This document shows positions 1-64,000 of a DNA stretch of 64,000 nt, one piece after another. The stretch is from Frankineae bacterium MT45 (GTDB lineage: Bacteria; Actinomycetota; Actinomycetes; Mycobacteriales; Jatrophihabitantaceae). Positions within the stretch are counted from its first letter, which is position 1. Every line of letters begins with the position of its first letter. The stretch lies in the NCBI GenBank assembly GCA_900100325.1, contig LT629697.1, positions 806,001-870,000 on the forward strand, given 5' to 3'. A program made the position numbers and the translations under genes. The notes beneath the pieces were generated by a model that saw nothing but the letters and a program-made list of their open reading frames with translations, was not told the origin of the DNA and made no database searches.

Positions 1-3000
1 ACGAGTCCTGCGCCCGATCAGGTCTTGCTGACCAGCACCGACCGATGTGAAACCGGCATATCCGGAGAACCAACCGGAGCCTGCAGCGAATCAACGCCGT
101 CGGCTACGTATTGGCCCGACGTGCCGTGGGACCAGAACTGCACCACCACGGCCTGCGCCAGCAACGCAAGCCCGACGTTCTGGTCTATCAAGCGCCTCAG
201 TGGCGTTACGACACAATACTGGAACGGCACCGGCTACACCGCGGTCGACCAATGGTCACTCACCCAGTCATGGCCCGACCCGCTCGACGGAACATCACCC
301 TCGATGCAACTGGACACGATCCAGCACACGGGCCTGGTCGGCGGTACTTCGACGCTCCCTGCCGTCCGATTCACCTACCAAATGCTGCAGAACCGGGTCG
401 CGCCGCCGACCGGCATCGTCCCGCTAATGAAGCCGCGGCTGGGCACCATCAACCTCGACTCCGGCGGCACGATCAACGTCCACTACTTGGCTGCGGACTG
501 CAGTGGGACAAACCTTCCAGTTCCCCAGACCAACACCACACGCTGCTTCCCTCAGTACTGGGCACCGCCCGGACAAGCAGTGCAGCTCGACTGGTTTGAA
601 AAATATATGGTGTCCTCGGTCAACGCGTCGACCGTTGTCGGCTCATCCCCGCCGGTTGCCGGATCCTCGACCTCAGACGACATCACCACCTACGACTATT
701 CCGTCGGCATGCCGGCCTGGCGATTCAACACGAGCCCGCTCGTGCCCGACGGTCAGCGCACCTGGTCAGAATTCGCCGGCTACAGCAAGGTCCGCGTCAA
801 GCACGGCGACCCCAGTCTCCTGTCGACGCTTCAGACAACCGACACCACCTATTTCCAGGGTATGGACGGCGACCTCAAAGACTTGACGGGTGCCAAGCGA
901 CCCACCCAAACCGTGACGTCCAGCGACGGCAGCACTTCAAAGACCGATTCTCTGTGGTTCGCGGGTAGGCCATTCGAGAGTGTCACGTACAACGGCATGA
1001 GTACGTCCACGACACCGGGGCCAGTTGTCAGCGACACTGTGACGGTCCCCTACGCGTCGGCGGCTACGGCGACGGCCGCCGCCGTGACCGAGAAGATCGG
1101 AACGACCTCGGCAACGACCTCATACGTTGCGACCTCAAGGTACGTGGGCGACGCCGACTCGGTCACCCACACCGCCCTGTCGGCTGGCGGTAGCCGAACC
1201 ACTGAAACCAAAACCAACTACGACAGCCTCGGTCGCGTCGTCAGCGTCGACGATCTCGGTGACACATCCACATCCAGTGACGACCAGTGCACCCGCACGA
1301 CGTACGCTGACAGCACCAGCCCTCTGCGGCTGGCCTACGTCGACGAAACGTCGACTGTCAGTGTCACCTGCACTGCGACGCCGGTCTACCCGACGAACGC
1401 CGTCAGCGACACCCGTACTTCTTATGACGGTCAGCCTTTCGGAACTCCTCCGACGGTCGGCGATGTTACGAAGACCGAGACTGTGAAAAGCTACGATGGG
1501 TCTGGCAACCCGAGCGGGTTTGTTACGGAAGCGAATAGCTACGACGCCCTCGGCCGCACGGTCACGGCCACGGACGCGATCGGCCGGGTAACCCAGACGA
1601 GTTTCACGCCGTCGGCTCCATCGGCCGGATTGCCCTCCAATGCAGATATATACGGCCCGACTCAGTACGTTGTCACTAACCCTATGAACTGGGCCACGAC
1701 GTACAACGTCAACCCCGCATGGGGATCGGTCACGTCACGGACCGACCAGAACGCCCACACAACCAGCGCGACGTTCGACCCTCTCGGTCGACTCACTGGC
1801 GTTTGGCAGCCGGACCGACAGCCACAGGCGAGCTTCACGGTCCCGTCGACGGCGTACGCGTACGTCACCCCAGTTGATGGCAACGGCTTTGTCACCGGGC
1901 CGCCGTCAACCGCGACCACCCTCCTCACTGCCAGCGGCGCCACCATGACGGACTACCAGCTATACGACGGCTTAGCGCGTCCACGTCAGACTCAGGTACC
2001 AGCGGAGGGCTCTGATGTCACGACAGAACATGCGGCACCGGGCAGTAATGGCACCGACGTCACCGACACCTTGTACAACTCAAGTGGTCAGGTGACGATC
2101 ACCAACAACAGCTACCTGATTGCCGCCGCACCGTCGACGACGCTGTGGACCCCAGCGCATGGGGAAGCGGACATCACCGGCTCGATCCAGACGCTGTACG
2201 ACGGTGCCGGGCGAATGACTGCGAGCGTCACCCAGTCTCTTGGTGTTGAGCAATGGCGGACCTCCACCGCGTATGGAGGAGACCACGTCGACGTGACTCC
2301 GCCAACTGGCGGAACGCCCACGACTAACTACGTCGATGCTCGTGGACAGACGACGCAGCTGCGCCAGTACCACGGTGCGACGCCGACTGGTGCCTACGAT
2401 CTGACGAGCTACACCTACACGCCTGCAGGCCAGCAGTCGACGATGACTGACCAGACCGGCAATAAGTGGAGCTGGACCTACGACCTGCTCGGACGACAGA
2501 TCGCTGCGACCGATCCGGACACTGGAACCACCACCAGCAGCTACGACGACGCGGACCAGCTGAGCACGACGACAGACGGCCGCGGCGTGGTGCTCGCCTT
2601 CAGTTACGACGCGCTCGGCCGTAAGACCGCCGAGTATCAGAACTCGATAGTTCCAGCCACTGGAACGTTGCTGGCCAGCTGGGCGTATGACACCTTCGCT
2701 GGCGGAACTACCGAATTCGGCCAACTGTCGTCATCGACCAGTTACGTCGGATCAACCCCAGGACACCCGGGCGATGCCTACACCGAGTCAGTGTCTGGAT
2801 ACGACGTGACTGACCGGCCTCTCGGCATGACATATACGCTGCCAGCATCTCAAGGCCAGTTGTCAACGACCCCGTACACGATGAACTACTCCTACTACGC
2901 TGACGGCAGCCTTGCTCAACAGACCGACCCCGCGTTTGCGGGTCTTCCGGCAGAAAATCTTGGCACCGGCTACACCACCATCGGCAACATCTACAGCTAC

Positions 3001-5043
3001 GGCGGTCAGAGCAACTACCGCAACCAGACTCTGTATGACGGCATCGGCCGTATCACCTACGCAAGCCACTACAACACGTCGAAGCGGCTGGACGACACTT
3101 ACACGTACAGCAACGACGGGCAGAACCGACTCGTCAACGACACGACCACGACAACGGGGACAAACAGCAAGGTCTCCGGTATCACCTATGCCTACGACAA
3201 CGCGGGTAATGTCCTGTCAGCAACGAACACGCCCGCCGGACAGCCGGCCGACACACAATGCTTCAGCTACGACTATCTGCAGCGTCTATCGCAGGCATGG
3301 ACGCCAAGCACGGGGGGTTGCGCGGGCACGGCGGCGTCGTCGAATTTGGGCGGTCCTGCCCCGTACTGGCAGAGCTACACATACGATCCGACCGGAAATC
3401 GGACCAGCGTCGTCAACCACGCCCTAAGCATGTCCGGCGTGGACACACGAGACACCTCGTCGTATCCGCCTTCAGGGGCAGCGTCGGTGCAGCCCCACGC
3501 GGTCGCCACGGTAACCCACGCAACTGCGTCAGTAGGGGGCAGCACGTTCACCACTACAGGTACCGACTCGTATTCCTACGACGCGGACGGTGATGCACAG
3601 TCAATGCCAGGCAAGACCCTCACTTGGGACCCGCGCGGGCAGTTGGCGAGCGTGAAGAACACCGCGACTGGACAGGTGCAGACACGCATTTATGACGCGG
3701 ACGGCAACCTGCTGGTGCAGTCGGATCCGGTCAACGGCTCGAAGGCGTTCCTGGGAGATGTGGAGTTGCAACTGTCACCGTCCGGGACGTTGACAGCGCA
3801 GCGAACTTACACTCTTGGTGGGGCGACGATAGCGTCGCGGACGGCCACAAGTGGGGTTTCTGGCTCAACCCTGACGTGGCTAACCACCGATCCACGAGGT
3901 ACCGCGACGATTTCGGAGAACCCAACGGCGGGAACCGTGACGACGAGGCTGATAGATCCCTTCGGCAACCCCCGCGGCAGCGCGGTGGCATGGCCGACGG
4001 ATCGCGGGTTCTTAAACGCGCCCGTTGACCCATTCAGCGGCTTCACCCACCTCGGCGCGAGGGAATACAGCTCAACGTTGGGCCGATTCCTTTCTGTGGA
4101 CCCAGTGCTCTCTCCGTTCAACCCGCAACAGAACAACGGATATAGCTACAGCTGGAACAACCCCATCGGCGCGTCTGACCCGACTGGGTTACGAGCGACC
4201 TGTGCCGAATCGGGAGCATGCACTACCACCATGACCTCGGCTGGTGCGACACTCAGCCACTCGGTCCATTCATCAAATGGCCTGTCTACGATCCTCGGAA
4301 TTGGAAGCGGCTGGCAAGGCGGTCCGTCGACGACCCGTTCGAGTCACTCTGGAGTTCCTGGGGCGTCGCCTGCGGGTTCGTCAACGCCTAGCGAAAGCGC
4401 TCCGCGTCATCACGCAAATCCAATCGCGAGCTTCCTCGCCGGGGTTGTGCACGGGCTGGCTGCGCCACTTCAAGGCATTCAAGTCGTGACGCCTCCGCAA
4501 TTTCACCCTTGCGGTGGTGGAATGTGTGAGGATTCAGGGCCGCACCCATCTGTCGGTGGGGTGATCGACGACGGAATTAACTCGTTGCTCAAACCGGATA
4601 CCGGTTCGCTTTGGTACGACGGCGGCTACATTGCTGGTGTAGTTGGGCCGGTAGCCTTTGGCGGGATGATGGGTGTTCCGGGGGCCGCTGAGGCCGAAGC
4701 CGGAGCGGGAGCAGAAGAGGTCAGTGGGATGGCTGCCGTACGGGCGAAGGGTGTCGCCGGTGAGCAGATGGCCGGGATCGTGAAGAACACACGCCGGATT
4801 GAGTCGGCGACAGGGACGAAGGCTTATCGGATCCCGGACGAGCTAAACGGCACCACACTTGGCGAGGTTAAGAATGTTGCCAACCAAGGTTTCACCAGTC
4901 AGATCCAGGACTTCTTGGCGTACGCAAATAGCAATGGACTGCAGTTCAATCTATACGTTCGACAGTCGACGACGTTCGCTCCGCAGCTGCAGCAGCTAAT
5001 CGATACTGGGGCAATCACCCGAGTCCCCAACCTCGGCCCATGA
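1..5043 (+). CDS. Rhs/YD-repeat polymorphic toxin, 5' truncated by window, Tox-REase-7-like C-terminal tail
   Basis: The frame is open from base 1, so the N-terminus lies outside the window. The visible part is dense in YD repeats (YDALGRTV, YDLLGRQI, YDALGRKT, YDGIGRIT), which in this family build a shell around a toxic C-terminus. The Rhs core ends with GRFLSVDP (4081-4104) and DPTGL (4177-4191). The roughly 280-residue tail after it is the variable toxin region. Its last ~100 residues (from about 4738) carry GVAGEQMAGIVKNTRRI, then YRIPDE, then LGEVKNV (Glu 4864, Lys 4870), QIQDFLAYA and LYVRQSTTF. This pattern fits the Tox-REase-7 restriction-endonuclease-fold family, with Asp of IPDE and E-x-K as likely catalytic residues. 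It is probably an exported DNase acting in neighbouring cells; the export route is not visible. The stop overlaps the next gene's start. Rhs identity is firm, the toxin family moderately so. Confidence 0.93.
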   Translation, partial: TSPAPDQVLLTSTDRCETGISGEPTGACSESTPSATYWPDVPWDQNCTTTACASNASPTFWSIKRLSGVTTQYWNGTGYTAVDQWSLTQSWPDPLDGTSPSMQLDTIQHTGLVGGTSTLPAVRFTYQMLQNRVAPPTGIVPLMKPRLGTINLDSGGTINVHYLAADCSGTNLPVPQTNTTRCFPQYWAPPGQAVQLDWFEKYMVSSVNASTVVGSSPPVAGSSTSDDITTYDYSVGMPAWRFNTSPLVPDGQRTWSEFAGYSKVRVKHGDPSLLSTLQTTDTTYFQGMDGDLKDLTGAKRPTQTVTSSDGSTSKTDSLWFAGRPFESVTYNGMSTSTTPGPVVSDTVTVPYASAATATAAAVTEKIGTTSATTSYVATSRYVGDADSVTHTALSAGGSRTTETKTNYDSLGRVVSVDDLGDTSTSSDDQCTRTTYADSTSPLRLAYVDETSTVSVTCTATPVYPTNAVSDTRTSYDGQPFGTPPTVGDVTKTETVKSYDGSGNPSGFVTEANSYDALGRTVTATDAIGRVTQTSFTPSAPSAGLPSNADIYGPTQYVVTNPMNWATTYNVNPAWGSVTSRTDQNAHTTSATFDPLGRLTGVWQPDRQPQASFTVPSTAYAYVTPVDGNGFVTGPPSTATTLLTASGATMTDYQLYDGLARPRQTQVPAEGSDVTTEHAAPGSNGTDVTDTLYNSSGQVTITNNSYLIAAAPSTTLWTPAHGEADITGSIQTLYDGAGRMTASVTQSLGVEQWRTSTAYGGDHVDVTPPTGGTPTTNYVDARGQTTQLRQYHGATPTGAYDLTSYTYTPAGQQSTMTDQTGNKWSWTYDLLGRQIAATDPDTGTTTSSYDDADQLSTTTDGRGVVLAFSYDALGRKTAEYQNSIVPATGTLLASWAYDTFAGGTTEFGQLSSSTSYVGSTPGHPGDAYTESVSGYDVTDRPLGMTYTLPASQGQLSTTPYTMNYSYYADGSLAQQTDPAFAGLPAENLGTGYTTIGNIYSYGGQSNYRNQTLYDGIGRITYASHYNTSKRLDDTYTYSNDGQNRLVNDTTTTTGTNSKVSGITYAYDNAGNVLSATNTPAGQPADTQCFSYDYLQRLSQAWTPSTGGCAGTAASSNLGGPAPYWQSYTYDPTGNRTSVVNHALSMSGVDTRDTSSYPPSGAASVQPHAVATVTHATASVGGSTFTTTGTDSYSYDADGDAQSMPGKTLTWDPRGQLASVKNTATGQVQTRIYDADGNLLVQSDPVNGSKAFLGDVELQLSPSGTLTAQRTYTLGGATIASRTATSGVSGSTLTWLTTDPRGTATISENPTAGTVTTRLIDPFGNPRGSAVAWPTDRGFLNAPVDPFSGFTHLGAREYSSTLGRFLSVDPVLSPFNPQQNNGYSYSWNNPIGASDPTGLRATCAESGACTTTMTSAGATLSHSVHSSNGLSTILGIGSGWQGGPSTTRSSHSGVPGASPAGSSTPSESAPRHHANPIASFLAGVVHGLAAPLQGIQVVTPPQFHPCGGGMCEDSGPHPSVGGVIDDGINSLLKPDTGSLWYDGGYIAGVVGPVAFGGMMGVPGAAEAEAGAGAEEVSGMAAVRAKGVAGEQMAGIVKNTRRIESATGTKAYRIPDELNGTTLGEVKNVANQGFTSQIQDFLAYANSNGLQFNLYVRQSTTFAPQLQQLIDTGAITRVPNLGP

Positions 5044-5621
5044 GCGGGCCGCTTCTGGCGGAGCTGGCTGCGGTCGGGTTTCCCGCCTCATCGGTTTCGG
5101 AGTTGCGTGAGTCTGGGGCCCGCTACCGCGCCGCGGTGCCGGTGTTGGTGAAGTTCCTGGATCAGACCGAGGATCCTCGGCAGCGGCAAGAGATCGTCCG
5201 CGCGCTATCCGTGCCGTGGGCAGGTGCTGAGGCTCGGGGGCCGCTTATTCGGGAGTTCAAGACTGTTCCGCTTGAGTGGGGTCCAGCTGGAGACAGTCTG
5301 CGTTGGGCCGTCGGCAACGCGCTCGAGGTCTTGTTCGACGATGCCAGCTTCACCGAGCTGGTGGAGCTGGCCGAAGATCCGGTCTACGGCAAGGCTCGCC
5401 AGATGGTTGTGCTCGGCTTTGGAAAGTCGAAGCGCCCGGAGGCAGTGGGGCTTCTATTGGGACTTGTCGATGACCCTGACGTTGATGGCCACGCGGTCAA
5501 GGCGCTAGGGAAGCTGAAGGCGCCATCCGCGCGAGCAGCGTTGGAGGCGAAACTCGACGACAAGCGAGCTTGGGTTCGCAGCGAGGCGCGCAAGGCGCTC
5601 GCAAGGCTACCTGCTACCTGA
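5040..5621 (+). CDS. HEAT-repeat protein, probable immunity protein to the Rhs toxin
   Basis: The 193-residue product is alpha-helical with HEAT-like units: VPVLVKFLDQTEDPRQRQEI near residues 34-53, VGLLLGLVDDPDVDGHAVKAL near 136-156, and ARAALEAKLDDKRAWVRSEA near 163-182. There is no signal peptide or membrane segment, so it should be cytoplasmic. Its ATG overlaps the TGA of the Rhs gene (ATGA at 5040), the tight coupling expected for a toxin and its immunity gene. HEAT-type proteins are known among immunity proteins of polymorphic toxin systems. I infer that it binds and blocks the nuclease tail; nothing in the sequence proves the pairing beyond position. It ends 8 bases before the stop of a convergent gene. 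Confidence 0.85.
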   Translation: MSGPLLAELAAVGFPASSVSELRESGARYRAAVPVLVKFLDQTEDPRQRQEIVRALSVPWAGAEARGPLIREFKTVPLEWGPAGDSLRWAVGNALEVLFDDASFTELVELAEDPVYGKARQMVVLGFGKSKRPEAVGLLLGLVDDPDVDGHAVKALGKLKAPSARAALEAKLDDKRAWVRSEARKALARLPAT

Positions 5622-5629
5622 GTAATTAG

Positions 5630-6088
5630 CTACAACCACACGTGTCGGGTGCCGGGACCAACTTGCAATTCGCCGTAGCTGATCGCCCGGCCGAATCGCT
5701 TCTTCAAATATGGCAGTTGGACGACGAGGGCTGGTCCCTCGGTATGTTCGAGTTCGACCTGGACTGCGTCGCCGGAGGGCAGCCGAACATCGGCCACGAT
5801 GGCGGCTGCGCGCAGTTGGTCTCGGCGTTCGGCCAGGGTGATGCGGCACGCACCAATCACCTCGTCCGACGCGGGTCGGTCATTGTTGGAGTCGGGTCGT
5901 GCGCTATCCATCTCCGTTTGCCCGTCGGTACGCACGACGACAGCATACGGAAAGAATTCACCGTGCTTGGCGAGCTGCTCTTGGGCGAAGCCGAGAGCTG
6001 GCCCTAGGAGCTCATCGAGGTCGTTCTGCGCCTGCAGCGAGGCGTGTTCGCGCCAGGAAGGCATGTCGTACTCAGCCGACTTCGACAT
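5630..6088 (-). CDS. Uncharacterised ~150-residue soluble protein
   Basis: I do not recognise the family. The product starts MSKSAEYDMPSWREHA, continues with an amphipathic segment (DLDELLGPALGFAQEQLAKHG), and contains a strand-rich core (YAVVVRTDG, ITLAERRDQLRAAAIVADVRL, ALVVQLPYLKKRFG). There is no signal peptide or transmembrane stretch. A start at ATG 6088 is chosen; an in-frame GTG at 6115 would add nine residues, and neither has a clear ribosome binding site. It converges on the HEAT gene with only 8 bases between stops, leaving no room for a long terminator. Amino-acid composition is sensible for a real protein. It may be a small actinobacterial conserved protein unrelated to the toxin pair. 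Confidence 0.6.
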   Translation of the reverse strand: MSKSAEYDMPSWREHASLQAQNDLDELLGPALGFAQEQLAKHGEFFPYAVVVRTDGQTEMDSARPDSNNDRPASDEVIGACRITLAERRDQLRAAAIVADVRLPSGDAVQVELEHTEGPALVVQLPYLKKRFGRAISYGELQVGPGTRHVWL

Positions 6089-6479
6089 GACGCGCGATGG
6101 CCGACGGCGCTGCACTGAGGTCGTTGGTTTGTATGCCTAGGTCGAGACGCGCACACGCTATGTGACGACCGAAGGCAGCTGCGCCTGTCTGCCCGGTGAG
6201 GCTGCGGCACTTGCGCAACCGGATAGCAGCGGCTGTGTCGGTCACGAGCTTCCTCGTCCAGGTCGTTGCAGTGTCATGACGCTGATGACCATACCCTCCC
6301 GCAGAAGTTGGGCGGGGAGATCTGTCATCTGCATGTCAGTAAGGGCATGTCGATCCGGCAGGTCGCGAACCGACGTGAGGGTTGCTCGTGTCCCGCCTGA
6401 TTCGGACATGACGAGTTGTTTCTGGTTTTCAGGTGGGTGGTCGGGATGACATGAAATGGCAGACACCGGAAGGTCGGAA
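6089..6479. other. Intergenic stretch without a convincing gene
   Basis: No convincing coding region is seen. A 74-residue minus-strand frame (6242-6466) and short plus-strand frames exist, but neither shows domain character or a ribosome binding site. A short plus-strand stretch around 6305-6375 would read GMSIRQVANRR, faintly like the HTH of a transposase, but it stops quickly and is not called. Confidence 0.4.
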
Positions 6480-7118
6480 TCAGTCAGAGGCTGCGTCGGA
6501 CGCTGCCTGACGCATAGGTCGACGCGCCGGCCGCATCACTACGCCGGCCTTGAGTAGGTAGTTCCGGATGGTGCCGTTGCTGACACCGAACTCGACACTG
6601 AGCTCCCGGAGCGATCTGCCGTCGGCGTAGCGCTGGATGACAGCAGGCACTTGGTCTTGGGTTAGAACCTTCCAGGGGCGCAGTATTACCCCACTCCGTT
6701 CAAGGTGCGCGCGGACCGTCTGCTCGTGCAGGCTGAAGTCCCGGCTCAAACGTTGGAGCGACGCACCGTCCTGGTAGGCCGTTACCAGTTCGGCGACCTC
6801 ATGCGGCCGGAGGAGATGGTTGGACCGGGTCAGTGACAACCGAACCGGTGCCGCATCTGGGCCGTCCAGACCGACCTGGCTGACCGCGGCGTGCGATTTG
6901 GGGGAGATTGTGCCAGTTTTGAATGCCGTCAGGGCCCGTTCTACCAGAGGTGGAAGATTTGAAAACAGCTCACCCAGGTGCACGCTGTGTTGAGACAGTC
7001 CTGGGCCCCGAATTTGTTCGGGGCCTTTGTCGTATGTCGGCCGAGGCGTATTCGACCTTGTCCGAATTTGAGACATGAATTCAAGTGCAATCACCCCCGG
7101 CTCACCGTCGTCGTGCAC
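6480..7118 (-). CDS. Tandem helix-turn-helix protein (resolvase-type HTH)
   Basis: The C-terminal ~110 residues hold two similar HTH units. One is LLRPHEVAELVTAYQDG followed by SLQRLSRDFSLHEQTVRAHL. The other is LTQDQVPAVIQRYADG followed by SLRELSVEFGVSNGTIRNYL. Each ends in a G-V-x-x-RP element (GVILRP, GVVMRP). This resembles the DNA-binding tail of serine recombinases, but no catalytic recombinase domain is present. The product is therefore a stand-alone DNA-binding protein or a leftover of a larger element. The first ~45 codons look non-coding in character and contain a strong hairpin (7004-7025). The true start may be internal, for example GTG 6980. Function and partner are unknown. Confidence 0.6.
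   Translation of the reverse strand: MHDDGEPGVIALEFMSQIRTRSNTPRPTYDKGPEQIRGPGLSQHSVHLGELFSNLPPLVERALTAFKTGTISPKSHAAVSQVGLDGPDAAPVRLSLTRSNHLLRPHEVAELVTAYQDGASLQRLSRDFSLHEQTVRAHLERSGVILRPWKVLTQDQVPAVIQRYADGRSLRELSVEFGVSNGTIRNYLLKAGVVMRPARRPMRQAASDAASD
7004..7025 (+). terminator. Perfect 9-bp hairpin with TTTG loop, terminator-like
   Basis: GGCCCCGAA (7004-7012) and TTCGGGGCC (7017-7025) pair perfectly around TTTG. On the plus strand the stem is followed by TTTGTCGT, a weak T tract. The hairpin lies inside the far 5' part of the minus-strand HTH frame, which argues for an internal start there. No plus-strand gene leads into it, so it could instead be a relic of a mobile element. Confidence 0.4.
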
Positions 7119-7228
7119 GCTGCGTGAGCGCGCCCGAGCGAGGGCGGGCTACTTTCGAGTGCCGGTTGAATCGCCGATTCCTGATATGAAGGATGGCGTG
7201 TACGGATGCGACGGAATACCGAGTCGGG

Positions 7229-7747
7229 TCAGCTCGAATGAACCGAAATCGAGCCGCGCTGGACGATGAGCTCGCGCAACTCACGGCAGACTGTCGGGGT
7301 TTCATCACCGTTCGTCGCGGCGAGCTCGAGCAGGTCGCTGGTCTCCCATGTCGTGATGCCGCGAAACCTGGCAAAGCGCAGCGCCTCGCGGTCGTCGGAG
7401 ATCCACCAGGCGCCAGCGAACTCGGGGCGGCTCAGCAGCAAGTGACACGTTTGGGCCTCCCCAAGGTGCTGGAGCGGCGCGTCAGACGTACCACCGAATG
7501 CGCTGCGGCGCAGTCGCTCTACGGCGGCGACGTCCGCGTCGGACTCGAACTCGATTGGCTCGCCCAACCAACCGTCGGAAGCCAACGTCCGCAGATCAGG
7601 TAGGTACGCGGCCGACCGTGATGCTTCGTACGCTATGGCCTCCGTCCAGCGCCCATTCCCATTCAAGACGCTGCGGAGCAAGTCCAAGCGGTGCACCGAC
7701 GCGAAGTTGCACAGAACAGTATTGTCTGGGAACAGGTGTGCCGTCAT
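7229..7747 (-). CDS. PIN-like domain protein, putative RNase
   Basis: The 172-residue product begins MTAHLFPDNTVLCNF, with the strand-Asp pattern that opens PIN domains (Asp8). Further acidic positions fit the four-residue metal site: Glu41 (AIAYEAS), Glu97 (HLGEAQT) and Asp118/Asp119 (WWISDDREAL). PIN proteins are usually Mg2+-dependent ribonucleases, often toxins of toxin-antitoxin pairs. The ATG at 7747 overlaps the stop of the upstream XRE-ImmA gene (ATGA), so the two are translationally coupled. That makes the upstream protein the likely controller, or the antitoxin. Which RNA it would cut cannot be told. Another possibility is that it is a DNA- or RNA-binding effector of the neighbouring DISARM island. 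Confidence 0.75.
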   Translation of the reverse strand: MTAHLFPDNTVLCNFASVHRLDLLRSVLNGNGRWTEAIAYEASRSAAYLPDLRTLASDGWLGEPIEFESDADVAAVERLRRSAFGGTSDAPLQHLGEAQTCHLLLSRPEFAGAWWISDDREALRFARFRGITTWETSDLLELAATNGDETPTVCRELRELIVQRGSISVHSS

Positions 7748-8847
7748 AGCGCATCGGTGCTTGTGTCAGCGGTCTCCAGCGAACGCCGAAGCGGCTCAAC
7801 GTCCACTCCGAGGACGTTCGCGTAAGGGCGAAGCGTGGCCATCCCGCCCTCGTACGCCGCGTAGGTGTCGCGCAACAACAGCCCAGGAGAGCGCGGCTGA
7901 TTCGACTCGGCGCAGCGGCGAGCAAGCTCTTCGCCGCGGCCGGCGATCTTGGCTGCGCTTGCGCTGGTTAGTCGCTTGAATCGATCACTCGCTCCAGCGT
8001 CGATCAGGCGCAGCCTTAGCAGCCGACTCGCCAGGGCTGACGGACTCACCATCAGGTCGCAGCACAAGGTGGCGAAGGTTGCGTCGTCCAAGCCTGCACG
8101 TCCCACTGCGTCGGCCAGTACCGAGTCAGGCATCAGGAACACGGACGCGAATGTGTTCGCCCTAAGTTCAGTCGGATCCTGCTTCTGCGATGCCGCGTAC
8201 ACATCGTTGTCGAGATGGATACCCTGATCGTCGCCGACGAGAAGGTGGCCTAGTTCGTGCGCCAGGGTGAAGCGCTGCCGGGATGGTAGTTGCGATGACG
8301 CGAGCACGATCAGTTTGGCCTGCGACGAGTATGCCGAGAGCCCGTCGAAACCCTCGCGGGTGTGGACCACGGCGACATCGGCTCCGAACACCGCCTCGAT
8401 GAGGGCGGCGAGATCCCATTCGGCAATCGATCGGGCTGCTGTCTCGACCATTCTGAGCGCCGCTCGCGCGAGCGCGTCGCCCTGCGCAACCGCGTTACCA
8501 GAAGCGAGCGATCGCGCAGGTATCAGCCACGGCTGCGGGTATCCGATCGCAGCGACGTCTCCTCGCAGCGCCGTGAGTCGCCGTGCCTCAGCGATGGCGA
8601 TGTCCGCGCTACCCCCCGACGTCCGCGCGGCCGCCGCGAGCGGAGGAGACTCACCCGTGATGAGCCAATCCACGGTCACGCCGCATGTATCGGCAATGCG
8701 TGCCAGGTCTAAGGATGAGAACCGCCTAGTGCCGTTCAGCGACTTCGAAAGCTTGGAGTCGTCGAGTCCGATGGCCTTGGCGAACTCCCCACGCGAGCGC
8801 CCGGATGACTCGACGAGCCCCAGTATGCGTTCGACGGTTCCTGCCAT
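7744..8847 (-). CDS. XRE-family regulator fused to an ImmA/IrrE metallopeptidase
   Basis: The 367-residue product has an N-terminal XRE helix-turn-helix (about residues 1-65: EFAKAIGLDDSKLSKSLNG, then LARIADTCGVTVDWLITG). A COG2856 (ImmA/IrrE) peptidase domain follows. Its zinc site is HELGH at residues 197-201, with a further glutamate at 227 (ELRANTFASVFLMP). Family knowledge: such proteins bind operators and respond to DNA damage or phage by proteolysis of repressors, often themselves. It starts 110 bases from the divergent drmD gene, across a region with two inverted repeats. I infer that it represses its own promoter and perhaps the DISARM operon. It overlaps the PIN gene by 4 nt, so toxin-antitoxin control is equally possible. 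Confidence 0.88.
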   Translation of the reverse strand: MAGTVERILGLVESSGRSRGEFAKAIGLDDSKLSKSLNGTRRFSSLDLARIADTCGVTVDWLITGESPPLAAAARTSGGSADIAIAEARRLTALRGDVAAIGYPQPWLIPARSLASGNAVAQGDALARAALRMVETAARSIAEWDLAALIEAVFGADVAVVHTREGFDGLSAYSSQAKLIVLASSQLPSRQRFTLAHELGHLLVGDDQGIHLDNDVYAASQKQDPTELRANTFASVFLMPDSVLADAVGRAGLDDATFATLCCDLMVSPSALASRLLRLRLIDAGASDRFKRLTSASAAKIAGRGEELARRCAESNQPRSPGLLLRDTYAAYEGGMATLRPYANVLGVDVEPLRRSLETADTSTDAL

Positions 8848-8957
8848 GAGATAGATTCAAGCACCTACTTGCGAAAATCGCAAAACGTCGGCAGGATGAG
8901 CCAAGCATCGTTCGGAAGCGCAACCGAACGTCGACACCGAGGTGAGGGAAGGTTGCA
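8848..8957. promoter_or_regulatory. Divergent control region between XRE-ImmA-PIN and DISARM, two inverted repeats
   Basis: The region holds two perfect dyads. TTGCGAAAATCGCAA (8869-8883) has 6-bp arms around AAA. CGTTCGG (8909-8915) and CCGAACG (8924-8930) form 7-bp arms around 8 nt. The first lies about 20 bases from the XRE start; the second lies closer to drmD. GGAAGG at 8947-8952 gives drmD a ribosome binding site. Dyads of this size are typical XRE operators. No clear -10/-35 pair was found. That the XRE protein binds them is an inference from position. Confidence 0.6.
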
Positions 8958-11900
8958 GTGACGACAACATCCGAGCAGGTGCCGGCCGAGGCAGACGTCC
9001 TCGGCGAGCCGCAGGCCGCCTCGGTTGGTGCTAACGAGAGCGGCCTCCCGCCGATTCCGGAACCGGGCCAGATCGTTAACGTGCGTGGGGCCACTTGGGC
9101 CGTCACCGACGTTCGCGACCAGGGCCTGCCGCGCAGTCCCGCGGACGAGACCACCGCCCAGCTCGCGCATGTAGTCATGCTGCAGTCGCTGGAGGAGGAC
9201 CGCCTCGGTGAGGAACTCGCCCTGGTCTGGGAACTCGAACTGGGCCACACCGTCGCTCCCGATCAGGGACTGCCGGACCGCGTCCACCCCAACGCCTTCG
9301 ACAACCCAAACACGCTGGCGGCGTTCGTCGATGCGGTTCGCTGGGGGGCGGTCACCTCGGCCGACAGCAAGTCCTACCAGGCTCCGTTTCGCAGCGGCGC
9401 CAACGTCGAGGCCTACCAGTTGGAGCCGCTTCGGCGGGCGTTGGCCGCTCCGCGCACCAACCTGCTGCTCGCCGACGACGTCGGTCTGGGCAAGACTATC
9501 GAGGCCGGTCTCGTCGTGCAGGAGCTGCTGCTGCGTCACCGGGCCAGATCGGTGGTGATCGTCTGCCCGCCGAGTCTGGCCATCAAGTGGCGGGACGAAA
9601 TGCGGGAGAAGTTCGGCCTTGACTTCGTGATCGTCAACAGTGAGCTGATGAGCGAGGTCCGTCGCAGTCATGGCCTGAACGCCAACCCGTTCCGCTTGTT
9701 TCCGCGGGTGATCGTCAGCATGACGTGGCTGCCGACGGTGCGGGCGCAGCGGCTGCTGCGAGACGTCTTCGCGGACGTGCGGGATACGGCTACGGCGCGG
9801 CGGTATGCCTTCGATATCCTCGTCGTCGACGAAGCCCACCACATCGCACCGGCCAGCCCGAGCACTATCGGCGGCCGGCGCGGGTACGCCGTCGACAGTC
9901 AGCGCACCATCGCGGCCCGTACGTTGGCCGAGCGCTGCGAGCACCGCCTGTTCCTCAGCGCGACCCCCCACAACGGTTACGTAGAGTCCTTCACGGCCCT
10001 GCTCGAGATGATCGACTCCCGCCGCTTCAGCCGCGGCGCCAACTTGGACGAGAAGGCGCTCAAGGACGTCGCCGTCCGCCGGCTCAAGGCCGAACTCAAG
10101 GACAAGGCATTCAAGCTGCGGCAACTCAACGCCATCCCCTTCACCCCGTCGGAGGAGGAGCAGAGCCGCTTCGCTGACCTGGACCGCATCCTGACCAACA
10201 GCGCCCGGGCCAACGGACGCGCCCGATCGGGTGACATCGTGTCCATGCTGCTCAAGAAGCGATTCTTGTCCAGCCCGTGGTCGTTTGCGAACACGATGGC
10301 CTTGTATGAAACGGCGGCGGCGACTGGTCGGCTACCCAACCTGGACGAGGACGACCAGCACGTGTACGTCCAGGAGGTCATGGGTAGTCGGCAGACCGAC
10401 GAGGAGGAGGGCGACGTCGAGCACCCGGAGTTCAGTGCCCTTCGTCAGAGCAAGGCATCCGACCCACTCGTGGCCGCCACATCGGCGCAGATCGCAGCAC
10501 TAGCCGAGTGGGGTCGAAAGTTCGAGAACCAACCCGACTCCCGCCTTGACGCGCTGCTCACCTTCCTGAACGGTATCTGCCGCCCGGACGGCAAGCATTG
10601 GACCAACGAGCGGGTGGTGATCTTCACTGAGTACGCGGCCACGCTCGATTGGCTCGTGCGCGTCCTGACCCAGCGCGGTTACAAGGACGTCATCGCCGAG
10701 ATCCAGGGTTCGACTCCCCCCGAGGAACGCGAGACCATCCGGGCCCGATTCACCGAGCACCCGAGCAGGGACCGGCTACGCGTGCTGGTCGCCACCGACT
10801 CGGCCGGTGAAGGGATCGACCTGCAGACCCACTGCCGGCGGCTGGTGAACTTCGACATTCCGTTCAACCCAACCCGGCTCGAACAACGTATCGGCCGCAT
10901 CGACCGATACGGGCAGACCGAGACACCACTTATCTACAACTTCCAGCCCACCAGCGCGTCCACCACCTACGAGTCTGACCTGGACTTCATGCGACGAATC
11001 GCCGAGAAGGTCAACAACATAGCGCTAGAACTCGGGTCGGTGAACCAGGTCATCGACGCCGACCTGCAGGAGCATTTCAGCCCCACCGGCCGGCCAGGCC
11101 GCCGTCCTCGGAACACGTCGCCCGACGATGGTGCCGCGATCATCACCCGGGCGCTGGCCGGTGGAATGGAGCTGAACCGCCAGCTCACCGAACTGAGCCG
11201 CACCTACGGCGACCGCAAGCTGGAGATGCACCTGACCCCGGCGAACGCTCGGCGCGTCGTAGACACGGCACTCGTGCTGACGGCGCAACCGCCGCTGAAC
11301 GAGATCGGCGACCAGGACACCGACGCCGACGTCTTCGAGCTGCCGCCGCTGGGGTCGGCGTGGCAACACGCGATCCGCGGACTGGACACCCGTCTGAATC
11401 CCGGCGTTCCGCGCCCGATCACCTTCGACGACCAAGCGGCCGCCGGACGCACCGATCTCGTGCATGTTCACCTGGGCCACCCGTTGATGCAGCGGTCCGC
11501 CCGACTGCTTCGCGGCACGTTGTTCAGCGTTGATTCGCCGGTGCATCGGGTGACGGCTGTGGTTCTCAACGACTTGCCCGAGTCGTGCGTGGCGGCGGTG
11601 TCCCGCTTGGTCCTGGTCGGCCGAGGTGGCGTGCGCCTGCATGAGGAGGTGTTCCTGACCGGCATCCGATTGCGAGGCCAAGAATTGGCCGAGGCGAAGG
11701 TCGAACGAGTGCTCGATGGCGCCCTCGACGCCCAGGAGCTGACCCTGGCTCCCGACTCGGTGCGAAGCATCCTTAGCGACGCCTGGAACCAGACCGACGG
11801 CCGCCTTCGGTCTCGACTGCTTGCGGCCATGACCCGCAAGGCCGAGGCTCGGCAGCTGGCGGTAACTCAACAATTGGACGAACGGCGGGTGGCCGACGCC

Positions 11901-12194
11901 ACTCGCGTCCACGAGATCTTCGCCGCCTTCCGGCTGAATCTCCGCGACTCCCGCGACCGCTTGGCCGCCGAGATCCGTGCGGAGGACGAGTTGTTGTTCA
12001 GCGACGACCAGCAGGCCCAGCGCCGACGCGACTTGCGCGCGATGGAGGAACGGCTGGCCGGACTCGACGACGAGGAGCGCCGCGAGATCGTTGGCATCGA
12101 GCAGCGCTACGCCGAGGTACGGCCACACGTCTCGGCGGCGGCGGTCGTGTTCGCCGTGACGCCCGAGGATGCGGCCAGCGGGAGGCTGGCATGA
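8958..12194 (+). CDS. drmD: DISARM class 1 SNF2-like helicase DrmD
   Basis: The 1078-residue product has SF2/SNF2 motifs in order: Walker A DDVGLGKTIEAG (about 173-184), DEAHH (about 290), FLSATPHNG (motif III), and RLEQRIGRIDRYGQT (motif VI, about 640-655). A coiled, charged C-terminal region follows (for example EERREIVGIEQRYAEVRPHV). The GTG start has GGAAGG five bases upstream. It is the first gene of a five-gene run in the order helicase, adenine methylase, DrmA, DrmB, DrmC. This is the described class 1 DISARM operon, in which DrmD is a helicase restricting incoming unmethylated DNA. The stop overlaps the next ATG by four bases. Family assignment is strong because of the whole gene order; the helicase itself also resembles SNF2 proteins of other restriction systems. 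Confidence 0.92.
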   Translation: MTTTSEQVPAEADVLGEPQAASVGANESGLPPIPEPGQIVNVRGATWAVTDVRDQGLPRSPADETTAQLAHVVMLQSLEEDRLGEELALVWELELGHTVAPDQGLPDRVHPNAFDNPNTLAAFVDAVRWGAVTSADSKSYQAPFRSGANVEAYQLEPLRRALAAPRTNLLLADDVGLGKTIEAGLVVQELLLRHRARSVVIVCPPSLAIKWRDEMREKFGLDFVIVNSELMSEVRRSHGLNANPFRLFPRVIVSMTWLPTVRAQRLLRDVFADVRDTATARRYAFDILVVDEAHHIAPASPSTIGGRRGYAVDSQRTIAARTLAERCEHRLFLSATPHNGYVESFTALLEMIDSRRFSRGANLDEKALKDVAVRRLKAELKDKAFKLRQLNAIPFTPSEEEQSRFADLDRILTNSARANGRARSGDIVSMLLKKRFLSSPWSFANTMALYETAAATGRLPNLDEDDQHVYVQEVMGSRQTDEEEGDVEHPEFSALRQSKASDPLVAATSAQIAALAEWGRKFENQPDSRLDALLTFLNGICRPDGKHWTNERVVIFTEYAATLDWLVRVLTQRGYKDVIAEIQGSTPPEERETIRARFTEHPSRDRLRVLVATDSAGEGIDLQTHCRRLVNFDIPFNPTRLEQRIGRIDRYGQTETPLIYNFQPTSASTTYESDLDFMRRIAEKVNNIALELGSVNQVIDADLQEHFSPTGRPGRRPRNTSPDDGAAIITRALAGGMELNRQLTELSRTYGDRKLEMHLTPANARRVVDTALVLTAQPPLNEIGDQDTDADVFELPPLGSAWQHAIRGLDTRLNPGVPRPITFDDQAAAGRTDLVHVHLGHPLMQRSARLLRGTLFSVDSPVHRVTAVVLNDLPESCVAAVSRLVLVGRGGVRLHEEVFLTGIRLRGQELAEAKVERVLDGALDAQELTLAPDSVRSILSDAWNQTDGRLRSRLLAAMTRKAEARQLAVTQQLDERRVADATRVHEIFAAFRLNLRDSRDRLAAEIRAEDELLFSDDQQAQRRRDLRAMEERLAGLDDEERREIVGIEQRYAEVRPHVSAAAVVFAVTPEDAASGRLA

Positions 12195-15100
12195 CCGGCG
12201 GCTACCGGCGCCGCGGTGGCGCGCCCGACCTGCACCGCGCCTGGCTGGAACTGGTCGACACGGACGGACCCTTCCTCTCCGTCCCCGCGTTGCGGGCGGT
12301 GTGGCCGCAGGGCCTGCCCCAGCCGTCGCCGGATCGGATCGCCGCGCTCAAGCAAGCCAAACCGGCGTTCGAAAAAGCCTGGGACAACTGGGACCGCAAC
12401 CGCGACGGCGACGCGGCCGGGGAGCTCTACCGGGAAGAACGTGACCTCTGGGTGTCCACCGTGCTCACCAAATCTCTCGGCTGGGGCCTGGCTTACCGCG
12501 CGCTCGACGCCTCAACCGGCGGCATCGAGCCGGTCCGCTCACCGGACTGGCGCCTCACCATCGCCGCGACCGGCGCCCTGATGCACGCGGACACCGCAGT
12601 GGCGTTGGTGCTCGTCGTCGACCCGGTCGACTCCGTGCGCGATCCGCTCACCGACGGCTGGGCCAGCAGCCCGATAGACCGCATGGAAATGTTGCTGCGC
12701 CACAACAGCGTGCCGATCGGCCTGGTCACTGACGGCCGGTGGTGGGCAATAGTCAGCGCCGCACCCGGGACGATGGCCGCCTCCGGCGTCTTCGACGCCC
12801 AGACGTGGATCGACGAACCGCAGACCCGCAACGCGTTCCTGGAGATCCTGGCCCGTGGCCGACTCGTCGGTGGCAAACCAGAGACCAGGCTCCCAGCGAT
12901 CTTCGCTGACTCGGTCGCGGCGGCCGAACAGATCACCGAGGCACTCGGAGTGCAGGTCCGCCGGGCCGTCGAGCTGCTGGTGCAGGCCATGTCCGAGTCG
13001 GCCCTCGATGCGCGCGCCGACGGCGAGAACGACCCGCTGCCGGCCGACCGGTCCCAGATCTACGAAGCCGCTGTCACGGTGATGATGCGCGTCGTCTTCC
13101 TGCTGTTCGCCGAGGAGCGCGGGCTGGTCCCGCAGAGCCACCTGTTCGCCGCCGGCTACGGGATCAGCGGCGAGTTCGACGCGCTGGACAGCCGGCGGCG
13201 CGACGAGGTAGCCGAGGCGCTCGATGCCACCACAATGACGTGGCACCGTCTCCTGGCAACCTCGCAGGCCCTCTATCGCGGTGCGAGTTTCGAAGACCTC
13301 CGCCTGCCGTCCTACGGTGGGTCGCTCTTCAATCCGGCCCGTTTCCCGTTCCTGACCGCCCGGACTGAACGTGGCACGCTGGCGGTGACCGTCAGCGATC
13401 GGGTGATGGTCGAGGTGCTGCACGCCGTCCAGTTCGCGCAGTTGCGGGGCGAACCGGCCAGGCGGATTTCGTTCCGCGACATCGACGTGGAGCAGATCGG
13501 CTACATCTACGAAGGCCTGCTCGGCTACTCAACGGCCGAGGTCGGCGAGGTCACCCTCGGCCTGATCGGGAAGGACGGCGAAGAACCCGAGATCACCCTG
13601 GCCGAGCTGGAGGCACTGGCCGCGGCCAACCCGGAGCCAGCCAAGCTTGCCGCAAGGATCACCGCCACCGTCAAGGCGAGCCAGCCGGCCTGCAAACCGC
13701 CGACGCTGTCCGCGCTGACCAAGGCCATCGCGTCCGCCGATACGGTCGAGGACGCAGAGCGCGCGCTGCGGGCGGTGACCGGGGACGCCGACCTGCGTGA
13801 ACGGCTCAAGCCATTCGTCGCGATCATCCGGCGAGATCTACGGGATCGACCGTTCGTGGTTCGCCCGGGTGGCGTTGTGGTGGTCGAGACGCCGTCACGG
13901 GCCAGTTCTGGTGCGCACTACACACCGAAATCGCTGGCCGAGGAGGTCGTGCTGCACGCCCTGGAGCCGCTGGTCTACTCGCCCGGCCCGCACGAACTGG
14001 CCGACCGTGAGAAATGGCAGCCGCTGCCTTCTGAGCGGATCCTTCAGCTCAAGGTGGCCGACATCGCCTGCGGCTCCGGCGCGTTCCTTGTCGCCGCAGC
14101 CCGATACCTCGCCGACCGACTAGTGGAAGCGTGGCAGCGGGAGCAGGTCGCCACCGCCGACCCGCACGAACTGCGGATCAGTGCCGTCCGCAAGGTGGTC
14201 GCGAACTGCCTGTACGGCGCGGACATCAACGGCATGGCCGTTGAGATGTGCAAACTCTCCCTGTGGCTTGTATCGCTCGACCCGAAACTGCCGTTTTCGT
14301 TCGTGGACGACAAGGTGCTGCACGGCAACTCGCTGCTCGGGCTGACCGACGCCCGGCAGTTGGAGGCGTTGCACATCGACCCCGACCGGGCCGGCCCGGA
14401 CAAGCTGTTCGAGACCGGCGACGCCACCAGCGTGGTCAAACACCTGGATGTCGGCGGTGTGCTCGCGCAGGCGGCGGCCCTGCGGCGGAGCCTGGCCAGC
14501 GAGGTGGACGATGCGGACCCGCAGCGGTCGGCCACCACCAAGCGCCGCCAATGGCAGGACTACCAGCGTCTCACCGCCACACTGGCCACGGTCGCCGATG
14601 GTGTGATCGCCGCCGGGCTGCGACTCGGAGGTAAGCCAGGGAAGGCGCTGGACGAGGCCTACGAGAACCTACGGATCGCCGTGGGCTCGGCCTACCCCGA
14701 GCACGGTCAGGTCGCGGACGGATCGATGCTCGACGCGATCATTGCGGCGGGCCTGACACCCACAGTGCCAACGGACTACGCGCGCTGGAAGCCGCTGCAC
14801 TGGATCCTGGCCGTGCCCGATGTGATGGAGTATGGAGGGTTCGATGCAATCATAGGCAACCCGCCATTTCTCGGCGGCCAGAAGTTGACTGGAACCCAGG
14901 GAACTAACCTGCGGGACTGGCTAGTGAACGAGGTCGCATCTGGACAGCGAGGCAGCGCTGATCTGGTCGCGTACTTCTTCCTTCGCTCCTTCGCGCTGCT
15001 CAATGCCAGCGGCAACCTCGGGTTGATCGCCACCAACACCATTGCGCAGGGCGACACTCGCGCTGTGGGCCTCGACACCGTCGTCTCGGCCGGCCTAGCA

Positions 15101-16267
15101 ATTACACGGGCGATCCGGAGCCGTTCGTGGCCATCGGCCAGCGCCAACCTTGAGTACGCGGCGGTGTGGGGGGCGAAGTCATACGTCGGCGATGACGTCC
15201 CGCGATCATCCGACGAGGTTGCCTGTGGCGCAATATCGACGCTTCTTGAGCCGGCCGGCACGGTCACAGGCAACCCGGTTCGGCTGACCGAGAACGCTGA
15301 TATCGCCTTCCAGGGATGCATAGTGCTTGGCATGGGTTTTGTTGTCGAGCCGGAGCTAGCGCGGCAGTGGATCGCCGACGATCCGAAGAACGCCGAGGTG
15401 CTAGCTCCATATTTAAATGGTGAGGACCTAAACTCACGGCCGGACGCATCCCCGTCGCGCTGGGTCATTGACTTTTACGATCGATCGCAGGACGAAGCTG
15501 CCAAATTCGTGCTCCCCTTTCAACGAATCGCCGCCCTAGTTCGCCCAGAGCGGCAGAAGGTAAATCGCAAGGCGCTGCGGGAACGGTGGTGGCAATACGC
15601 CGAGAAACGCCCAGGCATGCGGAAGGCGATCGCAGGGATGGACGACGTGCTCGTCATCGCGTTGGTCAGCAAGACTGTCATGCCCGTTCGTGTTCCCATG
15701 GGACAGGTCTTCAGCCATAAACTTGCTGTATTCGCAACCAACTCGTTCGCTGATCAAGGGGTGCTCTCTTCCTCCGTCCATCAACTTTGGGCTGTTCGGA
15801 ACGGATCGACCATGCGGGCTGACGTGAATTATTCGCCTTCGGACGCCTTCGTGACCTTTCCACGCCCAGTTAACGCGCCTGCGCTCCACGCGAGCGGCAA
15901 GATACTGGACGTTGAGCGGCAAGAGATCATGCTGCGACGTCAGCTTGGGCTGACGAAGCTGTACAACCTCGTCAACGATCCCGACATCGCCGCCTCGACC
16001 GATGCTGATGTTGCTCGGATGCGAGAGATTCATGTTGAGCTCGATCGGGCGGTGATGGCTGCTTTCGGCTGGGACGATGTGCCGCTGGATCATGGGTTTC
16101 ACACCTATCGGCAGATGACGCGCTGGACCGTGAGCCCGGCCGCGCGGGTGGAGATCTTCGACCGGTTGCTGGCCGAGAACCATCGGCGGGCAGCGCTTCA
16201 AGGCGACCTGCCGCCCGCCGCCGAACGCGACCAAACCGAAGACGACTCCGGGGATGACGACGCATGA
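12191..16267 (+). CDS. drmMI: DISARM class 1 adenine-specific DNA methyltransferase DrmMI
   Basis: The 1358-residue product has an N6-adenine methyltransferase core. The SAM-binding motif I is ADIACGSGAFLVAAARYL (about residue 622 on). The catalytic motif IV is NPPF (about 889-892, in IIGNPPFLGGQKL). The long N-terminal region (FLLFAEERGLVPQS, near residue 300) and long C-terminal target-recognition region match type IIG/PglX-like architecture. In DISARM the methylase marks host DNA so that it is spared. The recognition sequence cannot be read from the gene. It is coupled by ATGA overlaps to drmD upstream and drmA downstream. No frameshift or missing motif was seen, so the modification arm looks intact. 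Confidence 0.93.
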   Translation: MTGGYRRRGGAPDLHRAWLELVDTDGPFLSVPALRAVWPQGLPQPSPDRIAALKQAKPAFEKAWDNWDRNRDGDAAGELYREERDLWVSTVLTKSLGWGLAYRALDASTGGIEPVRSPDWRLTIAATGALMHADTAVALVLVVDPVDSVRDPLTDGWASSPIDRMEMLLRHNSVPIGLVTDGRWWAIVSAAPGTMAASGVFDAQTWIDEPQTRNAFLEILARGRLVGGKPETRLPAIFADSVAAAEQITEALGVQVRRAVELLVQAMSESALDARADGENDPLPADRSQIYEAAVTVMMRVVFLLFAEERGLVPQSHLFAAGYGISGEFDALDSRRRDEVAEALDATTMTWHRLLATSQALYRGASFEDLRLPSYGGSLFNPARFPFLTARTERGTLAVTVSDRVMVEVLHAVQFAQLRGEPARRISFRDIDVEQIGYIYEGLLGYSTAEVGEVTLGLIGKDGEEPEITLAELEALAAANPEPAKLAARITATVKASQPACKPPTLSALTKAIASADTVEDAERALRAVTGDADLRERLKPFVAIIRRDLRDRPFVVRPGGVVVVETPSRASSGAHYTPKSLAEEVVLHALEPLVYSPGPHELADREKWQPLPSERILQLKVADIACGSGAFLVAAARYLADRLVEAWQREQVATADPHELRISAVRKVVANCLYGADINGMAVEMCKLSLWLVSLDPKLPFSFVDDKVLHGNSLLGLTDARQLEALHIDPDRAGPDKLFETGDATSVVKHLDVGGVLAQAAALRRSLASEVDDADPQRSATTKRRQWQDYQRLTATLATVADGVIAAGLRLGGKPGKALDEAYENLRIAVGSAYPEHGQVADGSMLDAIIAAGLTPTVPTDYARWKPLHWILAVPDVMEYGGFDAIIGNPPFLGGQKLTGTQGTNLRDWLVNEVASGQRGSADLVAYFFLRSFALLNASGNLGLIATNTIAQGDTRAVGLDTVVSAGLAITRAIRSRSWPSASANLEYAAVWGAKSYVGDDVPRSSDEVACGAISTLLEPAGTVTGNPVRLTENADIAFQGCIVLGMGFVVEPELARQWIADDPKNAEVLAPYLNGEDLNSRPDASPSRWVIDFYDRSQDEAAKFVLPFQRIAALVRPERQKVNRKALRERWWQYAEKRPGMRKAIAGMDDVLVIALVSKTVMPVRVPMGQVFSHKLAVFATNSFADQGVLSSSVHQLWAVRNGSTMRADVNYSPSDAFVTFPRPVNAPALHASGKILDVERQEIMLRRQLGLTKLYNLVNDPDIAASTDADVARMREIHVELDRAVMAAFGWDDVPLDHGFHTYRQMTRWTVSPAARVEIFDRLLAENHRRAALQGDLPPAAERDQTEDDSGDDDA

Positions 16268-19200
16268 CCACGTCGAACAACGCAACAATCCCGACACCGA
16301 ACGGGTCCACCCCGCGCTCACCCAAGCCCGCGTATCAACTCAAGCTGGAACCGGATGGTCGCTCGTGGACCCTGCGTGAGGATCTGGCCGACATCCTGGA
16401 GCGGGAGATCCTTGGCCCCGCCGGCGGACCGGACGAGATCCTCGACGGTGTGCCCGATGCCGCTTACCTCATCGGCCGGATCGCGCCCGTCCGGCTCACC
16501 GCCGGCAAGGACGACCCGGTCGACGCGGACACTGACGCTCCCGAGACGGATGTCGGCGACGGCGAGGACGCTCACGCGGGCCGCGGTGTGCCGCTCACCG
16601 CGGTCGACGACAGCAGCGCCAACACGGACGAAGACACGGTCGACGACGAGCCGCAGAAGCGGGGCCTGATGATCCCGGCATCGATGGGGCTGCGTTTCCA
16701 GATCCCGGTCGATCAGCCGCAATTCACGGTGCAGGCGAGCTGGGGTGTCTACACGCGGGTCCATCCCGAGGGCGACTTGACCGACCTCGGATCCGAACCG
16801 TCCAGGCTCCTGCCGAAGTACCAGCGCACACCGGTCGAGATCGACACGGAGATCGCCGTGACCGGGCTGACACCCGGTCACACCACCACGATCGAACTCA
16901 AGGACCGCGTGGTGCTGCGCGTCGACCGCTACGACGACGCGGTGAATGGGTGTCATCTCATTGAGGTCGCCCTCTGCAACGACCGGGAGACGCCCCGCAA
17001 GATCCCCGTCGATGCGTGGATGTACCAGACCAAGCTGTTGGTCACCGCCGGCGGCGCCGAGGTGTTCCTCCCCGTTGTCGACCGGCTGAAGGACACCATC
17101 GAGGAGACCGACTCCGAGCTGCGCCGGCTGAATCTGCAATACCGCAACCGTCTCGAGTTCGCGATCGGCCGGACCTGTTCGGTCGACTGGGCCCAACCAG
17201 GAGAATCCCGCCGTACCAGCACGGTCTGGACCACCTGGATTCCCACCTACGAAACCCCGCAGACCGAGGCCGAGGAGGTGCCGGCTGCCACGTTGGACAT
17301 GGTCGCGTTGGCCCACGCGAGTGCCGAGCAACTCGAAGCCGGGTTGCGCCCCATTGCCACCGAATACCATGCATGGCTCGATGAGCAGGACGCTCGCGCA
17401 GATCAGCTCCCCGAGCATCTGCGACCGGAGGCGAACGACGCCATCGCCGAGGCCCGCAAGGTGGAGAAGCAACTCCTCGACGGACTCGAGCACCTCGTCG
17501 CCGACTCTGACGCTCAGCGCTGCTTCCGCTTCATGAACCAGGTCATGGCCGAGCAGCGTATCCAGTCGCAGGTCGGCGCACTGCGTGGAAACCAAGGAGC
17601 ACTGACCATCGCCGAAGCGCGCGCAAACCTGCTGTCCGACAAGGGCGCCGCCGCGCACTCGTGGCGCACGTTCCAGCTTGCCTTCATTCTCATGCAATTG
17701 CCGCTGCTCACCGACCCATCCGCGGCGAAGCGGTCGGGGAAGCTGGCCAAGGCCCAACTGCTGTTCTTCCCGACCGGCGGTGGCAAGACTGAGGCGTATC
17801 TCGGCTTGGCCGCGTACGCCTTCGCCGTTCGCCGGCTGCACCCGAATCTTGCCGCCGACACTGAGTTGAACGGTGGAGCCGGCGTCACCGTCCTGATGCG
17901 CTACACCCTGCGTCTGCTCACCTCGCAGCAGTTCCAGCGCGCGTCGACGCTGGTCTGCGCGGCCGAGATGGAGCGCCGAAGGGACCCGGCCACGTGGGGC
18001 GACGAGCCGTTCCGCATCGGGCTGTGGGTCGGGACCGACGTCAGTCCCAAACGATATGACGAGGCCGTCGAACAGATCAGCAAGGGAAATAAGCAGAGCA
18101 CGTACCGCCTGCCGGTGCTGCAGGTCGAGCGGTGCCCGTGGTGCGGCACCCGCATCACCGCCCGCGATGTGCGGGGAAACGACCTCGAGCGGCGAGTCCA
18201 CGTCTACTGCGGCGACGAACTGGGCGACTGCCCGTTCGCCGAGGGCGGCCTCGTCGAGGAGGGGCTGCCCATTCTCACCGTCGACGAGGAGATCTACCGG
18301 CTGGCGCCGTCGTTCGTCATCGCTACCGTCGACAAATTCGCCCGTCTCGCCCGCGAGGGTGAGGCCGCCTCGCTGTTCGGCTATGTATCGCGGCGCTGCG
18401 GCCGGCACGGTTACGTCCACACGGACTACGCCGGCTGCACGATCAAAGACGGCAGCAAGCACAACGCCAAAGACGGGCTGCCCGCCGCCGGTGTCCACCC
18501 TGTCACCCGGCTGCGCCCGCCCGACCTGATCATCCAGGACGAATTGCACCTGATCTCCGGTGCATTGGGCACCTCGGTCGGGTTGTTCGAGGTCGGCATC
18601 GACGTCATGGCCTCCTGGCGCACGGCGGACGGCGACCTGGTGCGACCGCTACTGGTGGCCTCCACGGCAACGGCCCGTAATGCCGGCGACCAGATCCGCG
18701 CCCTCTACGCCCGGGACGTCACTATCTTCCCGCCGCAGGTCCTCGACGCCGGACAGACGTTCTTCTCCAAGGAGACCCCGGTCAGCGATGCCAAACCCGG
18801 CCGTCGCTATGTGGGGCTGAGCACGACCGGCGTCCGACTTACCACCGCAGAGATTCGCGTCGCCGAGGTGCTGATGGCTGCTGGTCAGTTGCTGCTGGAC
18901 CGCGGGCAGACGGATGCGGACCCGTATCTGACCCTGGTCGGCTACTTCAGCGCCACCCGCGAACTGGCCGGCATGAACCGGTACCTCGGAGACGACGTGC
19001 AGACCTCGCTGTCGCGGGGCCGGCCGTGGTCGCTGCTGCCGCGTCGAACCGGAACGAACTTCGGCAACCTCAACATCGCCGAACTGACCGCCCGAGTCAG
19101 CAGCCGGGACATCAACGGGACCCTCGACCAGATGGCGGTCGCCTTCGACCCCGACTTTGATTCCACCGAGTCCAAACGCAATCGGTCGAAGGCCTCTGAG

Positions 19201-20010
19201 GACGGCAAGCCCCAACCGCAACGGGACGACCTGCCTTTCGACGCCGTGCTGGCGACCTCGATGTTGCAGGTCGGCGTCGACGTCACCCGACTCGGCCTCA
19301 TGCTGGTGGTCGGGCAGCCGAAGAACACCGCCGAATACATCCAAGCCACCTCCCGCGTCGGCCGTGACCCGAAACGGTGCGGGCTGGTCGTAACGCTGGG
19401 CAACTGGGCCCGACCCCGCGACCTCGCCCACTTCGAACAATTCCGCCACTATCACGAGACGTTCTACGCCCAGGTCGAGGCGCTATCGGTCACGCCGTTC
19501 TCCCCGACCTCACTGGACCGGGGCCTCCAGGGAGTGCTGGTATCGGCGGCTCGGGTCATGCAGGCATCCACCGCGAACGGGCTCTCACCCGAGCGCAGCG
19601 CCGGACGGATCAAGGACGACACCGCGTTCGTGAACGAACTGATCGAAGCCCTGATTGCTCGCGTCCTACGGGCCTCAGGCGAGGACTCGGAGAGGCTGGC
19701 GAAGCAGGCACTCCACTTGGCCCGTGATCAGTGGCTCAAGCGCCGCGACTTCCTGGCCGAGAGCAGCAAAGGCTTGGCCTACGAACGCATTCAGGACGAA
19801 GCACAATTCGGCCCGTTGCTCATCAGCCCGGAGAATGCTGCGGCGCAGGAACTCGGAAAGGACGTGGCGCCGTTCCGCGTCGCCAACTCGATGCGTGAAG
19901 TACAGAACGAGATCAACCTGCTCGTCAGCCCGATGGTCGAGAACCTGGTGTTCCGGGCGCCACCCGGGGCGCCGACCTGGGTTCCGCCGAGAACCGAGGA
20001 GAAGTCGTGA
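16264..20010 (+). CDS. drmA: DISARM core helicase DrmA
   Basis: The 1248-residue product is the SF2 helicase shared by DISARM classes. Walker A is FFPTGGGKTEAYLGLAAYAF (about residues 501-520). The DEXH-box is the characteristic LIIQDELHLISGALGTSVG (about 755-775). STATARN follows as motif III, and motif VI is YIQATSRVGRD (about 1025). Between the boxes sits a Cys cluster (CPWCGTRI near 623, then YCGDELGDCPF) that probably binds zinc. The N-terminal ~130 residues are acidic and low in complexity. Family knowledge: DrmA and DrmB form a complex that engages DNA, reported to prefer 5'-overhang ends and to load on phage DNA. The start is ATG 16264, overlapping the drmMI stop; the end overlaps the drmB GTG. 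Confidence 0.94.
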   Translation: MTTSNNATIPTPNGSTPRSPKPAYQLKLEPDGRSWTLREDLADILEREILGPAGGPDEILDGVPDAAYLIGRIAPVRLTAGKDDPVDADTDAPETDVGDGEDAHAGRGVPLTAVDDSSANTDEDTVDDEPQKRGLMIPASMGLRFQIPVDQPQFTVQASWGVYTRVHPEGDLTDLGSEPSRLLPKYQRTPVEIDTEIAVTGLTPGHTTTIELKDRVVLRVDRYDDAVNGCHLIEVALCNDRETPRKIPVDAWMYQTKLLVTAGGAEVFLPVVDRLKDTIEETDSELRRLNLQYRNRLEFAIGRTCSVDWAQPGESRRTSTVWTTWIPTYETPQTEAEEVPAATLDMVALAHASAEQLEAGLRPIATEYHAWLDEQDARADQLPEHLRPEANDAIAEARKVEKQLLDGLEHLVADSDAQRCFRFMNQVMAEQRIQSQVGALRGNQGALTIAEARANLLSDKGAAAHSWRTFQLAFILMQLPLLTDPSAAKRSGKLAKAQLLFFPTGGGKTEAYLGLAAYAFAVRRLHPNLAADTELNGGAGVTVLMRYTLRLLTSQQFQRASTLVCAAEMERRRDPATWGDEPFRIGLWVGTDVSPKRYDEAVEQISKGNKQSTYRLPVLQVERCPWCGTRITARDVRGNDLERRVHVYCGDELGDCPFAEGGLVEEGLPILTVDEEIYRLAPSFVIATVDKFARLAREGEAASLFGYVSRRCGRHGYVHTDYAGCTIKDGSKHNAKDGLPAAGVHPVTRLRPPDLIIQDELHLISGALGTSVGLFEVGIDVMASWRTADGDLVRPLLVASTATARNAGDQIRALYARDVTIFPPQVLDAGQTFFSKETPVSDAKPGRRYVGLSTTGVRLTTAEIRVAEVLMAAGQLLLDRGQTDADPYLTLVGYFSATRELAGMNRYLGDDVQTSLSRGRPWSLLPRRTGTNFGNLNIAELTARVSSRDINGTLDQMAVAFDPDFDSTESKRNRSKASEDGKPQPQRDDLPFDAVLATSMLQVGVDVTRLGLMLVVGQPKNTAEYIQATSRVGRDPKRCGLVVTLGNWARPRDLAHFEQFRHYHETFYAQVEALSVTPFSPTSLDRGLQGVLVSAARVMQASTANGLSPERSAGRIKDDTAFVNELIEALIARVLRASGEDSERLAKQALHLARDQWLKRRDFLAESSKGLAYERIQDEAQFGPLLISPENAAAQELGKDVAPFRVANSMREVQNEINLLVSPMVENLVFRAPPGAPTWVPPRTEEKS

Positions 20011-22040
20011 GTACCGAACCGTTGGCTACTCCCGGCTTGATCTACGACCCGGCCAATGCCGTTGACCCGCTCGGCGACCTGGACAAACTCGACGACAAGA
20101 TGGTCAGGCGCAACCGGGCCAAGGTCGGATCCAGCCGCCCATCATCCCTGCTCTACACCTACGGACCCGGCGCGGTGATGGATTTGCCGCAATTCACGGT
20201 GATGCCGGCCGGGTTGGACGATTGGGACCGCATCTGGCGTCGCCGCAACGTCGAACCGCCAACGATCCACGCACCGCGACTAAGGGAAGCCGTACGGTTG
20301 TTGCTGCGCAGTCGTGACACCCAACTTCGGCCCTTCCCGTGGCAGCCCAAGCGACACAACCCGTCGCACGAGGGCGATGACCTGGGGGTTCCGGCCCGGA
20401 TCTTCCCCCAGTGGTTTCGCTGCACCGGCTGCGATATGTTGGCCCGGCTCGACAAGTTCGACTACACCAACACCCATCCCTACCGGCCCGATCTCGCCTG
20501 CTTCGAACACGCGAAATGCATGGGACGGCGGGGTACGGCGCGCAAGGCCGGACGCCGGGCCACGGTTCCGGCTCGCTACCTCCTCGCGTGCGTGGACGGT
20601 CACTTGGACGAATTTCCGTATGATTTGTGGGTGCACGGGTTCACGCCGTGCCCGTCAGCTGAGTTCCCGATGCTCCGCATGCTGGAGCGCACAGCTGGCC
20701 GGGGCGCGTCGTCCACCATTGAATGTGCGTCCTGCGGCGCGCGTCGGCCGATGAACGAGGCGCAAGGAGAAATTGGCAAGAGTAAGCTGCCGCGCTGCCG
20801 GGGGCGTCACCCACACCTCGATTCGTTCGAACCCGACGGGTGCAAGAACGAAGTCAAGCTAATGCTCATTGGCGCGTCCAACCTATGGTTCCCGGCCACT
20901 CAGTCGATCGTCGTCATGCCCGAATCGCAGGCCGAACGGAAGGAGAACGTTGTAGACGCCATGCGGCTCGAAGTCGGCGACAAGCTCACGAAGTACGCGG
21001 ACGCACCGGACATAGTGCGCGACTTGCTCGACGGCAAGGTCGACCTGTCGTCGTTCACCGACGATGACGTCAAAGGTCTGGTCGCCGCAGCGTTGGCTCC
21101 CCCGGCTCCGGCCGAGGAACAGGAGGAACGGGCGCGGAATTGGGATCCGGTGGACCTGCTCGTACCGGAATGGACGTACCTCAAACGGGATCCGCGCGGA
21201 CCGCATGACACCGACGAACGCAGCGGCCTGACTCTGTCCAAGCAGATGCGCGGCGAACAGTTGCCGCCAGAGATCACCCGCGTGCTGGCGGTGGAGCGAC
21301 TCCGGAAGGTCAACGCACTCGTCGGCTTCACTCGCATCGACGACATGGACCGCGCCGGTGATCTACCCCGGCGACTTGCGCCGCTGACCCGGGCCGAGCG
21401 GCCGGCATGGACCGTCGCCACCGAGGACAGAGGAGAAGGCATCTTCCTTGAGTTCGCCGAGGACCGCATCGCCGCCTGGGAAGCACGCGTCCTCACGTCC
21501 GACATCTGGAAACATCATCGGGCCGCCCACACGCTCAACTTTACGCGGCGGTTCTCCGAAACTGCAGCGCAGATCAACCCGGACGACCGTCTCAAGCCCC
21601 CTCGCTACTGGCTGCTGCACACCTTCGCGCATGTCCTCATCCGTGAATTCGCGATGACCTGCGGATACTCCGCGGCAAGCCTGAGCGAGAGGATCTATGC
21701 CTGGCCCGAGTCCGATGACCGGGCGCCGGCGGCCGGATTCCTGATCTGCACGACCGCCTCCGACAGCGACGGCACCCTCGGTGGATTGGTGCAACTCAGC
21801 GAAGCGTCTCGTCTGGAGCGGGTCGCGCTGGCAGCGCTGCGCCGGGCCCGGCGATGCTCCTCCGATCCGATCTGCGCGATGCGAACGCCGCACGATCCAG
21901 AGGACTTCCTGCACGGCGCCGCGTGCCACTGCTGCGTCATGGCGTCCGAGACGTCGTGCGAACGGGCCAATCGATTCCTCGACCGGCGCCTACTGGTCGA
22001 CCTGCCGGGAAGTGACCTTGGCTTCTTCACCACCCGGTGA
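20007..22040 (+). CDS. drmB: DISARM core protein DrmB (DUF1998)
   Basis: The 677-residue product carries the DUF1998 domain at its C-terminus. Its marks are HTFAHVLIREFAMTCGYSAAS (about 535-555), AGFLICTTASDSDGTLGGLV (about 573-592) and Cys-rich AACHCCVMASETSCERAN. The N-terminal third has paired cysteines (WFRCTGCDM, then CFEHAKCMG) and IECASCGARRP, plausible zinc sites. An early YTYGPGAVMDLP motif is common at the start of DrmB-like proteins. DrmB is the partner of the DrmA helicase. The GTG start at 20007 overlaps the drmA stop (GTGA). Its 3' end overlaps the likely drmC start. Confidence 0.94.
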   Translation: MSTEPLATPGLIYDPANAVDPLGDLDKLDDKMVRRNRAKVGSSRPSSLLYTYGPGAVMDLPQFTVMPAGLDDWDRIWRRRNVEPPTIHAPRLREAVRLLLRSRDTQLRPFPWQPKRHNPSHEGDDLGVPARIFPQWFRCTGCDMLARLDKFDYTNTHPYRPDLACFEHAKCMGRRGTARKAGRRATVPARYLLACVDGHLDEFPYDLWVHGFTPCPSAEFPMLRMLERTAGRGASSTIECASCGARRPMNEAQGEIGKSKLPRCRGRHPHLDSFEPDGCKNEVKLMLIGASNLWFPATQSIVVMPESQAERKENVVDAMRLEVGDKLTKYADAPDIVRDLLDGKVDLSSFTDDDVKGLVAAALAPPAPAEEQEERARNWDPVDLLVPEWTYLKRDPRGPHDTDERSGLTLSKQMRGEQLPPEITRVLAVERLRKVNALVGFTRIDDMDRAGDLPRRLAPLTRAERPAWTVATEDRGEGIFLEFAEDRIAAWEARVLTSDIWKHHRAAHTLNFTRRFSETAAQINPDDRLKPPRYWLLHTFAHVLIREFAMTCGYSAASLSERIYAWPESDDRAPAAGFLICTTASDSDGTLGGLVQLSEASRLERVALAALRRARRCSSDPICAMRTPHDPEDFLHGAACHCCVMASETSCERANRFLDRRLLVDLPGSDLGFFTTR

Positions 22041-22773
22041 CGCGGCCTTCGAGCTCGGGCGGTTGCTCACCCGTGCCGAGGCTGGCGACATAGCGGACCG
22101 ACTCGAGGACGGCGACACGTTGAGCGTGGCACTGAAGGCCGTCGACGCTGGTCGACGTGAGGCGGCCGCACGTTTGATCTCCGATGTGCTCGCGCAGGGA
22201 TTGGCCGGATCGGAATTCTCCGTCGCACTTCGGATGGTCCAGGGGGCGCGGTCGTTGCGTAGCTCGATCGACTCGATCTGGACAATGCCCGGAAACCTGG
22301 TCCAGCACGCGGGCGGTTTGACTGGTGCGGCCGCCGAGTGGGTCGCGGGAGCCTCCGAGTCGGTGACGTGCTCCACGTTCAACTTCCAGAAGTCGTCCGC
22401 GCTCTGGGAAACATTGAAGGAGGTCGCCAACCGCCCGGGATGCGTGGTGCGGATCTATATTGATGCTCAGGCGGCTGACCGGGACGCGGCACATTGGAAA
22501 CCGTCGACGACCGAGATAGCGGCCCACCTCCACCCCGCGCGAACGTTCCGGACGCGGATGTTTGATGGCGGACACGTTCGAAATCACGCTAAATTCATCG
22601 CTGTCGATCACAGATTCCTGCTCGTTACCAGCGCCAACTTCTCGGCCAGCGCCGAGAAGCACAACGTCGAATTCGGTGTCCGAATCGATGACCGAGCGCT
22701 AACCGAACACGTCGAGTCGACCGTCCGCAAGGCTGAAGACGCGATATACGAACGGGTCATTCCAGTGCGATAG
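22018..22773 (+). CDS. drmC: DISARM phospholipase D-family nuclease DrmC
   Basis: The product of about 250 residues contains a single HKD motif, NHAKFIAVD (His about residue 190), followed by LLVTSANFSASAEKHNVEFG. This is the PLD-superfamily phosphodiesterase signature, so an active site probably forms by dimerisation. The start is uncertain. TTG 22018 has GGGAAG about five bases upstream and reads MASSPPGDAAFELG; GTG 22012 is the alternative. Either overlaps drmB by 20-30 bases. DrmC is the last gene of class 1 DISARM and has been reported as not always essential for protection. The gene ends 175 bases before a convergent gene on the other strand, which closes the operon. Confidence 0.9.
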   Translation: MASSPPGDAAFELGRLLTRAEAGDIADRLEDGDTLSVALKAVDAGRREAAARLISDVLAQGLAGSEFSVALRMVQGARSLRSSIDSIWTMPGNLVQHAGGLTGAAAEWVAGASESVTCSTFNFQKSSALWETLKEVANRPGCVVRIYIDAQAADRDAAHWKPSTTEIAAHLHPARTFRTRMFDGGHVRNHAKFIAVDHRFLLVTSANFSASAEKHNVEFGVRIDDRALTEHVESTVRKAEDAIYERVIPVR

Positions 22774-22947
22774 CACAGGCCTAGTTCGGATGTTGGACGA
22801 CACGATATGGCACGGTCGCGATCTAGCCGTCGGACCTAGCCTGGCAATGCGGGCAGATTGGGAGCGACCGCTCCTGGCCGCCCACACTCGCGTATGGCAC
22901 CGAGCGCAAATGGCGTGCAAGGCCGTGCCGTTTGGCCATGGCCAGGC

Positions 22948-25900
22948 TCACCGACCGGCTGCCACGCCAAGGATGCACGCCGAGATGCGCTGGTCGAGCG
23001 GTTCGATGCTCCTGGCATTCGTCATCACTTCGACTACCTGAGCCAACGGCAGTGGATCGCGCCGAAGGTCAGGGTCTATGTCGACGAGCCTGCTGTATCG
23101 ACGTCTCGGATTCGCGGCACGAAACGTTTGGCGGCGAGGTTGGACGAGGGTCAGCCACAGTTCAGCAACTTGGTACAGATCGACCGACGCTGCGCCGGTA
23201 GGTGGTTCGGCGAGTTTACCCAATGATGCCCAGGTCTGAGCCACGTCGTAGGCAGCGGCGCCGAAGGATGCCTCCGACCATTCATGGCACATGCGACTCA
23301 TCTGGGCCAGTGCTCGTTGAAATCGACGGGGCAGCAAGGCGATCTCGTACTGAGCGGCCCAATCGAGAAACATGCTGAGTGGTCCTACGCACTCCTCGCT
23401 GAAAGGTATCCCAGTCGGATTGTGCTGCAGCTTCACGCGTAGACTGTCGACTACGTCGTCCAGTCCGCTGATGACAGCTTTGGGTTGACTTTCGATGAGC
23501 ATCCAGCGGGGTGCACCATTCAGCGTTCCTCGTATGGCAAAAAATGCCCAAGCGGTTTCGCTCTGGACGGGACTTAAGCGGGCGAGCACACGGTGGGCAT
23601 CGCTCCGGCAGTCTCGATACACGCCCTGTGGGATAAGGGCATCCTCTCCTTGAACAAGCCGCCGCACCGGGTCGAGCGCATCGTGGAGACCATCCCAGGG
23701 ACGGTATTCGTTCACGGCTTCGTCAAGGATTGCCTCCATATCGACGAAGTCGCCCCCCGCTTGCGGAATCGGCAGGTTCGATCCAAGTAGCTCGGCGCTT
23801 TCGGCGTTTCGCGCCTGCAGGAGTTCGTCGGCGCGTGTGGCGAACGCTGGTCCGTCGGCCGGCCACATCACCTCGATCGAGTCATACGGCGTATCCATCC
23901 GGTCCACCCGACCGACACGCTGCTCAGCCACCCGCAGTGTGGTTGGCATATCGAAATGCACGACCACAGAGGCTCCCTGTAGGTTGAGACCTTCATTCAT
24001 GGCATCCGAGCAGAGCGCGATCGCGGGCTCTGACGAGGTCGGCGCAAAATAACTGCGGACTCGTTTACGCTCTTGCCCCGCGCCCCCTGTGGCGATGACG
24101 ACAGGCACATTCGCAACGGCAACTAGGGGGCCAATGACCGCTAGAGTAATCGGATGATGATCGAAGGCTAGTATCCGATCATGCTGACGCGCGAGGTCCG
24201 CGATGAGCTTCGCTTTGGCTTGTTCTCTGGCTTGGCTTAGGCCTCCGGCCAGATCTGCGATCTGTCGATACCTGCTGTATTCGGCAAGGCACGCGGCGCG
24301 CCACTGTTCGACATCGACCAGCCAACTCGGGAGCTCACAGTCGAGCTCGACGATCGGCGGTCCTTGGTCGGATGCCAGGGTGAGTCTTGCGAGCATGTCC
24401 CCGGTGGGTTGTGTCTTGGCAAGCGGATCGAGGGACAGCTGGCCGCATGCTTGATCCGTTCCGAGAACGTGTTCGAGCACTGCGGCTTTCGAGGAGCGCA
24501 TTGTTGACAGCACGTGGTAGGCGGCCAGGCCAGCCGCAGAACCCCGACGGAATTCGAGCCACTTTTCGTCTGTGAATTCCCTCCGGCGGGCCGGCGGCAC
24601 GGCGATGTTCCGACCAAGAAACGTCAGTCCAAGCAGAGACGAGGTTATCGCTCGGATGGAGCTTGCGATGTCCTCGTCGCGGGCACTTTCCTGCGTCGGG
24701 TATTGCCTGGGCACATTGCTCGGATACCTGCAGATTCGACCCGTAGTGGGATGCCGGTACGCGTCGGGCTCTCGGTCGACCATCTCATTGAGCATCTTCT
24801 TAGTCCGGCGAACCGTGAACCGCTGGATCTCGCGTCGCAACAACTCCTTCTGTTCTTCGCCTAGGCTTTGGCCGTGACCTCGGCGGGCTAGCTGGTCGAG
24901 GACGGCCAGCGCGGCGTCGTCAAAGTTGTCCGCGCCAAGTAGATCCACCAGGGCAAGCAGGTCGTCACCTCCACGATTGATCGGAGTCGCTGTGAACATG
25001 AGCACGTGGTCAGCCGCTGAATCTCTGATCCGCCCGGTTCGATTCGAGCGCCGCGCCAGGAAATTGTGTGCTTCGTCGATGGCGAGGATCTGGGCATGAG
25101 CAACCTCGTCTTCCTCAACTCGATGAATCACGGTGCCCGGGCGACTGAGCAATCCGTGAGAAACACTCCGGATCGTCAAGCCGCAGGATGCTGACTCCCT
25201 TAGCCACGCTGATTCCACTGCGGGCGGGCAGACAAGTACGGTCAACCCGCTACGCACACGTCCGGTATTCCATAGGCGATCGCGTACTGCCCGGGTCAGG
25301 TGGGCGCCCATTCTTGTCTTGCCGGAACCAGTTGCATCCGCGACGAGAACGCTGCCAACATTTTCGACCACCCACAACGCCTCCGCGATACCGGACTGCT
25401 GCGATGGCCACAGATCGGTAAGACCGCCGATGGAAGCAAAGTAGTTGGCGGCCCATTGCCCCTCCAAGAGGTCCGCACAGGCCCGAGCGAGCGCCTCTTG
25501 CCACGACACCATCTGCAGCATCTGCTCGAGAAGATCCCGCATTTCGGCACTCCAGTCGACACCAACGATCCAGTAGTTCTCGGCGACGTGCTTGAGGTCG
25601 GCAAATCGTTTGGGGTCATTTTCGGCGGCGAATCGGGAGTTTGCTTCGAAGTTCCTGCGCAACCCAGCTTCGGTGAAGTTGCTTGATCCGACCGTCGCCG
25701 CGTGGTCGCCGATGTATATTTTCGCGTGAAGCCGCTCTGATCCAGGCACGAACCTAACCTCGAACCACTGCTCGTCAAGCGCCTGAAGGGTCTGCACAAT
25801 TTTTGCTGACAGTCTCAGCGAAATTCCCCGCTCCTCCACCCAGTATCTGCGCACGTCTTTGGTGAACGACTCGGCGGGTGACCCAAACGCGCGTCGCTCG

Positions 25901-26205
25901 GTGGCGAACGGCTCGGTGCCGAGGAGGACTCGCACGTGGCGTGGCCTAGGCGCGGTTGAGTCCGCGACAAATTCGATGATCTTCGCGATCGACGCAAATC
26001 CTGCTACCATCAGAGGCTCCGTACATCGCACCAGATCGCGCCAGACATCATCGATCACTCTGGATTTGGCATGGTTGACCGGAAACTCTGATTTGGGTGG
26101 CCACGCCATTCGGCCCAGCTCGATGCTTGGTCGAGGATCGAATCTAAACGAGAAGAGACCGTCTCCTGCGGGGTGGTAAGAGCCGGGATTCGCACCTCTG
26201 GGCAT
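22948..26205 (-). CDS. PLD-nuclease/SNF2-helicase fusion protein
   Basis: The 1085-residue product has an N-terminal PLD-like domain with RLHAKIYIGD (His about residue 159) then VGSSNFTEAGLRRNFEAN. An SF2/SNF2 helicase follows: Walker A VADATGSGKTRMG (about 287-299), IDEAHNF (about 372), TATPINRGG, and RVAEQRVGRVDRMD (motif VI, about 755-768). A C-terminal region of ~300 residues is unassigned. The start at ATG 26205 has GAGGGGTG upstream; the longer frame to 26265 lacks this. It lies downstream of the PD-(D/E)XK gene in the same orientation (107-base gap) and converges on drmC. The fusion suggests DNA tracking plus cutting. It differs from Mokosh proteins, whose helicase is SF1. Function as an anti-phage effector is inferred from context. 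Confidence 0.82.
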   Translation of the reverse strand: MPRGANPGSYHPAGDGLFSFRFDPRPSIELGRMAWPPKSEFPVNHAKSRVIDDVWRDLVRCTEPLMVAGFASIAKIIEFVADSTAPRPRHVRVLLGTEPFATERRAFGSPAESFTKDVRRYWVEERGISLRLSAKIVQTLQALDEQWFEVRFVPGSERLHAKIYIGDHAATVGSSNFTEAGLRRNFEANSRFAAENDPKRFADLKHVAENYWIVGVDWSAEMRDLLEQMLQMVSWQEALARACADLLEGQWAANYFASIGGLTDLWPSQQSGIAEALWVVENVGSVLVADATGSGKTRMGAHLTRAVRDRLWNTGRVRSGLTVLVCPPAVESAWLRESASCGLTIRSVSHGLLSRPGTVIHRVEEDEVAHAQILAIDEAHNFLARRSNRTGRIRDSAADHVLMFTATPINRGGDDLLALVDLLGADNFDDAALAVLDQLARRGHGQSLGEEQKELLRREIQRFTVRRTKKMLNEMVDREPDAYRHPTTGRICRYPSNVPRQYPTQESARDEDIASSIRAITSSLLGLTFLGRNIAVPPARRREFTDEKWLEFRRGSAAGLAAYHVLSTMRSSKAAVLEHVLGTDQACGQLSLDPLAKTQPTGDMLARLTLASDQGPPIVELDCELPSWLVDVEQWRAACLAEYSRYRQIADLAGGLSQAREQAKAKLIADLARQHDRILAFDHHPITLAVIGPLVAVANVPVVIATGGAGQERKRVRSYFAPTSSEPAIALCSDAMNEGLNLQGASVVVHFDMPTTLRVAEQRVGRVDRMDTPYDSIEVMWPADGPAFATRADELLQARNAESAELLGSNLPIPQAGGDFVDMEAILDEAVNEYRPWDGLHDALDPVRRLVQGEDALIPQGVYRDCRSDAHRVLARLSPVQSETAWAFFAIRGTLNGAPRWMLIESQPKAVISGLDDVVDSLRVKLQHNPTGIPFSEECVGPLSMFLDWAAQYEIALLPRRFQRALAQMSRMCHEWSEASFGAAAYDVAQTWASLGKLAEPPTGAASVDLYQVAELWLTLVQPRRQTFRAANPRRRYSRLVDIDPDLRRDPLPLAQVVEVMTNARSIEPLDQRISACILGVAAGR

Positions 26206-26312
26206 CTTTGTCACCCCTCGCTTGGATAGCTGACGTCTGCAGACTATCGGCGGGGTCCGACACAAGGCGGCAGAAGGCGAGCACCGCGTGACTTGTCGCC
26301 CGTCGAATCCGG

Positions 26313-27410
26313 CTACCCTGCGAGCAGCGTGTCGAGTGCCGCGGAGATTGTCGGCAACGCAGCTGGGTCAGCAAATATGGCCGACGCGGGAATCGAGGGC
26401 CTCCGGGCCCAATTCACGTTCGGTGCGTCTGCGCCGATAGACGCAACACCCGGAAGGGCCAGCAGTGAATCGCGGAATGCGGCGGTTGAAGCGCCCGGGA
26501 TACCCTTACCCTTCTTGAAGATCCAGTCGTAGTTAACCGCCCAGGTGTCCTTACCGCCTGCGCTCATGTAGAACGTCCACGGCTGGATGTCGCCGTAGTC
26601 GGTGTGAAACCACGGTGTGACACTCGGATGCTCTCCCGTGCCCCAGTACAGATGACTGAAGTTCTCATGAATCGTTGCGTGTTCGAGTAGTGCGCCAATT
26701 GCGGCGGCGACATGAGGCGGGCAACGGTTGGCCAAGGTCGCCCGGAAGCTAGCTTCGTCGTGCTCGGCAACTTTCACCGATTTGCGAGCGGCCGCCTCAG
26801 CTCCGTAGGTCTGCGGGATGAGGATCTGCACATCGCCGTCCTGGATGTACTCGAACTCCATGGCGACAATTTCAAGGTCGTCAGCTGTACGGCGATTTAG
26901 AAATTCTACTATTCGACGCAGCTCAGGTGTGATGTGGTCGACCGCGAGAATCAACCGAAAACGACCTGCAGCTAGGTTTCGGTCGACCGCGTGTCGGAAC
27001 GTCGCCTCGTCGAAGTCTAGTTGTTGTTCTGCTGCCAATTTGAGCGCGTCGCCGACTAAGTCTCGCCCCGCAGTACCCCGCCACGCCGATTCGAGTTCGC
27101 GAGAAGTCCATGCGCTCATACCTGACGCGTAGGCCATGATCTGGCCGACGATCTCCCGGCGGATCTCCGGGTTCGAACGGAGCTTGCACTCGGCAAGTGT
27201 TAAGGAGCCGTCAAGACCAACCACTGCGATGTCGAGTCGTCCGGTCCCCGCGATCTCCATCTCCAGCGCGACCAGCGAACCCACGGTCCCGACTCCGTGC
27301 AATAGGTCGGGCGATTCGGCGAGGATCGCCTGCAACGCCGATTCATTGGTGTACGTCGTGGTCTGTGGAACGTGCCATCCGCCATCTCCCTGCCGTCGGA
27401 GGAGAGCCAT
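26313..27410 (-). CDS. PD-(D/E)XK-like nuclease, uncharacterised
   Basis: The 365-residue product has a restriction-endonuclease-like core near its N-terminus: Asp60 (RLDIAVV), then Glu74-Cys-Lys76 (TLAECKL), then Gln90 (EIVGQIMAYA). This is the D-(x)n-E-x-K...Q layout of PD-(D/E)XK proteins of the DUF91/NucS-like kind. The C-terminal half (VTPWFHTDYGDIQPWTFY, then KDTWAVNYDWIFKKGKGIPG) is unassigned and may bind DNA or a partner. ATG 27410 has GAGAGGA about nine bases upstream, supporting this start. It is the first gene of a probable two-gene unit with the PLD-SNF2 helicase, 397 bases from the divergent glycosylase fusion. I infer a DNA-cleaving role with the helicase; the exact family needs a profile search. 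Confidence 0.72.
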   Translation of the reverse strand: MALLRRQGDGGWHVPQTTTYTNESALQAILAESPDLLHGVGTVGSLVALEMEIAGTGRLDIAVVGLDGSLTLAECKLRSNPEIRREIVGQIMAYASGMSAWTSRELESAWRGTAGRDLVGDALKLAAEQQLDFDEATFRHAVDRNLAAGRFRLILAVDHITPELRRIVEFLNRRTADDLEIVAMEFEYIQDGDVQILIPQTYGAEAAARKSVKVAEHDEASFRATLANRCPPHVAAAIGALLEHATIHENFSHLYWGTGEHPSVTPWFHTDYGDIQPWTFYMSAGGKDTWAVNYDWIFKKGKGIPGASTAAFRDSLLALPGVASIGADAPNVNWARRPSIPASAIFADPAALPTISAALDTLLAG

Positions 27411-27807
27411 GTTGAGTAGTCCTCTCGTGGGGCGTGGCGCGGTCGTATACGCGACGCTGTCATTTCTTAAAGCGGGATAGCTTTCAACACGACATCACAT
27501 CGCAGGGTAACCCGCGTTCGGCCGTCGTGCACCGGCGGTGTCTCACAAGGCGTTGGCGAACTAGTCGCGCCAGCGCCACCTACTCGATCGACAAGGTCGA
27601 ACTTCAGACTTCGCGGACCAAGGTACGGCGCCGTCGCAAGCCCGAAGCGAGGGACACAGCCGTATCTGGCCGGGGGTCCACAGTTCAGAACGACTCCGAC
27701 CCGCTCGTGATCGCGATCGCTCGATCTGAAATTCGGCCTGCTGGCACGTTCAGTTTCACTGCAGAACTCGCCGTGATGACGGTATCGGGTCACTCCAGCA
27801 CGTCGAT
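27411..27807. promoter_or_regulatory. Divergent intergenic region, nuclease/helicase unit versus glycosylase fusion
   Basis: These 397 bases separate two divergent genes and should hold both promoters. Open frames of ~125 codons exist on both strands, but neither shows protein character or a ribosome binding site. I saw no clear -10/-35 pair or strong dyad. Confidence 0.35.
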
Positions 27808-29160
27808 ATGATCCATGGGCGGCCAGCAACGTCAGTAAGGTCAATCACCCTCATGCAACCCTCCTCCCAGAGCCCCGCAGGTCGGCTCAGCGCGGATATC
27901 GTCCTCGTTGGCTGCGCAAGGCAGAAGCAGCAGCGACCTTCTCGCGCGAGCGATCTGTATACGTCCGATGCGTACCGGAAGCGGAGGTTGATCGCTACAG
28001 CCGTGGCACCGCGATGGTTCATCCTGTCTGCCGAACACGGCCTGGTCGAGCCCAATGAGTGGCTAGCACCCTATGACCTCTACCTCGGCGACACCTCCAT
28101 GGAATATCGCTCTGCATGGGGGAATTGGTGCGTCGCACGGCTGCATGCAAAAGTCGGCGACCTTCATGGGATTAGCGTTCTCGTCCTCGCGCCGGCTGCG
28201 TACGCCAATGCGATTCGGAGCCCATTGCGGGAGGCAGGCGCGACCAGTAGCGAGCCGCTCGCGGGTCTGCGCCAGGGAGAGCAAGCCTCATGGTTGAGTC
28301 GCGAAGTCGCCGCGCTGGCCGGTCGCGGCGCGCCGCTCCAGCCAAGCGAGCCCGCATTGCCACCGAGCGGCGATATCGCGGGACGGGGGCCGTCAGAGCT
28401 CAGTCGGGACCAGAGCATCTGCGAAGCGCTGCTCAAGTACCGAGAGCGAAATCAACACCTTCACGACACTAGGCTCGGATACTCCGACAGCGCTGAGGCG
28501 GATTCCCTATTGGTCGACGACCCGTTTGCCTATCTGCTTGGAGTTTTGCTCGATGAGGGAATTCCCGCAGAACGGGCGTGGACTGGTCCCTACCTGCTCA
28601 AGCAGCGCCTGGGGCATCTTGATCCGTATCGACTTCGACATGAGGCCTCAGCCGTGCGAGCAGCTGTCGACCAGACACCGAAGATCCACCGATACATCGA
28701 CGTCATGTCGAATGCGATCGTGCTGGCCGCCGATCGGGTCTGCGTAACTTTCGACGGCGATGCGTCTCGCATTTGGGCGCCAGGATCGACAGCTGAGCAA
28801 GTCGACGCCCGATTCCAGCAGTTCCACAAGATCGGGCCCAAGAAAGCTGCGATGGCGGTTGAGCTTCTCATCAGCCACTTCGGGATCAAACTTGCCGATC
28901 ACGCCGGGACGAATGTTGCGTACGACGTGCACGTCCGACGGGTCTTTCTCCGTGCCGGGTTGGTCAATCACGACTCGTTCGCCGAGATCACCGAGGCTGC
29001 TCGTCGCCTGAACCCGGACCGTCCGGGGCTACTTGACCTGCCCACTTGGTTGGTTGGACGTCGTTGGTGCAAGGCGCAGCTACCCGACTGCGGAAATTGC
29101 CCGATCTCCACGGAGTGCCGCAAGCTCACTGATCGAAACGTCGGCCAGGCTCCGCAGTGA
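27808..29160 (+). CDS. DUF6884-like domain fused to an endonuclease III-type DNA glycosylase
   Basis: Residues ~28-170 look like DUF6884: IVLVGCARQK, DLYTSDAYRKRR, FILSAEHGLV then LAPYDLYLGD. Residues ~200-440 are an HhH-GPD DNA glycosylase. The helix-hairpin-helix reads HKIGPKKAAMAVELL (340-354). Lys345 aligns with the catalytic Lys of endonuclease III, and Asp373 in AYDVHVRRV aligns with its catalytic Asp. Cys421-x6-Cys428-x2-Cys431-x5-Cys437 is exactly the [4Fe-4S] spacing of Nth. Both the glycosylase/lyase residues and the cluster are therefore kept. ATG 27808 is used; ATG 27853 is an alternative, neither with a strong ribosome binding site. It lies beside DISARM and the nuclease-helicase pair. 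I infer base excision on foreign or modified DNA; ordinary repair is the alternative. Confidence 0.8.
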   Translation: MIHGRPATSVRSITLMQPSSQSPAGRLSADIVLVGCARQKQQRPSRASDLYTSDAYRKRRLIATAVAPRWFILSAEHGLVEPNEWLAPYDLYLGDTSMEYRSAWGNWCVARLHAKVGDLHGISVLVLAPAAYANAIRSPLREAGATSSEPLAGLRQGEQASWLSREVAALAGRGAPLQPSEPALPPSGDIAGRGPSELSRDQSICEALLKYRERNQHLHDTRLGYSDSAEADSLLVDDPFAYLLGVLLDEGIPAERAWTGPYLLKQRLGHLDPYRLRHEASAVRAAVDQTPKIHRYIDVMSNAIVLAADRVCVTFDGDASRIWAPGSTAEQVDARFQQFHKIGPKKAAMAVELLISHFGIKLADHAGTNVAYDVHVRRVFLRAGLVNHDSFAEITEAARRLNPDRPGLLDLPTWLVGRRWCKAQLPDCGNCPISTECRKLTDRNVGQAPQ

Positions 29161-29855
29161 CACCGTCGACGACGCGTCGAGCGATTCTCGGATGCTGCTC
29201 GAATGTGCGTTCGCGTCTGTGAAGCCGAACTGTCGCACCGCCTGGTTGCGGCCGCTCGACGGCTCGGAGAAATGCATCTGATTCCGATCGATCTGATGAA
29301 GCTGAACGGCTAGGCTCTCGCCGTATCGGTGGTGGGCCACTAGGTGATCAAGTGAGCGGCCTTCGAGCGTTGGCAACTCCGGTGCGGCACTTTTCTGACT
29401 CATCACCCTGTGGGCAATCCTGTCGTGCTGCAGTGACCGAGGACGGCCAGAGTCGGGCGAACACACATGCACACCCGAGTCTCGTGGTGCCGAGGCGTCC
29501 GACCTGAATTGGACCTATTGGCGATAACCTGACGCGCTGCCTTTCGTCCAAATATTCACATTGTTGGCGTTCGCGTTCTCTCTCCACATCGGATATAGGC
29601 CAGGCGAAGATTCCGGCACCAGTGAAACCTGCGCGAAGTCGATGACCGTGCAGCATGATCGCCTGTCGTCAAGTCGGTGTTAAGCAAGACATCATCGATG
29701 GGTGACTGAATCGGCTTGGATGGCTAATCCGGTTGTCTCACATTCGATACGCGACCTAAACAATTGGCGAACTCGATTAGCCATAGGGAAAAGTAGATAG
29801 TTGCAGCCTGTTCGAGTACGTTCTATTCACGGCTTAACCGGTTTGGGGGAACTCG
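29161..29855. other. Intergenic region of ~700 bases before the giant TIG protein
   Basis: No convincing gene is present. A 130-codon minus-strand frame (29080-29472) overlaps the glycosylase 3' end and has no ribosome binding site. The 3' half is less GC-rich than its surroundings and presumably carries the promoter of the downstream gene. GGGGGA at about 29844-29849 is that gene's ribosome binding site. Confidence 0.4.
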
Positions 29856-32800
29856 GTGACTGTTTCAATGGCTCGTCGATCTTCAATTGCTTCGATTTGC
29901 GCCCTTTTGCTCGTCGTAGCTGGCTTCGCCGCTCCGGTGAATGCGCGTGCTGCTACAGTGCCGGTCGTCTCGGCCGTTGCACCGGCAACGGGCACCTCGC
30001 TGGGTGGCACCGTGGTGGCGGTGACCGGGACGGGGTTTACGGGTGCGACCTCCGTGACCTTTGGAGGCGTCGCCGGCACATCGCTTTCAGTTGCATCGGC
30101 GACGTCGCTGACGGTTGTCTCGCCAGCGCATGCCGTGGGGGCAGTTGATATCCAAGTCAGCACTCCAGCTGGCATTTCCTCCGTGGTCGCTGCGGACAAG
30201 TTCACGTATGGGCTTGCCCCAACAGTCACCGTCACGTCTCCATCGGTTGGCCCGGTGGCCGGCGGCACGACCGTGACACTGACAGGCACCGGATTCGTCG
30301 GAATCACCAACGTCACGTTTGGCACAACGGCGGGGACGGCCGTAACGGTTGCGTCGGCGACCAAGCTGACCGTCGTTGCGCCTGCGCATGCGGCCGGCCT
30401 GGTCGACGTACGCGTGACAGGTTCGTACGGTACGTCTGCAGTCGCAGCGGTCGATCATTACACCTACGGGCCTGCCGTCTCAGCCGTATCTCCGCGCAGC
30501 GGTGCAACCACTGGTGGGGGGACGGTGACCCTGACGGGGGCCGGGTTCGTGGGTGTGACTTCAGTGAACTTCGGAACGACTGCTGGGATCAGCCTTACGG
30601 TCGTCTCAGCCACCCAACTGACGGTTGTAGCGCCCGCACATTCGGCCGGGGTGGTGGACATTCGAGTAGTCGGGGCGTATGGAACGTCCGCGATCGCCAC
30701 TGCTGATCGCTACACCTACGGCCCGGCGGTGACGCTCGTTTCTCCGTCAACAGGACCGGTTACTGGTGGCACCAGGGTGACTCTGACCGGCACCGGATTC
30801 ACGGGCGTTACTGCGGTCAACTTCGGGACGACGGCGGGCACGGGGATCAACGTGGCTTCTGCGACGTCGTTGACTGTCACCGCGCCCGCGCATGTGGCGG
30901 GGCTCGTAGATGTACGCGTCGTCGGAACGCTAGGAACGTCGGCAATTGTCAGCACGGACCACTTCACCTACGTACCTGCGCCGGTCGTCACGGCGATGTC
31001 GCCGTCGGTGGGTTCGACCCTCGGTGGAACCACGGTCACGGTGACGGGTACTGGTTTTACTGGTGCGTCTGGGGTGAGTTTCGGTGGTGTGGCTGGTTCG
31101 TCGGTGGTGGTGGTGTCGGCGACGTCGTTGACGGTGGTTTCTCCGGTGCATGGGGTGGGGGTGGTGGATGTTCAGGTGACTGGGCCGTATGGGGTGTCTT
31201 CGGTTAGTGCGGCTGATCAGTTCACTTTTGTTGCGCCGCCTGTGGTTTCTGGGGTTTCGCCTGCTTCTGGCAGTACGACGGGGGGTAAGACCGTCACCAT
31301 CACGGGGAGCGGGTTTGCGGGTGCGACTGGCGTTGACTTCGGTGGTGTGGCGGGGACGTCGGTGACGGTGGTGTCGGCGACGTCGTTGACGGTGCTCGCT
31401 CCGGCTCATGCGGCGGGTCTGGTGGATGTGGTGGTTTCCGGTCCGTTTGGTTCGTCGGGTGTGGTGGCGGGGGATCGGTTTACGTTTGTGGCGCCGCCGG
31501 TGGTGACGGGAGTGGCGCCGTTGACGGGTGTGATCGCTGGTGGGACGAAGGTGACGATCACTGGCACTGGTTTCACTGGTGCCACTGGGGTGAGTTTCGG
31601 TGGTGTGGCTGGGACGTCGGTGACGGTGGTGTCGGCGACGTCGTTGACGGTGCTGGCTCCGGCTCATGCGGCGGGTGTGGTGGATGTTCAGGTGACTGGC
31701 CCGTATGGGACGTCGGGTGTTGTCGCGGCGGATCGGTACACCTTTGTGAAGGTGGCGGTGGTGTCGGGTTTGTCGCCGGCCAGTGGTCCGGTGAGTGGTG
31801 GGACGACGGTGACGGTGACGGGCACTGGTTTCCTCGGGGCGAGCAAGGTGGTGTTCGGTTCGGTTGCGGCGTCGAGTTTCGTGGTGGTGTCGGATACGCA
31901 GATCAGTGCGGTGTCGCCGGCGGAGGCGGCGAGTGCGCACACGGTGTATGTGGTCAACGCGGCTGGTTCATCGGGTGGTGGTGCGGCAACGGTGTTCACG
32001 TTCGCGGCGGCGCCGGTGGTCAGCGCGGTCGCTCCGGCGACGGGTAGTTCCTTAGGCGGTTCGCTGGTGACGGTGACCGGAACGGGGTTCACCGGTGCGT
32101 CGAACGTGAGTTTCGGTGGTGTGGCTGGGACGTCGGTGACGGTGGTGTCGGCGACGTCGTTGACGGTGCTCGCCCCGGCGCACGCGGCGGGGGTGGTCGA
32201 TGTTCAGGTGACGACACCGGGTGGGGTGTCGGCTGTGGTGGTTGGTGATCTGTTCACCTACGGTGTCGCTTCGGCGGTCACGGGGGTCAGCCCGGCTGCG
32301 GGGTCGATCATCGGTGGGACTCTGGTGACCGTCACGGGGACGGGGTTCACTGGTGCCACTGGGGTGAGTTTCGGTGGTGTGGCGGGGGCGTCGGTGACGG
32401 TGGTGTCGGCGACGAAGCTGACCGTGGTGGCTCCGGCGGGCGCGGCGGGGGTGGTCGATGTTCAGGTGACTGGCCCGTATGGGACGTCTGTGGCTGTCGC
32501 GGCGGACAAGTTCACCTATGTTGCACCCCCGGCCGTGACTGGTGTCGCGCCGGCGACGGGCGTGATCGCTGGTGGGACGAAGGTGACGATCACCGGGACC
32601 GGGTTCACCGGTGCCACTGGGGTGAGTTTCGGTGGTGTCGCTGGGTCGTCGGTGACCGTCGTATCGGCCACCTCGATCACCGTCACCGCCCCCGCCCACA
32701 CCGCCGGAGTGGTCGATCTGCAAGTCACCGGCCCCTACGGAACCTCCACCACAACAACCACAGACAAATACACCTACGTGAAGGTGGCGGTGGTGACCTC

Positions 32801-35800
32801 GTTGTCACCATCCAGCGGACCGATCACGGGTGGAACCACGGTCACGATCACCGGCACCGGCTTCCTCGGCACGAGCAAGATCCTCTTTGGTTCGGTCACG
32901 GCGAGCTTCGTCGTGCTGTCCGATACGCAGATCAATGCGGTAACGCCCGCCGAAGCGGCCAGCTCTCACACCGTCTATGTGGTCAACGCTGCCGGTACAT
33001 CCGCTGCATCCCCAGGAGCGGTCTTCACGTTTGCTGCGGCGCCGGTCGTCACGGCGATGTCGCCGTCGGTGGGTTCGACCCTCGGTGGAACCACGGTCAC
33101 GGTGACGGGTACTGGTTTTACTGGTGCGTCTGGGGTGAGTTTCGGTGGTGTGGCTGGTTCGTCGGTGGTGGTGGTGTCGGCGACGTCGTTGACGGTGGTT
33201 TCTCCGGTGCATGGGGTGGGGGTGGTGGATGTTCAGGTGACTGGGCCGTATGGGGTGTCTTCGGTTAGTGCGGCTGATCAGTTCACTTTTGTTGCGCCGC
33301 CTGTGGTTTCTGGGGTTTCGCCTGCTTCTGGCAGTACGACGGGGGGTAAGACCGTCACCATCACGGGGAGCGGGTTTGCGGGTGCGACTGGCGTTGACTT
33401 CGGTGGTGTGGCGGGGACGTCGGTGACGGTGGTGTCGGCGACGTCGTTGACGGTGCTCGCTCCGGCTCATGCGGCGGGTCTGGTGGATGTGGTGGTTTCC
33501 GGTCCGTTTGGTTCGTCGGGTGTGGTGGCGGGGGATCGGTTTACGTTTGTGGCGCCGCCGGTGGTGACGGGAGTGGCGCCGTTGACGGGTGTGATCGCTG
33601 GTGGGACGAAGGTGACGATCACTGGCACTGGTTTCACTGGTGCCACTGGGGTGAGTTTCGGTGGTGTGGCTGGGACGTCGGTGACGGTGGTGTCGGCGAC
33701 GTCGTTGACGGTGCTGGCTCCGGCTCATGCGGCGGGTGTGGTGGATGTTCAGGTGACTGGCCCGTATGGGACGTCGGGTGTTGTCGCGGCGGATCGGTAC
33801 ACCTTTGTGAAGGTGGCGGTGGTGTCGGGTTTGTCGCCGGCCAGTGGTCCGGTGAGTGGTGGGACGACGGTGACGGTGACGGGCACTGGTTTCCTCGGGG
33901 CGAGCAAGGTGGTGTTCGGTTCGGTTGCGGCGTCGAGTTTCGTGGTGGTGTCGGATACGCAGATCAGTGCGGTGTCGCCGGCGGAGGCGGCGAGTGCGCA
34001 CACGGTGTATGTGGTCAACGCGGCTGGTTCATCGGGTGGTGGTGCGGCAACGGTGTTCACGTTCGCGGCGGCGCCGGTGGTCAGCGCGGTCGCTCCGGCG
34101 ACGGGTAGTTCCTTAGGCGGTTCGCTGGTGACGGTGACCGGAACGGGGTTCACCGGTGCGTCGAACGTGAGTTTCGGTGGTGTGGCTGGGACGTCGGTGA
34201 CGGTGGTGTCGGCGACGTCGTTGACGGTGCTCGCCCCGGCGCACGCGGCGGGGGTGGTCGATGTTCAGGTGACGACACCGGGTGGGGTGTCGGCTGTGGT
34301 GGTTGGTGATCTGTTCACCTACGGTGTCGCTTCGGCGGTCACGGGGGTCAGCCCGGCTGCGGGGTCGATCATCGGTGGGACTCTGGTGACCGTCACGGGG
34401 ACGGGGTTCACTGGTGCCACTGGGGTGAGTTTCGGTGGTGTGGCGGGGGCGTCGGTGACGGTGGTGTCGGCGACGAAGCTGACCGTGGTGGCTCCGGCGG
34501 GCGCGGCGGGGGTGGTCGATGTTCAGGTGACTGGCCCGTATGGGACGTCTGTGGCTGTCGCGGCGGACAAGTTCACCTATGTTGCACCCCCGGCCGTGAC
34601 TGGTGTCGCGCCGGCGACGGGCGTGATCGCTGGTGGGACGAAGGTGACGATCACCGGGACCGGGTTCACCGGTGCCACTGGGGTGAGTTTCGGTGGTGTC
34701 GCTGGGTCGTCGGTGACCGTCGTATCGGCCACCTCGATCACCGTCACCGCCCCCGCCCACACCGCCGGAGTGGTCGATCTGCAAGTCACCGGCCCCTACG
34801 GAACCTCCACCACAACAACCACAGACAAATACACCTACGTGTCGGGCCCGGCGATTACGGCAATTTCTCCTTCAAGCGGAAGTACGACCGGTGGCTCGAC
34901 GATCACGATTGCTGGAACAGGGCTCACCGGCGCAACGTCGGTGAATTTCGGTGCGACCGCAGGGTCCTCGCTGACCGTCGTGTCGGCCACGTCGCTAACC
35001 GTCGTAGCGCCGGCGCATGTGGCGGGTGTTGTCGACGTTCAGATCGTGGGTCCCTATGGGACTTCACCGGTCGTGGTGGCCGACCAATACACTTACGCCG
35101 TATTGCCAGTCATATCGACGATCTCGCCAACCTCCGGCACTACGGCTGGCGGCACTACGGTGACGATCACCGGAACCGGCTTCTCCAGCGCAACGAAGGT
35201 GGCATTCGGAACGACGTCTGCCACGAGCTACGCCGTCATCTCAGACACGCAGATCACAGCGACCGCGCCGGCGCAGCCTGCGGGGACCCAAGACATCCTC
35301 GTTACTGGTCCTGGCGGTACGAGTGCGCCCGGTCTGCCCGACGTATTCACGTATGTGTCGCCGCCAACGGTGACGACGGTGTCCCCAGCGACGGGAACGG
35401 CGGTAGGTGGCACAACGGTCACGGTCACCGGGACCGGATTCACCGGTGCGACCGTCGTGAGTTTCGGCGGCGTCGCAGCCACGTCGATCAGCATCGCGTC
35501 GTCGACCTCTTTGACAGCGGTTACGCCGGTTCACGCGACGGGTGCCGTGGATGTTCAAGTCACGGGGCCGTACGGTTCGTCAGCTGCCGTGACCGGCGAC
35601 AAGTACACCTTCGTCGACGTGACAGCGCCGGCCCCGGTGACTGGTATGACCGCGACACCCGGAAGTACCAGCGTTGTGCTCACATGGACCAACCCCACCG
35701 ACGCTGACTTCACCGGGGTAATGATTCGGCGGGCTGCCGGGTCGACGCCACCGGCTACTGCGACGGCCGGCACGTTAGTTAAGAACACGAGTGCACCGTT

Positions 35801-38800
35801 GACCAGTTACACCGACACGGGACTTGCAGGAAGTACTACCTATTCCTACGCATTGTTTGCTCATGATGGCATCCCGAACTACGCAGCCGCAGCGACCGTG
35901 AAGGTCACCACAACCTGCGTACCCGGGCCAAAGCACGTGAGCGGAACGTTGACAGCCAATACAACGTGGGCATCTTCGAGCTGCGTGACGGCCTACGTTC
36001 TGGACAACACGGTAGTTGTCCCGCTCGGAAGGACGCTGGTGCTTCAGGCGGGGGCGATAGTTAAGGCGACCAACGGTTCGTATTTGTCGGTGCAGGGTTC
36101 GTTGGTGGTGTCGGGGACGGTGGCGGCGCCGGTGGTGTTGACGTCGTGGCGGGATGATTCGGTTGGTGGGGACACCAATGGTGATGGTTCTGCGACGGGT
36201 CCGGCGGCTGGTGACTGGGGTGGGATCACTGTGTCGCCGGCGGGTAATGGGAACCCGGATCCGACGATCAGTGTGACGGGGTTGAAGTTGGCCTACGGGA
36301 CGACGGGTTTGTCGGTGTCGCAGTCGACGGTGTCGGTGACGAACAGTGTGTTCACGAAATTGACGGGCGACGGTGTTGATGTGAGCGACGCGGATGATGT
36401 CCCGACGATCACGGGTAACACGGTGACGGCGGTGGCGGGCAACGCGGTCTCTGTTTATGGTTCGTCGTTGGATATGGGGAAGTTGTCGGGTAATTCGGGC
36501 AGCGGGAACGTGCTGAATGGTGTGGTGTTGAGCAATGACACGGTGACGGTGTCGTCGGCGTTGCCGTGGGGTGGGACGTTGGTGCCGGTGTTGCAGAACG
36601 GGTGTGCTTCGGCGTTGACGGTGCCGGTGGGGGTGACGTTGACGTTGGGTGCTGGCACGGTCATCAAGGCTGAGAACAATTGTGGTTCGTATTTGTCGGT
36701 GCAGGGTTCGTTGGTGGTGTCGGGGACGGTGGCGGCGCCGGTGGTGTTGACGTCGTGGCGGGATGATTCGGTTGGTGGGGACACCAATGGTGATGGTTCT
36801 GCGACGGGTCCGGCGGCTGGTGACTGGGGTGGGATCACTGTGTCGCCGGCGGGTAATGGGAACCCGGATCCGACGATCAGTGTGACGGGGTTGAAGTTGG
36901 CCTACGGGACGACGGGTTTGTCGGTGTCGCAGTCGACGGTGTCGGTGACGAACAGTGTGTTCACGAAATTGACGGGCGACGGTGTTGATGTGAGCGACGC
37001 GGATGATGTCCCGACGATCACGGGTAACACGGTGACGGCGGTGGCGGGCAACGCGGTCTCTGTTTATGGTTCGTCGTTGGATATGGGGAAGTTGTCGGGT
37101 AATTCGGGCAGCGGGAACGTGCTGAATGGTGTGGTGTTGAGCAATGACACGGTGACGGTGTCGTCGGCGTTGCCGTGGGGTGGGACGTTGGTGCCGGTGT
37201 TGCAGAACGGGTGTGCTTCGGCGTTGACGGTGCCGGTGGGGGTGACGTTGACGTTGGGTGCTGGCACGGTCATCAAGGCTGAGAACAATTGTGGTTCGTA
37301 TTTGTCGGTGCAGGGTTCGTTGGTGGTGTCGGGGACGGTGGCGGCGCCGGTGGTGTTGACGTCGTGGCGGGATGATTCGGTTGGTGGGGACACCAATGGT
37401 GATGGTTCTGCGACGGGTCCGGCGGCTGGTGACTGGGGTGGGATCACTGTGTCGCCGGCGGGTAATGGGAACCCGGATCCGACGATCAGTGTGACGGGGT
37501 TGAAGTTGGCCTACGGGACGACGGGTTTGTCGGTGTCGCAGTCGACGGTGTCGGTGACGAACAGTGTGTTCACGAAATTGACGGGCGACGGTGTTGATGT
37601 GAGCGACGCGGATGATGTCCCGACGATCACGGGTAACACGGTGACGGCGGTGGCGGGCAACGCGGTCTCTGTTTATGGTTCGTCGTTGGATATGGGGAAG
37701 TTGTCGGGTAATTCGGGCAGCGGGAACGTGCTGAATGGTGTGGTGTTGAGCAATGACACGGTGACGGTGTCGTCGGCGTTGCCGTGGGGTGGGACGTTGG
37801 TGCCGGTGTTGCAGAACGGGTGTGCTTCGGCGTTGACGGTGCCGGTGGGGGTGACGTTGACGTTGGGTGCTGGCACGGTCATCAAGGCTGAGAACAATTG
37901 TGGTTCGTATTTGTCGGTGCAGGGTTCGTTGGTGGTGTCGGGGACGGTGGCGGCGCCGGTGGTGTTGACGTCGTGGCGGGATGATTCGGTTGGTGGGGAC
38001 ACCAATGGTGATGGTTCTGCGACGGGTCCGGCGGCTGGTGACTGGGGTGGGATCACTGTGTCGCCGGCGGGTAATGGGAACCCGGATCCGACGATCAGTG
38101 TGACGGGGTTGAAGTTGGCCTACGGGACGACGGGTTTGTCGGTGTCGCAGTCGACGGTGTCGGTGACGAACAGTGTGTTCACGAAATTGACGGGCGACGG
38201 TGTTGATGTGAGCGACGCGGATGATGTCCCGACGATCACGGGTAACACGGTGACGGCGGTGGCGGGCAACGCGGTCTCTGTTTATGGTTCGTCGTTGGAT
38301 ATGGGGAAGTTGTCGGGTAATTCGGGCAGCGGGAACGTGCTGAATGGTGTGGTGTTGAGCAATGACACGGTGACGGTGTCGTCGGCGTTGCCGTGGGGTG
38401 GGACGTTGGTGCCGGTGTTGCAGAACGGGTGTGCTTCGGCGTTGACGGTGCCGGTGGGGGTGACGTTGACGTTGGGTGCTGGCACGGTCATCAAGGCTGA
38501 GAACAATTGTGGTTCGTATTTGTCGGTGCAGGGTTCGTTGGTGGTGTCGGGGACGGTGGCGGCGCCGGTGGTGTTGACGTCGTGGCGGGATGATTCGGTT
38601 GGTGGGGACACCAATGGTGATGGTTCTGCGACGGGTCCGGCGGCTGGTGACTGGGGTGGGATCACTGTGTCGCCGGCGGGTAATGGGAACCCGGATCCGA
38701 CGATCAGTGTGACGGGGTTGAAGTTGGCCTACGGGACGACGGGTTTGTCGGTGTCGCAGTCGACGGTGTCGGTGACGAACAGTGTGTTCACGAAATTGAC

Positions 38801-39995
38801 GGGCGACGGTGTTGATGTGAGCGACGCGGATGATGTCCCGACGATCACGGGTAACACGGTGACGGCGGTGGCGGGCAACGCGATTGCCGTTGCGTCGTCG
38901 AACATCGACTTTGGTGCGCTTGGTGGCAACTCAGGTAGCAGCGACGGTATCAACGGGGTAGTTCTGAACAATGACACAGTTACGGTGTCGAATACAGTCA
39001 CCTGGACAGGGACACTCTTGCCCTACAACGTGGGTGGTCTAACAATTGCAGCCGGCGTGTCCCTGACGCTCGGCGGCGGGACGATTGTCAAGAGTTTGCA
39101 GGCAGGCATCTACGTCGAGGGCGAGCTGGCAGCCAACGCGAGCGCCGCCAATCCAGTGGTCTTCACATCGGCGCTTGACGACAGTTTCGGTGGCGACACC
39201 AATGACGATGGCACGGCGACCGTGCCGACAGTCGGGGATTGGCCAGGAATAAGTGTTACCGGGGTAGGCCAGTTGCAGCTTGCTGGCGTGGACATCATGT
39301 ACGCGTCCACTGCTGCGAGCATTGTCGACCAGTCGCCGGACGGCTCCGTCATCCCCAGCTTCATCACCTCGGCGTACATCGTCAATAACGGCGAGGTGTT
39401 GCAAGTTGCAGGATCGTCATCTGTCGCGCTGCGAGGAACGGTGCACAACTTCCAGACGGGTATAGCGGCGTGTGACTGGCAGGGGTCATGCTCCGTTGAC
39501 GCAACGTACGTAGATTGGGGTACCGCAGGTCCGTTCGGAGCGGGAGGGCAGACGAATGTATGCGGGTCCGTGCAGGTTGCGCCTTGGACAGGCGAGGCTG
39601 CAGGGTCGTCTCCATCGGATCCGTTTATCGGGAACTGCGACGGTTCGGAGACCCCAGACAGCCAACTATCGGATGCGGAACAGGCCTACGGCCAGCATCT
39701 GTCAGAACTGGAAGAACTGTGTGAGCTCAGTCAGGACGCGTGCCAGGCCGTCCAGACCTATCAGTCGTGCGTCAGCGCCGCGATGGGACTGGCGTCGGCG
39801 GGTTCGACGTTCCCGATTGTGCAGTCACCTGGTGACTTGGCTTTGCCTGCGGCGCAGAGCGCAGGTCAACTGCTTGAAAACAGCGCCCGCCAGATTGTGT
39901 CTGACATAGGGTATGTGCTCGACTATGGTGCCCAGGTGATCGGTGTCGTACAGATTTTTGGAGCGCTCATCAATGCCTACGAGACCTGCGGGTAG
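29856..39995 (+). CDS. Giant secreted protein with ~22 TIG/IPT repeats, FN3 and beta-helix-like repeats
   Basis: The 3379-residue product begins with a signal peptide (basic MARRSS, hydrophobic SICALLLVVAGFAAPV, AxA-like NARA). About 22 TIG/IPT units of ~86 residues follow, each opening like APVVSAVAPATGSSLGG and carrying VTGTGFTGA-SFGGVAGTSVTVVSATSLTV. An FN3 domain (APAPVTGMTATPG to VKVTT, about residues 1925-2020) leads into 203-residue repeats. These contain GSYLSVQGSLVVSGT, VVLTSWRDDSVGGDTNGDG, TISVTGLKLAYG and NSVFTKL, a right-handed beta-helix-like pattern. The tail has spaced cysteines but no LPxTG-type anchor, so the protein is secreted or held non-covalently. GTG 29856 is preferred because GGGGGA lies about six bases upstream. 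It is probably an adhesin or stalk protein; its target is unknown. Confidence 0.85.
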   Translation: MTVSMARRSSIASICALLLVVAGFAAPVNARAATVPVVSAVAPATGTSLGGTVVAVTGTGFTGATSVTFGGVAGTSLSVASATSLTVVSPAHAVGAVDIQVSTPAGISSVVAADKFTYGLAPTVTVTSPSVGPVAGGTTVTLTGTGFVGITNVTFGTTAGTAVTVASATKLTVVAPAHAAGLVDVRVTGSYGTSAVAAVDHYTYGPAVSAVSPRSGATTGGGTVTLTGAGFVGVTSVNFGTTAGISLTVVSATQLTVVAPAHSAGVVDIRVVGAYGTSAIATADRYTYGPAVTLVSPSTGPVTGGTRVTLTGTGFTGVTAVNFGTTAGTGINVASATSLTVTAPAHVAGLVDVRVVGTLGTSAIVSTDHFTYVPAPVVTAMSPSVGSTLGGTTVTVTGTGFTGASGVSFGGVAGSSVVVVSATSLTVVSPVHGVGVVDVQVTGPYGVSSVSAADQFTFVAPPVVSGVSPASGSTTGGKTVTITGSGFAGATGVDFGGVAGTSVTVVSATSLTVLAPAHAAGLVDVVVSGPFGSSGVVAGDRFTFVAPPVVTGVAPLTGVIAGGTKVTITGTGFTGATGVSFGGVAGTSVTVVSATSLTVLAPAHAAGVVDVQVTGPYGTSGVVAADRYTFVKVAVVSGLSPASGPVSGGTTVTVTGTGFLGASKVVFGSVAASSFVVVSDTQISAVSPAEAASAHTVYVVNAAGSSGGGAATVFTFAAAPVVSAVAPATGSSLGGSLVTVTGTGFTGASNVSFGGVAGTSVTVVSATSLTVLAPAHAAGVVDVQVTTPGGVSAVVVGDLFTYGVASAVTGVSPAAGSIIGGTLVTVTGTGFTGATGVSFGGVAGASVTVVSATKLTVVAPAGAAGVVDVQVTGPYGTSVAVAADKFTYVAPPAVTGVAPATGVIAGGTKVTITGTGFTGATGVSFGGVAGSSVTVVSATSITVTAPAHTAGVVDLQVTGPYGTSTTTTTDKYTYVKVAVVTSLSPSSGPITGGTTVTITGTGFLGTSKILFGSVTASFVVLSDTQINAVTPAEAASSHTVYVVNAAGTSAASPGAVFTFAAAPVVTAMSPSVGSTLGGTTVTVTGTGFTGASGVSFGGVAGSSVVVVSATSLTVVSPVHGVGVVDVQVTGPYGVSSVSAADQFTFVAPPVVSGVSPASGSTTGGKTVTITGSGFAGATGVDFGGVAGTSVTVVSATSLTVLAPAHAAGLVDVVVSGPFGSSGVVAGDRFTFVAPPVVTGVAPLTGVIAGGTKVTITGTGFTGATGVSFGGVAGTSVTVVSATSLTVLAPAHAAGVVDVQVTGPYGTSGVVAADRYTFVKVAVVSGLSPASGPVSGGTTVTVTGTGFLGASKVVFGSVAASSFVVVSDTQISAVSPAEAASAHTVYVVNAAGSSGGGAATVFTFAAAPVVSAVAPATGSSLGGSLVTVTGTGFTGASNVSFGGVAGTSVTVVSATSLTVLAPAHAAGVVDVQVTTPGGVSAVVVGDLFTYGVASAVTGVSPAAGSIIGGTLVTVTGTGFTGATGVSFGGVAGASVTVVSATKLTVVAPAGAAGVVDVQVTGPYGTSVAVAADKFTYVAPPAVTGVAPATGVIAGGTKVTITGTGFTGATGVSFGGVAGSSVTVVSATSITVTAPAHTAGVVDLQVTGPYGTSTTTTTDKYTYVSGPAITAISPSSGSTTGGSTITIAGTGLTGATSVNFGATAGSSLTVVSATSLTVVAPAHVAGVVDVQIVGPYGTSPVVVADQYTYAVLPVISTISPTSGTTAGGTTVTITGTGFSSATKVAFGTTSATSYAVISDTQITATAPAQPAGTQDILVTGPGGTSAPGLPDVFTYVSPPTVTTVSPATGTAVGGTTVTVTGTGFTGATVVSFGGVAATSISIASSTSLTAVTPVHATGAVDVQVTGPYGSSAAVTGDKYTFVDVTAPAPVTGMTATPGSTSVVLTWTNPTDADFTGVMIRRAAGSTPPATATAGTLVKNTSAPLTSYTDTGLAGSTTYSYALFAHDGIPNYAAAATVKVTTTCVPGPKHVSGTLTANTTWASSSCVTAYVLDNTVVVPLGRTLVLQAGAIVKATNGSYLSVQGSLVVSGTVAAPVVLTSWRDDSVGGDTNGDGSATGPAAGDWGGITVSPAGNGNPDPTISVTGLKLAYGTTGLSVSQSTVSVTNSVFTKLTGDGVDVSDADDVPTITGNTVTAVAGNAVSVYGSSLDMGKLSGNSGSGNVLNGVVLSNDTVTVSSALPWGGTLVPVLQNGCASALTVPVGVTLTLGAGTVIKAENNCGSYLSVQGSLVVSGTVAAPVVLTSWRDDSVGGDTNGDGSATGPAAGDWGGITVSPAGNGNPDPTISVTGLKLAYGTTGLSVSQSTVSVTNSVFTKLTGDGVDVSDADDVPTITGNTVTAVAGNAVSVYGSSLDMGKLSGNSGSGNVLNGVVLSNDTVTVSSALPWGGTLVPVLQNGCASALTVPVGVTLTLGAGTVIKAENNCGSYLSVQGSLVVSGTVAAPVVLTSWRDDSVGGDTNGDGSATGPAAGDWGGITVSPAGNGNPDPTISVTGLKLAYGTTGLSVSQSTVSVTNSVFTKLTGDGVDVSDADDVPTITGNTVTAVAGNAVSVYGSSLDMGKLSGNSGSGNVLNGVVLSNDTVTVSSALPWGGTLVPVLQNGCASALTVPVGVTLTLGAGTVIKAENNCGSYLSVQGSLVVSGTVAAPVVLTSWRDDSVGGDTNGDGSATGPAAGDWGGITVSPAGNGNPDPTISVTGLKLAYGTTGLSVSQSTVSVTNSVFTKLTGDGVDVSDADDVPTITGNTVTAVAGNAVSVYGSSLDMGKLSGNSGSGNVLNGVVLSNDTVTVSSALPWGGTLVPVLQNGCASALTVPVGVTLTLGAGTVIKAENNCGSYLSVQGSLVVSGTVAAPVVLTSWRDDSVGGDTNGDGSATGPAAGDWGGITVSPAGNGNPDPTISVTGLKLAYGTTGLSVSQSTVSVTNSVFTKLTGDGVDVSDADDVPTITGNTVTAVAGNAIAVASSNIDFGALGGNSGSSDGINGVVLNNDTVTVSNTVTWTGTLLPYNVGGLTIAAGVSLTLGGGTIVKSLQAGIYVEGELAANASAANPVVFTSALDDSFGGDTNDDGTATVPTVGDWPGISVTGVGQLQLAGVDIMYASTAASIVDQSPDGSVIPSFITSAYIVNNGEVLQVAGSSSVALRGTVHNFQTGIAACDWQGSCSVDATYVDWGTAGPFGAGGQTNVCGSVQVAPWTGEAAGSSPSDPFIGNCDGSETPDSQLSDAEQAYGQHLSELEELCELSQDACQAVQTYQSCVSAAMGLASAGSTFPIVQSPGDLALPAAQSAGQLLENSARQIVSDIGYVLDYGAQVIGVVQIFGALINAYETCG
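30978..32780. repeat. Long direct repeat, copy A (seven TIG units)
   Basis: This 1803-bp block appears identical to 33039-34841, 2061 bp downstream, by eye and by identical translation. It is 601 codons, seven whole TIG units, so the frame is kept. Identity begins at GCGCCGGTCGTC and ends at CCTACGTG; outside these points the two copies diverge at once. Confidence 0.88.
33039..34841. repeat. Long direct repeat, copy B (seven TIG units)
   Basis: This is the second copy of the 1803-bp block at 30978-32780. The 258-bp spacer 32781-33038 encodes one diverged TIG unit (VAVVTSLSPSSGPITGG). The structure suggests a recent segmental duplication or gene conversion inside the gene. Confidence 0.88.
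36075..38882. repeat. 609-bp tandem repeat, 4.6 copies
   Basis: Unit starts are at 36075, 36684, 37293, 37902 and 38511, each at GGTTCGTATTTGTCGG. The last copy breaks off at 38883, where GTCTCTG becomes ATTGCCG. The unit is 203 codons, so the reading frame is kept. Copies appear identical base for base, pointing to recent expansion or homogenisation. The sense strand is strikingly G/T-rich and poor in C. Confidence 0.9.
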
Positions 39996-40617
39996 CTTCA
40001 CTGGTGCCATCTCGGGATCGCTACAGACAAATGCCGATGCATGGCTTAGGAAGAGTCGCCGCTCAGCGAGCGTCACTCATCTGGCCAACCAGCGAAGTGT
40101 CGTGTCCGTAAACCGGGCCACGCTCTCGCTGCGATATCCGTGCTCTCGCACTCCCGCGTTGTAAGTCGGCAACCCGGCTTGAAGCCGGCCAAGGCGTGTG
40201 ACCGCCACGATCTCAGCGGACATGCGTATCGATATAGGCACAGTGCGACTCCTGAAGATTGGATCCTTCGATGCCAGGCGAGGCATTCGATCCAAGTTGT
40301 GGGGCTCACATAGGAAATCGAGGTGTCCTTTGTCCAGCTTAGGCCTGCCCGGAGGCGAGCAATTCCAGACCGCATGCACTCGAAGTTCTTCGGCGTACTG
40401 GCGCAGTCAATGCGGCTTGCACGGCCACGTCGAAGTCACGGTTCGGACGATCCGAATGGCCCTGATTCGCGAGACAAGTCCAGCAGTGTTCGCAAGAAGG
40501 ATCCTCATAGATTCGCGCCGTGCGAGCCGCAACATGGCGTGGCTTGAGTCACAGCATTGACGATTAGGAACACGTCGCGTACGTTCCTGATACACAATCT
40601 CATTGTCGGGGGACTCC
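39996..40617. other. Intergenic region, no confident gene
   Basis: No supported gene is present. A 100-codon minus-strand frame (40077-40379) has some protein-like character (IRMSAEIVAVTRLGRLQAG) but no start context, and may be a relic. A small dyad CCGGCTT-G-AAGCCGG lies near 40168-40182. The last bases carry the ribosome binding site of the next gene. Confidence 0.35.
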
Positions 40618-41055
40618 ATGGGACTACTAGACCACCGCAGGGGCTGGCGCTATGAAGTATCGGCGACTGCACCTGCGTGCATCGAAGCCTTCGCTGCAGC
40701 GTTTAACGGCCGAGGCGGCCTTATGTCTAAGGCCCGCTGGGCAATTCGGACACAGACAAATTCGGCGACTGCTACTTACCAGGGGCGCAAGGGTCTGGGC
40801 GCCGTCAGTGGGATTTTGTCGAATACCTCTGCGCAGGAGGCAGATACGGCAATCGGATCAGAGGTGACCTTCCAAATTGACGGCACCGACGGAGCTACGA
40901 CTTCCTGCTCGATGGCCCTGACTACCTCGGGACGATCTGGAATTGCTGGCTTGTTCGGTTCGACATCGGATGGACGCTTCATACGTCCGTATATGCAGGC
41001 CGTTGCAGACGAAATTCGAAAGTTGGATCCCGCTGCACGCATACAATCATTCTAA
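40618..41055 (+). CDS. Uncharacterised ~145-residue protein
   Basis: I do not recognise the family by name. The product starts MGLLDHRRGWRYEVSATAPACIEAF and continues with KARWAIRTQTNSATATYQGRKGL, SEVTFQIDG and a helical end FIRPYMQAVADEIRKLDP. The mix of strands with a terminal helix could suit an SRPBCC/START-like fold, but that is a guess. ATG 40618 is chosen over the upstream in-frame start at 40603 because GGGGGA lies about five bases before it. There is no signal peptide or membrane segment. It stands alone, between the giant TIG protein and the STAND ATPase. Confidence 0.65.
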   Translation: MGLLDHRRGWRYEVSATAPACIEAFAAAFNGRGGLMSKARWAIRTQTNSATATYQGRKGLGAVSGILSNTSAQEADTAIGSEVTFQIDGTDGATTSCSMALTTSGRSGIAGLFGSTSDGRFIRPYMQAVADEIRKLDPAARIQSF

Positions 41056-41348
41056 GTACGTCGAGATGGACTCCGTGCTGGGTGTGGCAAGAGGTATTCG
41101 GCAGTTACTGTCAAGGTTCGGTAGCTGCGCTCTCGCTTCGAATAGTCGGATTATCCAGATAAAAGTAGATTGCGATGAACATCAACATGCAGTGCGAGGC
41201 CCAGTTGCTGTAGGGCTATTGAAGTTGCGTCTTGGGTCGCAGGCTGTGGCCTTCAATCGGCCAGCGTCAGATTTAGCTCGTCGAATTCATGCGAGTGAGC
41301 GAAAACTGAATGTCAGGTGTAGGGGCCGGGATTAGACAGGAGTTCCTC

Positions 41349-43976
41349 GTGAAGGTTGCACCTCCGGGTAGCGCTTCGATCCACGCGTTAAATGCACATG
41401 CGGGGGATCTCTTCACTGACCGAAATAGTGAGGCTCGTGTCTTTGACGCAGCGCTCGCCACCTTTCGCTCTTTGCTCGACGACGAAGGCGATGCCGGCAC
41501 TGCGCGTCGCAATGCTCTCGTCTTTTATGGCGTTGGAGGCGTTGGAAAAAGCACTCTCTCTGCGCGGTTGCAAAGCTGGGCGGCGGGCGAGTTGGAGGGA
41601 AGTGACCACTGGGGCGCCCCCCCGAAAACTCACATAGACGCAGCGGTACGAATAGACCTTCATCGCTCCGCCGGACAGGTCGACATGATGTCCGCCCTCA
41701 TTGCTTTGCGCGACAATGTATCGAGGATTCGCCGAAAATGGCCTGTTTTTGATCTCGCCTTCGCCGCCTATTGGTCAGCAATTCGCCCCGGCCAGTCGCT
41801 CCCTACGTTTGACGGCAGAGACGAACTCAACAGTGCCGTTAGTGACACAATTTCCGATCTTCTCGGGGACATCGGGTCCGTCGTGAGCATTGCTGGTGCA
41901 GGGACGGGTGCAGGACTAGGGATACGCGCAGTGAATAAACTCATCGGCGAGATCAGGCGCCGTCGAGATCTGCGTCTTGCCCTTCGTGCATTTGATGGGT
42001 TCGAAAGCTTTCTCCTGCGATGCGCTCAACCGGGGCCGGCCGATGACGATTTAATGCTCGCGACGGAAATTGCGGGCACGCTCTCCTGGGAGATTGCCCA
42101 AATTCAGCCGAGCCCGCTGGTTGTGGTGTTCCTTGACACGACAGAACGATTGCATATGGACCCTCGTCGGGCCGCAGAAGGCTATGTTAACTCACTCGTC
42201 CATCAAATGCCCAACGTCTTATTTGTCATGACCGGGCGCAACAAAATGAAGTGGCACGATGAGACTCGCACAGAACTTCCCTACCGCGGGATTTGGACAT
42301 GGCCTGGACTTAACCCATCCGCGCAAGAGGAACCAAGACAGCATCGCGTTGGCGACCTCTCACCTTCCGATGCACGGAGTCTCATACTGAGAGCGAGAGC
42401 TCAATCAGACTTACCCATCAGCGACGAGGTGGTCGCCCAGCTCGTGACAGCATCGCGGGGGCTGCCGCAATACATTGAACTCGCCAGGCAGGTGGCTATA
42501 TCAATAAAGGGCGCCGGAAACGGTCGAGTCGTCAAAAAGGCGGACGTGACGGGATCGCTCGGCACGCTCGTCCAGCGCGTCCTCGACGATATCCCGCTGG
42601 ATGAGCAACGCGCGGTGCGTGCATCGGCTCTGTTCCGGACCTGTGACGTTGCGCTAATCGCCGCAGCGGCTGACGTCGACCGAGGAGCGGCCGAGCGAGC
42701 CGTTCTCAGACCGATGATCGAGCGGCATGCTGGTGAACGGTTTCCTTATCGAATGCACGATGCGATTCGCGATGCGATTCGGCACGCTGACTACGCCGTT
42801 GAAAATGGCTGGTCCGAAAGCGACTGGGAGAGGGCCGCCACTCGCGCTGCCGCCGAGGCTCAGCACATCCACGATGATGCGAAGAGGCAGGAATCGCACC
42901 GCGAGGTGCTCGACGCGATAGCGATCGCCATCAGCCTGGCCTGCGACCAGGACATCATCCTTGGAAAGGCAACGAACACCTCATATGAGGATTGGCTCAG
43001 CCAGGCTATCGTTTACGGACCGTCGGTGCAGGGGCTCCTCGCCAGGATTCCTACCTCTAGCAGCACCGAATACGGCCGGAGGGTGCTGGAATTCGTTTCC
43101 GGCAAGTCCATCCAGATACCGATGCGGGACAGACTTATTCTTCTCCGCACAGTATTCGATTCGAACCATCCCCTTCGACTGCCGGCCGGACGCCACTTGG
43201 GTTACGCGCTCAAGCTCACTCACCGGTGGGAAGAAGCTCTGGCTGTGTTCGACGAACTTGTGGCGATTGATCCGAGTGATGTCAATTCTCGTCAGCGCCC
43301 GTTGCTGCTCAGCACGGCGCGGCGCTTTGCCGATGCACAAGTTTCAGCGGGTGGTACCGACGCGATGGAGTCAGTACGACGTACCACCGAATACGCCCAC
43401 GGCCTCCCCAACCGATACTTCATTGAGGTGGAAGTTAAGTTGGCTAAGTACCGAAAGCTCGGTCGACACCGGGAGTTGCTTGAGGAGCTTGGCGATTTGC
43501 TTGTGCGCCAGGCCTTCTTCGACCGCCCATCGCCTGGTCCGCATGATATCGATGCCTTCATGGAACAAGCTGAGCTGAGTGGTCACGTGTATGGAATGCG
43601 CTGTGCCATGTTGGCGAAGTGTCTGAGCCGGCAGGGCACCAAGTCCGATCTAATCGAGACTCGAACGCAGCTTGATGTGCTGGACCGGCAAGCCGGCGGA
43701 ATGGACTCGATCGGCTTTCGTTACGCGTTCGCGGAGATCTGCGACTCGCTCATTTCAGGAGAACGCCAGCGACTCCGGGATGTTCGAACCGAAATTGAGA
43801 AGCTGGACTTCCGGACGCGCTCATGGATACCGCTCGAGTGCTTTATGGAGGTTGCAGGCTTTCCTCTCACTCCAACGCCCACCCAATGGTTGCAACCAGA
43901 GGTAGCCGTCCGCACTCGCTGGCGCGACTTCTTAAACCGCTACTTGATACGGCATGGTTCGGCACCGCTCGACTAA
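41349..43976 (+). CDS. STAND-type NTPase with helical-repeat C-terminus
   Basis: The product of about 875 residues has a P-loop ATPase. Walker A is GVGGVGKST (about residues 61-69) and Walker B is LVVVFLDTTERL (about 257-268). A sensor-like VLFVMTGRNKMKW and a winged-helix-like region (LPQYIELARQVAIS, then LDDIPLDEQRAVRASALF) follow. The last ~350 residues are helical and TPR-like (RWEEALAVFDELVAIDPSD). This is the layout of STAND signalling ATPases, which include anti-phage Avs-type sensors and transcription regulators. No effector nuclease or protease domain is evident at the N-terminus, whose ~40 residues before the P-loop segment are short. GTG 41349 has AGGAG six bases upstream; ATG 41310 is the longer alternative. 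Its role in defence is inferred from the neighbouring island. Confidence 0.75.
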   Translation: MKVAPPGSASIHALNAHAGDLFTDRNSEARVFDAALATFRSLLDDEGDAGTARRNALVFYGVGGVGKSTLSARLQSWAAGELEGSDHWGAPPKTHIDAAVRIDLHRSAGQVDMMSALIALRDNVSRIRRKWPVFDLAFAAYWSAIRPGQSLPTFDGRDELNSAVSDTISDLLGDIGSVVSIAGAGTGAGLGIRAVNKLIGEIRRRRDLRLALRAFDGFESFLLRCAQPGPADDDLMLATEIAGTLSWEIAQIQPSPLVVVFLDTTERLHMDPRRAAEGYVNSLVHQMPNVLFVMTGRNKMKWHDETRTELPYRGIWTWPGLNPSAQEEPRQHRVGDLSPSDARSLILRARAQSDLPISDEVVAQLVTASRGLPQYIELARQVAISIKGAGNGRVVKKADVTGSLGTLVQRVLDDIPLDEQRAVRASALFRTCDVALIAAAADVDRGAAERAVLRPMIERHAGERFPYRMHDAIRDAIRHADYAVENGWSESDWERAATRAAAEAQHIHDDAKRQESHREVLDAIAIAISLACDQDIILGKATNTSYEDWLSQAIVYGPSVQGLLARIPTSSSTEYGRRVLEFVSGKSIQIPMRDRLILLRTVFDSNHPLRLPAGRHLGYALKLTHRWEEALAVFDELVAIDPSDVNSRQRPLLLSTARRFADAQVSAGGTDAMESVRRTTEYAHGLPNRYFIEVEVKLAKYRKLGRHRELLEELGDLLVRQAFFDRPSPGPHDIDAFMEQAELSGHVYGMRCAMLAKCLSRQGTKSDLIETRTQLDVLDRQAGGMDSIGFRYAFAEICDSLISGERQRLRDVRTEIEKLDFRTRSWIPLECFMEVAGFPLTPTPTQWLQPEVAVRTRWRDFLNRYLIRHGSAPLD

Positions 43977-44222
43977 TGTGCCTGCGCTTAGCCTTGGGTT
44001 GCCGGTCCGATGCCGCTTCACCTGCAGATGTCACCCCACGAAGACGGCGACGATCGCGCGAGAACGCGTCGGCGTCGCAGGCGCAAAGGCCAGAGACTGC
44101 TGCGCTGTGGTGGGTACCCGATACCGAGCGATTGATCGTGGACCAATTTTGGGTATGCAAGCGGCTTGGCGACGCTGGGTCCAGCTTCGCGATATACACG
44201 GGAGGCGTGCGATGGTCACTTG

Positions 44223-44677
44223 ATGGACGATTGGTCGACGGACGAGGCCGGCGATGAGTACTTTCTGCCAGCGTGGATGGTTCGGGCGTGAATATCTCGG
44301 TTCGGCATCGAGGGTCCGACGGTCATCTATGCAGGAGTTCGTGATCAATCTGGCTCGGATCGGAGTGCTAGCAGCGGGGAGGCTATCCGAGCGCTGATCG
44401 ACGCGGGCGTCTTTGATGCCCGGCTTGAATTGTCCGGCGGCGCGCCGCTGGAAGATCTCCTCTCTCAGAGCGGGTGGGGCTTGAGGTTGTCGACGACGTC
44501 GGATGGAGGGCCCCAGCGACCACGCTTTCGTTAGTTGGTTGGCGGTATGACTTGCCGTGCACCAACAGAGAGCGTCCGTGCGCCCTCACTCCGCCGAGAT
44601 TCGAACCGGTACGCAATGGGCCAAGGCGCAAGCGCCAGAAGCTCTCGGTCTCCACAACCATGCATTCGTTGCCATAG
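44223..44677 (+). pseudogene. Decayed coding remnant with a stop and a frameshift
   Basis: One frame reads MDDWSTDEAGDEYFLPAWMVRA, hits TGA (44286-44291 area), and resumes as FGIEGPTVIYAGVRD then EAIRALIDAGVFDARLEL. Near 44475 protein character moves to another frame (GLEVVDDVGWRAPATTLSLVG, then YDLPCTNRERPCALTPP), ending at 44677. Together they look like one ~150-residue protein broken by one stop and one frameshift. The bases before it (43977-44222) also contain protein-like fragments. I do not know the original function. Confidence 0.35.
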
Positions 44678-44704
44678 AGCTGAGCACTCACGACCGTCGG
44701 CGAC

Positions 44705-45505
44705 TCATCTGTTCCGCGACAACAGGGCCAGCAGTTTCAGGATCGATATGTAGAGCCACACCAACGTGACTACCAGGCCGAACGCGAGATACCACTCCAG
44801 TTCCTTCGGTGCCCCGGCTTGGACCCCACCCTCGATGGTGCCGAAGTCCAGAACGAGGCTCAGCGCCGCCAGCACGATGGCGATCAGCGTGACAACCAAG
44901 CCAACGCTGCGGAACTGCTCGCTGTAGAGCCATCTCCAGTTGAAGATCGACAGTACGAAGACGAACAGGTAGAGCAGCACGAGCCCGCCCATGCCGGCGA
45001 CCACGGCGAATGCGAGTTTCTGGGTTGGCTTGATGATGCGGGTGGCGTACAGGAATAGCGAGAAGAGGAATACGCACCCGGTCGAGAGCACCGCGGCACC
45101 GACGATGCCTTCCGTCTGAGCGTCGAACGCGGCTGAGATCGCACCCAGGCAGTAGCCCTCACAAACGGCATAGAGCGCACCGAAGAGGGCGGCCCGGCCG
45201 GGCTGGACGGAGATGAAGATGCCCAGGGTCAGCGCGGCGAAGCTTGCCAGCCAGAAACCGCCGGGGATCGTGACGGTGGTGTTCGCGTAGCCACTGCCGA
45301 TATCAGTTGCCACCGGCTTAGTGGCGGAAGCCCAGCCCCATGCCCCGCCGGCGACCAGAACTATGAGAAAAACAAGGGTCTTTATGCTCACGCCCGCGAC
45401 GGACATGGAGCGTGTAGCCGAGACATTGAGCCGCGTCTCGATGAACTTCTCACTGAGCGCAGGATTGCCTGAGCCGCGCCACACCGTTCCGCTGGCCTGT
45501 GTCAT
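44705..45505 (-). CDS. Bax inhibitor-1/YccA family integral membrane protein
   Basis: The 266-residue product has about seven hydrophobic segments, including TLVFLIVLVAGGAWGW, FWLASFAALTLGIFIS, AVLSTGCVFLFSLFLYA, LAFAVVAGMGGLVLLYLFVFVLS, SVGLVVTLIAIVLAALSLVLDF and LAFGLVVTLVWLYISILKLLALL. Signature elements of the actinobacterial Bax inhibitor-1/YccA family are present: the N-terminal NPALSEKF, LYAVCEGYCLGAIS, and the acidic SLVLDFGTIEGG followed by ELEWYLAFGLVVTLVWLY. Length is normal for the family. The role in bacteria is poorly defined; members are linked to membrane stress and ion leak. ATG 45505 has GGGGGA just upstream. It appears monocistronic. Confidence 0.92.
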   Translation of the reverse strand: MTQASGTVWRGSGNPALSEKFIETRLNVSATRSMSVAGVSIKTLVFLIVLVAGGAWGWASATKPVATDIGSGYANTTVTIPGGFWLASFAALTLGIFISVQPGRAALFGALYAVCEGYCLGAISAAFDAQTEGIVGAAVLSTGCVFLFSLFLYATRIIKPTQKLAFAVVAGMGGLVLLYLFVFVLSIFNWRWLYSEQFRSVGLVVTLIAIVLAALSLVLDFGTIEGGVQAGAPKELEWYLAFGLVVTLVWLYISILKLLALLSRNR

Positions 45506-45675
45506 GGTCCCCCAAAGAATGGCGCCGCATCTCAGCTAATTGGATGCTCCCACGATGTCACCCTCGCCGACAACTACCGCGGATTGCGAGTCCCTCATGG
45601 AGGCACGGGAACTCCATGGCCGTAGTCCGTCAGCACTCCCGTGCGACTCGGACGTACCTGGACCTGCCGGAAGGC

Positions 45676-46509
45676 TCAGCTGGCGGCCTCGCCTTCAGCC
45701 CAATCGGCCGATTCTGTGTCCCGACGCCCCGCAGACAATTGTCCTTGGCTGGCCAGCGTCACTTCCAGCAGATCGGCGGTGACCTTCACCTCCCCGGTCA
45801 ATGGGGCGAGGGCTGCCGTCATCTGATTCATCCAGTGCAGATATACGGCGTACCGATACGGCGTCCATGCGAGCGCAGCGTAGCGCGTCGTGACCAGGTG
45901 CGGCATGACGCTGAGGGAGTAAACGCGGCTGGCAACGACGTTGTCCAGGATGAGTCCGCCGGGAGCACCGAAGTACAGGAACTTGGTGAAGAACGCTGGG
46001 CCGTAACCGGGCAGGCGTCCCCACGGGGGTTGTAGCGCGGCGGCGCGGGGCGTCACGTCATCGAAGTACCCGCCGACGAGATGGGCGTACCCGTCGATGA
46101 TGTCGGTGCGGGCAGCCGCTAGAGCCTGAGTGAGTGCGGGCTCCAAGCGATTTCCGGCGGCGGAGACGATGGCGTCGTAACGGGAGCGACCGTAGCCTTT
46201 CGTTCCCTGCCCCCACAGGTAGCTCGCTGTGAAGAGGTCAACCGGGGACCGCGTGCCCAGCGAGACCTCAGCGGCGATGGTGAATACGTCACTACGGCTG
46301 ATGCAACCCGAGGTCATGGTTGGTGGTAGCGCGGTCAGCGCGCTGCTCCAGGCGCTCACCGAATATGTGGTGGCGTCTCCACCCACCCCTTCTGGGCCGA
46401 GGTGCCGCGCGCTTTCTCGGACGGCGACTGCGAGGTTGGTCAGTTCCCACGTGGGCAGAGATCGTGCTGCCGCTTCGGAGGCGGCTTGCGCATCGAGTTC
46501 GTACGTCAT
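45676..46509 (-). CDS. 8-oxoguanine glycosylase (OGG)-fold protein
   Basis: The 277-residue soluble product contains DLFTASYLWGQGTKGYGRSRYDAI and GYGPAFFTKFLYFGAPGGLILDNVVA, a helical pattern used in OGG-fold proteins of actinobacteria. I do not see the canonical HhH plus catalytic Lys/Asp of active OGG enzymes, so catalytic activity is doubtful. Such genes are often annotated only by fold. The N-terminus (MTYELDAQAASEAAARSLPTWEL) shows no signal peptide. It lies downstream of the YbjQ-like cluster in the same orientation, 74 bases from the corrected end of the last YbjQ gene, and could be co-transcribed. It is unrelated in sequence to the glycosylase fusion at 27.8 kb. Confidence 0.6.
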   Translation of the reverse strand: MTYELDAQAASEAAARSLPTWELTNLAVAVRESARHLGPEGVGGDATTYSVSAWSSALTALPPTMTSGCISRSDVFTIAAEVSLGTRSPVDLFTASYLWGQGTKGYGRSRYDAIVSAAGNRLEPALTQALAAARTDIIDGYAHLVGGYFDDVTPRAAALQPPWGRLPGYGPAFFTKFLYFGAPGGLILDNVVASRVYSLSVMPHLVTTRYAALAWTPYRYAVYLHWMNQMTAALAPLTGEVKVTADLLEVTLASQGQLSAGRRDTESADWAEGEAAS

Positions 46510-46600
46510 GGCGGGAAGCTTCCCACAGGGTCATGACAGTTTTCCCAGGGTCGTCAGACGACGCAGCGCGGAACCTGATCGCCTTAGCGACCCGAATCAG

Positions 46601-47446
46601 TCAGCGGCACCACCATCGTCGGCGTGGTGATCGTGTGGTCGGCCCGTAGCGGCCGCACCGCAGTCCCGATCGCGAAGAACTCCGTCGTGTGACCACCCAC
46701 GTGTGCGCCAGGTTCTTCAGCTGCACCCCCACGATCCCTTCGGCCTCCAACTGCAGCGCCTCGGACTGCATCCGCGTCATCGCCAGCTCGCGAGCGTCAT
46801 AGAGCGCTTGCGTGAACGTGTCCACCTCAGCGTTCACCGCGAACGTCCCGATTGTGCTCAGGGCCGACCGGTGCGCGACGTGATACACGCAGCTGCCCAT
46901 CACCATTCCCAGCGGTGCATACCCAGCCTGGATCAGCGTCCAGAAGTCCTGCCCGCTCAGATCGGACGTAAATGGTTGGTCTTTGTTGTTGCGCCACACG
47001 CCACCATGCGCCGGCGGTTCCTCACCGATCACGGCGGTCCCAACCGCGATGAACTCCGCCAGGTTGTGCCCGAACTCCTTGAACTCGATCTCCAGTCGCA
47101 CGCCAACGATCCCGTCCGCCCCGAGCGCCTTCGCCTCCGCCTCCATGCGAGTCATCGCCAGCTCGCGCGCGTGGTACATCGCCTGCGAGAGCGTCTGCAA
47201 CTCCTGGTTGGAGTTCCAGCGCTTCATCTGGATTCCGACGTGATAGATGCTCGACCCGAGGACAAGCCCCACCGGGCGGAAACCCGCCTCGCGAACCAGC
47301 AGGAATTCGTTCACCGACAGGTCCGAGGTGAAGAGCGGACGCTCACCCGCCAAACCGTTCGTCCCGGTCCCGCGATTCTCGGCCAGCCGGGTCAACGCAG
47401 CAGAAGACAGCACAGCGGCGCTGGGGCCGGCGTTGGTCTCGGTCAT
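46601..47446 (-). CDS. YbjQ-like (heavy-metal-binding domain) protein, C-terminus frameshifted
   Basis: The product has two tandem YbjQ-like domains: FTSDLSVNEFLLVREAG with LGADGIVGVRL, and FTSDLSGQDFWTLIQAG with LEAEGIVGVQL. After NLAHTW the frame departs from its paralogue and ends in Arg/Ser-rich nonsense. Inserting one base in the CCC run at 46696-46698 restores HTWGGHTTEFFAIGTAVRPL and moves the stop to 46584-46586. This matches VWGEHATEFFATGTAIRQL in the paralogue at 48367-49221. It is thus a one-base deletion or a sequencing error. ATG 47446 overlaps the upstream gene's stop (ATGA); the longer frame to 47566 is rejected. The YbjQ fold forms oligomeric assemblies of unknown role. Confidence 0.85.
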   Translation of the reverse strand: MTETNAGPSAAVLSSAALTRLAENRGTGTNGLAGERPLFTSDLSVNEFLLVREAGFRPVGLVLGSSIYHVGIQMKRWNSNQELQTLSQAMYHARELAMTRMEAEAKALGADGIVGVRLEIEFKEFGHNLAEFIAVGTAVIGEEPPAHGGVWRNNKDQPFTSDLSGQDFWTLIQAGYAPLGMVMGSCVYHVAHRSALSTIGTFAVNAEVDTFTQALYDARELAMTRMQSEALQLEAEGIVGVQLKNLAHTWVVTRRSSSRSGLRCGRYGPTTRSPRRRWWCR

Positions 47447-48333
47447 TCGGTGGCTCCAGATCGTGGGTCGGTCAGCGGGAGGATCGTGAGAAAACTCGGT
47501 GGTGCGTGCGGCGGCAACTTGAAGTGCGCGAGGGCGGTGCCGGTGACGACCACCTCCGCCGTGCAATGGTTAGGTGCCCGTCCTTCGCCATGAATCTGCA
47601 GCGTGATGGAGTCGATCACCGCAGAATCGGCGCCGGCCCGGCGAGCCGCGGCGGTGAAGTCGGCGCGGGCCTGACGCCGGCAGACCGACACGACGTCGGT
47701 GAGCGCATCGATCTCTCCGTTGTCAGCCGTGAGCCGCTGCTGCCGGGCCGAGACGGAGTCGATGTGCCGGATAGCCATACAGGGCGTCTGCAGAAAGCTC
47801 ACCGGCACGACGCCGTTTCGCAGACAGGACGCGAACTGAGTCCCCGACATCGAGGTAGTGAACGGTGTCTCCGGGTGCCTGCGCCCGACGCCACGCACCG
47901 CGATGCCATGCAGGACCAGGTTGAACGTTCCGAACTCGGCATTCGCCTGCTGGGCATGCCAATGCGACTTCTCTACCTCGATCGCGATCACCCCGTCAGC
48001 CCCCAGCGCCTGCGCCTCGGCCTGCAGCCGGCTCATGGCTCGGTTAAATGCGGTGCGCCGGGTCGTCAGCGTTGCCGGCATGCCAACCCGTTGATTCGGC
48101 GGGCTGCTGGTGTACGTCCTGTCCGGAATCTTCTCGGACGGGATGTAGCCCGACGAGAGGAATCCGCCGGGTGCATCGGTGATCGAGACCGCGCCCACCA
48201 CCTCGCTCAGGGCGTCGAAGCCGACCCCGGAGAGCGCGACCAGCTCCTCCAGCGGGAGTGGGCCCCGTCGCATCCCGGCGCGAGCCCGAACGGTCTCCAG
48301 TCGCCGCGCGATATGCGGGTCAGTCGGTGGCAT
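47443..48333 (-). CDS. YbjQ-like two-domain protein, divergent paralogue
   Basis: The 296-residue product is the most diverged of three adjacent paralogues. It still shows FLSSGYIPSEKIPD, the helix FNRAMSRLQAEAQALGADGVIAIEV, FNLVLHGIAV, then FTTSMSGTQFASCLRNGVVP and a second TGTAL strand. The N-terminal 50 residues (PHIARRLETVRAR to FDALSEVVG) are an extra helical region the others lack. No membrane segment or signal peptide is seen, so it should be cytoplasmic. It begins 33 bases after the 48367-49221 gene ends and overlaps the next by four bases, giving a three-gene operon. The function is not known; assembly with its paralogues is a reasonable guess. Confidence 0.82.
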   Translation of the reverse strand: MPPTDPHIARRLETVRARAGMRRGPLPLEELVALSGVGFDALSEVVGAVSITDAPGGFLSSGYIPSEKIPDRTYTSSPPNQRVGMPATLTTRRTAFNRAMSRLQAEAQALGADGVIAIEVEKSHWHAQQANAEFGTFNLVLHGIAVRGVGRRHPETPFTTSMSGTQFASCLRNGVVPVSFLQTPCMAIRHIDSVSARQQRLTADNGEIDALTDVVSVCRRQARADFTAAARRAGADSAVIDSITLQIHGEGRAPNHCTAEVVVTGTALAHFKLPPHAPPSFLTILPLTDPRSGATE

Positions 48334-48366
48334 GGGTCAGCCAATTCGCAGCGAGATCGTCACCGA

Positions 48367-49221
48367 CTAGCGGTCCAGGCCGAGGGTGAACGTCGGCTTC
48401 GGCGCGGTGTCCGGGAGCCGGTGCGATGGATCCAGTTGCCGGATCGCGGTGCCTGTCGCGAAGAATTCGGTGGCGTGCTCACCCCAGACGTGGTTGAGCA
48501 CGGTCACGTTTACCCCGACAATTCCGGTACTTCCGGCCTGCGCCGCCTCGCCCTGCATCCGGGCCAGCGACAGCTCACGGGCCTGATAGACGCCCTGCGT
48601 GAAGGTGACCATCTCCTGATTGACACCGGCCTGCCGCAGCGACTGCATGACGCTCTGGTGAGCAACGTGATAGACGCAGGTGCCGAGGACGAACGCGACC
48701 GGAACCGCACCAGCTGCCAGCAACCGGTAGAAGTCCTGGGCCGAGAGGTCGGAGGAGAAGGCCCGCCCGTCCGGGGCGCGGTGCACTCCCTGACGGTCGA
48801 GCGCGCGCACGGCCGTCCCAGTCGCAATGAACTCCAGGACATCCTGGCCCCACGCGTAGTTCTGCATACGCAGGTTGACCCCAACGACTCCGTCCGCGCC
48901 CAGCTGGTCCGCCTCGGCCTGCATGCGGCTCATCGCGAGCTCCCGCGCGTTGTACATCGCCTGAGTCAACGTGGTGAGTTCCTGGTTCTGTCCCCAGCGA
49001 GCGACCTGAATGCCGAGGTGATAAATCGAGGATCCAACAACGAAGCCGAGAGGTTCGAACCCCGCCTCATTGAGCAGCACGTACTCCGACACCGACAGGT
49101 CGGACGTGAAGACACCTCCCCCGGCCGAACCGGCAGTAGCGGCCAGTCGATTGCTTGCCGCGTCGGGTTCCCACACGGCGCCAGGCTGCCCCTGTACTCC
49201 GCCCCGCCCGAACATCGCCAT
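48367..49221 (-). CDS. YbjQ-like two-domain protein, first gene of the cluster
   Basis: The product of about 284 residues has two YbjQ-like domains. The first includes FTSDLSVSEYVLLNEAG, VVGSSIYHLGI and LGADGVVGVNL then EFIATGTAVRAL. The second includes FSSDLSAQDFYRLLAAG, VLGTCVYHVAH and TGIVGVNV then EFFATGTAIRQL. ATG 49221 is chosen because GAGGAG lies about eight bases upstream; the frame extends to 49323 without support. It is the intact model against which the frameshift in 46601-47446 was recognised. The product is cytoplasmic by composition. The gene leads the three-gene cluster and diverges from the gene at 49359, across about 137 bases that should hold both promoters. Confidence 0.85.
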   Translation of the reverse strand: MAMFGRGGVQGQPGAVWEPDAASNRLAATAGSAGGGVFTSDLSVSEYVLLNEAGFEPLGFVVGSSIYHLGIQVARWGQNQELTTLTQAMYNARELAMSRMQAEADQLGADGVVGVNLRMQNYAWGQDVLEFIATGTAVRALDRQGVHRAPDGRAFSSDLSAQDFYRLLAAGAVPVAFVLGTCVYHVAHQSVMQSLRQAGVNQEMVTFTQGVYQARELSLARMQGEAAQAGSTGIVGVNVTVLNHVWGEHATEFFATGTAIRQLDPSHRLPDTAPKPTFTLGLDR

Positions 49222-49358
49222 ACCGATCTCCTCCATCTCACCGGTCGTCTCGCCGGCCGTCCAGGGTCGGCGGCACCGGGTGCCGGGCTCAGTATGCCCG
49301 CCGAATCGCCGTATTGGTCTCATCCGACGGACGACTCATATGGCGTACATTGCCTCCT

Positions 49359-49952
49359 GTGTCTGCGCCAACGGATGACGGTTCGGAGCCGGTCCACGCC
49401 AACTCGTCCGACGATTCTCGCCCCGCCGACGGATCGACGTCGCTCGAGCTCACCTGGGACACCCCGCCGGCCGCTCCCCGGCCCTCAACCTCGCTCGAGC
49501 TTCCGACATCGCATCCGGTAGCGCCGCAACCGGTTGGCGAACCAGAGGCGTCGCAGCGGGACCCGGGACCGCTCGGGAACCTCGCGGTGGCGCATTTCCA
49601 ACGGGTTGAGGTGGCGATGCTCAGCCGTATTCTGGCCAGCACCCTGGCCGGAGCCCTGCCGCCCAGCATGATCAAGGTCGAGCGGCGTCGGTCGATGGCC
49701 GATCGCGTGGCCGGACGTCCAGGGCTGGCCATCGGCGTCAGCGTCACCGCTAAGGACAAGACGCTCAACTTTCGCGCTCCAGACGTCGGCGTCGTCGAAG
49801 CCTCGGTCAGCCATACGGTGCGCGGGATCGTCCTCTCCACCAACCAGGTCACCGTCGCCGAGTGGCTCGACGAACTCAGGCTTCTCCTCAATCAGATGAC
49901 GGCCGACGACGCCGCCACCCGTGAGGCGTTGGAGCGAGCGCTCCTTACCTAG
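49359..49952 (+). CDS. Uncharacterised protein with Pro/Ser-rich N-terminus
   Basis: The 198-residue product has a disordered first ~70 residues rich in Pro, Ser and Thr. A compact domain follows: LGNLAVAHFQRVEVAMLSRILAST, RPGLAIGVSVTAKDKTLNFRAP, VEASVSHTVRGIVLSTNQVT, then helical WLDELRLLLNQMTADDAATREALERALL. I do not recognise the family. There is no signal peptide. GTG 49359 (MSAPTDDG) is chosen over more upstream in-frame codons because the reading upstream loses protein character. It is divergent from the YbjQ-like cluster and may be functionally tied to it, as the two share a promoter region. It ends nine bases before the stop of the convergent HNH lipoprotein gene. Confidence 0.72.
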   Translation: MSAPTDDGSEPVHANSSDDSRPADGSTSLELTWDTPPAAPRPSTSLELPTSHPVAPQPVGEPEASQRDPGPLGNLAVAHFQRVEVAMLSRILASTLAGALPPSMIKVERRRSMADRVAGRPGLAIGVSVTAKDKTLNFRAPDVGVVEASVSHTVRGIVLSTNQVTVAEWLDELRLLLNQMTADDAATREALERALLT

Positions 49953-49961
49953 ACGCTGAAG

Positions 49962-51002
49962 CTACTCGCAGGCGACCCCATCGTTGTCGCGGTCGAGCGC
50001 TGCCCGATATCCGGGTTGGCCACGGTAGAGCGGCGCCTTGCCGGCGGCCCGGACGGCCGCACAGTTCGCGTAGTAGACCGCCCCGCCCTGCACCGGTGGC
50101 GCGGGCGGACGTGGCGTGCTGACTGGGGGCGCCGACGTCGGATGCGCGGCGATGGTTGCCCCCACCACGGGTGCCGTTTGACTTGGGCACGTTGCCAGAA
50201 CGCGAGCAATGGCGTCCCTCTCCGGCGGCGTGACCCAGAGGCGGTACTTCTTCTTGATCGCCACCTGCCGCGCGACGTAGCTGCAGCGGTAGCTCGTGTT
50301 CGGCGGTAGCCAGGTCGCCGCGTCGCCGTCGCCCTTCTGTTCGTTGATCGGCCCGTCGACGGCCAGGAGGACAGCCGGGTCATTCGCGTAGTCGATGCGC
50401 TGCTGCGCGGTCAATTGCTGCGCGCCGGTCTGCCACGCGTTGGAGAGCGCCACGACGTGGTCGATCTGGATCGCGGTCGACGTCGCGACACCGCGAACAA
50501 ATCGGATGGTCTTGCCGGTGTAGGGGTCGTGCAGGACGCCGCTGGCGACGACGCAGTGACCAGATCGGTACGTAACGCTGATGAGGTCGCGCGCGAGGAT
50601 GTCGTTGCGAGTGTCGCAGCCGTTGTGGCCGCCGGGGCTGTTGGTGGCATCGGTCCACGCCGGTCCGAACTGGGCCCGGCTGTAACCGGTCTTCGGCGCC
50701 CGACCCTTGACGGGGAGGCTGGCCAGCTCGGCGAGTGCGGTTCCGCTGACCGGCTTGATCGGGGTAGTGGCGCTGGGATGCGTCGACGCGACGCTGCCAC
50801 CGGCGTGGCTGCTAGCCCCTGCGCTGGGAGCCGCCGCAGACGGAGCAGGGGACAAGGGAGTGGGCGAAGCGACGGCGGTGGTCGACTGCCCTCCGCCCGT
50901 CGATGCGGAGAGCTCTCGGTGCACAGTCTGAGCACCGCAGGCCGAGATGGCCATTGCCAGAGCTGCGGCGACGGCCAGCGCGGGGGGACGCAGGCGGATC
51001 AT
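49962..51002 (-). CDS. Secreted lipoprotein with HNH (DUF1524-like) and excalibur domains
   Basis: The product of about 346 residues begins MIRLRPPALAVAAALAMAISACG, a lipoprotein signal with lipobox ISAC. A Pro/Ser/Ala-rich linker follows. The nuclease part has CDTRNDILARDL, VLHDPYTGKTIRF, and IQIDHVVALSNAWQTGA, whose D-H pair is the HNH/DUF1524 catalytic site, then YANDPAVLLAVDG with NEQKGD. The C-terminus is an excalibur calcium-binding motif (YYANCAAVRAAG, then ALDRDNDGVACE). These proteins act outside the cell, probably as Ca2+- or metal-dependent nucleases that degrade free DNA. ATG 51002 is set by the signal peptide; the frame running to 51164 is rejected. It is convergent with the gene at 49359. 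Confidence 0.88.
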   Translation of the reverse strand: MIRLRPPALAVAAALAMAISACGAQTVHRELSASTGGGQSTTAVASPTPLSPAPSAAAPSAGASSHAGGSVASTHPSATTPIKPVSGTALAELASLPVKGRAPKTGYSRAQFGPAWTDATNSPGGHNGCDTRNDILARDLISVTYRSGHCVVASGVLHDPYTGKTIRFVRGVATSTAIQIDHVVALSNAWQTGAQQLTAQQRIDYANDPAVLLAVDGPINEQKGDGDAATWLPPNTSYRCSYVARQVAIKKKYRLWVTPPERDAIARVLATCPSQTAPVVGATIAAHPTSAPPVSTPRPPAPPVQGGAVYYANCAAVRAAGKAPLYRGQPGYRAALDRDNDGVACE

Positions 51003-51336
51003 CTGCCAGAAACCGTATCCCGAGGTGCGGCAGGCGTCCAGGAAGTCTCCCTGCATCCCGTTTGCGCGGCAATATCCGAGGGCGGATGACCGCCGCCCAT
51101 TGATTCCGGAATCTATGGACGTATCGAAGCTCTGCCGCCGAGCGGGATAACGCAGACAATCCAAGTAACTACGCTAGGCGTATTTACAATATGGCAGCCT
51201 ATCTGATAAGGCGGCCATTGCCGTAGTACATATACCCCGAAGAGACGCGCAAAAGAACGTGTTGTGAAATCGTTAAGAGACCGCTAATCTTCTGTGCGCG
51301 CACCTCAAATCGAGTGGCGCTGGCATGGGGGAATTT

Positions 51337-51885
51337 GTGAATAGACCGTGGGCCTGGTTCCGATCGCTGTCGCTGATCGCGCGTATTGCGGTCATTGCTG
51401 GCGGCGTGTTGGTGCTCTTCATCGGAATTGGCATAGCGGCGCCGGCTAAGCACCCGGTCCAGAAAACCGGATTTACGGCAACGCCGTCGAGCACTGCCCC
51501 GACTCCGACTGCAGCGCCAACCCCGACAGTTGCACCGCCCCCGACGGTCGCCCCTGCGGCTACCCCAGCCCCCACGCCGGCTCCGACGCTGACCCCGGCG
51601 GCCACCCCCCGACCGACGACCGCGCCGACGCCCAAGCCGGTCACGCGCAAGGCGACACCTGTACCGACGCCACGATCGACGCCGAAACCGACCGTTGCTC
51701 CTCGCGCTCCGACACCGAAACCGGCCTCTACGTGCACGCCGCTCAGCAACTCGGGTACTTGCTACGAGGCCGGCGAATTCTGCCGAAACTCCGATATTGG
51801 TCGCAGAGGCGTCGCGGGAAATGGTGAGGCGATCATCTGCGAAGAGAAGGCGGGAACGAGTCGGGGTCGCTGGTACCCCGCCTAG
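51337..51885 (+). CDS. Membrane-anchored protein with Thr/Pro-rich stalk and Cys-containing end
   Basis: The 182-residue product has one N-terminal transmembrane helix (LIARIAVIAGGVLVLFIGIGIAA). An ~85-residue stalk of TP/AP repeats (TPTAAPTPTVAPPPTVAP) follows. A small C-terminal module, CTPLSNSGTCYEAGEFCRN then GEAIICEEKAG, has four cysteines that could form two disulfides. Predicted topology is Cys-module outside, tethered to the membrane. GTG 51337 is preferred because GGGGGA lies about five bases upstream, inside the longer frame that begins at ATG 51325. The Cys module resembles small extracellular domains in other actinobacteria, but I cannot name a function. It is divergent from the HNH lipoprotein gene across ~330 bases, which include an AT-rich stretch likely to hold promoters. 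Confidence 0.75.
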   Translation: MNRPWAWFRSLSLIARIAVIAGGVLVLFIGIGIAAPAKHPVQKTGFTATPSSTAPTPTAAPTPTVAPPPTVAPAATPAPTPAPTLTPAATPRPTTAPTPKPVTRKATPVPTPRSTPKPTVAPRAPTPKPASTCTPLSNSGTCYEAGEFCRNSDIGRRGVAGNGEAIICEEKAGTSRGRWYPA

Positions 51886-51919
51886 TCGCCAGTAACGCTA
51901 TTCGTCGAGCGGGAAATCC

Positions 51920-53086
51920 TCACGGGAGCACGGTGAATGAGGCCTCGATTTCGGCGATCTCTGAAGTCTCGGCGAGCATTACGTAGAGCCGGTTTGGTGA
52001 TTCGAAGAAGATGAGGCCGGAGAGCTGGTCGCCGTCCGGATTGGTGTAAGTGGCGACGCGTGCCTGCTTGCCGCGGAAGGTCGAATCATTCTGGCTAACG
52101 ACGGTAAAGTTCCCAAGGGCAGCAATGCTTCGGAGGCCGGCTTGCATTGCCGTCTCGTAGGCGGCGGCCGGCATTGCCGGGGTGAAATCCTCGCTCTCGA
52201 CAGCGACGTGTGGGTTTGTCAGCGCCGCCACGTGGAGCATGGCCTTCTCGCCGCCGATCGTCATCGGGAGCGACTGGGACTCGGGCTGGGACGGGAACCG
52301 GGCTCGGAAATGGCCAGCAGCGTAGGTGAAGAGGACGCCGCCGGTGCCGGTATCCACCGACTGGTTGGCGCTGGCGTCGCCCGTCTTTGATGAGTCCTTG
52401 CTCTTTGCGCCGGCCACCACTCCGGCGATCACGAGCACGATCACCACCGCCAGCGTCACCCATCGCCCAATGTGGCGGCGAGGTTTCGGAAAGGCGGTTG
52501 CGGGCTCGGGCGCGCCGACGAGGTACGACGGTGGGTACGACTGCGGACCGTACTGCGCATTCGGATCCTGCGGTCCGTACGCGGGCGGGGCGTACGCCGG
52601 CGGTCCGTACGCGGGCGGTCCGTACGCGGGCGGTCCGTACGCGGGCGGTTGGTACGCGGGCGGTTGGTATGCGGGCGGCGGCTCGTAACCCGCAGTTTCG
52701 TAAGCCGCAGGTTCGTAGGAGGACGCTTCGTTCGCCGCATGGTCGTAGCCCGCCGGCCCGTAGGTCGGCGGCTGGAAGGCCGGAGGGGCGTAAGCCGGCG
52801 GCCCGTATGTCGGCGGGGCGTACGGCGGTACTTCATATGCCTGCGGCTGGTGCGCCGGAGATTCATAGCCTGGCTGCGGGTAACTAGGCGGTTCGTTTCC
52901 CGACGCGGCAAACGTCGGCGCCTGGTAAACCGGTGGTTGATACGGCTCGTCGGCGGGCGTCTCTGGCCGAGACAGCTCCGACGACTGCGTCGGACCGGGC
53001 GACGACGACTCCGCTGGCACCGCCTCCCGCGCGTAGAGCGAATCGTCGCTGAGCGGTGTCGGATTCTGCTCCGGAGGCGTAGTCAC
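51920..53086 (-). CDS. Pro/Tyr-rich single-pass membrane protein
   Basis: The 388-residue product has a ~190-residue N-terminal region of PPxY-like repeats (PPAYGPPAYGPPAYAPPAYG) rich in Pro, Tyr and Ala. A transmembrane helix (WVTLAVVIVLVIAGVVAG) follows, then a ~150-residue C-terminal domain (FTYAAGHFRARFPSQPESQS, MLHVAALTN, RLYVMLAETSEIAEIEASFTVLP). The basic KPRRH before the helix predicts the Pro-rich part inside and the folded domain outside. Cytosolic Pro/Tyr-rich tails occur in actinobacterial membrane proteins of several kinds, but I cannot assign a function here. The start is ATG 53086. Confidence 0.8.
   Translation of the reverse strand: MTTPPEQNPTPLSDDSLYAREAVPAESSSPGPTQSSELSRPETPADEPYQPPVYQAPTFAASGNEPPSYPQPGYESPAHQPQAYEVPPYAPPTYGPPAYAPPAFQPPTYGPAGYDHAANEASSYEPAAYETAGYEPPPAYQPPAYQPPAYGPPAYGPPAYGPPAYAPPAYGPQDPNAQYGPQSYPPSYLVGAPEPATAFPKPRRHIGRWVTLAVVIVLVIAGVVAGAKSKDSSKTGDASANQSVDTGTGGVLFTYAAGHFRARFPSQPESQSLPMTIGGEKAMLHVAALTNPHVAVESEDFTPAMPAAAYETAMQAGLRSIAALGNFTVVSQNDSTFRGKQARVATYTNPDGDQLSGLIFFESPNRLYVMLAETSEIAEIEASFTVLP
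52571..52680. repeat. 15-bp tandem repeats encoding PPAYG units
   Basis: Units like GGCGGTCCGTACGCG recur about seven times in a row on the plus strand. They encode PPAYG/PPAYQ pentapeptides in the minus-strand protein 51920-53086. Such short tandem repeats can change copy number by slippage. Confidence 0.8.
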
Positions 53087-53498
53087 GAGCAGATGCTATG
53101 GGCACTTAACGCATTCCGTAAGTCTGTAGTGCTCCTAATCATGCGGAGTCGGGTCTTCGCCCAGGCGCATCCTTCTCGCACATCCAACAGCCGCCAGGCG
53201 GACGCCCAAAGTGCCGTCCGATTCACGCTGCGCAGAGCTGGGAAGCAGCAGTTGCGTGCACATCGATCATTCCCGTGGACTCCAGCGCAGAGACGTGAAC
53301 TCTTAGACAATCCCTCGATGAACGAGGCATTTCCACGCTCAGACGCAGGAATGTGCCGCAATAACAAGGCCAAACTGGGCAAGCACCAGCGGCGCGGAAG
53401 CGTCAGCGAGGGTCAATCCGCCGGGGCCGCAGCGCAAGGTCAGACGCCATTTCCATGACGTATAGCCAAGGTTCCACTTTCGAGTTACGTTCAAGTTT
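53087..53498. other. Intergenic region of ~410 bases, no supported gene
   Basis: No supported gene is present: a long plus-strand frame (52472-53458) is a shadow of the Pro/Tyr-rich gene extended into this space. It should carry divergent promoters for the Pro/Tyr-rich protein and the giant DUF11 protein. A 12-bp palindrome GTTCCGCGGAAC lies at its end (53504-53515), just inside the longest frame of the giant gene. Confidence 0.4.
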
Positions 53499-56400
53499 GT
53501 GCGGTTCCGCGGAACGCATGGGGCCAGTGGTGCTCGCCTCCCTCCGTTTCGGAGGCTCGTGCCAACCTTCGTGCGTCGCACCCCAACAGACTTGCCTGGT
53601 CAACCGGCACGTCGACCCGCCCGCGCCGGGAAGTCGGCTTCCCTACGCGATCTCGCCACTACCAGAGGTAGTGGCGCCCGGCGCCGGATCATGGCTGGTC
53701 TTTGCACGCTCCTCCTTGTCGCCACCCTGGTCGTTGGCCTCACCGCGGTGGCCGCCGTCGTCACTGCGCCACCGGCCGAAGCGACGCCGGGCACCCCGGG
53801 TGTCCCGCAGGCGCCGACCGTCCTCTACACCGAGCGCTTCGAGAACGGGACCACCGCCCGTCCGAGCATCCTCACCTCGTACACCGGCCCGGCGCCACTC
53901 TCGGCCAAGTACACCGCCGACCCGGCCTGGCTCACCGAATGCAACGGCCAGATCGTCAAATGGGGTTCGACCCCGTTCTCGGCTAGCAACTGCAGCGCCG
54001 CCGGAAACTTCGGCCGAGTGCAGCAGGAGTCCTGGGCGTTAGGCAAGCACGCCGGCCTCGCCGACCCGACCACCAACAACGCGGTCACCGCCTACACCGA
54101 AGCCCCACCGCCCGGCGCAGACAAGGTCGAATTCCAGACCCTCAACGACATCAACCTGCCTCGCGCCGACGGCCGCTTCATCGCCTTCACCATCGACACG
54201 GCCGCCGTCAACTGCGCCTCCTCGGCCCCGCTCTACAACTTCTACCTGCTCACCAACAACGACGCGACCGAGACGCAGCTCGGGAGCACCATCAACGCCT
54301 GCTCGGCCACCCCCGGCGCACAGAACATCCAGGTGCCAGCGACACCAGACGGGAGTGCCAAGGCCGTCACCATCCACACCGGCACCTACACCTCGAACGG
54401 TGCCGTACTGGTGAGCGGGACCGGCATCGGCTTACGGTTGCGCAACCACAATGGCATCGCCAACGGCAACGACGCCGCCTTCGACAACATCGGCATCCTG
54501 GACGCGACACCCCAGTTGGATAAGAGCTTCAGCCCGTCGACCATCGCCGTCGGAGGGTCGTCCACGCTCACCTTCACCATCACCAACACCTCCGAACTGG
54601 GTGCCAAGAACGGCTGGTCCTTCACCGACAACCTGCCGGCCGGCCTAACAATCACCAGCCCCGCCGCGACGACCACCTGCCCGGCCGGCGTCGTCACTGC
54701 CCCGCCTGGCGCGACCAAGGCGACGGTTAGCGGGAATCTCAACGTCAACATGACGTCCTGCACGGCGACGGTTCACGTTACGGCTGGGGCAGCGACCGGA
54801 ACCTTCAACAACGGCCCGACGAACATCGACCCATCGACCGGCCTCAACCCCCCGGGAAACTCGAGCCTGACCGTCGTCACCAACCTCGCGTTCACCTGCT
54901 CACCCGACGCGCCGGCCTACATGTTCCGCAACGTCTCGGCCACGAATCACCCGGTCTACTCGATCGATCTGGCCACCGGAGCCTCCACTCAGGTCGGCAC
55001 GACCACCGACGTCATTCAAGCGACCGGCTACAACACTCTCGACAACTTCATCTATGGCTGGGATCAGACGCTCGGGCAGCTGGTTCGGCTGGACACCAAC
55101 TTCGCGATCCAGCCGCTCGGTCGACCTGCCGGCACGACCGCGACCTACTCCATGGGCGACTTCGACAACGCCGGCCATCTGTACCTGACTACCAACTCGG
55201 CCAGCGCGATCGGCTGGGTAGAGATCGACCTGGTTCCGAACTCGCCCACCTATGCCACGGTCATCGCCTCTGGCACTTCGACCACGCCGTCCGGGAACAC
55301 CGCGGCCGACTGGTCGTGGATCAACGGGCTCTTCTACAAGCTCGTCTTCAACGGCGCGAACGCGGCGGTGCTCTTCTCCTTCAATCCGTCGACGAATGCC
55401 ACCACCAATCTCGGTGCCGTTGGCTTCAACTTCAATACCCCTACCGAATCCACCTGGTCGGACGGCAAGTACCTCTACGCTTCGCTGGCTAGTAGCGGCC
55501 AAATATTCCGGATCGACCCCACGAATGTCACGTCATTCATGCAGGTTCAGGGACCGGTGGGGACTTCGAGCGATGGTGCGCGCTGCGACACATCGCCCGT
55601 CCCGACGCTGATGGTCACCAAGACTGTCGGTGGACGAGTCGCTCCGGCCGATCAGTTCCGGGTCAGCCTCACGGACGCGAACGGGGCCGCGCTGCCGATC
55701 ACCTCCGGGAGTTCCGTCTCGCCGGTGGCCACAACCACCGGGACGCTGACCACCGTCAGCACGCTCCCTTGGCCGGTCGATCAGGGCTCGACGTACACCA
55801 TCACCGACGCTCAGACCTCCGGCACCGGGGCGCTAGGTGGATACGACACCACCATCGCCTGTGCCGACACGACGACCGGAGCCAACCTGCCGACCACCGG
55901 CACCGGCCCGACCTGGACCGTCGCCGTGACCAGCAGCGATGCCTACACCTGTAACGTCACGAATGCTCCGGCCAAGCCGACCTACAGCGTCACCAAGACC
56001 GTCAGCCCGGCCACTCCGCCCCGGCCCGGGGCCACGGTGACGTACAGCATTGCCGTGAAGAACACCGGCAAGGTCGCCTATACAACCGCGTCGCCGGCCT
56101 CCTTCACCGACGACCTCACCGGCGTCCTCGATGACGCGGCCTACAACAACAACGCGGCTGCGGTCGCGGTGCCGGCCGCCACTGAACCGGCGCCGACCTA
56201 TGCCGCGCCGACGCTCACCTGGTCGGGGCCGCTGGCGATCGGGGCCACCGTCACCGTCACTTACAGCGTGACGATCGACAATCCTGACAACGGCGACGAG
56301 ACGCTGACCAACACCGCGGTCACACCACCCGGCACCGGCGGCAACTGCCCGAGCGGCTCGACGAATCCCTCCTGCACGGTGGGCACTCTCGTGCAGTCCT

Positions 56401-59400
56401 ACAGCGTCGTCAAGACAGCCGACACGACGGTTGCCCACCCGGGCGACACCATCAACTACACGATCACCGTTACAAATACTGGGAAAGCCGCCTTTACCGA
56501 CGACAACCCGGCGACGCTGACCGACGATCTGACCGGTGTCCTCGACGATGCCGTCTTCAACGAGGACACGAATGTCGACGTCAATTACCAGGCACCGACC
56601 TTCACCTGGTCCGGTGCCCTCGATGTCGGGCAGGTACTGACCCTGACCTACTCGGTCACCGTCAACAACCCCGACACGGGCGACAACATCATCAGGAATT
56701 CGGTCTCGACGCCAGCCGGCTCGGGCGGCAACTGCCCGGTCGGCTCGGCGGATCCGGCCTGTACCGCAAACGTTCCCGTGCAGGCCTACCGCGTGGTGAA
56801 GTCGACCACCGCGACCACCGTCACCCCCGGCGACGTCATCTCCTATCTCGTCACCGTCACGAATACGGGAGCCGTCGCCTATACCGCCGCCGCTCCGGCG
56901 TCGATCTCCGACGATCTGACCGCAGTTCTGGATGACGCGACCTACAACAACGACGCGACCGCATCGTCCGGGCCGGCACCGACCTTCGCCTCCCCGGTCC
57001 TCTCCTGGTCCGGCCCGCTGCCGGTGGGGGCGACGGTCACCATCATCTACACGGTCACCGTCAAGAGCCCAGATCCCGGCGACGGCTCGCTGGACAACTC
57101 TGTCGTCACGCCGCCCGGGAGCGGAGGCAGTTGTCCGGCCGGCTCGACGCTGCCGGCCTGCACCGTCCACCTACCGGACCAGGCCTACACCGTCGCCAAG
57201 TCGGCCAGCGTGGCCGTGGCCAACCCGGGCACCAAGATCACCTACACGATCACCGTCACCAACACCGGTACCGCGGCCTACACGGCGGCCGCGCCGGCCA
57301 CCTTCACCGACGACCTCACCGCCGTCCTCGACGACGCGACCTACAACAACGACGCAACCGCATCGGCCGGGGCTGCGAACCCGACGTACGCGGCCCCGAC
57401 GCTGACCTGGTCCGGCCCACTCGCCGTCGGCCAGGTGGTCACCGTGACCTACTCAGTGACGATCAACGACCCCGATCCAGGCGACGGTTCGCTGGCCAAT
57501 GCAGTGGTCACACCCCCCGGCCGAGGCGGTGACTGCCCGGCCGGCTCGACCCTGCCCGCCTGCACCAGCACCGTGCCGGTCCGCTCCTACCAGGTCACCA
57601 AGTCCGGCGGCGGCGCCGCAGTCGAACCCGGCGCGATCGTCACCTACACCGTGACCGTCGTGAACACCGGCAACGCCGACTACACCGCGGCCAGCCCGGC
57701 CTCCTTCACCGACGACCTCACCGCCGTCCTCGACGATGCGGTCTACAACAACGACGCAACCGCATCGGCCGGCGCCGCGAACCCAACCTACACGGCGCCG
57801 ACACTGAGCTGGTCCGGCCCGCTCGCTGCCGGTGCCTCCGTCGTCATCACCTACACGGTCACCGTCAATGACCCTGACACAGGCAATAAATCATTGACAA
57901 ACGCCGTCGTCACGCCGCCCGGATCCGGCGGCAACTGCCCGGCCGGATCAACCGACGCCGCCTGCAGCAGCACGGTCGCCGTTCAGTCGTACGCGGTAAG
58001 CAAGACCGCCTCCGTTGGCTCGGTCGCGCCCGGCAGCACCGTCACGTACACGGTGACCGTGGTGAACACCGGCGCCTCGGCCTACACGGCGGCGAATCCT
58101 GCGTCATTCACTGATGATCTGTCCGCCGTGCTGGACGACGGCATCTACAACAACGACGCGGTCGCCTCCGATGGCTCCCTCGTCAACTACGCCTCGCCGA
58201 GTCTCACATGGTCCGGCCCGCTCCCTCTGGGCGCGACGGTGACGGTGACCTACTCGGTGACGGTGAACGATCCCGATACCGGTGATAAGTCGCTGGCCAA
58301 CGCGGTAGTCACGCCGCCCGGCAGCGGAGGGGACTGCCCGACTGGTGCGCCGCTTGCCGCCTGCACCTCGACCGTTCCGGTGCGAACCTACTCGGTCACC
58401 AAGACCGCCTCGTCGACCACTGCCACCCCGGGCGCCACCATCAACTACACGGTCGCCGTCACCAACACCGGCGAGGCGGCGTATACGGCGGCCACTCCAG
58501 CCAGCTTCACCGATGATCTCTCTACTGTGGTGGATGACGCGGCCTACAACAACGACGCCGCCGCGACGGCCGGACCCGCGCCGACCTTCACCTCCCCAAC
58601 GCTGACCTGGTCCGGTCCGCTCGCCGTCGGCGCCACGGTGACGGTGACCTACTCGGTGACGGTGAACGACCCTGACACCGGTGACAAGTCCCTGATCAAC
58701 GCCGTCGTCACCCCGCCGGGGAGCGGGGGCAACTGCCCGACCGCGGCGGCGGCCTGCACGGTGACGCTCCCGGTGCAGTCCTACACCGTGGCCAAGGCGG
58801 CGTCGGTCTCCGCCGCCACCGCCGGGGCGCGAGTCACCTACACAGTCACCGTGACCAACGTCGGTACCGTCGCCTACTCAGCCGCGAAACCAGCGTCTTT
58901 CTCGGATGATCTGACCGGGGTCCTGGACGACGCGAGCTACAACGGAGACGCCGCCGCGAGCAGCGGGCCGGCGCCGACCTTCGCCGCTCCGACGCTCACC
59001 TGGGCCGGTCCGCTCGCCGTAGGTGCCGCGGTGACCGTGACCTATTCGGTGACGGTGAAGGATCCCGACACCGGCGACCAGTCGCTGGGCAACGCGGTCG
59101 TCACTCCACCGGGGTCGGGCGGCGACTGCCCGGCCGGGTCGGCCCTGCTGGACTGTTCGGTCACCGTGCCCGTGCAGTCCTACCGGGTCACCAAGACGGC
59201 GTCGGTGGGCAGCAGCCGGCCGGGAGCCACCGTCACGTACAGCGTTTCGGTCGTAAATACCGGCAAGGTTGCCTACACCGCTGGCGCGCCGGCCAGTTTC
59301 AGTGATGATCTGACGGCCGTTCTCGACGACGCGGTCTACAACAACGATGCCGCGGCCAGCGCCGGACCCGCTCCGACCTTCGCCACCCCCACGCTCACCT

Positions 59401-62400
59401 GGTCCGGCCCCCTGGCCGTCGGTGCCACCATCACGATCACCTACTCCGTCACCGTGAACGATCCAGATACGGGGGACCAATCACTGGCCAACGCGGTCGT
59501 CACGCCGCCCGGCAGTGGAGGCGACTGCCCAACCGGCTCGACCGACCCCGCCTGCACGACCGCCGTCCCCGTCCAGTCTTACAGGGTCACCAAGACCGCG
59601 TCGGCCGCGACCGCGACGCCCAGGGCCAAGATCACCTACACGGTTTCAGTCGTGAATACCGGGAAGGTTGCCTACACCGCCGCTGCCCCGGCTAGCTTCA
59701 CCGACGACCTCACCCGCGTCCTCGACGACGCCACCTACAACAACGATGCGGCAGCCAGTACGGGACCGCCACCGACCTTCGCCGCGCCAACCTTGAGCTG
59801 GTCCGGTCCGCTGGCGGTCGGGGCGACCATCACGATCACCTACTCCGTAACGGTGAATGTGCCAGACGCCGGGGACCAGTCGCTGGCCAACGCAGTCGTC
59901 ACCCCGCCCGGGTCAGGAGGAGGGTGCCCGACCGGTTCGACGACTCCCGGCTGCACGGTGACGCTCCCGGTGAAGTCCTTCAGCGTGACCAAGCAGGCGT
60001 CGTCAATCACGGCCACCCCCGGCGCGACCATCGACTACACGCTGACGGTCACCAACACTGGTGAAGTTGCCTATACGGCGGCCGCCCCGGCTAGTTTCGA
60101 CGACGACCTCACCGCCGTCCTCGACGACGCCATCTACAACAACGACGCGGCGGCCACTACCGGTCCGGCACCCACCTACCTCGCGCCGACCCTGCACTGG
60201 GCCGGACCGCTGGCGATCGGCGCCACCGTCGTCGTCAGCTACTCGGTGACGGTGAAGGATCCGGACGCCGGCGATGGGTCGCTCGCGAATGTGATCGTCA
60301 CGCCGCCGGGCTCCGGAGGTAGCTGCCCGACCGGTTCGGCTGCCGCCGGATGCAAGGTGACCGTCGGGGTGCAGTCCTACAGCGTCACTAAGACCGCCTC
60401 GACCGCGAAGGCCGGGCCGGGCGACATCGTGACTTACACGGTGAAGGTTCTCAACACGGGCCAGGTCGCCTACACCGCAGCGGCGCCGGCCTCGATCACC
60501 GATGATCTCTTCGCCGTCCTCGACGACGCTACCTACAACAACGATGCGACGGCGACGGCCGGTGCCGCGCCGGCCTTCGCTGCACCGGTGCTCACCTGGT
60601 CCGGGCCGCTTCCCGTCGGCGCGACGGTGACCATCACCTACTCCGTAACGGTGAACAGCCCCGACACCGGAGATGGTGCACTGACCAACACCGTCCTCAC
60701 CCCACCCGGCGCCGGCGGTGACTGCCCGGCTGGTTCGAACCAGCCCGGCTGCACCATCACCACCCCGGTGCAGTCCTACACGGTGACCAAGCGGGCCTCG
60801 ACCACCAACGCGACCCCGGGCGCGACCGTGACGTACACGGTGACGGTGACGAACCGGGGCCAGGTCGCCTACACCGCAGCTGCCCCCGCCTCCTTCACCG
60901 ACAACCTCACGGCAGTGCTGGATGATGCGCGCTACAACCGCGATGCGAAGGCGAGCGCCGGAGCGACACCCACCTACACCGCTCCGACGCTCAGCTGGTC
61001 GGGCCCGCTGGCCGTGGGAGCCTCCGTGACCGTCACCTACTCGGTCACGGTCAACGATCCCGACACCGGTGATCAAGTACTGGCCAACGCTGTCGTCACC
61101 CCGCCGAACTCCGGGGGAGACTGTCCAGCGGGCTCCACGGCCGCGGGCTGCACTACCACCGTCCCGGTGCGCTCCTTCTCGGTGACCAAGACGACGACGG
61201 CAACGACGGTTGCGCCGGGTGCGGTCATCCCGTACACGATCACGGTGACGAACACCGGCCAGTCGCCCTACACGGCCACGAACCCCGCAGGTTTCACGGA
61301 TGATCTGACGACGGTACTCGACGATGCCACCTACAACGGCGACGCGGCAGCCAGCGCTGGGCCGGCTCCTACCTTCACCACACCGACTCTCGCCTGGTCC
61401 GGTCCGCTCGCGGTGGGCCAGACGATCACGGTCACCTATTCGGTCACGGTGAACTCGCCGGACACGGGAGACAAGATCCTCGTCAACACAGTGGTCACCC
61501 CGCCCAACTCGGGTGGCGACTGTCCAAGCGGTGGTACCAATGCCGACTGCACAACCGCCATCCCTGGGCGGGCCTACAGCGTGGTCAAGACCGCATCGAC
61601 GGCTACGGCCGCCGCCGGGGGCAAGGTCACGTACACGATTACCCTGAGAAATACGGGTGCAACGCCGTACACGCTGCTCGCCCCGGCCAGCTTCACCGAC
61701 GACCTCAGCGGTGTCCTCGACGACGCCGTCTATAACAACGACGTCGCCGCCTCGGCCGGAACGCCGAAGTATGCCGCCCCGACAATCTCCTGGTCAGGGC
61801 CGCTGCCGCTCGGTGGCACCGTCACCGTGACGTACTCCGTCACCGTCAACAACCCTGACACCGGTGACCAGTCACTGGCGAACGCCGTCGTCACCCCACC
61901 CAACTCCGGCGGCGAATGTCCCGCCGCCACGAACCCGCCGGGCTGCGCGACCAGCGTTCCCGTGCAGTCGTACTCCGTCGTCAAGACGTCGTCCACTCAG
62001 ATCGTTGACCCCGGTGACAGCGTCACCTACACGATTGCCATCACCAACACCGGTGCAGTCGCCTATACCGCCGCCAATCCCGCTACTTTCACGGACGATC
62101 TGAGTGGAGTCGTCGACGATGCGCTCTACAACAACGACGCGACCGCCAGTTCCGGTCCGGCACCCACCTATGCGGCGCCGGTCCTCTCCTGGTCCGGGCC
62201 GTTAGCGGTTGGGGCGACGGTGACAGTCACTTACTCCGTCGCTGTCATCGAGCCGGATGCCGGCGATCATGTGCTGCCGAATGCCGCGGTCACCCCGCCG
62301 GGCTCGGGCGGAGGCTGCCCGTCTGGTTCGACCAATCCCAGCTGTGTGCCGCCCCCGGTCCGCGTCCAGGACTACAGCGTGGTGAAGACGGCCGACCACA

Positions 62401-63722
62401 CCGTCGCCGACCCGGGCGACACCATCAAGTACACGGTGGTGGTGCGCAACACCGGCCAGGTCGACTTCACCGCGGCCGACCCGGTGCGCTTCCTCGACGC
62501 GCTGAACAAGGTGCTGGACGACGCGACCTACAACGATGACGCGACCGCCTCAGCCGGTGCTCCGCCCCCGATCTATGTCGCCCCCCTTCTCTCCTGGTCG
62601 GGGCCGCTCGCCGTCGGGGGTGTCGTAACTGTGACGTACAGCGTCACCGTGAACGATCCCGACACCGGCGACAGGAGCCTCGACAACGCGGTCACCACCC
62701 CAACGGCACTGGGTGGCTGCCCGGAGCCGTCGACGCCCCAGGTGCAGCGCCTGGTCGTCGCCGCCGTCCTACCGGCCGCTGGCTGTCACCCGTCGGCGAT
62801 CCCAGTGCGTAGCTACACCGTGGTGAAGACCTCCTCGGCCGCGCCGGCTCGCTCCGGCGACCGGGTGACGTACCAGGTGACGGTGACGAACACCGGAGAG
62901 GGCGCCTATACCGCGGCCGATCCCGCTACTTTCACTGATGATCTGTCCGGGGTACTGGATGACGCTACCTACAACAAAGACGCTGATCATGGTGCGATCT
63001 ACGCTGCGCCGGTGCTGCGATGGTCCGGCACGCTTGGAGTCGGAGAGACGGTAGTCGTCACCTACTCGGTCACCGTCAATGCCCCGGACAAGGGTGATCA
63101 TCAGTTGACCAACGCAGTGGTCGGGCCGAACTGCCCAGCCGGCTCGATGGCGCCTGAGTGCCGGAACCTGAAGCTCGTGCAGGGATACGACGTGACCAAG
63201 ACGGCGAGTGCAAAATCGGTGAACGTTGGTGACAGAGTTCGCTACACCATCACCGTCACCAACTCGGGCAGGGTCGCATACAGCAGCGCGGATCCCGCAT
63301 CTTTCACGGATGATCTGACCCGGGTGCTTGACGATGCGACCTACAACAACGACGCAACGGCCGGAGCGACTTACCGCCGACCGGTCCTCTCCTGGTCGGG
63401 TGCGCTCCCCGTCGGCGCGGTCGTCACGGTGACGTATTCGGTGACTGTGCTGGCCCCCGACCCGGGGGATCAGCTACTCACCAACGCCGTAGTCACGTCG
63501 CCGGGCTCCGGTGGTGGCTGCCCGACGACTCCGGTGAATCCCCGCTGCGACACCACCACGTCGGTGAATCAGCAGTTCGGCGTCTCGCCGATCGACACTG
63601 GTGGCGGTGGCGGACTAGCTCTTACCGGTAGCGATCTGCGGCTGCAGCTCCTGCTGGCCGCCCTCCTCTTCGCTGCCGGAGGGATCATCCAGCTGATGAG
63701 ACGCCGCCGCCGTCGGTCCTGA
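53499..63722 (+). CDS. Giant cell-wall surface protein with 19 DUF11-like repeats and LAxTG-type anchor
   Basis: The product is up to 3407 residues. A signal peptide (RRRIMAGLCTLLLVATLV...PAEA) follows a basic n-region; the start is uncertain (GTG 53499, GTG 53559 or ATG 53691). A carbohydrate/lectin-like region with LYTERFENG comes next, then one DUF11-like unit (QLDKSFSPSTIAVGGSSTLTF). A DUF6923-like region (PVYSIDLATGASTQVGTT) and a short prealbumin-like domain (PTLMVTKTVGGRVAPADQF) follow. Then come 19 repeats of ~130 residues carrying SVTKTAS, TVTVTNTG, AYTAAAPASFTDDLTAVLDDA, APTLSWSGPLAVGATVTVTYSV and VVTPPGSGGDCPAGS. The end is LALTGSD, a hydrophobic helix and RRRRRRS, a class E-like LAxTG sorting signal. 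It is likely covalently wall-anchored and displays a long stalk; its role is probably adhesive. Confidence 0.9.
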   Translation: MRFRGTHGASGARLPPFRRLVPTFVRRTPTDLPGQPARRPARAGKSASLRDLATTRGSGARRRIMAGLCTLLLVATLVVGLTAVAAVVTAPPAEATPGTPGVPQAPTVLYTERFENGTTARPSILTSYTGPAPLSAKYTADPAWLTECNGQIVKWGSTPFSASNCSAAGNFGRVQQESWALGKHAGLADPTTNNAVTAYTEAPPPGADKVEFQTLNDINLPRADGRFIAFTIDTAAVNCASSAPLYNFYLLTNNDATETQLGSTINACSATPGAQNIQVPATPDGSAKAVTIHTGTYTSNGAVLVSGTGIGLRLRNHNGIANGNDAAFDNIGILDATPQLDKSFSPSTIAVGGSSTLTFTITNTSELGAKNGWSFTDNLPAGLTITSPAATTTCPAGVVTAPPGATKATVSGNLNVNMTSCTATVHVTAGAATGTFNNGPTNIDPSTGLNPPGNSSLTVVTNLAFTCSPDAPAYMFRNVSATNHPVYSIDLATGASTQVGTTTDVIQATGYNTLDNFIYGWDQTLGQLVRLDTNFAIQPLGRPAGTTATYSMGDFDNAGHLYLTTNSASAIGWVEIDLVPNSPTYATVIASGTSTTPSGNTAADWSWINGLFYKLVFNGANAAVLFSFNPSTNATTNLGAVGFNFNTPTESTWSDGKYLYASLASSGQIFRIDPTNVTSFMQVQGPVGTSSDGARCDTSPVPTLMVTKTVGGRVAPADQFRVSLTDANGAALPITSGSSVSPVATTTGTLTTVSTLPWPVDQGSTYTITDAQTSGTGALGGYDTTIACADTTTGANLPTTGTGPTWTVAVTSSDAYTCNVTNAPAKPTYSVTKTVSPATPPRPGATVTYSIAVKNTGKVAYTTASPASFTDDLTGVLDDAAYNNNAAAVAVPAATEPAPTYAAPTLTWSGPLAIGATVTVTYSVTIDNPDNGDETLTNTAVTPPGTGGNCPSGSTNPSCTVGTLVQSYSVVKTADTTVAHPGDTINYTITVTNTGKAAFTDDNPATLTDDLTGVLDDAVFNEDTNVDVNYQAPTFTWSGALDVGQVLTLTYSVTVNNPDTGDNIIRNSVSTPAGSGGNCPVGSADPACTANVPVQAYRVVKSTTATTVTPGDVISYLVTVTNTGAVAYTAAAPASISDDLTAVLDDATYNNDATASSGPAPTFASPVLSWSGPLPVGATVTIIYTVTVKSPDPGDGSLDNSVVTPPGSGGSCPAGSTLPACTVHLPDQAYTVAKSASVAVANPGTKITYTITVTNTGTAAYTAAAPATFTDDLTAVLDDATYNNDATASAGAANPTYAAPTLTWSGPLAVGQVVTVTYSVTINDPDPGDGSLANAVVTPPGRGGDCPAGSTLPACTSTVPVRSYQVTKSGGGAAVEPGAIVTYTVTVVNTGNADYTAASPASFTDDLTAVLDDAVYNNDATASAGAANPTYTAPTLSWSGPLAAGASVVITYTVTVNDPDTGNKSLTNAVVTPPGSGGNCPAGSTDAACSSTVAVQSYAVSKTASVGSVAPGSTVTYTVTVVNTGASAYTAANPASFTDDLSAVLDDGIYNNDAVASDGSLVNYASPSLTWSGPLPLGATVTVTYSVTVNDPDTGDKSLANAVVTPPGSGGDCPTGAPLAACTSTVPVRTYSVTKTASSTTATPGATINYTVAVTNTGEAAYTAATPASFTDDLSTVVDDAAYNNDAAATAGPAPTFTSPTLTWSGPLAVGATVTVTYSVTVNDPDTGDKSLINAVVTPPGSGGNCPTAAAACTVTLPVQSYTVAKAASVSAATAGARVTYTVTVTNVGTVAYSAAKPASFSDDLTGVLDDASYNGDAAASSGPAPTFAAPTLTWAGPLAVGAAVTVTYSVTVKDPDTGDQSLGNAVVTPPGSGGDCPAGSALLDCSVTVPVQSYRVTKTASVGSSRPGATVTYSVSVVNTGKVAYTAGAPASFSDDLTAVLDDAVYNNDAAASAGPAPTFATPTLTWSGPLAVGATITITYSVTVNDPDTGDQSLANAVVTPPGSGGDCPTGSTDPACTTAVPVQSYRVTKTASAATATPRAKITYTVSVVNTGKVAYTAAAPASFTDDLTRVLDDATYNNDAAASTGPPPTFAAPTLSWSGPLAVGATITITYSVTVNVPDAGDQSLANAVVTPPGSGGGCPTGSTTPGCTVTLPVKSFSVTKQASSITATPGATIDYTLTVTNTGEVAYTAAAPASFDDDLTAVLDDAIYNNDAAATTGPAPTYLAPTLHWAGPLAIGATVVVSYSVTVKDPDAGDGSLANVIVTPPGSGGSCPTGSAAAGCKVTVGVQSYSVTKTASTAKAGPGDIVTYTVKVLNTGQVAYTAAAPASITDDLFAVLDDATYNNDATATAGAAPAFAAPVLTWSGPLPVGATVTITYSVTVNSPDTGDGALTNTVLTPPGAGGDCPAGSNQPGCTITTPVQSYTVTKRASTTNATPGATVTYTVTVTNRGQVAYTAAAPASFTDNLTAVLDDARYNRDAKASAGATPTYTAPTLSWSGPLAVGASVTVTYSVTVNDPDTGDQVLANAVVTPPNSGGDCPAGSTAAGCTTTVPVRSFSVTKTTTATTVAPGAVIPYTITVTNTGQSPYTATNPAGFTDDLTTVLDDATYNGDAAASAGPAPTFTTPTLAWSGPLAVGQTITVTYSVTVNSPDTGDKILVNTVVTPPNSGGDCPSGGTNADCTTAIPGRAYSVVKTASTATAAAGGKVTYTITLRNTGATPYTLLAPASFTDDLSGVLDDAVYNNDVAASAGTPKYAAPTISWSGPLPLGGTVTVTYSVTVNNPDTGDQSLANAVVTPPNSGGECPAATNPPGCATSVPVQSYSVVKTSSTQIVDPGDSVTYTIAITNTGAVAYTAANPATFTDDLSGVVDDALYNNDATASSGPAPTYAAPVLSWSGPLAVGATVTVTYSVAVIEPDAGDHVLPNAAVTPPGSGGGCPSGSTNPSCVPPPVRVQDYSVVKTADHTVADPGDTIKYTVVVRNTGQVDFTAADPVRFLDALNKVLDDATYNDDATASAGAPPPIYVAPLLSWSGPLAVGGVVTVTYSVTVNDPDTGDRSLDNAVTTPTALGGCPEPSTPQVQRLVVAAVLPAAGCHPSAIPVRSYTVVKTSSAAPARSGDRVTYQVTVTNTGEGAYTAADPATFTDDLSGVLDDATYNKDADHGAIYAAPVLRWSGTLGVGETVVVTYSVTVNAPDKGDHQLTNAVVGPNCPAGSMAPECRNLKLVQGYDVTKTASAKSVNVGDRVRYTITVTNSGRVAYSSADPASFTDDLTRVLDDATYNNDATAGATYRRPVLSWSGALPVGAVVTVTYSVTVLAPDPGDQLLTNAVVTSPGSGGGCPTTPVNPRCDTTTSVNQQFGVSPIDTGGGGGLALTGSDLRLQLLLAALLFAAGGIIQLMRRRRRRS
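55977..63560. repeat. Array of 19 DUF11-like coding repeats
   Basis: Each unit is about 400 bp and opens with a (Q/R/K)xYxVxKTAS motif after a paired-cysteine end (CPxGSxxxxC). Units are similar in protein but diverged in DNA, unlike the near-identical repeats of the 29.9-40 kb gene. The two cysteines per unit could form an isopeptide-independent disulfide lock within each module. The array is older, or under selection against DNA identity. Confidence 0.85.
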
Positions 63723-63767
63723 GCGTCGCTGGCCAGCGATACGACACACTGCGTGGATGATGGGTCC

Positions 63768-64000
63768 ATGGACGAGAGCGAGGAGTGGTTCGAGGCGACC
63801 GTCGACGACTCCGGCGTCTGCACCTGGTCTGGCATTGACGCACCGGTGCAGTGGGCATCGGTGGCCGAGGTTGCGAACCAGTACTGGTCGGACTCGGTCT
63901 TTCGACGGGCCAAATCCAGCTACGGGCCGGCCCAAGAGTTCGTGGCAAGCCTGACGAGCACGGGATCGGACTCGGCGATCGATGCCATCCAGGCGCTGGT
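63768..64000 (+). CDS. Uncharacterised protein, 3' end outside the window
   Basis: The frame from ATG 63768 is open to the window edge and reads MDESEEWFEATVDDSGVCTW, then PVQWASVAEVANQYWSDSVF and EFVASLTSTGSDSAIDAI. Composition is acidic and helical, and protein-like. No domain is identifiable in 77 residues. A 14-bp palindrome TCGCTGGCCAGCGA (63726-63739) lies between it and the giant gene's stop, possibly part of a terminator. Strand and position make an independent transcription unit likely. Confidence 0.6.
   Translation, partial: MDESEEWFEATVDDSGVCTWSGIDAPVQWASVAEVANQYWSDSVFRRAKSSYGPAQEFVASLTSTGSDSAIDAIQAL

Follow-up and report, generated by a model that had tools for sequence, protein, structure and literature searches.

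What might a protein do that joins a DUF6884 domain to a DNA glycosylase of the endonuclease III type, when its gene lies among anti-viral genes of an actinomycete? This question is raised by one gene of Frankineae bacterium MT45, located in the stretch of 64,000 nucleotides that was analysed here and that is referred to as the window. In answering it, we describe the gene and its surroundings, then each of the two halves of the protein, and finally the relatives of the fusion and the readings that they allow.

Architecture of the fusion gene

The open reading frame starts with ATG and has zero internal stops, while the reverse strand of the same interval is interrupted by stops in the frame examined. 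Its features are the following.

27808..29160, +, DUF6884–HhH-GPD [4Fe-4S] glycosylase fusion protein, 450 aa
27898..28302, +, DUF6884 domain, residues 31-165 (Pfam E 1.4e-41; YaaA-like fold predicted in a homologue model)
27913-27927, +, CxxxK motif, C36-K40, inside the DUF6884 domain
within the DUF6884 domain, +, LSAEHG motif, residues 73-78
28303..28392, +, linker, residues 166-195 (residues 181-189 of low confidence in the model)
28393..29136, +, endonuclease III-like glycosylase domain, residues 196-443 (2abk Z 17.1; TIGR03252 E 7.8e-24)
28840..28842, +, codon of the predicted catalytic Lys345, which falls on the GRKTA lysine when aligned to the Nth-like protein of this genome
28924..28926, +, codon of the predicted catalytic Asp373, aligned to the same Nth-like protein
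29068..29118, +, [4Fe-4S] cluster cysteines C421, C428, C431 and C437

The AlphaFold2 model of the protein has a pLDDT of 90. This value drops below 50 at residues 1-7 and 9-23, and for this reason translation may start at M16 (27853) instead of M1. The preliminary description of this DNA had proposed a DUF6884 domain joined to a [4Fe-4S] endonuclease III-type glycosylase; the reading frame, Pfam, TIGR03252 and the AlphaFold2 model agree on this architecture, and the numbering given there for Lys345 and Asp373, as well as the C-x6-C-x2-C-x5-C spacing, proved exact.

The DISARM island

The placement of the gene in a defence island, also claimed earlier, is borne out by a complete DISARM class 1 operon (8958-22773), which ends 5.0 kb ahead of the fusion gene.

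8958..12194, +, DrmD, DISARM class 1 helicase (NF038317, 1228 bits, cut-off 610)
12191..16267, +, DrmMI methyltransferase (PADLOC, 1650.7 bits)
16264..20010, +, DrmA (PADLOC E 3e-288)
20007..22040, +, DrmB (PADLOC E 9.2e-70)
21781..22773, +, DrmC, PLD nuclease (NF038319, 158.9 bits, cut-off 133)
22948..26265, -, PLD nuclease and SNF2 helicase protein, 1105 aa (domain scans)
26313..27410, -, PDC-S11-like protein of 365 aa, encoded divergently from the fusion gene; its family is a defence candidate (PADLOC E 8.9e-14)
27411..27807, intergenic, 397 bp separating the fusion gene from its divergent PDC-S11-like neighbour; probably a regulatory region

The "nuclease/helicase pair" of the preliminary description is found as far as the domains are concerned, both being present, and not as a pair of proteins, since they belong to the single PLD-SNF2 protein. 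The GC3 of the fusion gene is 0.68, versus 0.73-0.84 for the Drm genes. The fusion shares the island without belonging to DISARM. A role as constant component of this system was considered and rejected because its closest relatives, at loci L008 and L009, and the relative at L012 adjoin other systems; the pooled scan of neighbours listed 25 of the 83 PADLOC models matched, so that single drm matches elsewhere are possible.

The glycosylase half

The glycosylase half yields zero Pfam HhH-GPD matches in a Pfam scan, and its relation to this superfamily emerges from other models. NCBIfam TIGR03252 (HhH-GPD base-excision protein) matches residues 225-363 with 84.3 bits, which is below its cut-off of 136.5, and the nth model matches residues 369-428 (E 1e-3), where the 18.8 bits stand against an equivalog cut-off of 211.7 for endonuclease III proper (Nth, TIGR01083); hence the protein falls outside both families as they are defined. 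The predicted fold matches endonuclease III (2abk; Z 17.1, rmsd 3.2 over 204 residues), and the MIG-type thymine-DNA glycosylase 1kea is also matched (Z 15.0).

The active site is strongly conserved. The helix-hairpin-helix of the fusion reads FHKIGPK(345)KAAM, D373 lies within VAYDVHV, and the cluster is arranged as C421-x6-C428-x2-C431-x5-C437. In the aligned relatives, K345 and D373 are each kept in 50/50 rows, and the four cysteines in 49, 48, 49 and 49 of 50. A lysine at the position equivalent to K345 is the mark of bifunctional glycosylase/lyases such as EndoIII and OGG1. Compared with Nth, the fusion has in common the predicted fold, the hairpin, the catalytic Lys and Asp and the cluster pattern; it differs in that the N-terminal part of the glycosylase is nearer to TIGR03252, in the attached DUF6884 domain, and in being an accessory gene. 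Judged by its sequence, then, the C-terminal half is a divergent HhH-GPD [4Fe-4S] glycosylase, predicted from its Lys, Asp and cluster to be of the bifunctional type.

The DUF6884 half

The N-terminal half belongs to Pfam PF21818 (DUF6884), with 142.2 bits versus a gathering cut-off of 30. It carries both the CxxxK and the LSAxxG motif, and C36 and K40 are kept in 25/25 of the rows that have a residue there. The fold was approached through the homologous DUF6884 part of the protein at locus L035, instead of the window domain itself: in its predicted model, YaaA (5caj) is the best of 999 chains (Z 10.0, rmsd 3.7 over 140 residues), in an alignment that spans residues 1-276 of the model and so reaches partly into what we call domain X. 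This model-based comparison places DUF6884, via the L035 homologue, in the YaaA superfamily ("cantaloupe") fold. Foldseek with the L035 model gave zero matches at E 0.001 or better, and its first 50 rows include 2q07 and lack 5caj; the DUF6884 profile reaches 5caj with an E of 1.7 only. As for domain X, its AlphaFold2 model is confident; Foldseek found zero matches for its fold at E 0.001 or better, and a second structure comparison covered almost only residues 1-172.

A role of DUF6884 in base handling, which the preliminary description had suggested loosely, gains support from this YaaA-like fold and from the literature. YaaA is a DNA-binding protein of oxidative stress; the family member YfjM was found among the interactors of abasic and RNA-base lesions, with nucleotide flipping predicted by AlphaFold3 (PMC11701544); moreover, DUF6884 is named in DpdC of the 7-deazaguanine DNA system (PMC11888242). 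With these DUF6884/YaaA (DUF328) proteins, including B. subtilis YfjM and DpdC, the fusion has in common the two motifs and the YaaA-like fold. Most bacterial and viral DUF6884 reading frames, in contrast, encode a single domain (about 135-210 aa among those found), to which the fusion adds the glycosylase.

The kinship with DpdC was followed further and kept as a lead only. The PADLOC DpdC model matches fusion residues 38-98 (E 6.9e-5), and profile comparison of DUF6884 with one DpdC homologue is weak (hhalign E 0.042, versus 0.34 for a control protein). A Pfam scan of this homologue, the one fetched, found no DUF6884, and the search detected DpdC in 1/396 genomes of the phylum, which is not the window's own.

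DUF6884 is also joined to a different catalytic domain, GIY_YIG_2 in place of HhH-GPD, in seven proteins of the order, class and phylum samples. DUF7669 stands in front in 4/7 of these and DUF7662 in 1/7, and one or the other also precedes the glycosylase fusions at L008, L009 and L036. Because GIY-YIG replaces the glycosylase behind the same DUF6884, DUF7662 and DUF7669 domains, DUF6884 looks, from this domain arrangement, like a module for aiming, to which different DNA-attacking ends can be attached.

Relatives of the fusion and their surroundings

Searching for the same two-domain architecture, as had been proposed, showed that it recurs beside unrelated defence systems. Eight DUF6884-glycosylase fusions in one reading frame are known to us from three phyla, namely the one in the window and those at 7/55 loci, and PADLOC matches reveal defence genes in the flanks of 6/8. 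The kinds comprise DISARM, BREX, Zac, type III R-M, Mrr-like, and NERD/Hhe-like helicases, and outside the window they are distributed as follows.

L008, flank: HKD-Snf2; type III R-M with an N6_N4 methylase domain
L009, flank: ZacABC; C5 methylase
L010, flank: Mrr-like mREase_IV/PDC-S02 gene, adjacent
L012, flank: BrxHI and BrxD
L035, flank: NERD-helicase, Hhe-like, PDC-S11

At L026 and L036, a defence gene was not found among the neighbours tested singly (one and two genes, respectively). At eight DUF6884-linked loci, 45 neighbours, which include the DUF6884 gene of L025 itself, match 83 PADLOC models, a figure that is not a gene count because the models overlap. In the control, 45 neighbours at four standalone glycosylase loci, taken from the syntenic clade discussed below, match only the DndA and SspA models, with two members each. 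The surroundings of domain X glycosylases that lack a fused DUF6884 are less defence-rich, which counts, as do L026 and L036, against an anti-phage role. The fusion is an accessory gene that is repeatedly linked with diverse defence systems.

Is it nevertheless a repair enzyme? Such an accessory enzyme would act on host lesions, such as oxidised pyrimidines and abasic sites, or on collateral damage by the island nucleases, and DUF6884 would recruit it by binding the lesion. The fold and active site of endonuclease III are in line with this, as are the binding properties of YaaA and YfjM (PMC11701544) and the existence of a related clade of 32 glycosylases without DUF6884 at a conserved, syntenic, core-like locus. 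This clade is likely an ordinary core repair gene, and plain repair may therefore be what the enzyme core does. On the other hand, the genome already has an Nth-like (L003) and a TIGR03252-like (L002) gene, and the two halves occur together in only 1/298 genomes of the order, the window's own, with no match to the fusion in the one same-genus genome examined. This distribution led us to reject the idea that the fusion is no more than a duplicated core repair gene. In addition, defence genes adjoin the fused forms and not the sampled standalone ones. Homologues in core repair loci, which the preliminary description held would count against a defence role, are thus a feature of the syntenic clade of 32 and not of the fused forms. 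On balance, we consider a repair role unlikely, albeit the most serious of the alternatives. The DUF6884 label requires five changes on the glycosylase tree, which indicates a partnership often gained or lost.

The methyltransferases near several fused loci, together with the likeness to 1kea, could suggest a companion enzyme that removes deamination products (T from G:T) caused by the island's own methylation. MIG indeed adjoins its R-M system; however, it is not known to carry a lysine where K345, invariant here, stands, and by this mark the fusion is not of the MIG type. Furthermore, the window's DrmMI belongs to the Eco57I/MmeI type and the enzyme at L008 to the N6_N4 type, neither of which is a 5-methylcytosine enzyme, while L009 has a C5 methylase. 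We regard this possibility as very improbable. The same must be said of restriction by base excision, in which a normal base would be excised from an unmethylated sequence and an island methyltransferase would protect self, as with R.PabI. The fold of R.PabI differs from the EndoIII-type fold of the fusion, and since DISARM, type III, BREX and a C5 methylase, the partner systems, have no relation to one another, a single mark could hardly protect self throughout the family. What speaks for it is that the fusions adjoin modification systems of several kinds and that base-excision restriction exists (PMC10273834).

A constant partnership with the PLD-SNF2 or the PDC-S11-like neighbour was also examined and rejected, since no common partner gene was found by BLAST among the called genes of 17 loci, the window being represented by genes that start between 5 and 45 kb. 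Beyond glycosylase and DUF6884, this comparison returned helicase-motif matches and the weak pairs L008/L013 (E 2e-5) and L020/window 5040 (E 4e-4). Neighbours at both the window and L035 match PDC-S11 models; the window PDC-S11-like protein has no significant BLAST match to that of L035 (E 0.11) or to a similarly placed L008 gene (E 1.3).

The lack of a constant partner among the loci compared bears on yet another explanation, an abortive-infection toxin that upon infection would attack host as well as phage DNA. A DNA-nicking lyase could be toxic, and the exchange with a GIY-YIG warhead would fit an effector; against this, the core fold is common to the syntenic core-like clade and hence not obviously toxic. 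A toxin of this kind appears improbable.

Proposed mechanism and comparison with known base-excision defence

The best explanation, to which we give about an even chance, is that the fusion serves as an accessory enzyme against phages, whose DUF6884 half would find or prepare a non-canonical base, and whose glycosylase/AP-lyase half would excise this base and nick the DNA. The YaaA-like half would locate the non-canonical base or lesion in dsDNA, and may flip or pre-process it. K345, activated by D373, would then attack C1' of the flipped nucleotide, the base would be released, and beta-elimination would leave a nick or an abasic site for each base struck. Where the hypermodified bases of invading DNA would blind the neighbouring DISARM, BREX or R-M enzymes, the excision events would block replication and offer entry points to the island nuclease-helicases.

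Known systems provide a frame for this proposal. Brig1 and Brig3 are of the uracil-glycosylase type (PMC11078745, PMC13160076); for Brig1 a primarily monofunctional action has been proposed, and its homologues often adjoin BREX/Pgl (PMC11078745), while Brig3 works with a separate protein, BapA, that prepares the base, in that case glucosyl-5hmC (PMC13160076). Like Brig1 and Brig3-BapA, the fusion is a DNA glycosylase by sequence and type in a defence island; unlike the Brigs, it is EndoIII-type with a lyase lysine and has an extra domain fused to it. The comparison with Brig1-type enzymes in the preliminary description consequently does not extend to the fold, as the model gives the catalytic domain an endonuclease III fold. 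Among the open-licence literature matches listed, we found neither an EndoIII/HhH-GPD-type glycosylase in phage defence nor a DUF6884-glycosylase fusion, and the word "glycosylase" is absent from the main text of a BREX survey (PMC12839542).

By analogy, a bolder version can be formulated, which we hold to be quite unlikely: a two-step eraser in one polypeptide, where a DpdC-like DUF6884 would edit a hypermodified base and the EndoIII half would excise the product and nick. BapA and Brig3 achieve with two proteins what a single polypeptide would do here. The natural candidate base in this two-step scheme is a 7-deazaguanine such as preQ0. If it were true, DUF6884 would be a general base-targeting head, fitted to a glycosylase or to a GIY-YIG nuclease.

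The favoured reading, that of an anti-phage enzyme, would have wider consequences. Defence by base excision so far comprises, in the literature examined, enzymes of the uracil-glycosylase type (Brig1, Brig3) and of the R.PabI type; an EndoIII-type glycosylase/lyase that has its own base-targeting head and adjoins six kinds of defence genes would be a further independent invention, able both to excise and to cut. DUF6884, widespread, of unknown function and also found in phages, would come closer to having a role assigned, and would provide a modular head, one already paired in nature with two unlike DNA-attacking domains. Because the fusion repeatedly adjoins virus-defence genes, it may represent a new kind of weapon, directed at viruses whose DNA is disguised by altered bases.

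Viral and plasmid copies

Comparison with the same-genus genome gave no junction of an empty site, the clearly common sequence being limited to about 44705-45575 and two short matches on the left. A search of viral contigs with the fusion protein alone found zero copies, and a profile search of them yielded three glycosylase-only loci. Matches to the fusion occur in 63 plasmid and 93 phage records, none of which spans 80% of the query, and H8 is the single row among the 60 listed whose match does not fall on the DUF6884 side.

Architecture and Active Site of the Fusion Protein

The fusion is encoded at 27808-29160 (forward strand) by an open reading frame of 450 codons without a stop, in which DUF6884 occupies residues 31-165 (Pfam, E 1.4e-41), while the HhH-GPD family TIGR03252 is matched by residues 225-363 (E 7.8e-24) and the nth tail by residues 369-428 (E 1e-3). 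The preliminary description had placed Lys345, Asp373, and the cluster C421-x6-C-x2-C-x5-C437 in the glycosylase half, and all these positions proved exact on re-reading the sequence. An alignment with the Nth-like protein of the same genome matches K345 and D373 to its catalytic pair and the four cysteines to its cluster; the N-terminal stretch of this alignment is unreliable. Among relatives, all 50 rows retain K345 and D373, and each cluster cysteine is present in 48-49 of these rows. The genome already has this Nth-like gene (L003) as well as a TIGR03252-like one (L002), which makes the fusion an additional enzyme; accessory repair is one rival to a role in defence.

The AlphaFold2 model (53 rows; mean pLDDT 90, pTM 0.66) shows two confidently predicted domains; the linker between them is loose at 181-189, and the start of the chain is disordered. 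Its top structural match is endonuclease III (2abk, Z 17.1, rmsd 3.2 over 204 residues), followed by MutY, thymine-DNA glycosylase (1kea), and ROS1. The queuosine hydrolase DUF2419 (7ugk), whose substrate contains 7-deazaguanine, also matches, with a Z of 14.7.

Accessory Distribution and Island Setting

The distribution of the fusion was surveyed in order, class, and phylum samples, which overlap. In the order sample (298 genomes), both halves occur only in the window's own genome, with five other genomes matching the DUF6884 side and two the glycosylase side; G410, a genome of the same genus, has no match to the fusion at E 1e-20. In the class sample, 4 of 296 genomes match at E 1e-30; apart from the window's own, they do so on the DUF6884 side. 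In the phylum sample, 5 of 396 match, and the four besides the window's own essentially hit the glycosylase side. When the window stretches 1-8.9 and 43.9-50 kb were probed against G410, shared sequence was limited to about 44705-45575 (80%) and two short segments. A 62 bp segment at 6977-7038, 95% identical to a site in G410, is possibly an attachment site or a repeat.

Other features of the window are the following:

7744-8847, reverse strand: HTH and IrrE-like metallopeptidase gene, which could be an island regulator or part of a mobile element
8958-22773: complete DISARM class 1 operon, drmD-drmMI-drmA-drmB-drmC
22948-26265, reverse strand: PLD nuclease and SNF2 helicase in a single 1105-aa protein
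29856-39995: giant repeat ORF (3379 aa) with 22 TIG domains, beta-helix stretches, and 14 258-bp repeats
53499-63722: giant repeat ORF (3407 aa) spanning a 399-bp x 12.7 array

The PLD-SNF2 protein bears a weak likeness to DrmD, DpdE, and DrmC and passes no NCBIfam cut-off. At 0.68 for both the fusion and the PDC-S11-like gene and 0.66 for the PLD-SNF2 gene, GC3 lies below the 0.73-0.84 of the Drm genes, which suggests that these three genes form a separate cassette beside DISARM.

Relatives and Their Defence Neighbourhoods

Two short peptide patterns, searched across 84,980 species, returned 55 loci, an undercount because the patterns need an exact match. The search for the same two-domain architecture and its neighbours, proposed in the preliminary description as a check, was productive on both counts: DUF6884 and the glycosylase share one ORF in 7 of the 55 loci as well as in the window, and PADLOC defence genes flank six of these eight fusions.

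Table. One-ORF DUF6884-glycosylase fusions (locus; source; modules; flank)
Window; Frankineae bacterium MT45; DUF6884 and glycosylase; DISARM (PADLOC and NCBIfam)
L008; Tessaracoccus; DUF7669 in front; HKD-Snf2, type III R-M
L009; Actinomycetota; DUF7662 in front; ZacABC, C5 methylase
L010; Acidobacteria; DUF7662 behind DUF6884; Mrr-like gene 33 bases downstream
L012; Micromonosporaceae; domain X, DUF6884 cut by contig end; BrxHI, BrxD
L026; Chloroflexi; domain X; no defence match in one gene tested singly
L035; Acidimicrobiia; domain X; NERD-helicase, Hhe-like, and PDC-S11 genes
L036; Acidimicrobiia; domain X, DUF7662 in front; no defence match in two genes tested singly

For L026 and L036, the pooled scan was judged by the 25 models listed out of 83, so defence matches at these two loci may exist among the others. 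These 83 PADLOC models were matched by 45 neighbours of the eight DUF6884-linked loci, including the DUF6884 gene of L025, where DUF6884 and glycosylase are separate, divergent neighbours; model tallies are not gene numbers because the models overlap. BrxC and PglZ were also matched in this pooled scan, which does not list the locus, and may belong with the BREX genes of L012. A helper of methyltransferases, of the MIG type, is a second rival explanation.

As a control, 45 neighbours from four loci of the syntenic clade (standalone glycosylases, described below) match only two PADLOC models, DndA and SspA, both of which also pick up cysteine desulfurases with housekeeping roles. Loci with domain X and no fused DUF6884 fall in between: 38 genes from seven such loci match 12 models, with a best E of 2e-37. 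DUF6884 is the feature that the defence link tracks most closely.

Domain X, a conserved module of about 150 aa (RHGIGRR.VYGR.R.HSVTW...VEGV.ADD; e.g., L035:3935-4387 and L016:9521-9970), lies between DUF6884 and the glycosylase in the four fusions that carry it. It also occurs without a fused DUF6884 in L015, L016, L017, L020, L025, and L031, and partially, at contig ends, in L011 and L019. No Pfam family matches it in the proteins scanned, and the L035 model predicts it to be mostly beta.

Two Groups of Glycosylases

In a quick tree of 51 glycosylase domains, a starred clade (97) unites the 32 rows of the syntenic clade, which lack DUF6884 and X and are all labelled Actinomycetota, about half being named as Coriobacteriia. 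The remaining 19 rows comprise all eight with DUF6884, all eight with X only, and three with neither (L013, L014, L059); they are scattered across Actinomycetota, Acidobacteriota, and Chloroflexota, and a fourth phylum is represented by L059, a long branch that is doubtful. The window groups with L008 and L009 in a starred trio (98). In the Rhodococcus homologue (L014:10001-10726), the frame stops at 10657, ahead of the Fe-S cluster, and the match continues, indicating a broken gene or a sequencing error.

Residue 249 of the fusion presumably lies near the base pocket, judging from the EndoIII sequence. Outside the syntenic clade it is Asp in all 18 rows considered (8 + 8 + L013 + L014, leaving out L059), whereas all 32 rows of the clade have Thr. 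This difference may mark a changed substrate, making the residue a candidate specificity switch.

Within the syntenic clade, the four genes that surround the L021 glycosylase have homologues in 22-28 of the 29 loci compared. One conserved neighbour (L021, L050, and similar) resembles, by eye, a dCTP deaminase, and for this reason a uracil-linked role of the standalone enzyme is worth a look.

Kinship of DUF6884 and Proposed Mechanism

A second model, covering DUF6884 and domain X of L035 (pLDDT 90), gave no Foldseek match at E 0.001 or better; a second structural comparison of this part placed E. coli YaaA (5caj, Z 10.0) first and AF0587 (Z 8.9) second. In a Pfam paper, DUF6884 is grouped with YaaA, CxxxK and LSAxxG are given as a possible active site, B. 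subtilis YfjM appears among interactors of abasic and RNA-base lesions, and its AlphaFold3 model flips a nucleotide (PMC11701544). DpdC, needed for the 7-amido-7-deazaguanine DNA mark, is reported to have DUF6884 as a domain (PMC11888242), and the PADLOC DpdC model is matched by the fusion (P0001) at E 6.9e-5. Since profile comparison of DUF6884 with one DpdC homologue was weak, this putative kinship is a lead only.

In the mechanism we propose, DUF6884 would locate a non-canonical base or prepare it, and the glycosylase half would remove this base and then nick the strand, as its lyase lysine suggests. We infer that modified phage DNA is the likely target, since the neighbouring systems (DISARM, BREX, R-M) belong to types open to evasion by such DNA; the authors of the Brig1 study reason likewise for Brig1 beside BREX, CRISPR, and restriction enzymes (PMC11078745). 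BapA prepares the base for Brig3 (PMC13160076); here a BapA-like helper might be fused onto the glycosylase itself. Base-excision restriction and an abortive toxin are further rivals to this mechanism.

In the text available from the two open-licence papers that mention DUF6884, a DUF6884-glycosylase fusion was not found, and none of the open-licence matches listed reports an HhH-GPD/endonuclease III enzyme in defence, BREX, or DISARM. Defence by base excision is already known; the candidate novelty is another enzyme family with its own targeting head.

DUF6884 with an Exchangeable End

A Pfam scan covered eight of the larger DUF6884 ORFs that lack a glycosylase and came from the order, class, and phylum searches (L080, L082, and L083 lay outside it). 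In seven of them (L063, L064, L065, L066, L081, L127, L128) a GIY_YIG_2 nuclease domain follows DUF6884, and L075 has DUF6884 and DUF7662 only. The front module of the seven is DUF7669 in four and DUF7662 in one, both of which also occur in glycosylase fusions. In L118, a wider view of L065 and the one GIY-YIG neighbourhood scanned, a NERD-helicase and a PDC-S37/Hhe-like helicase adjoin, much like L035. The simplest reading is that DUF6884 serves as a shared head that finds DNA, to which one or the other of two DNA-attacking ends is joined. The DUF6884-GIY-YIG proteins are candidate defence nucleases. The remaining DUF6884 ORFs, bacterial and viral alike, are mostly short and single-domain.

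On viral contigs L113-L115 the glycosylase occurs alone, and in L114 and L115 other genes, on the opposite strand, resemble phage structural genes by eye.
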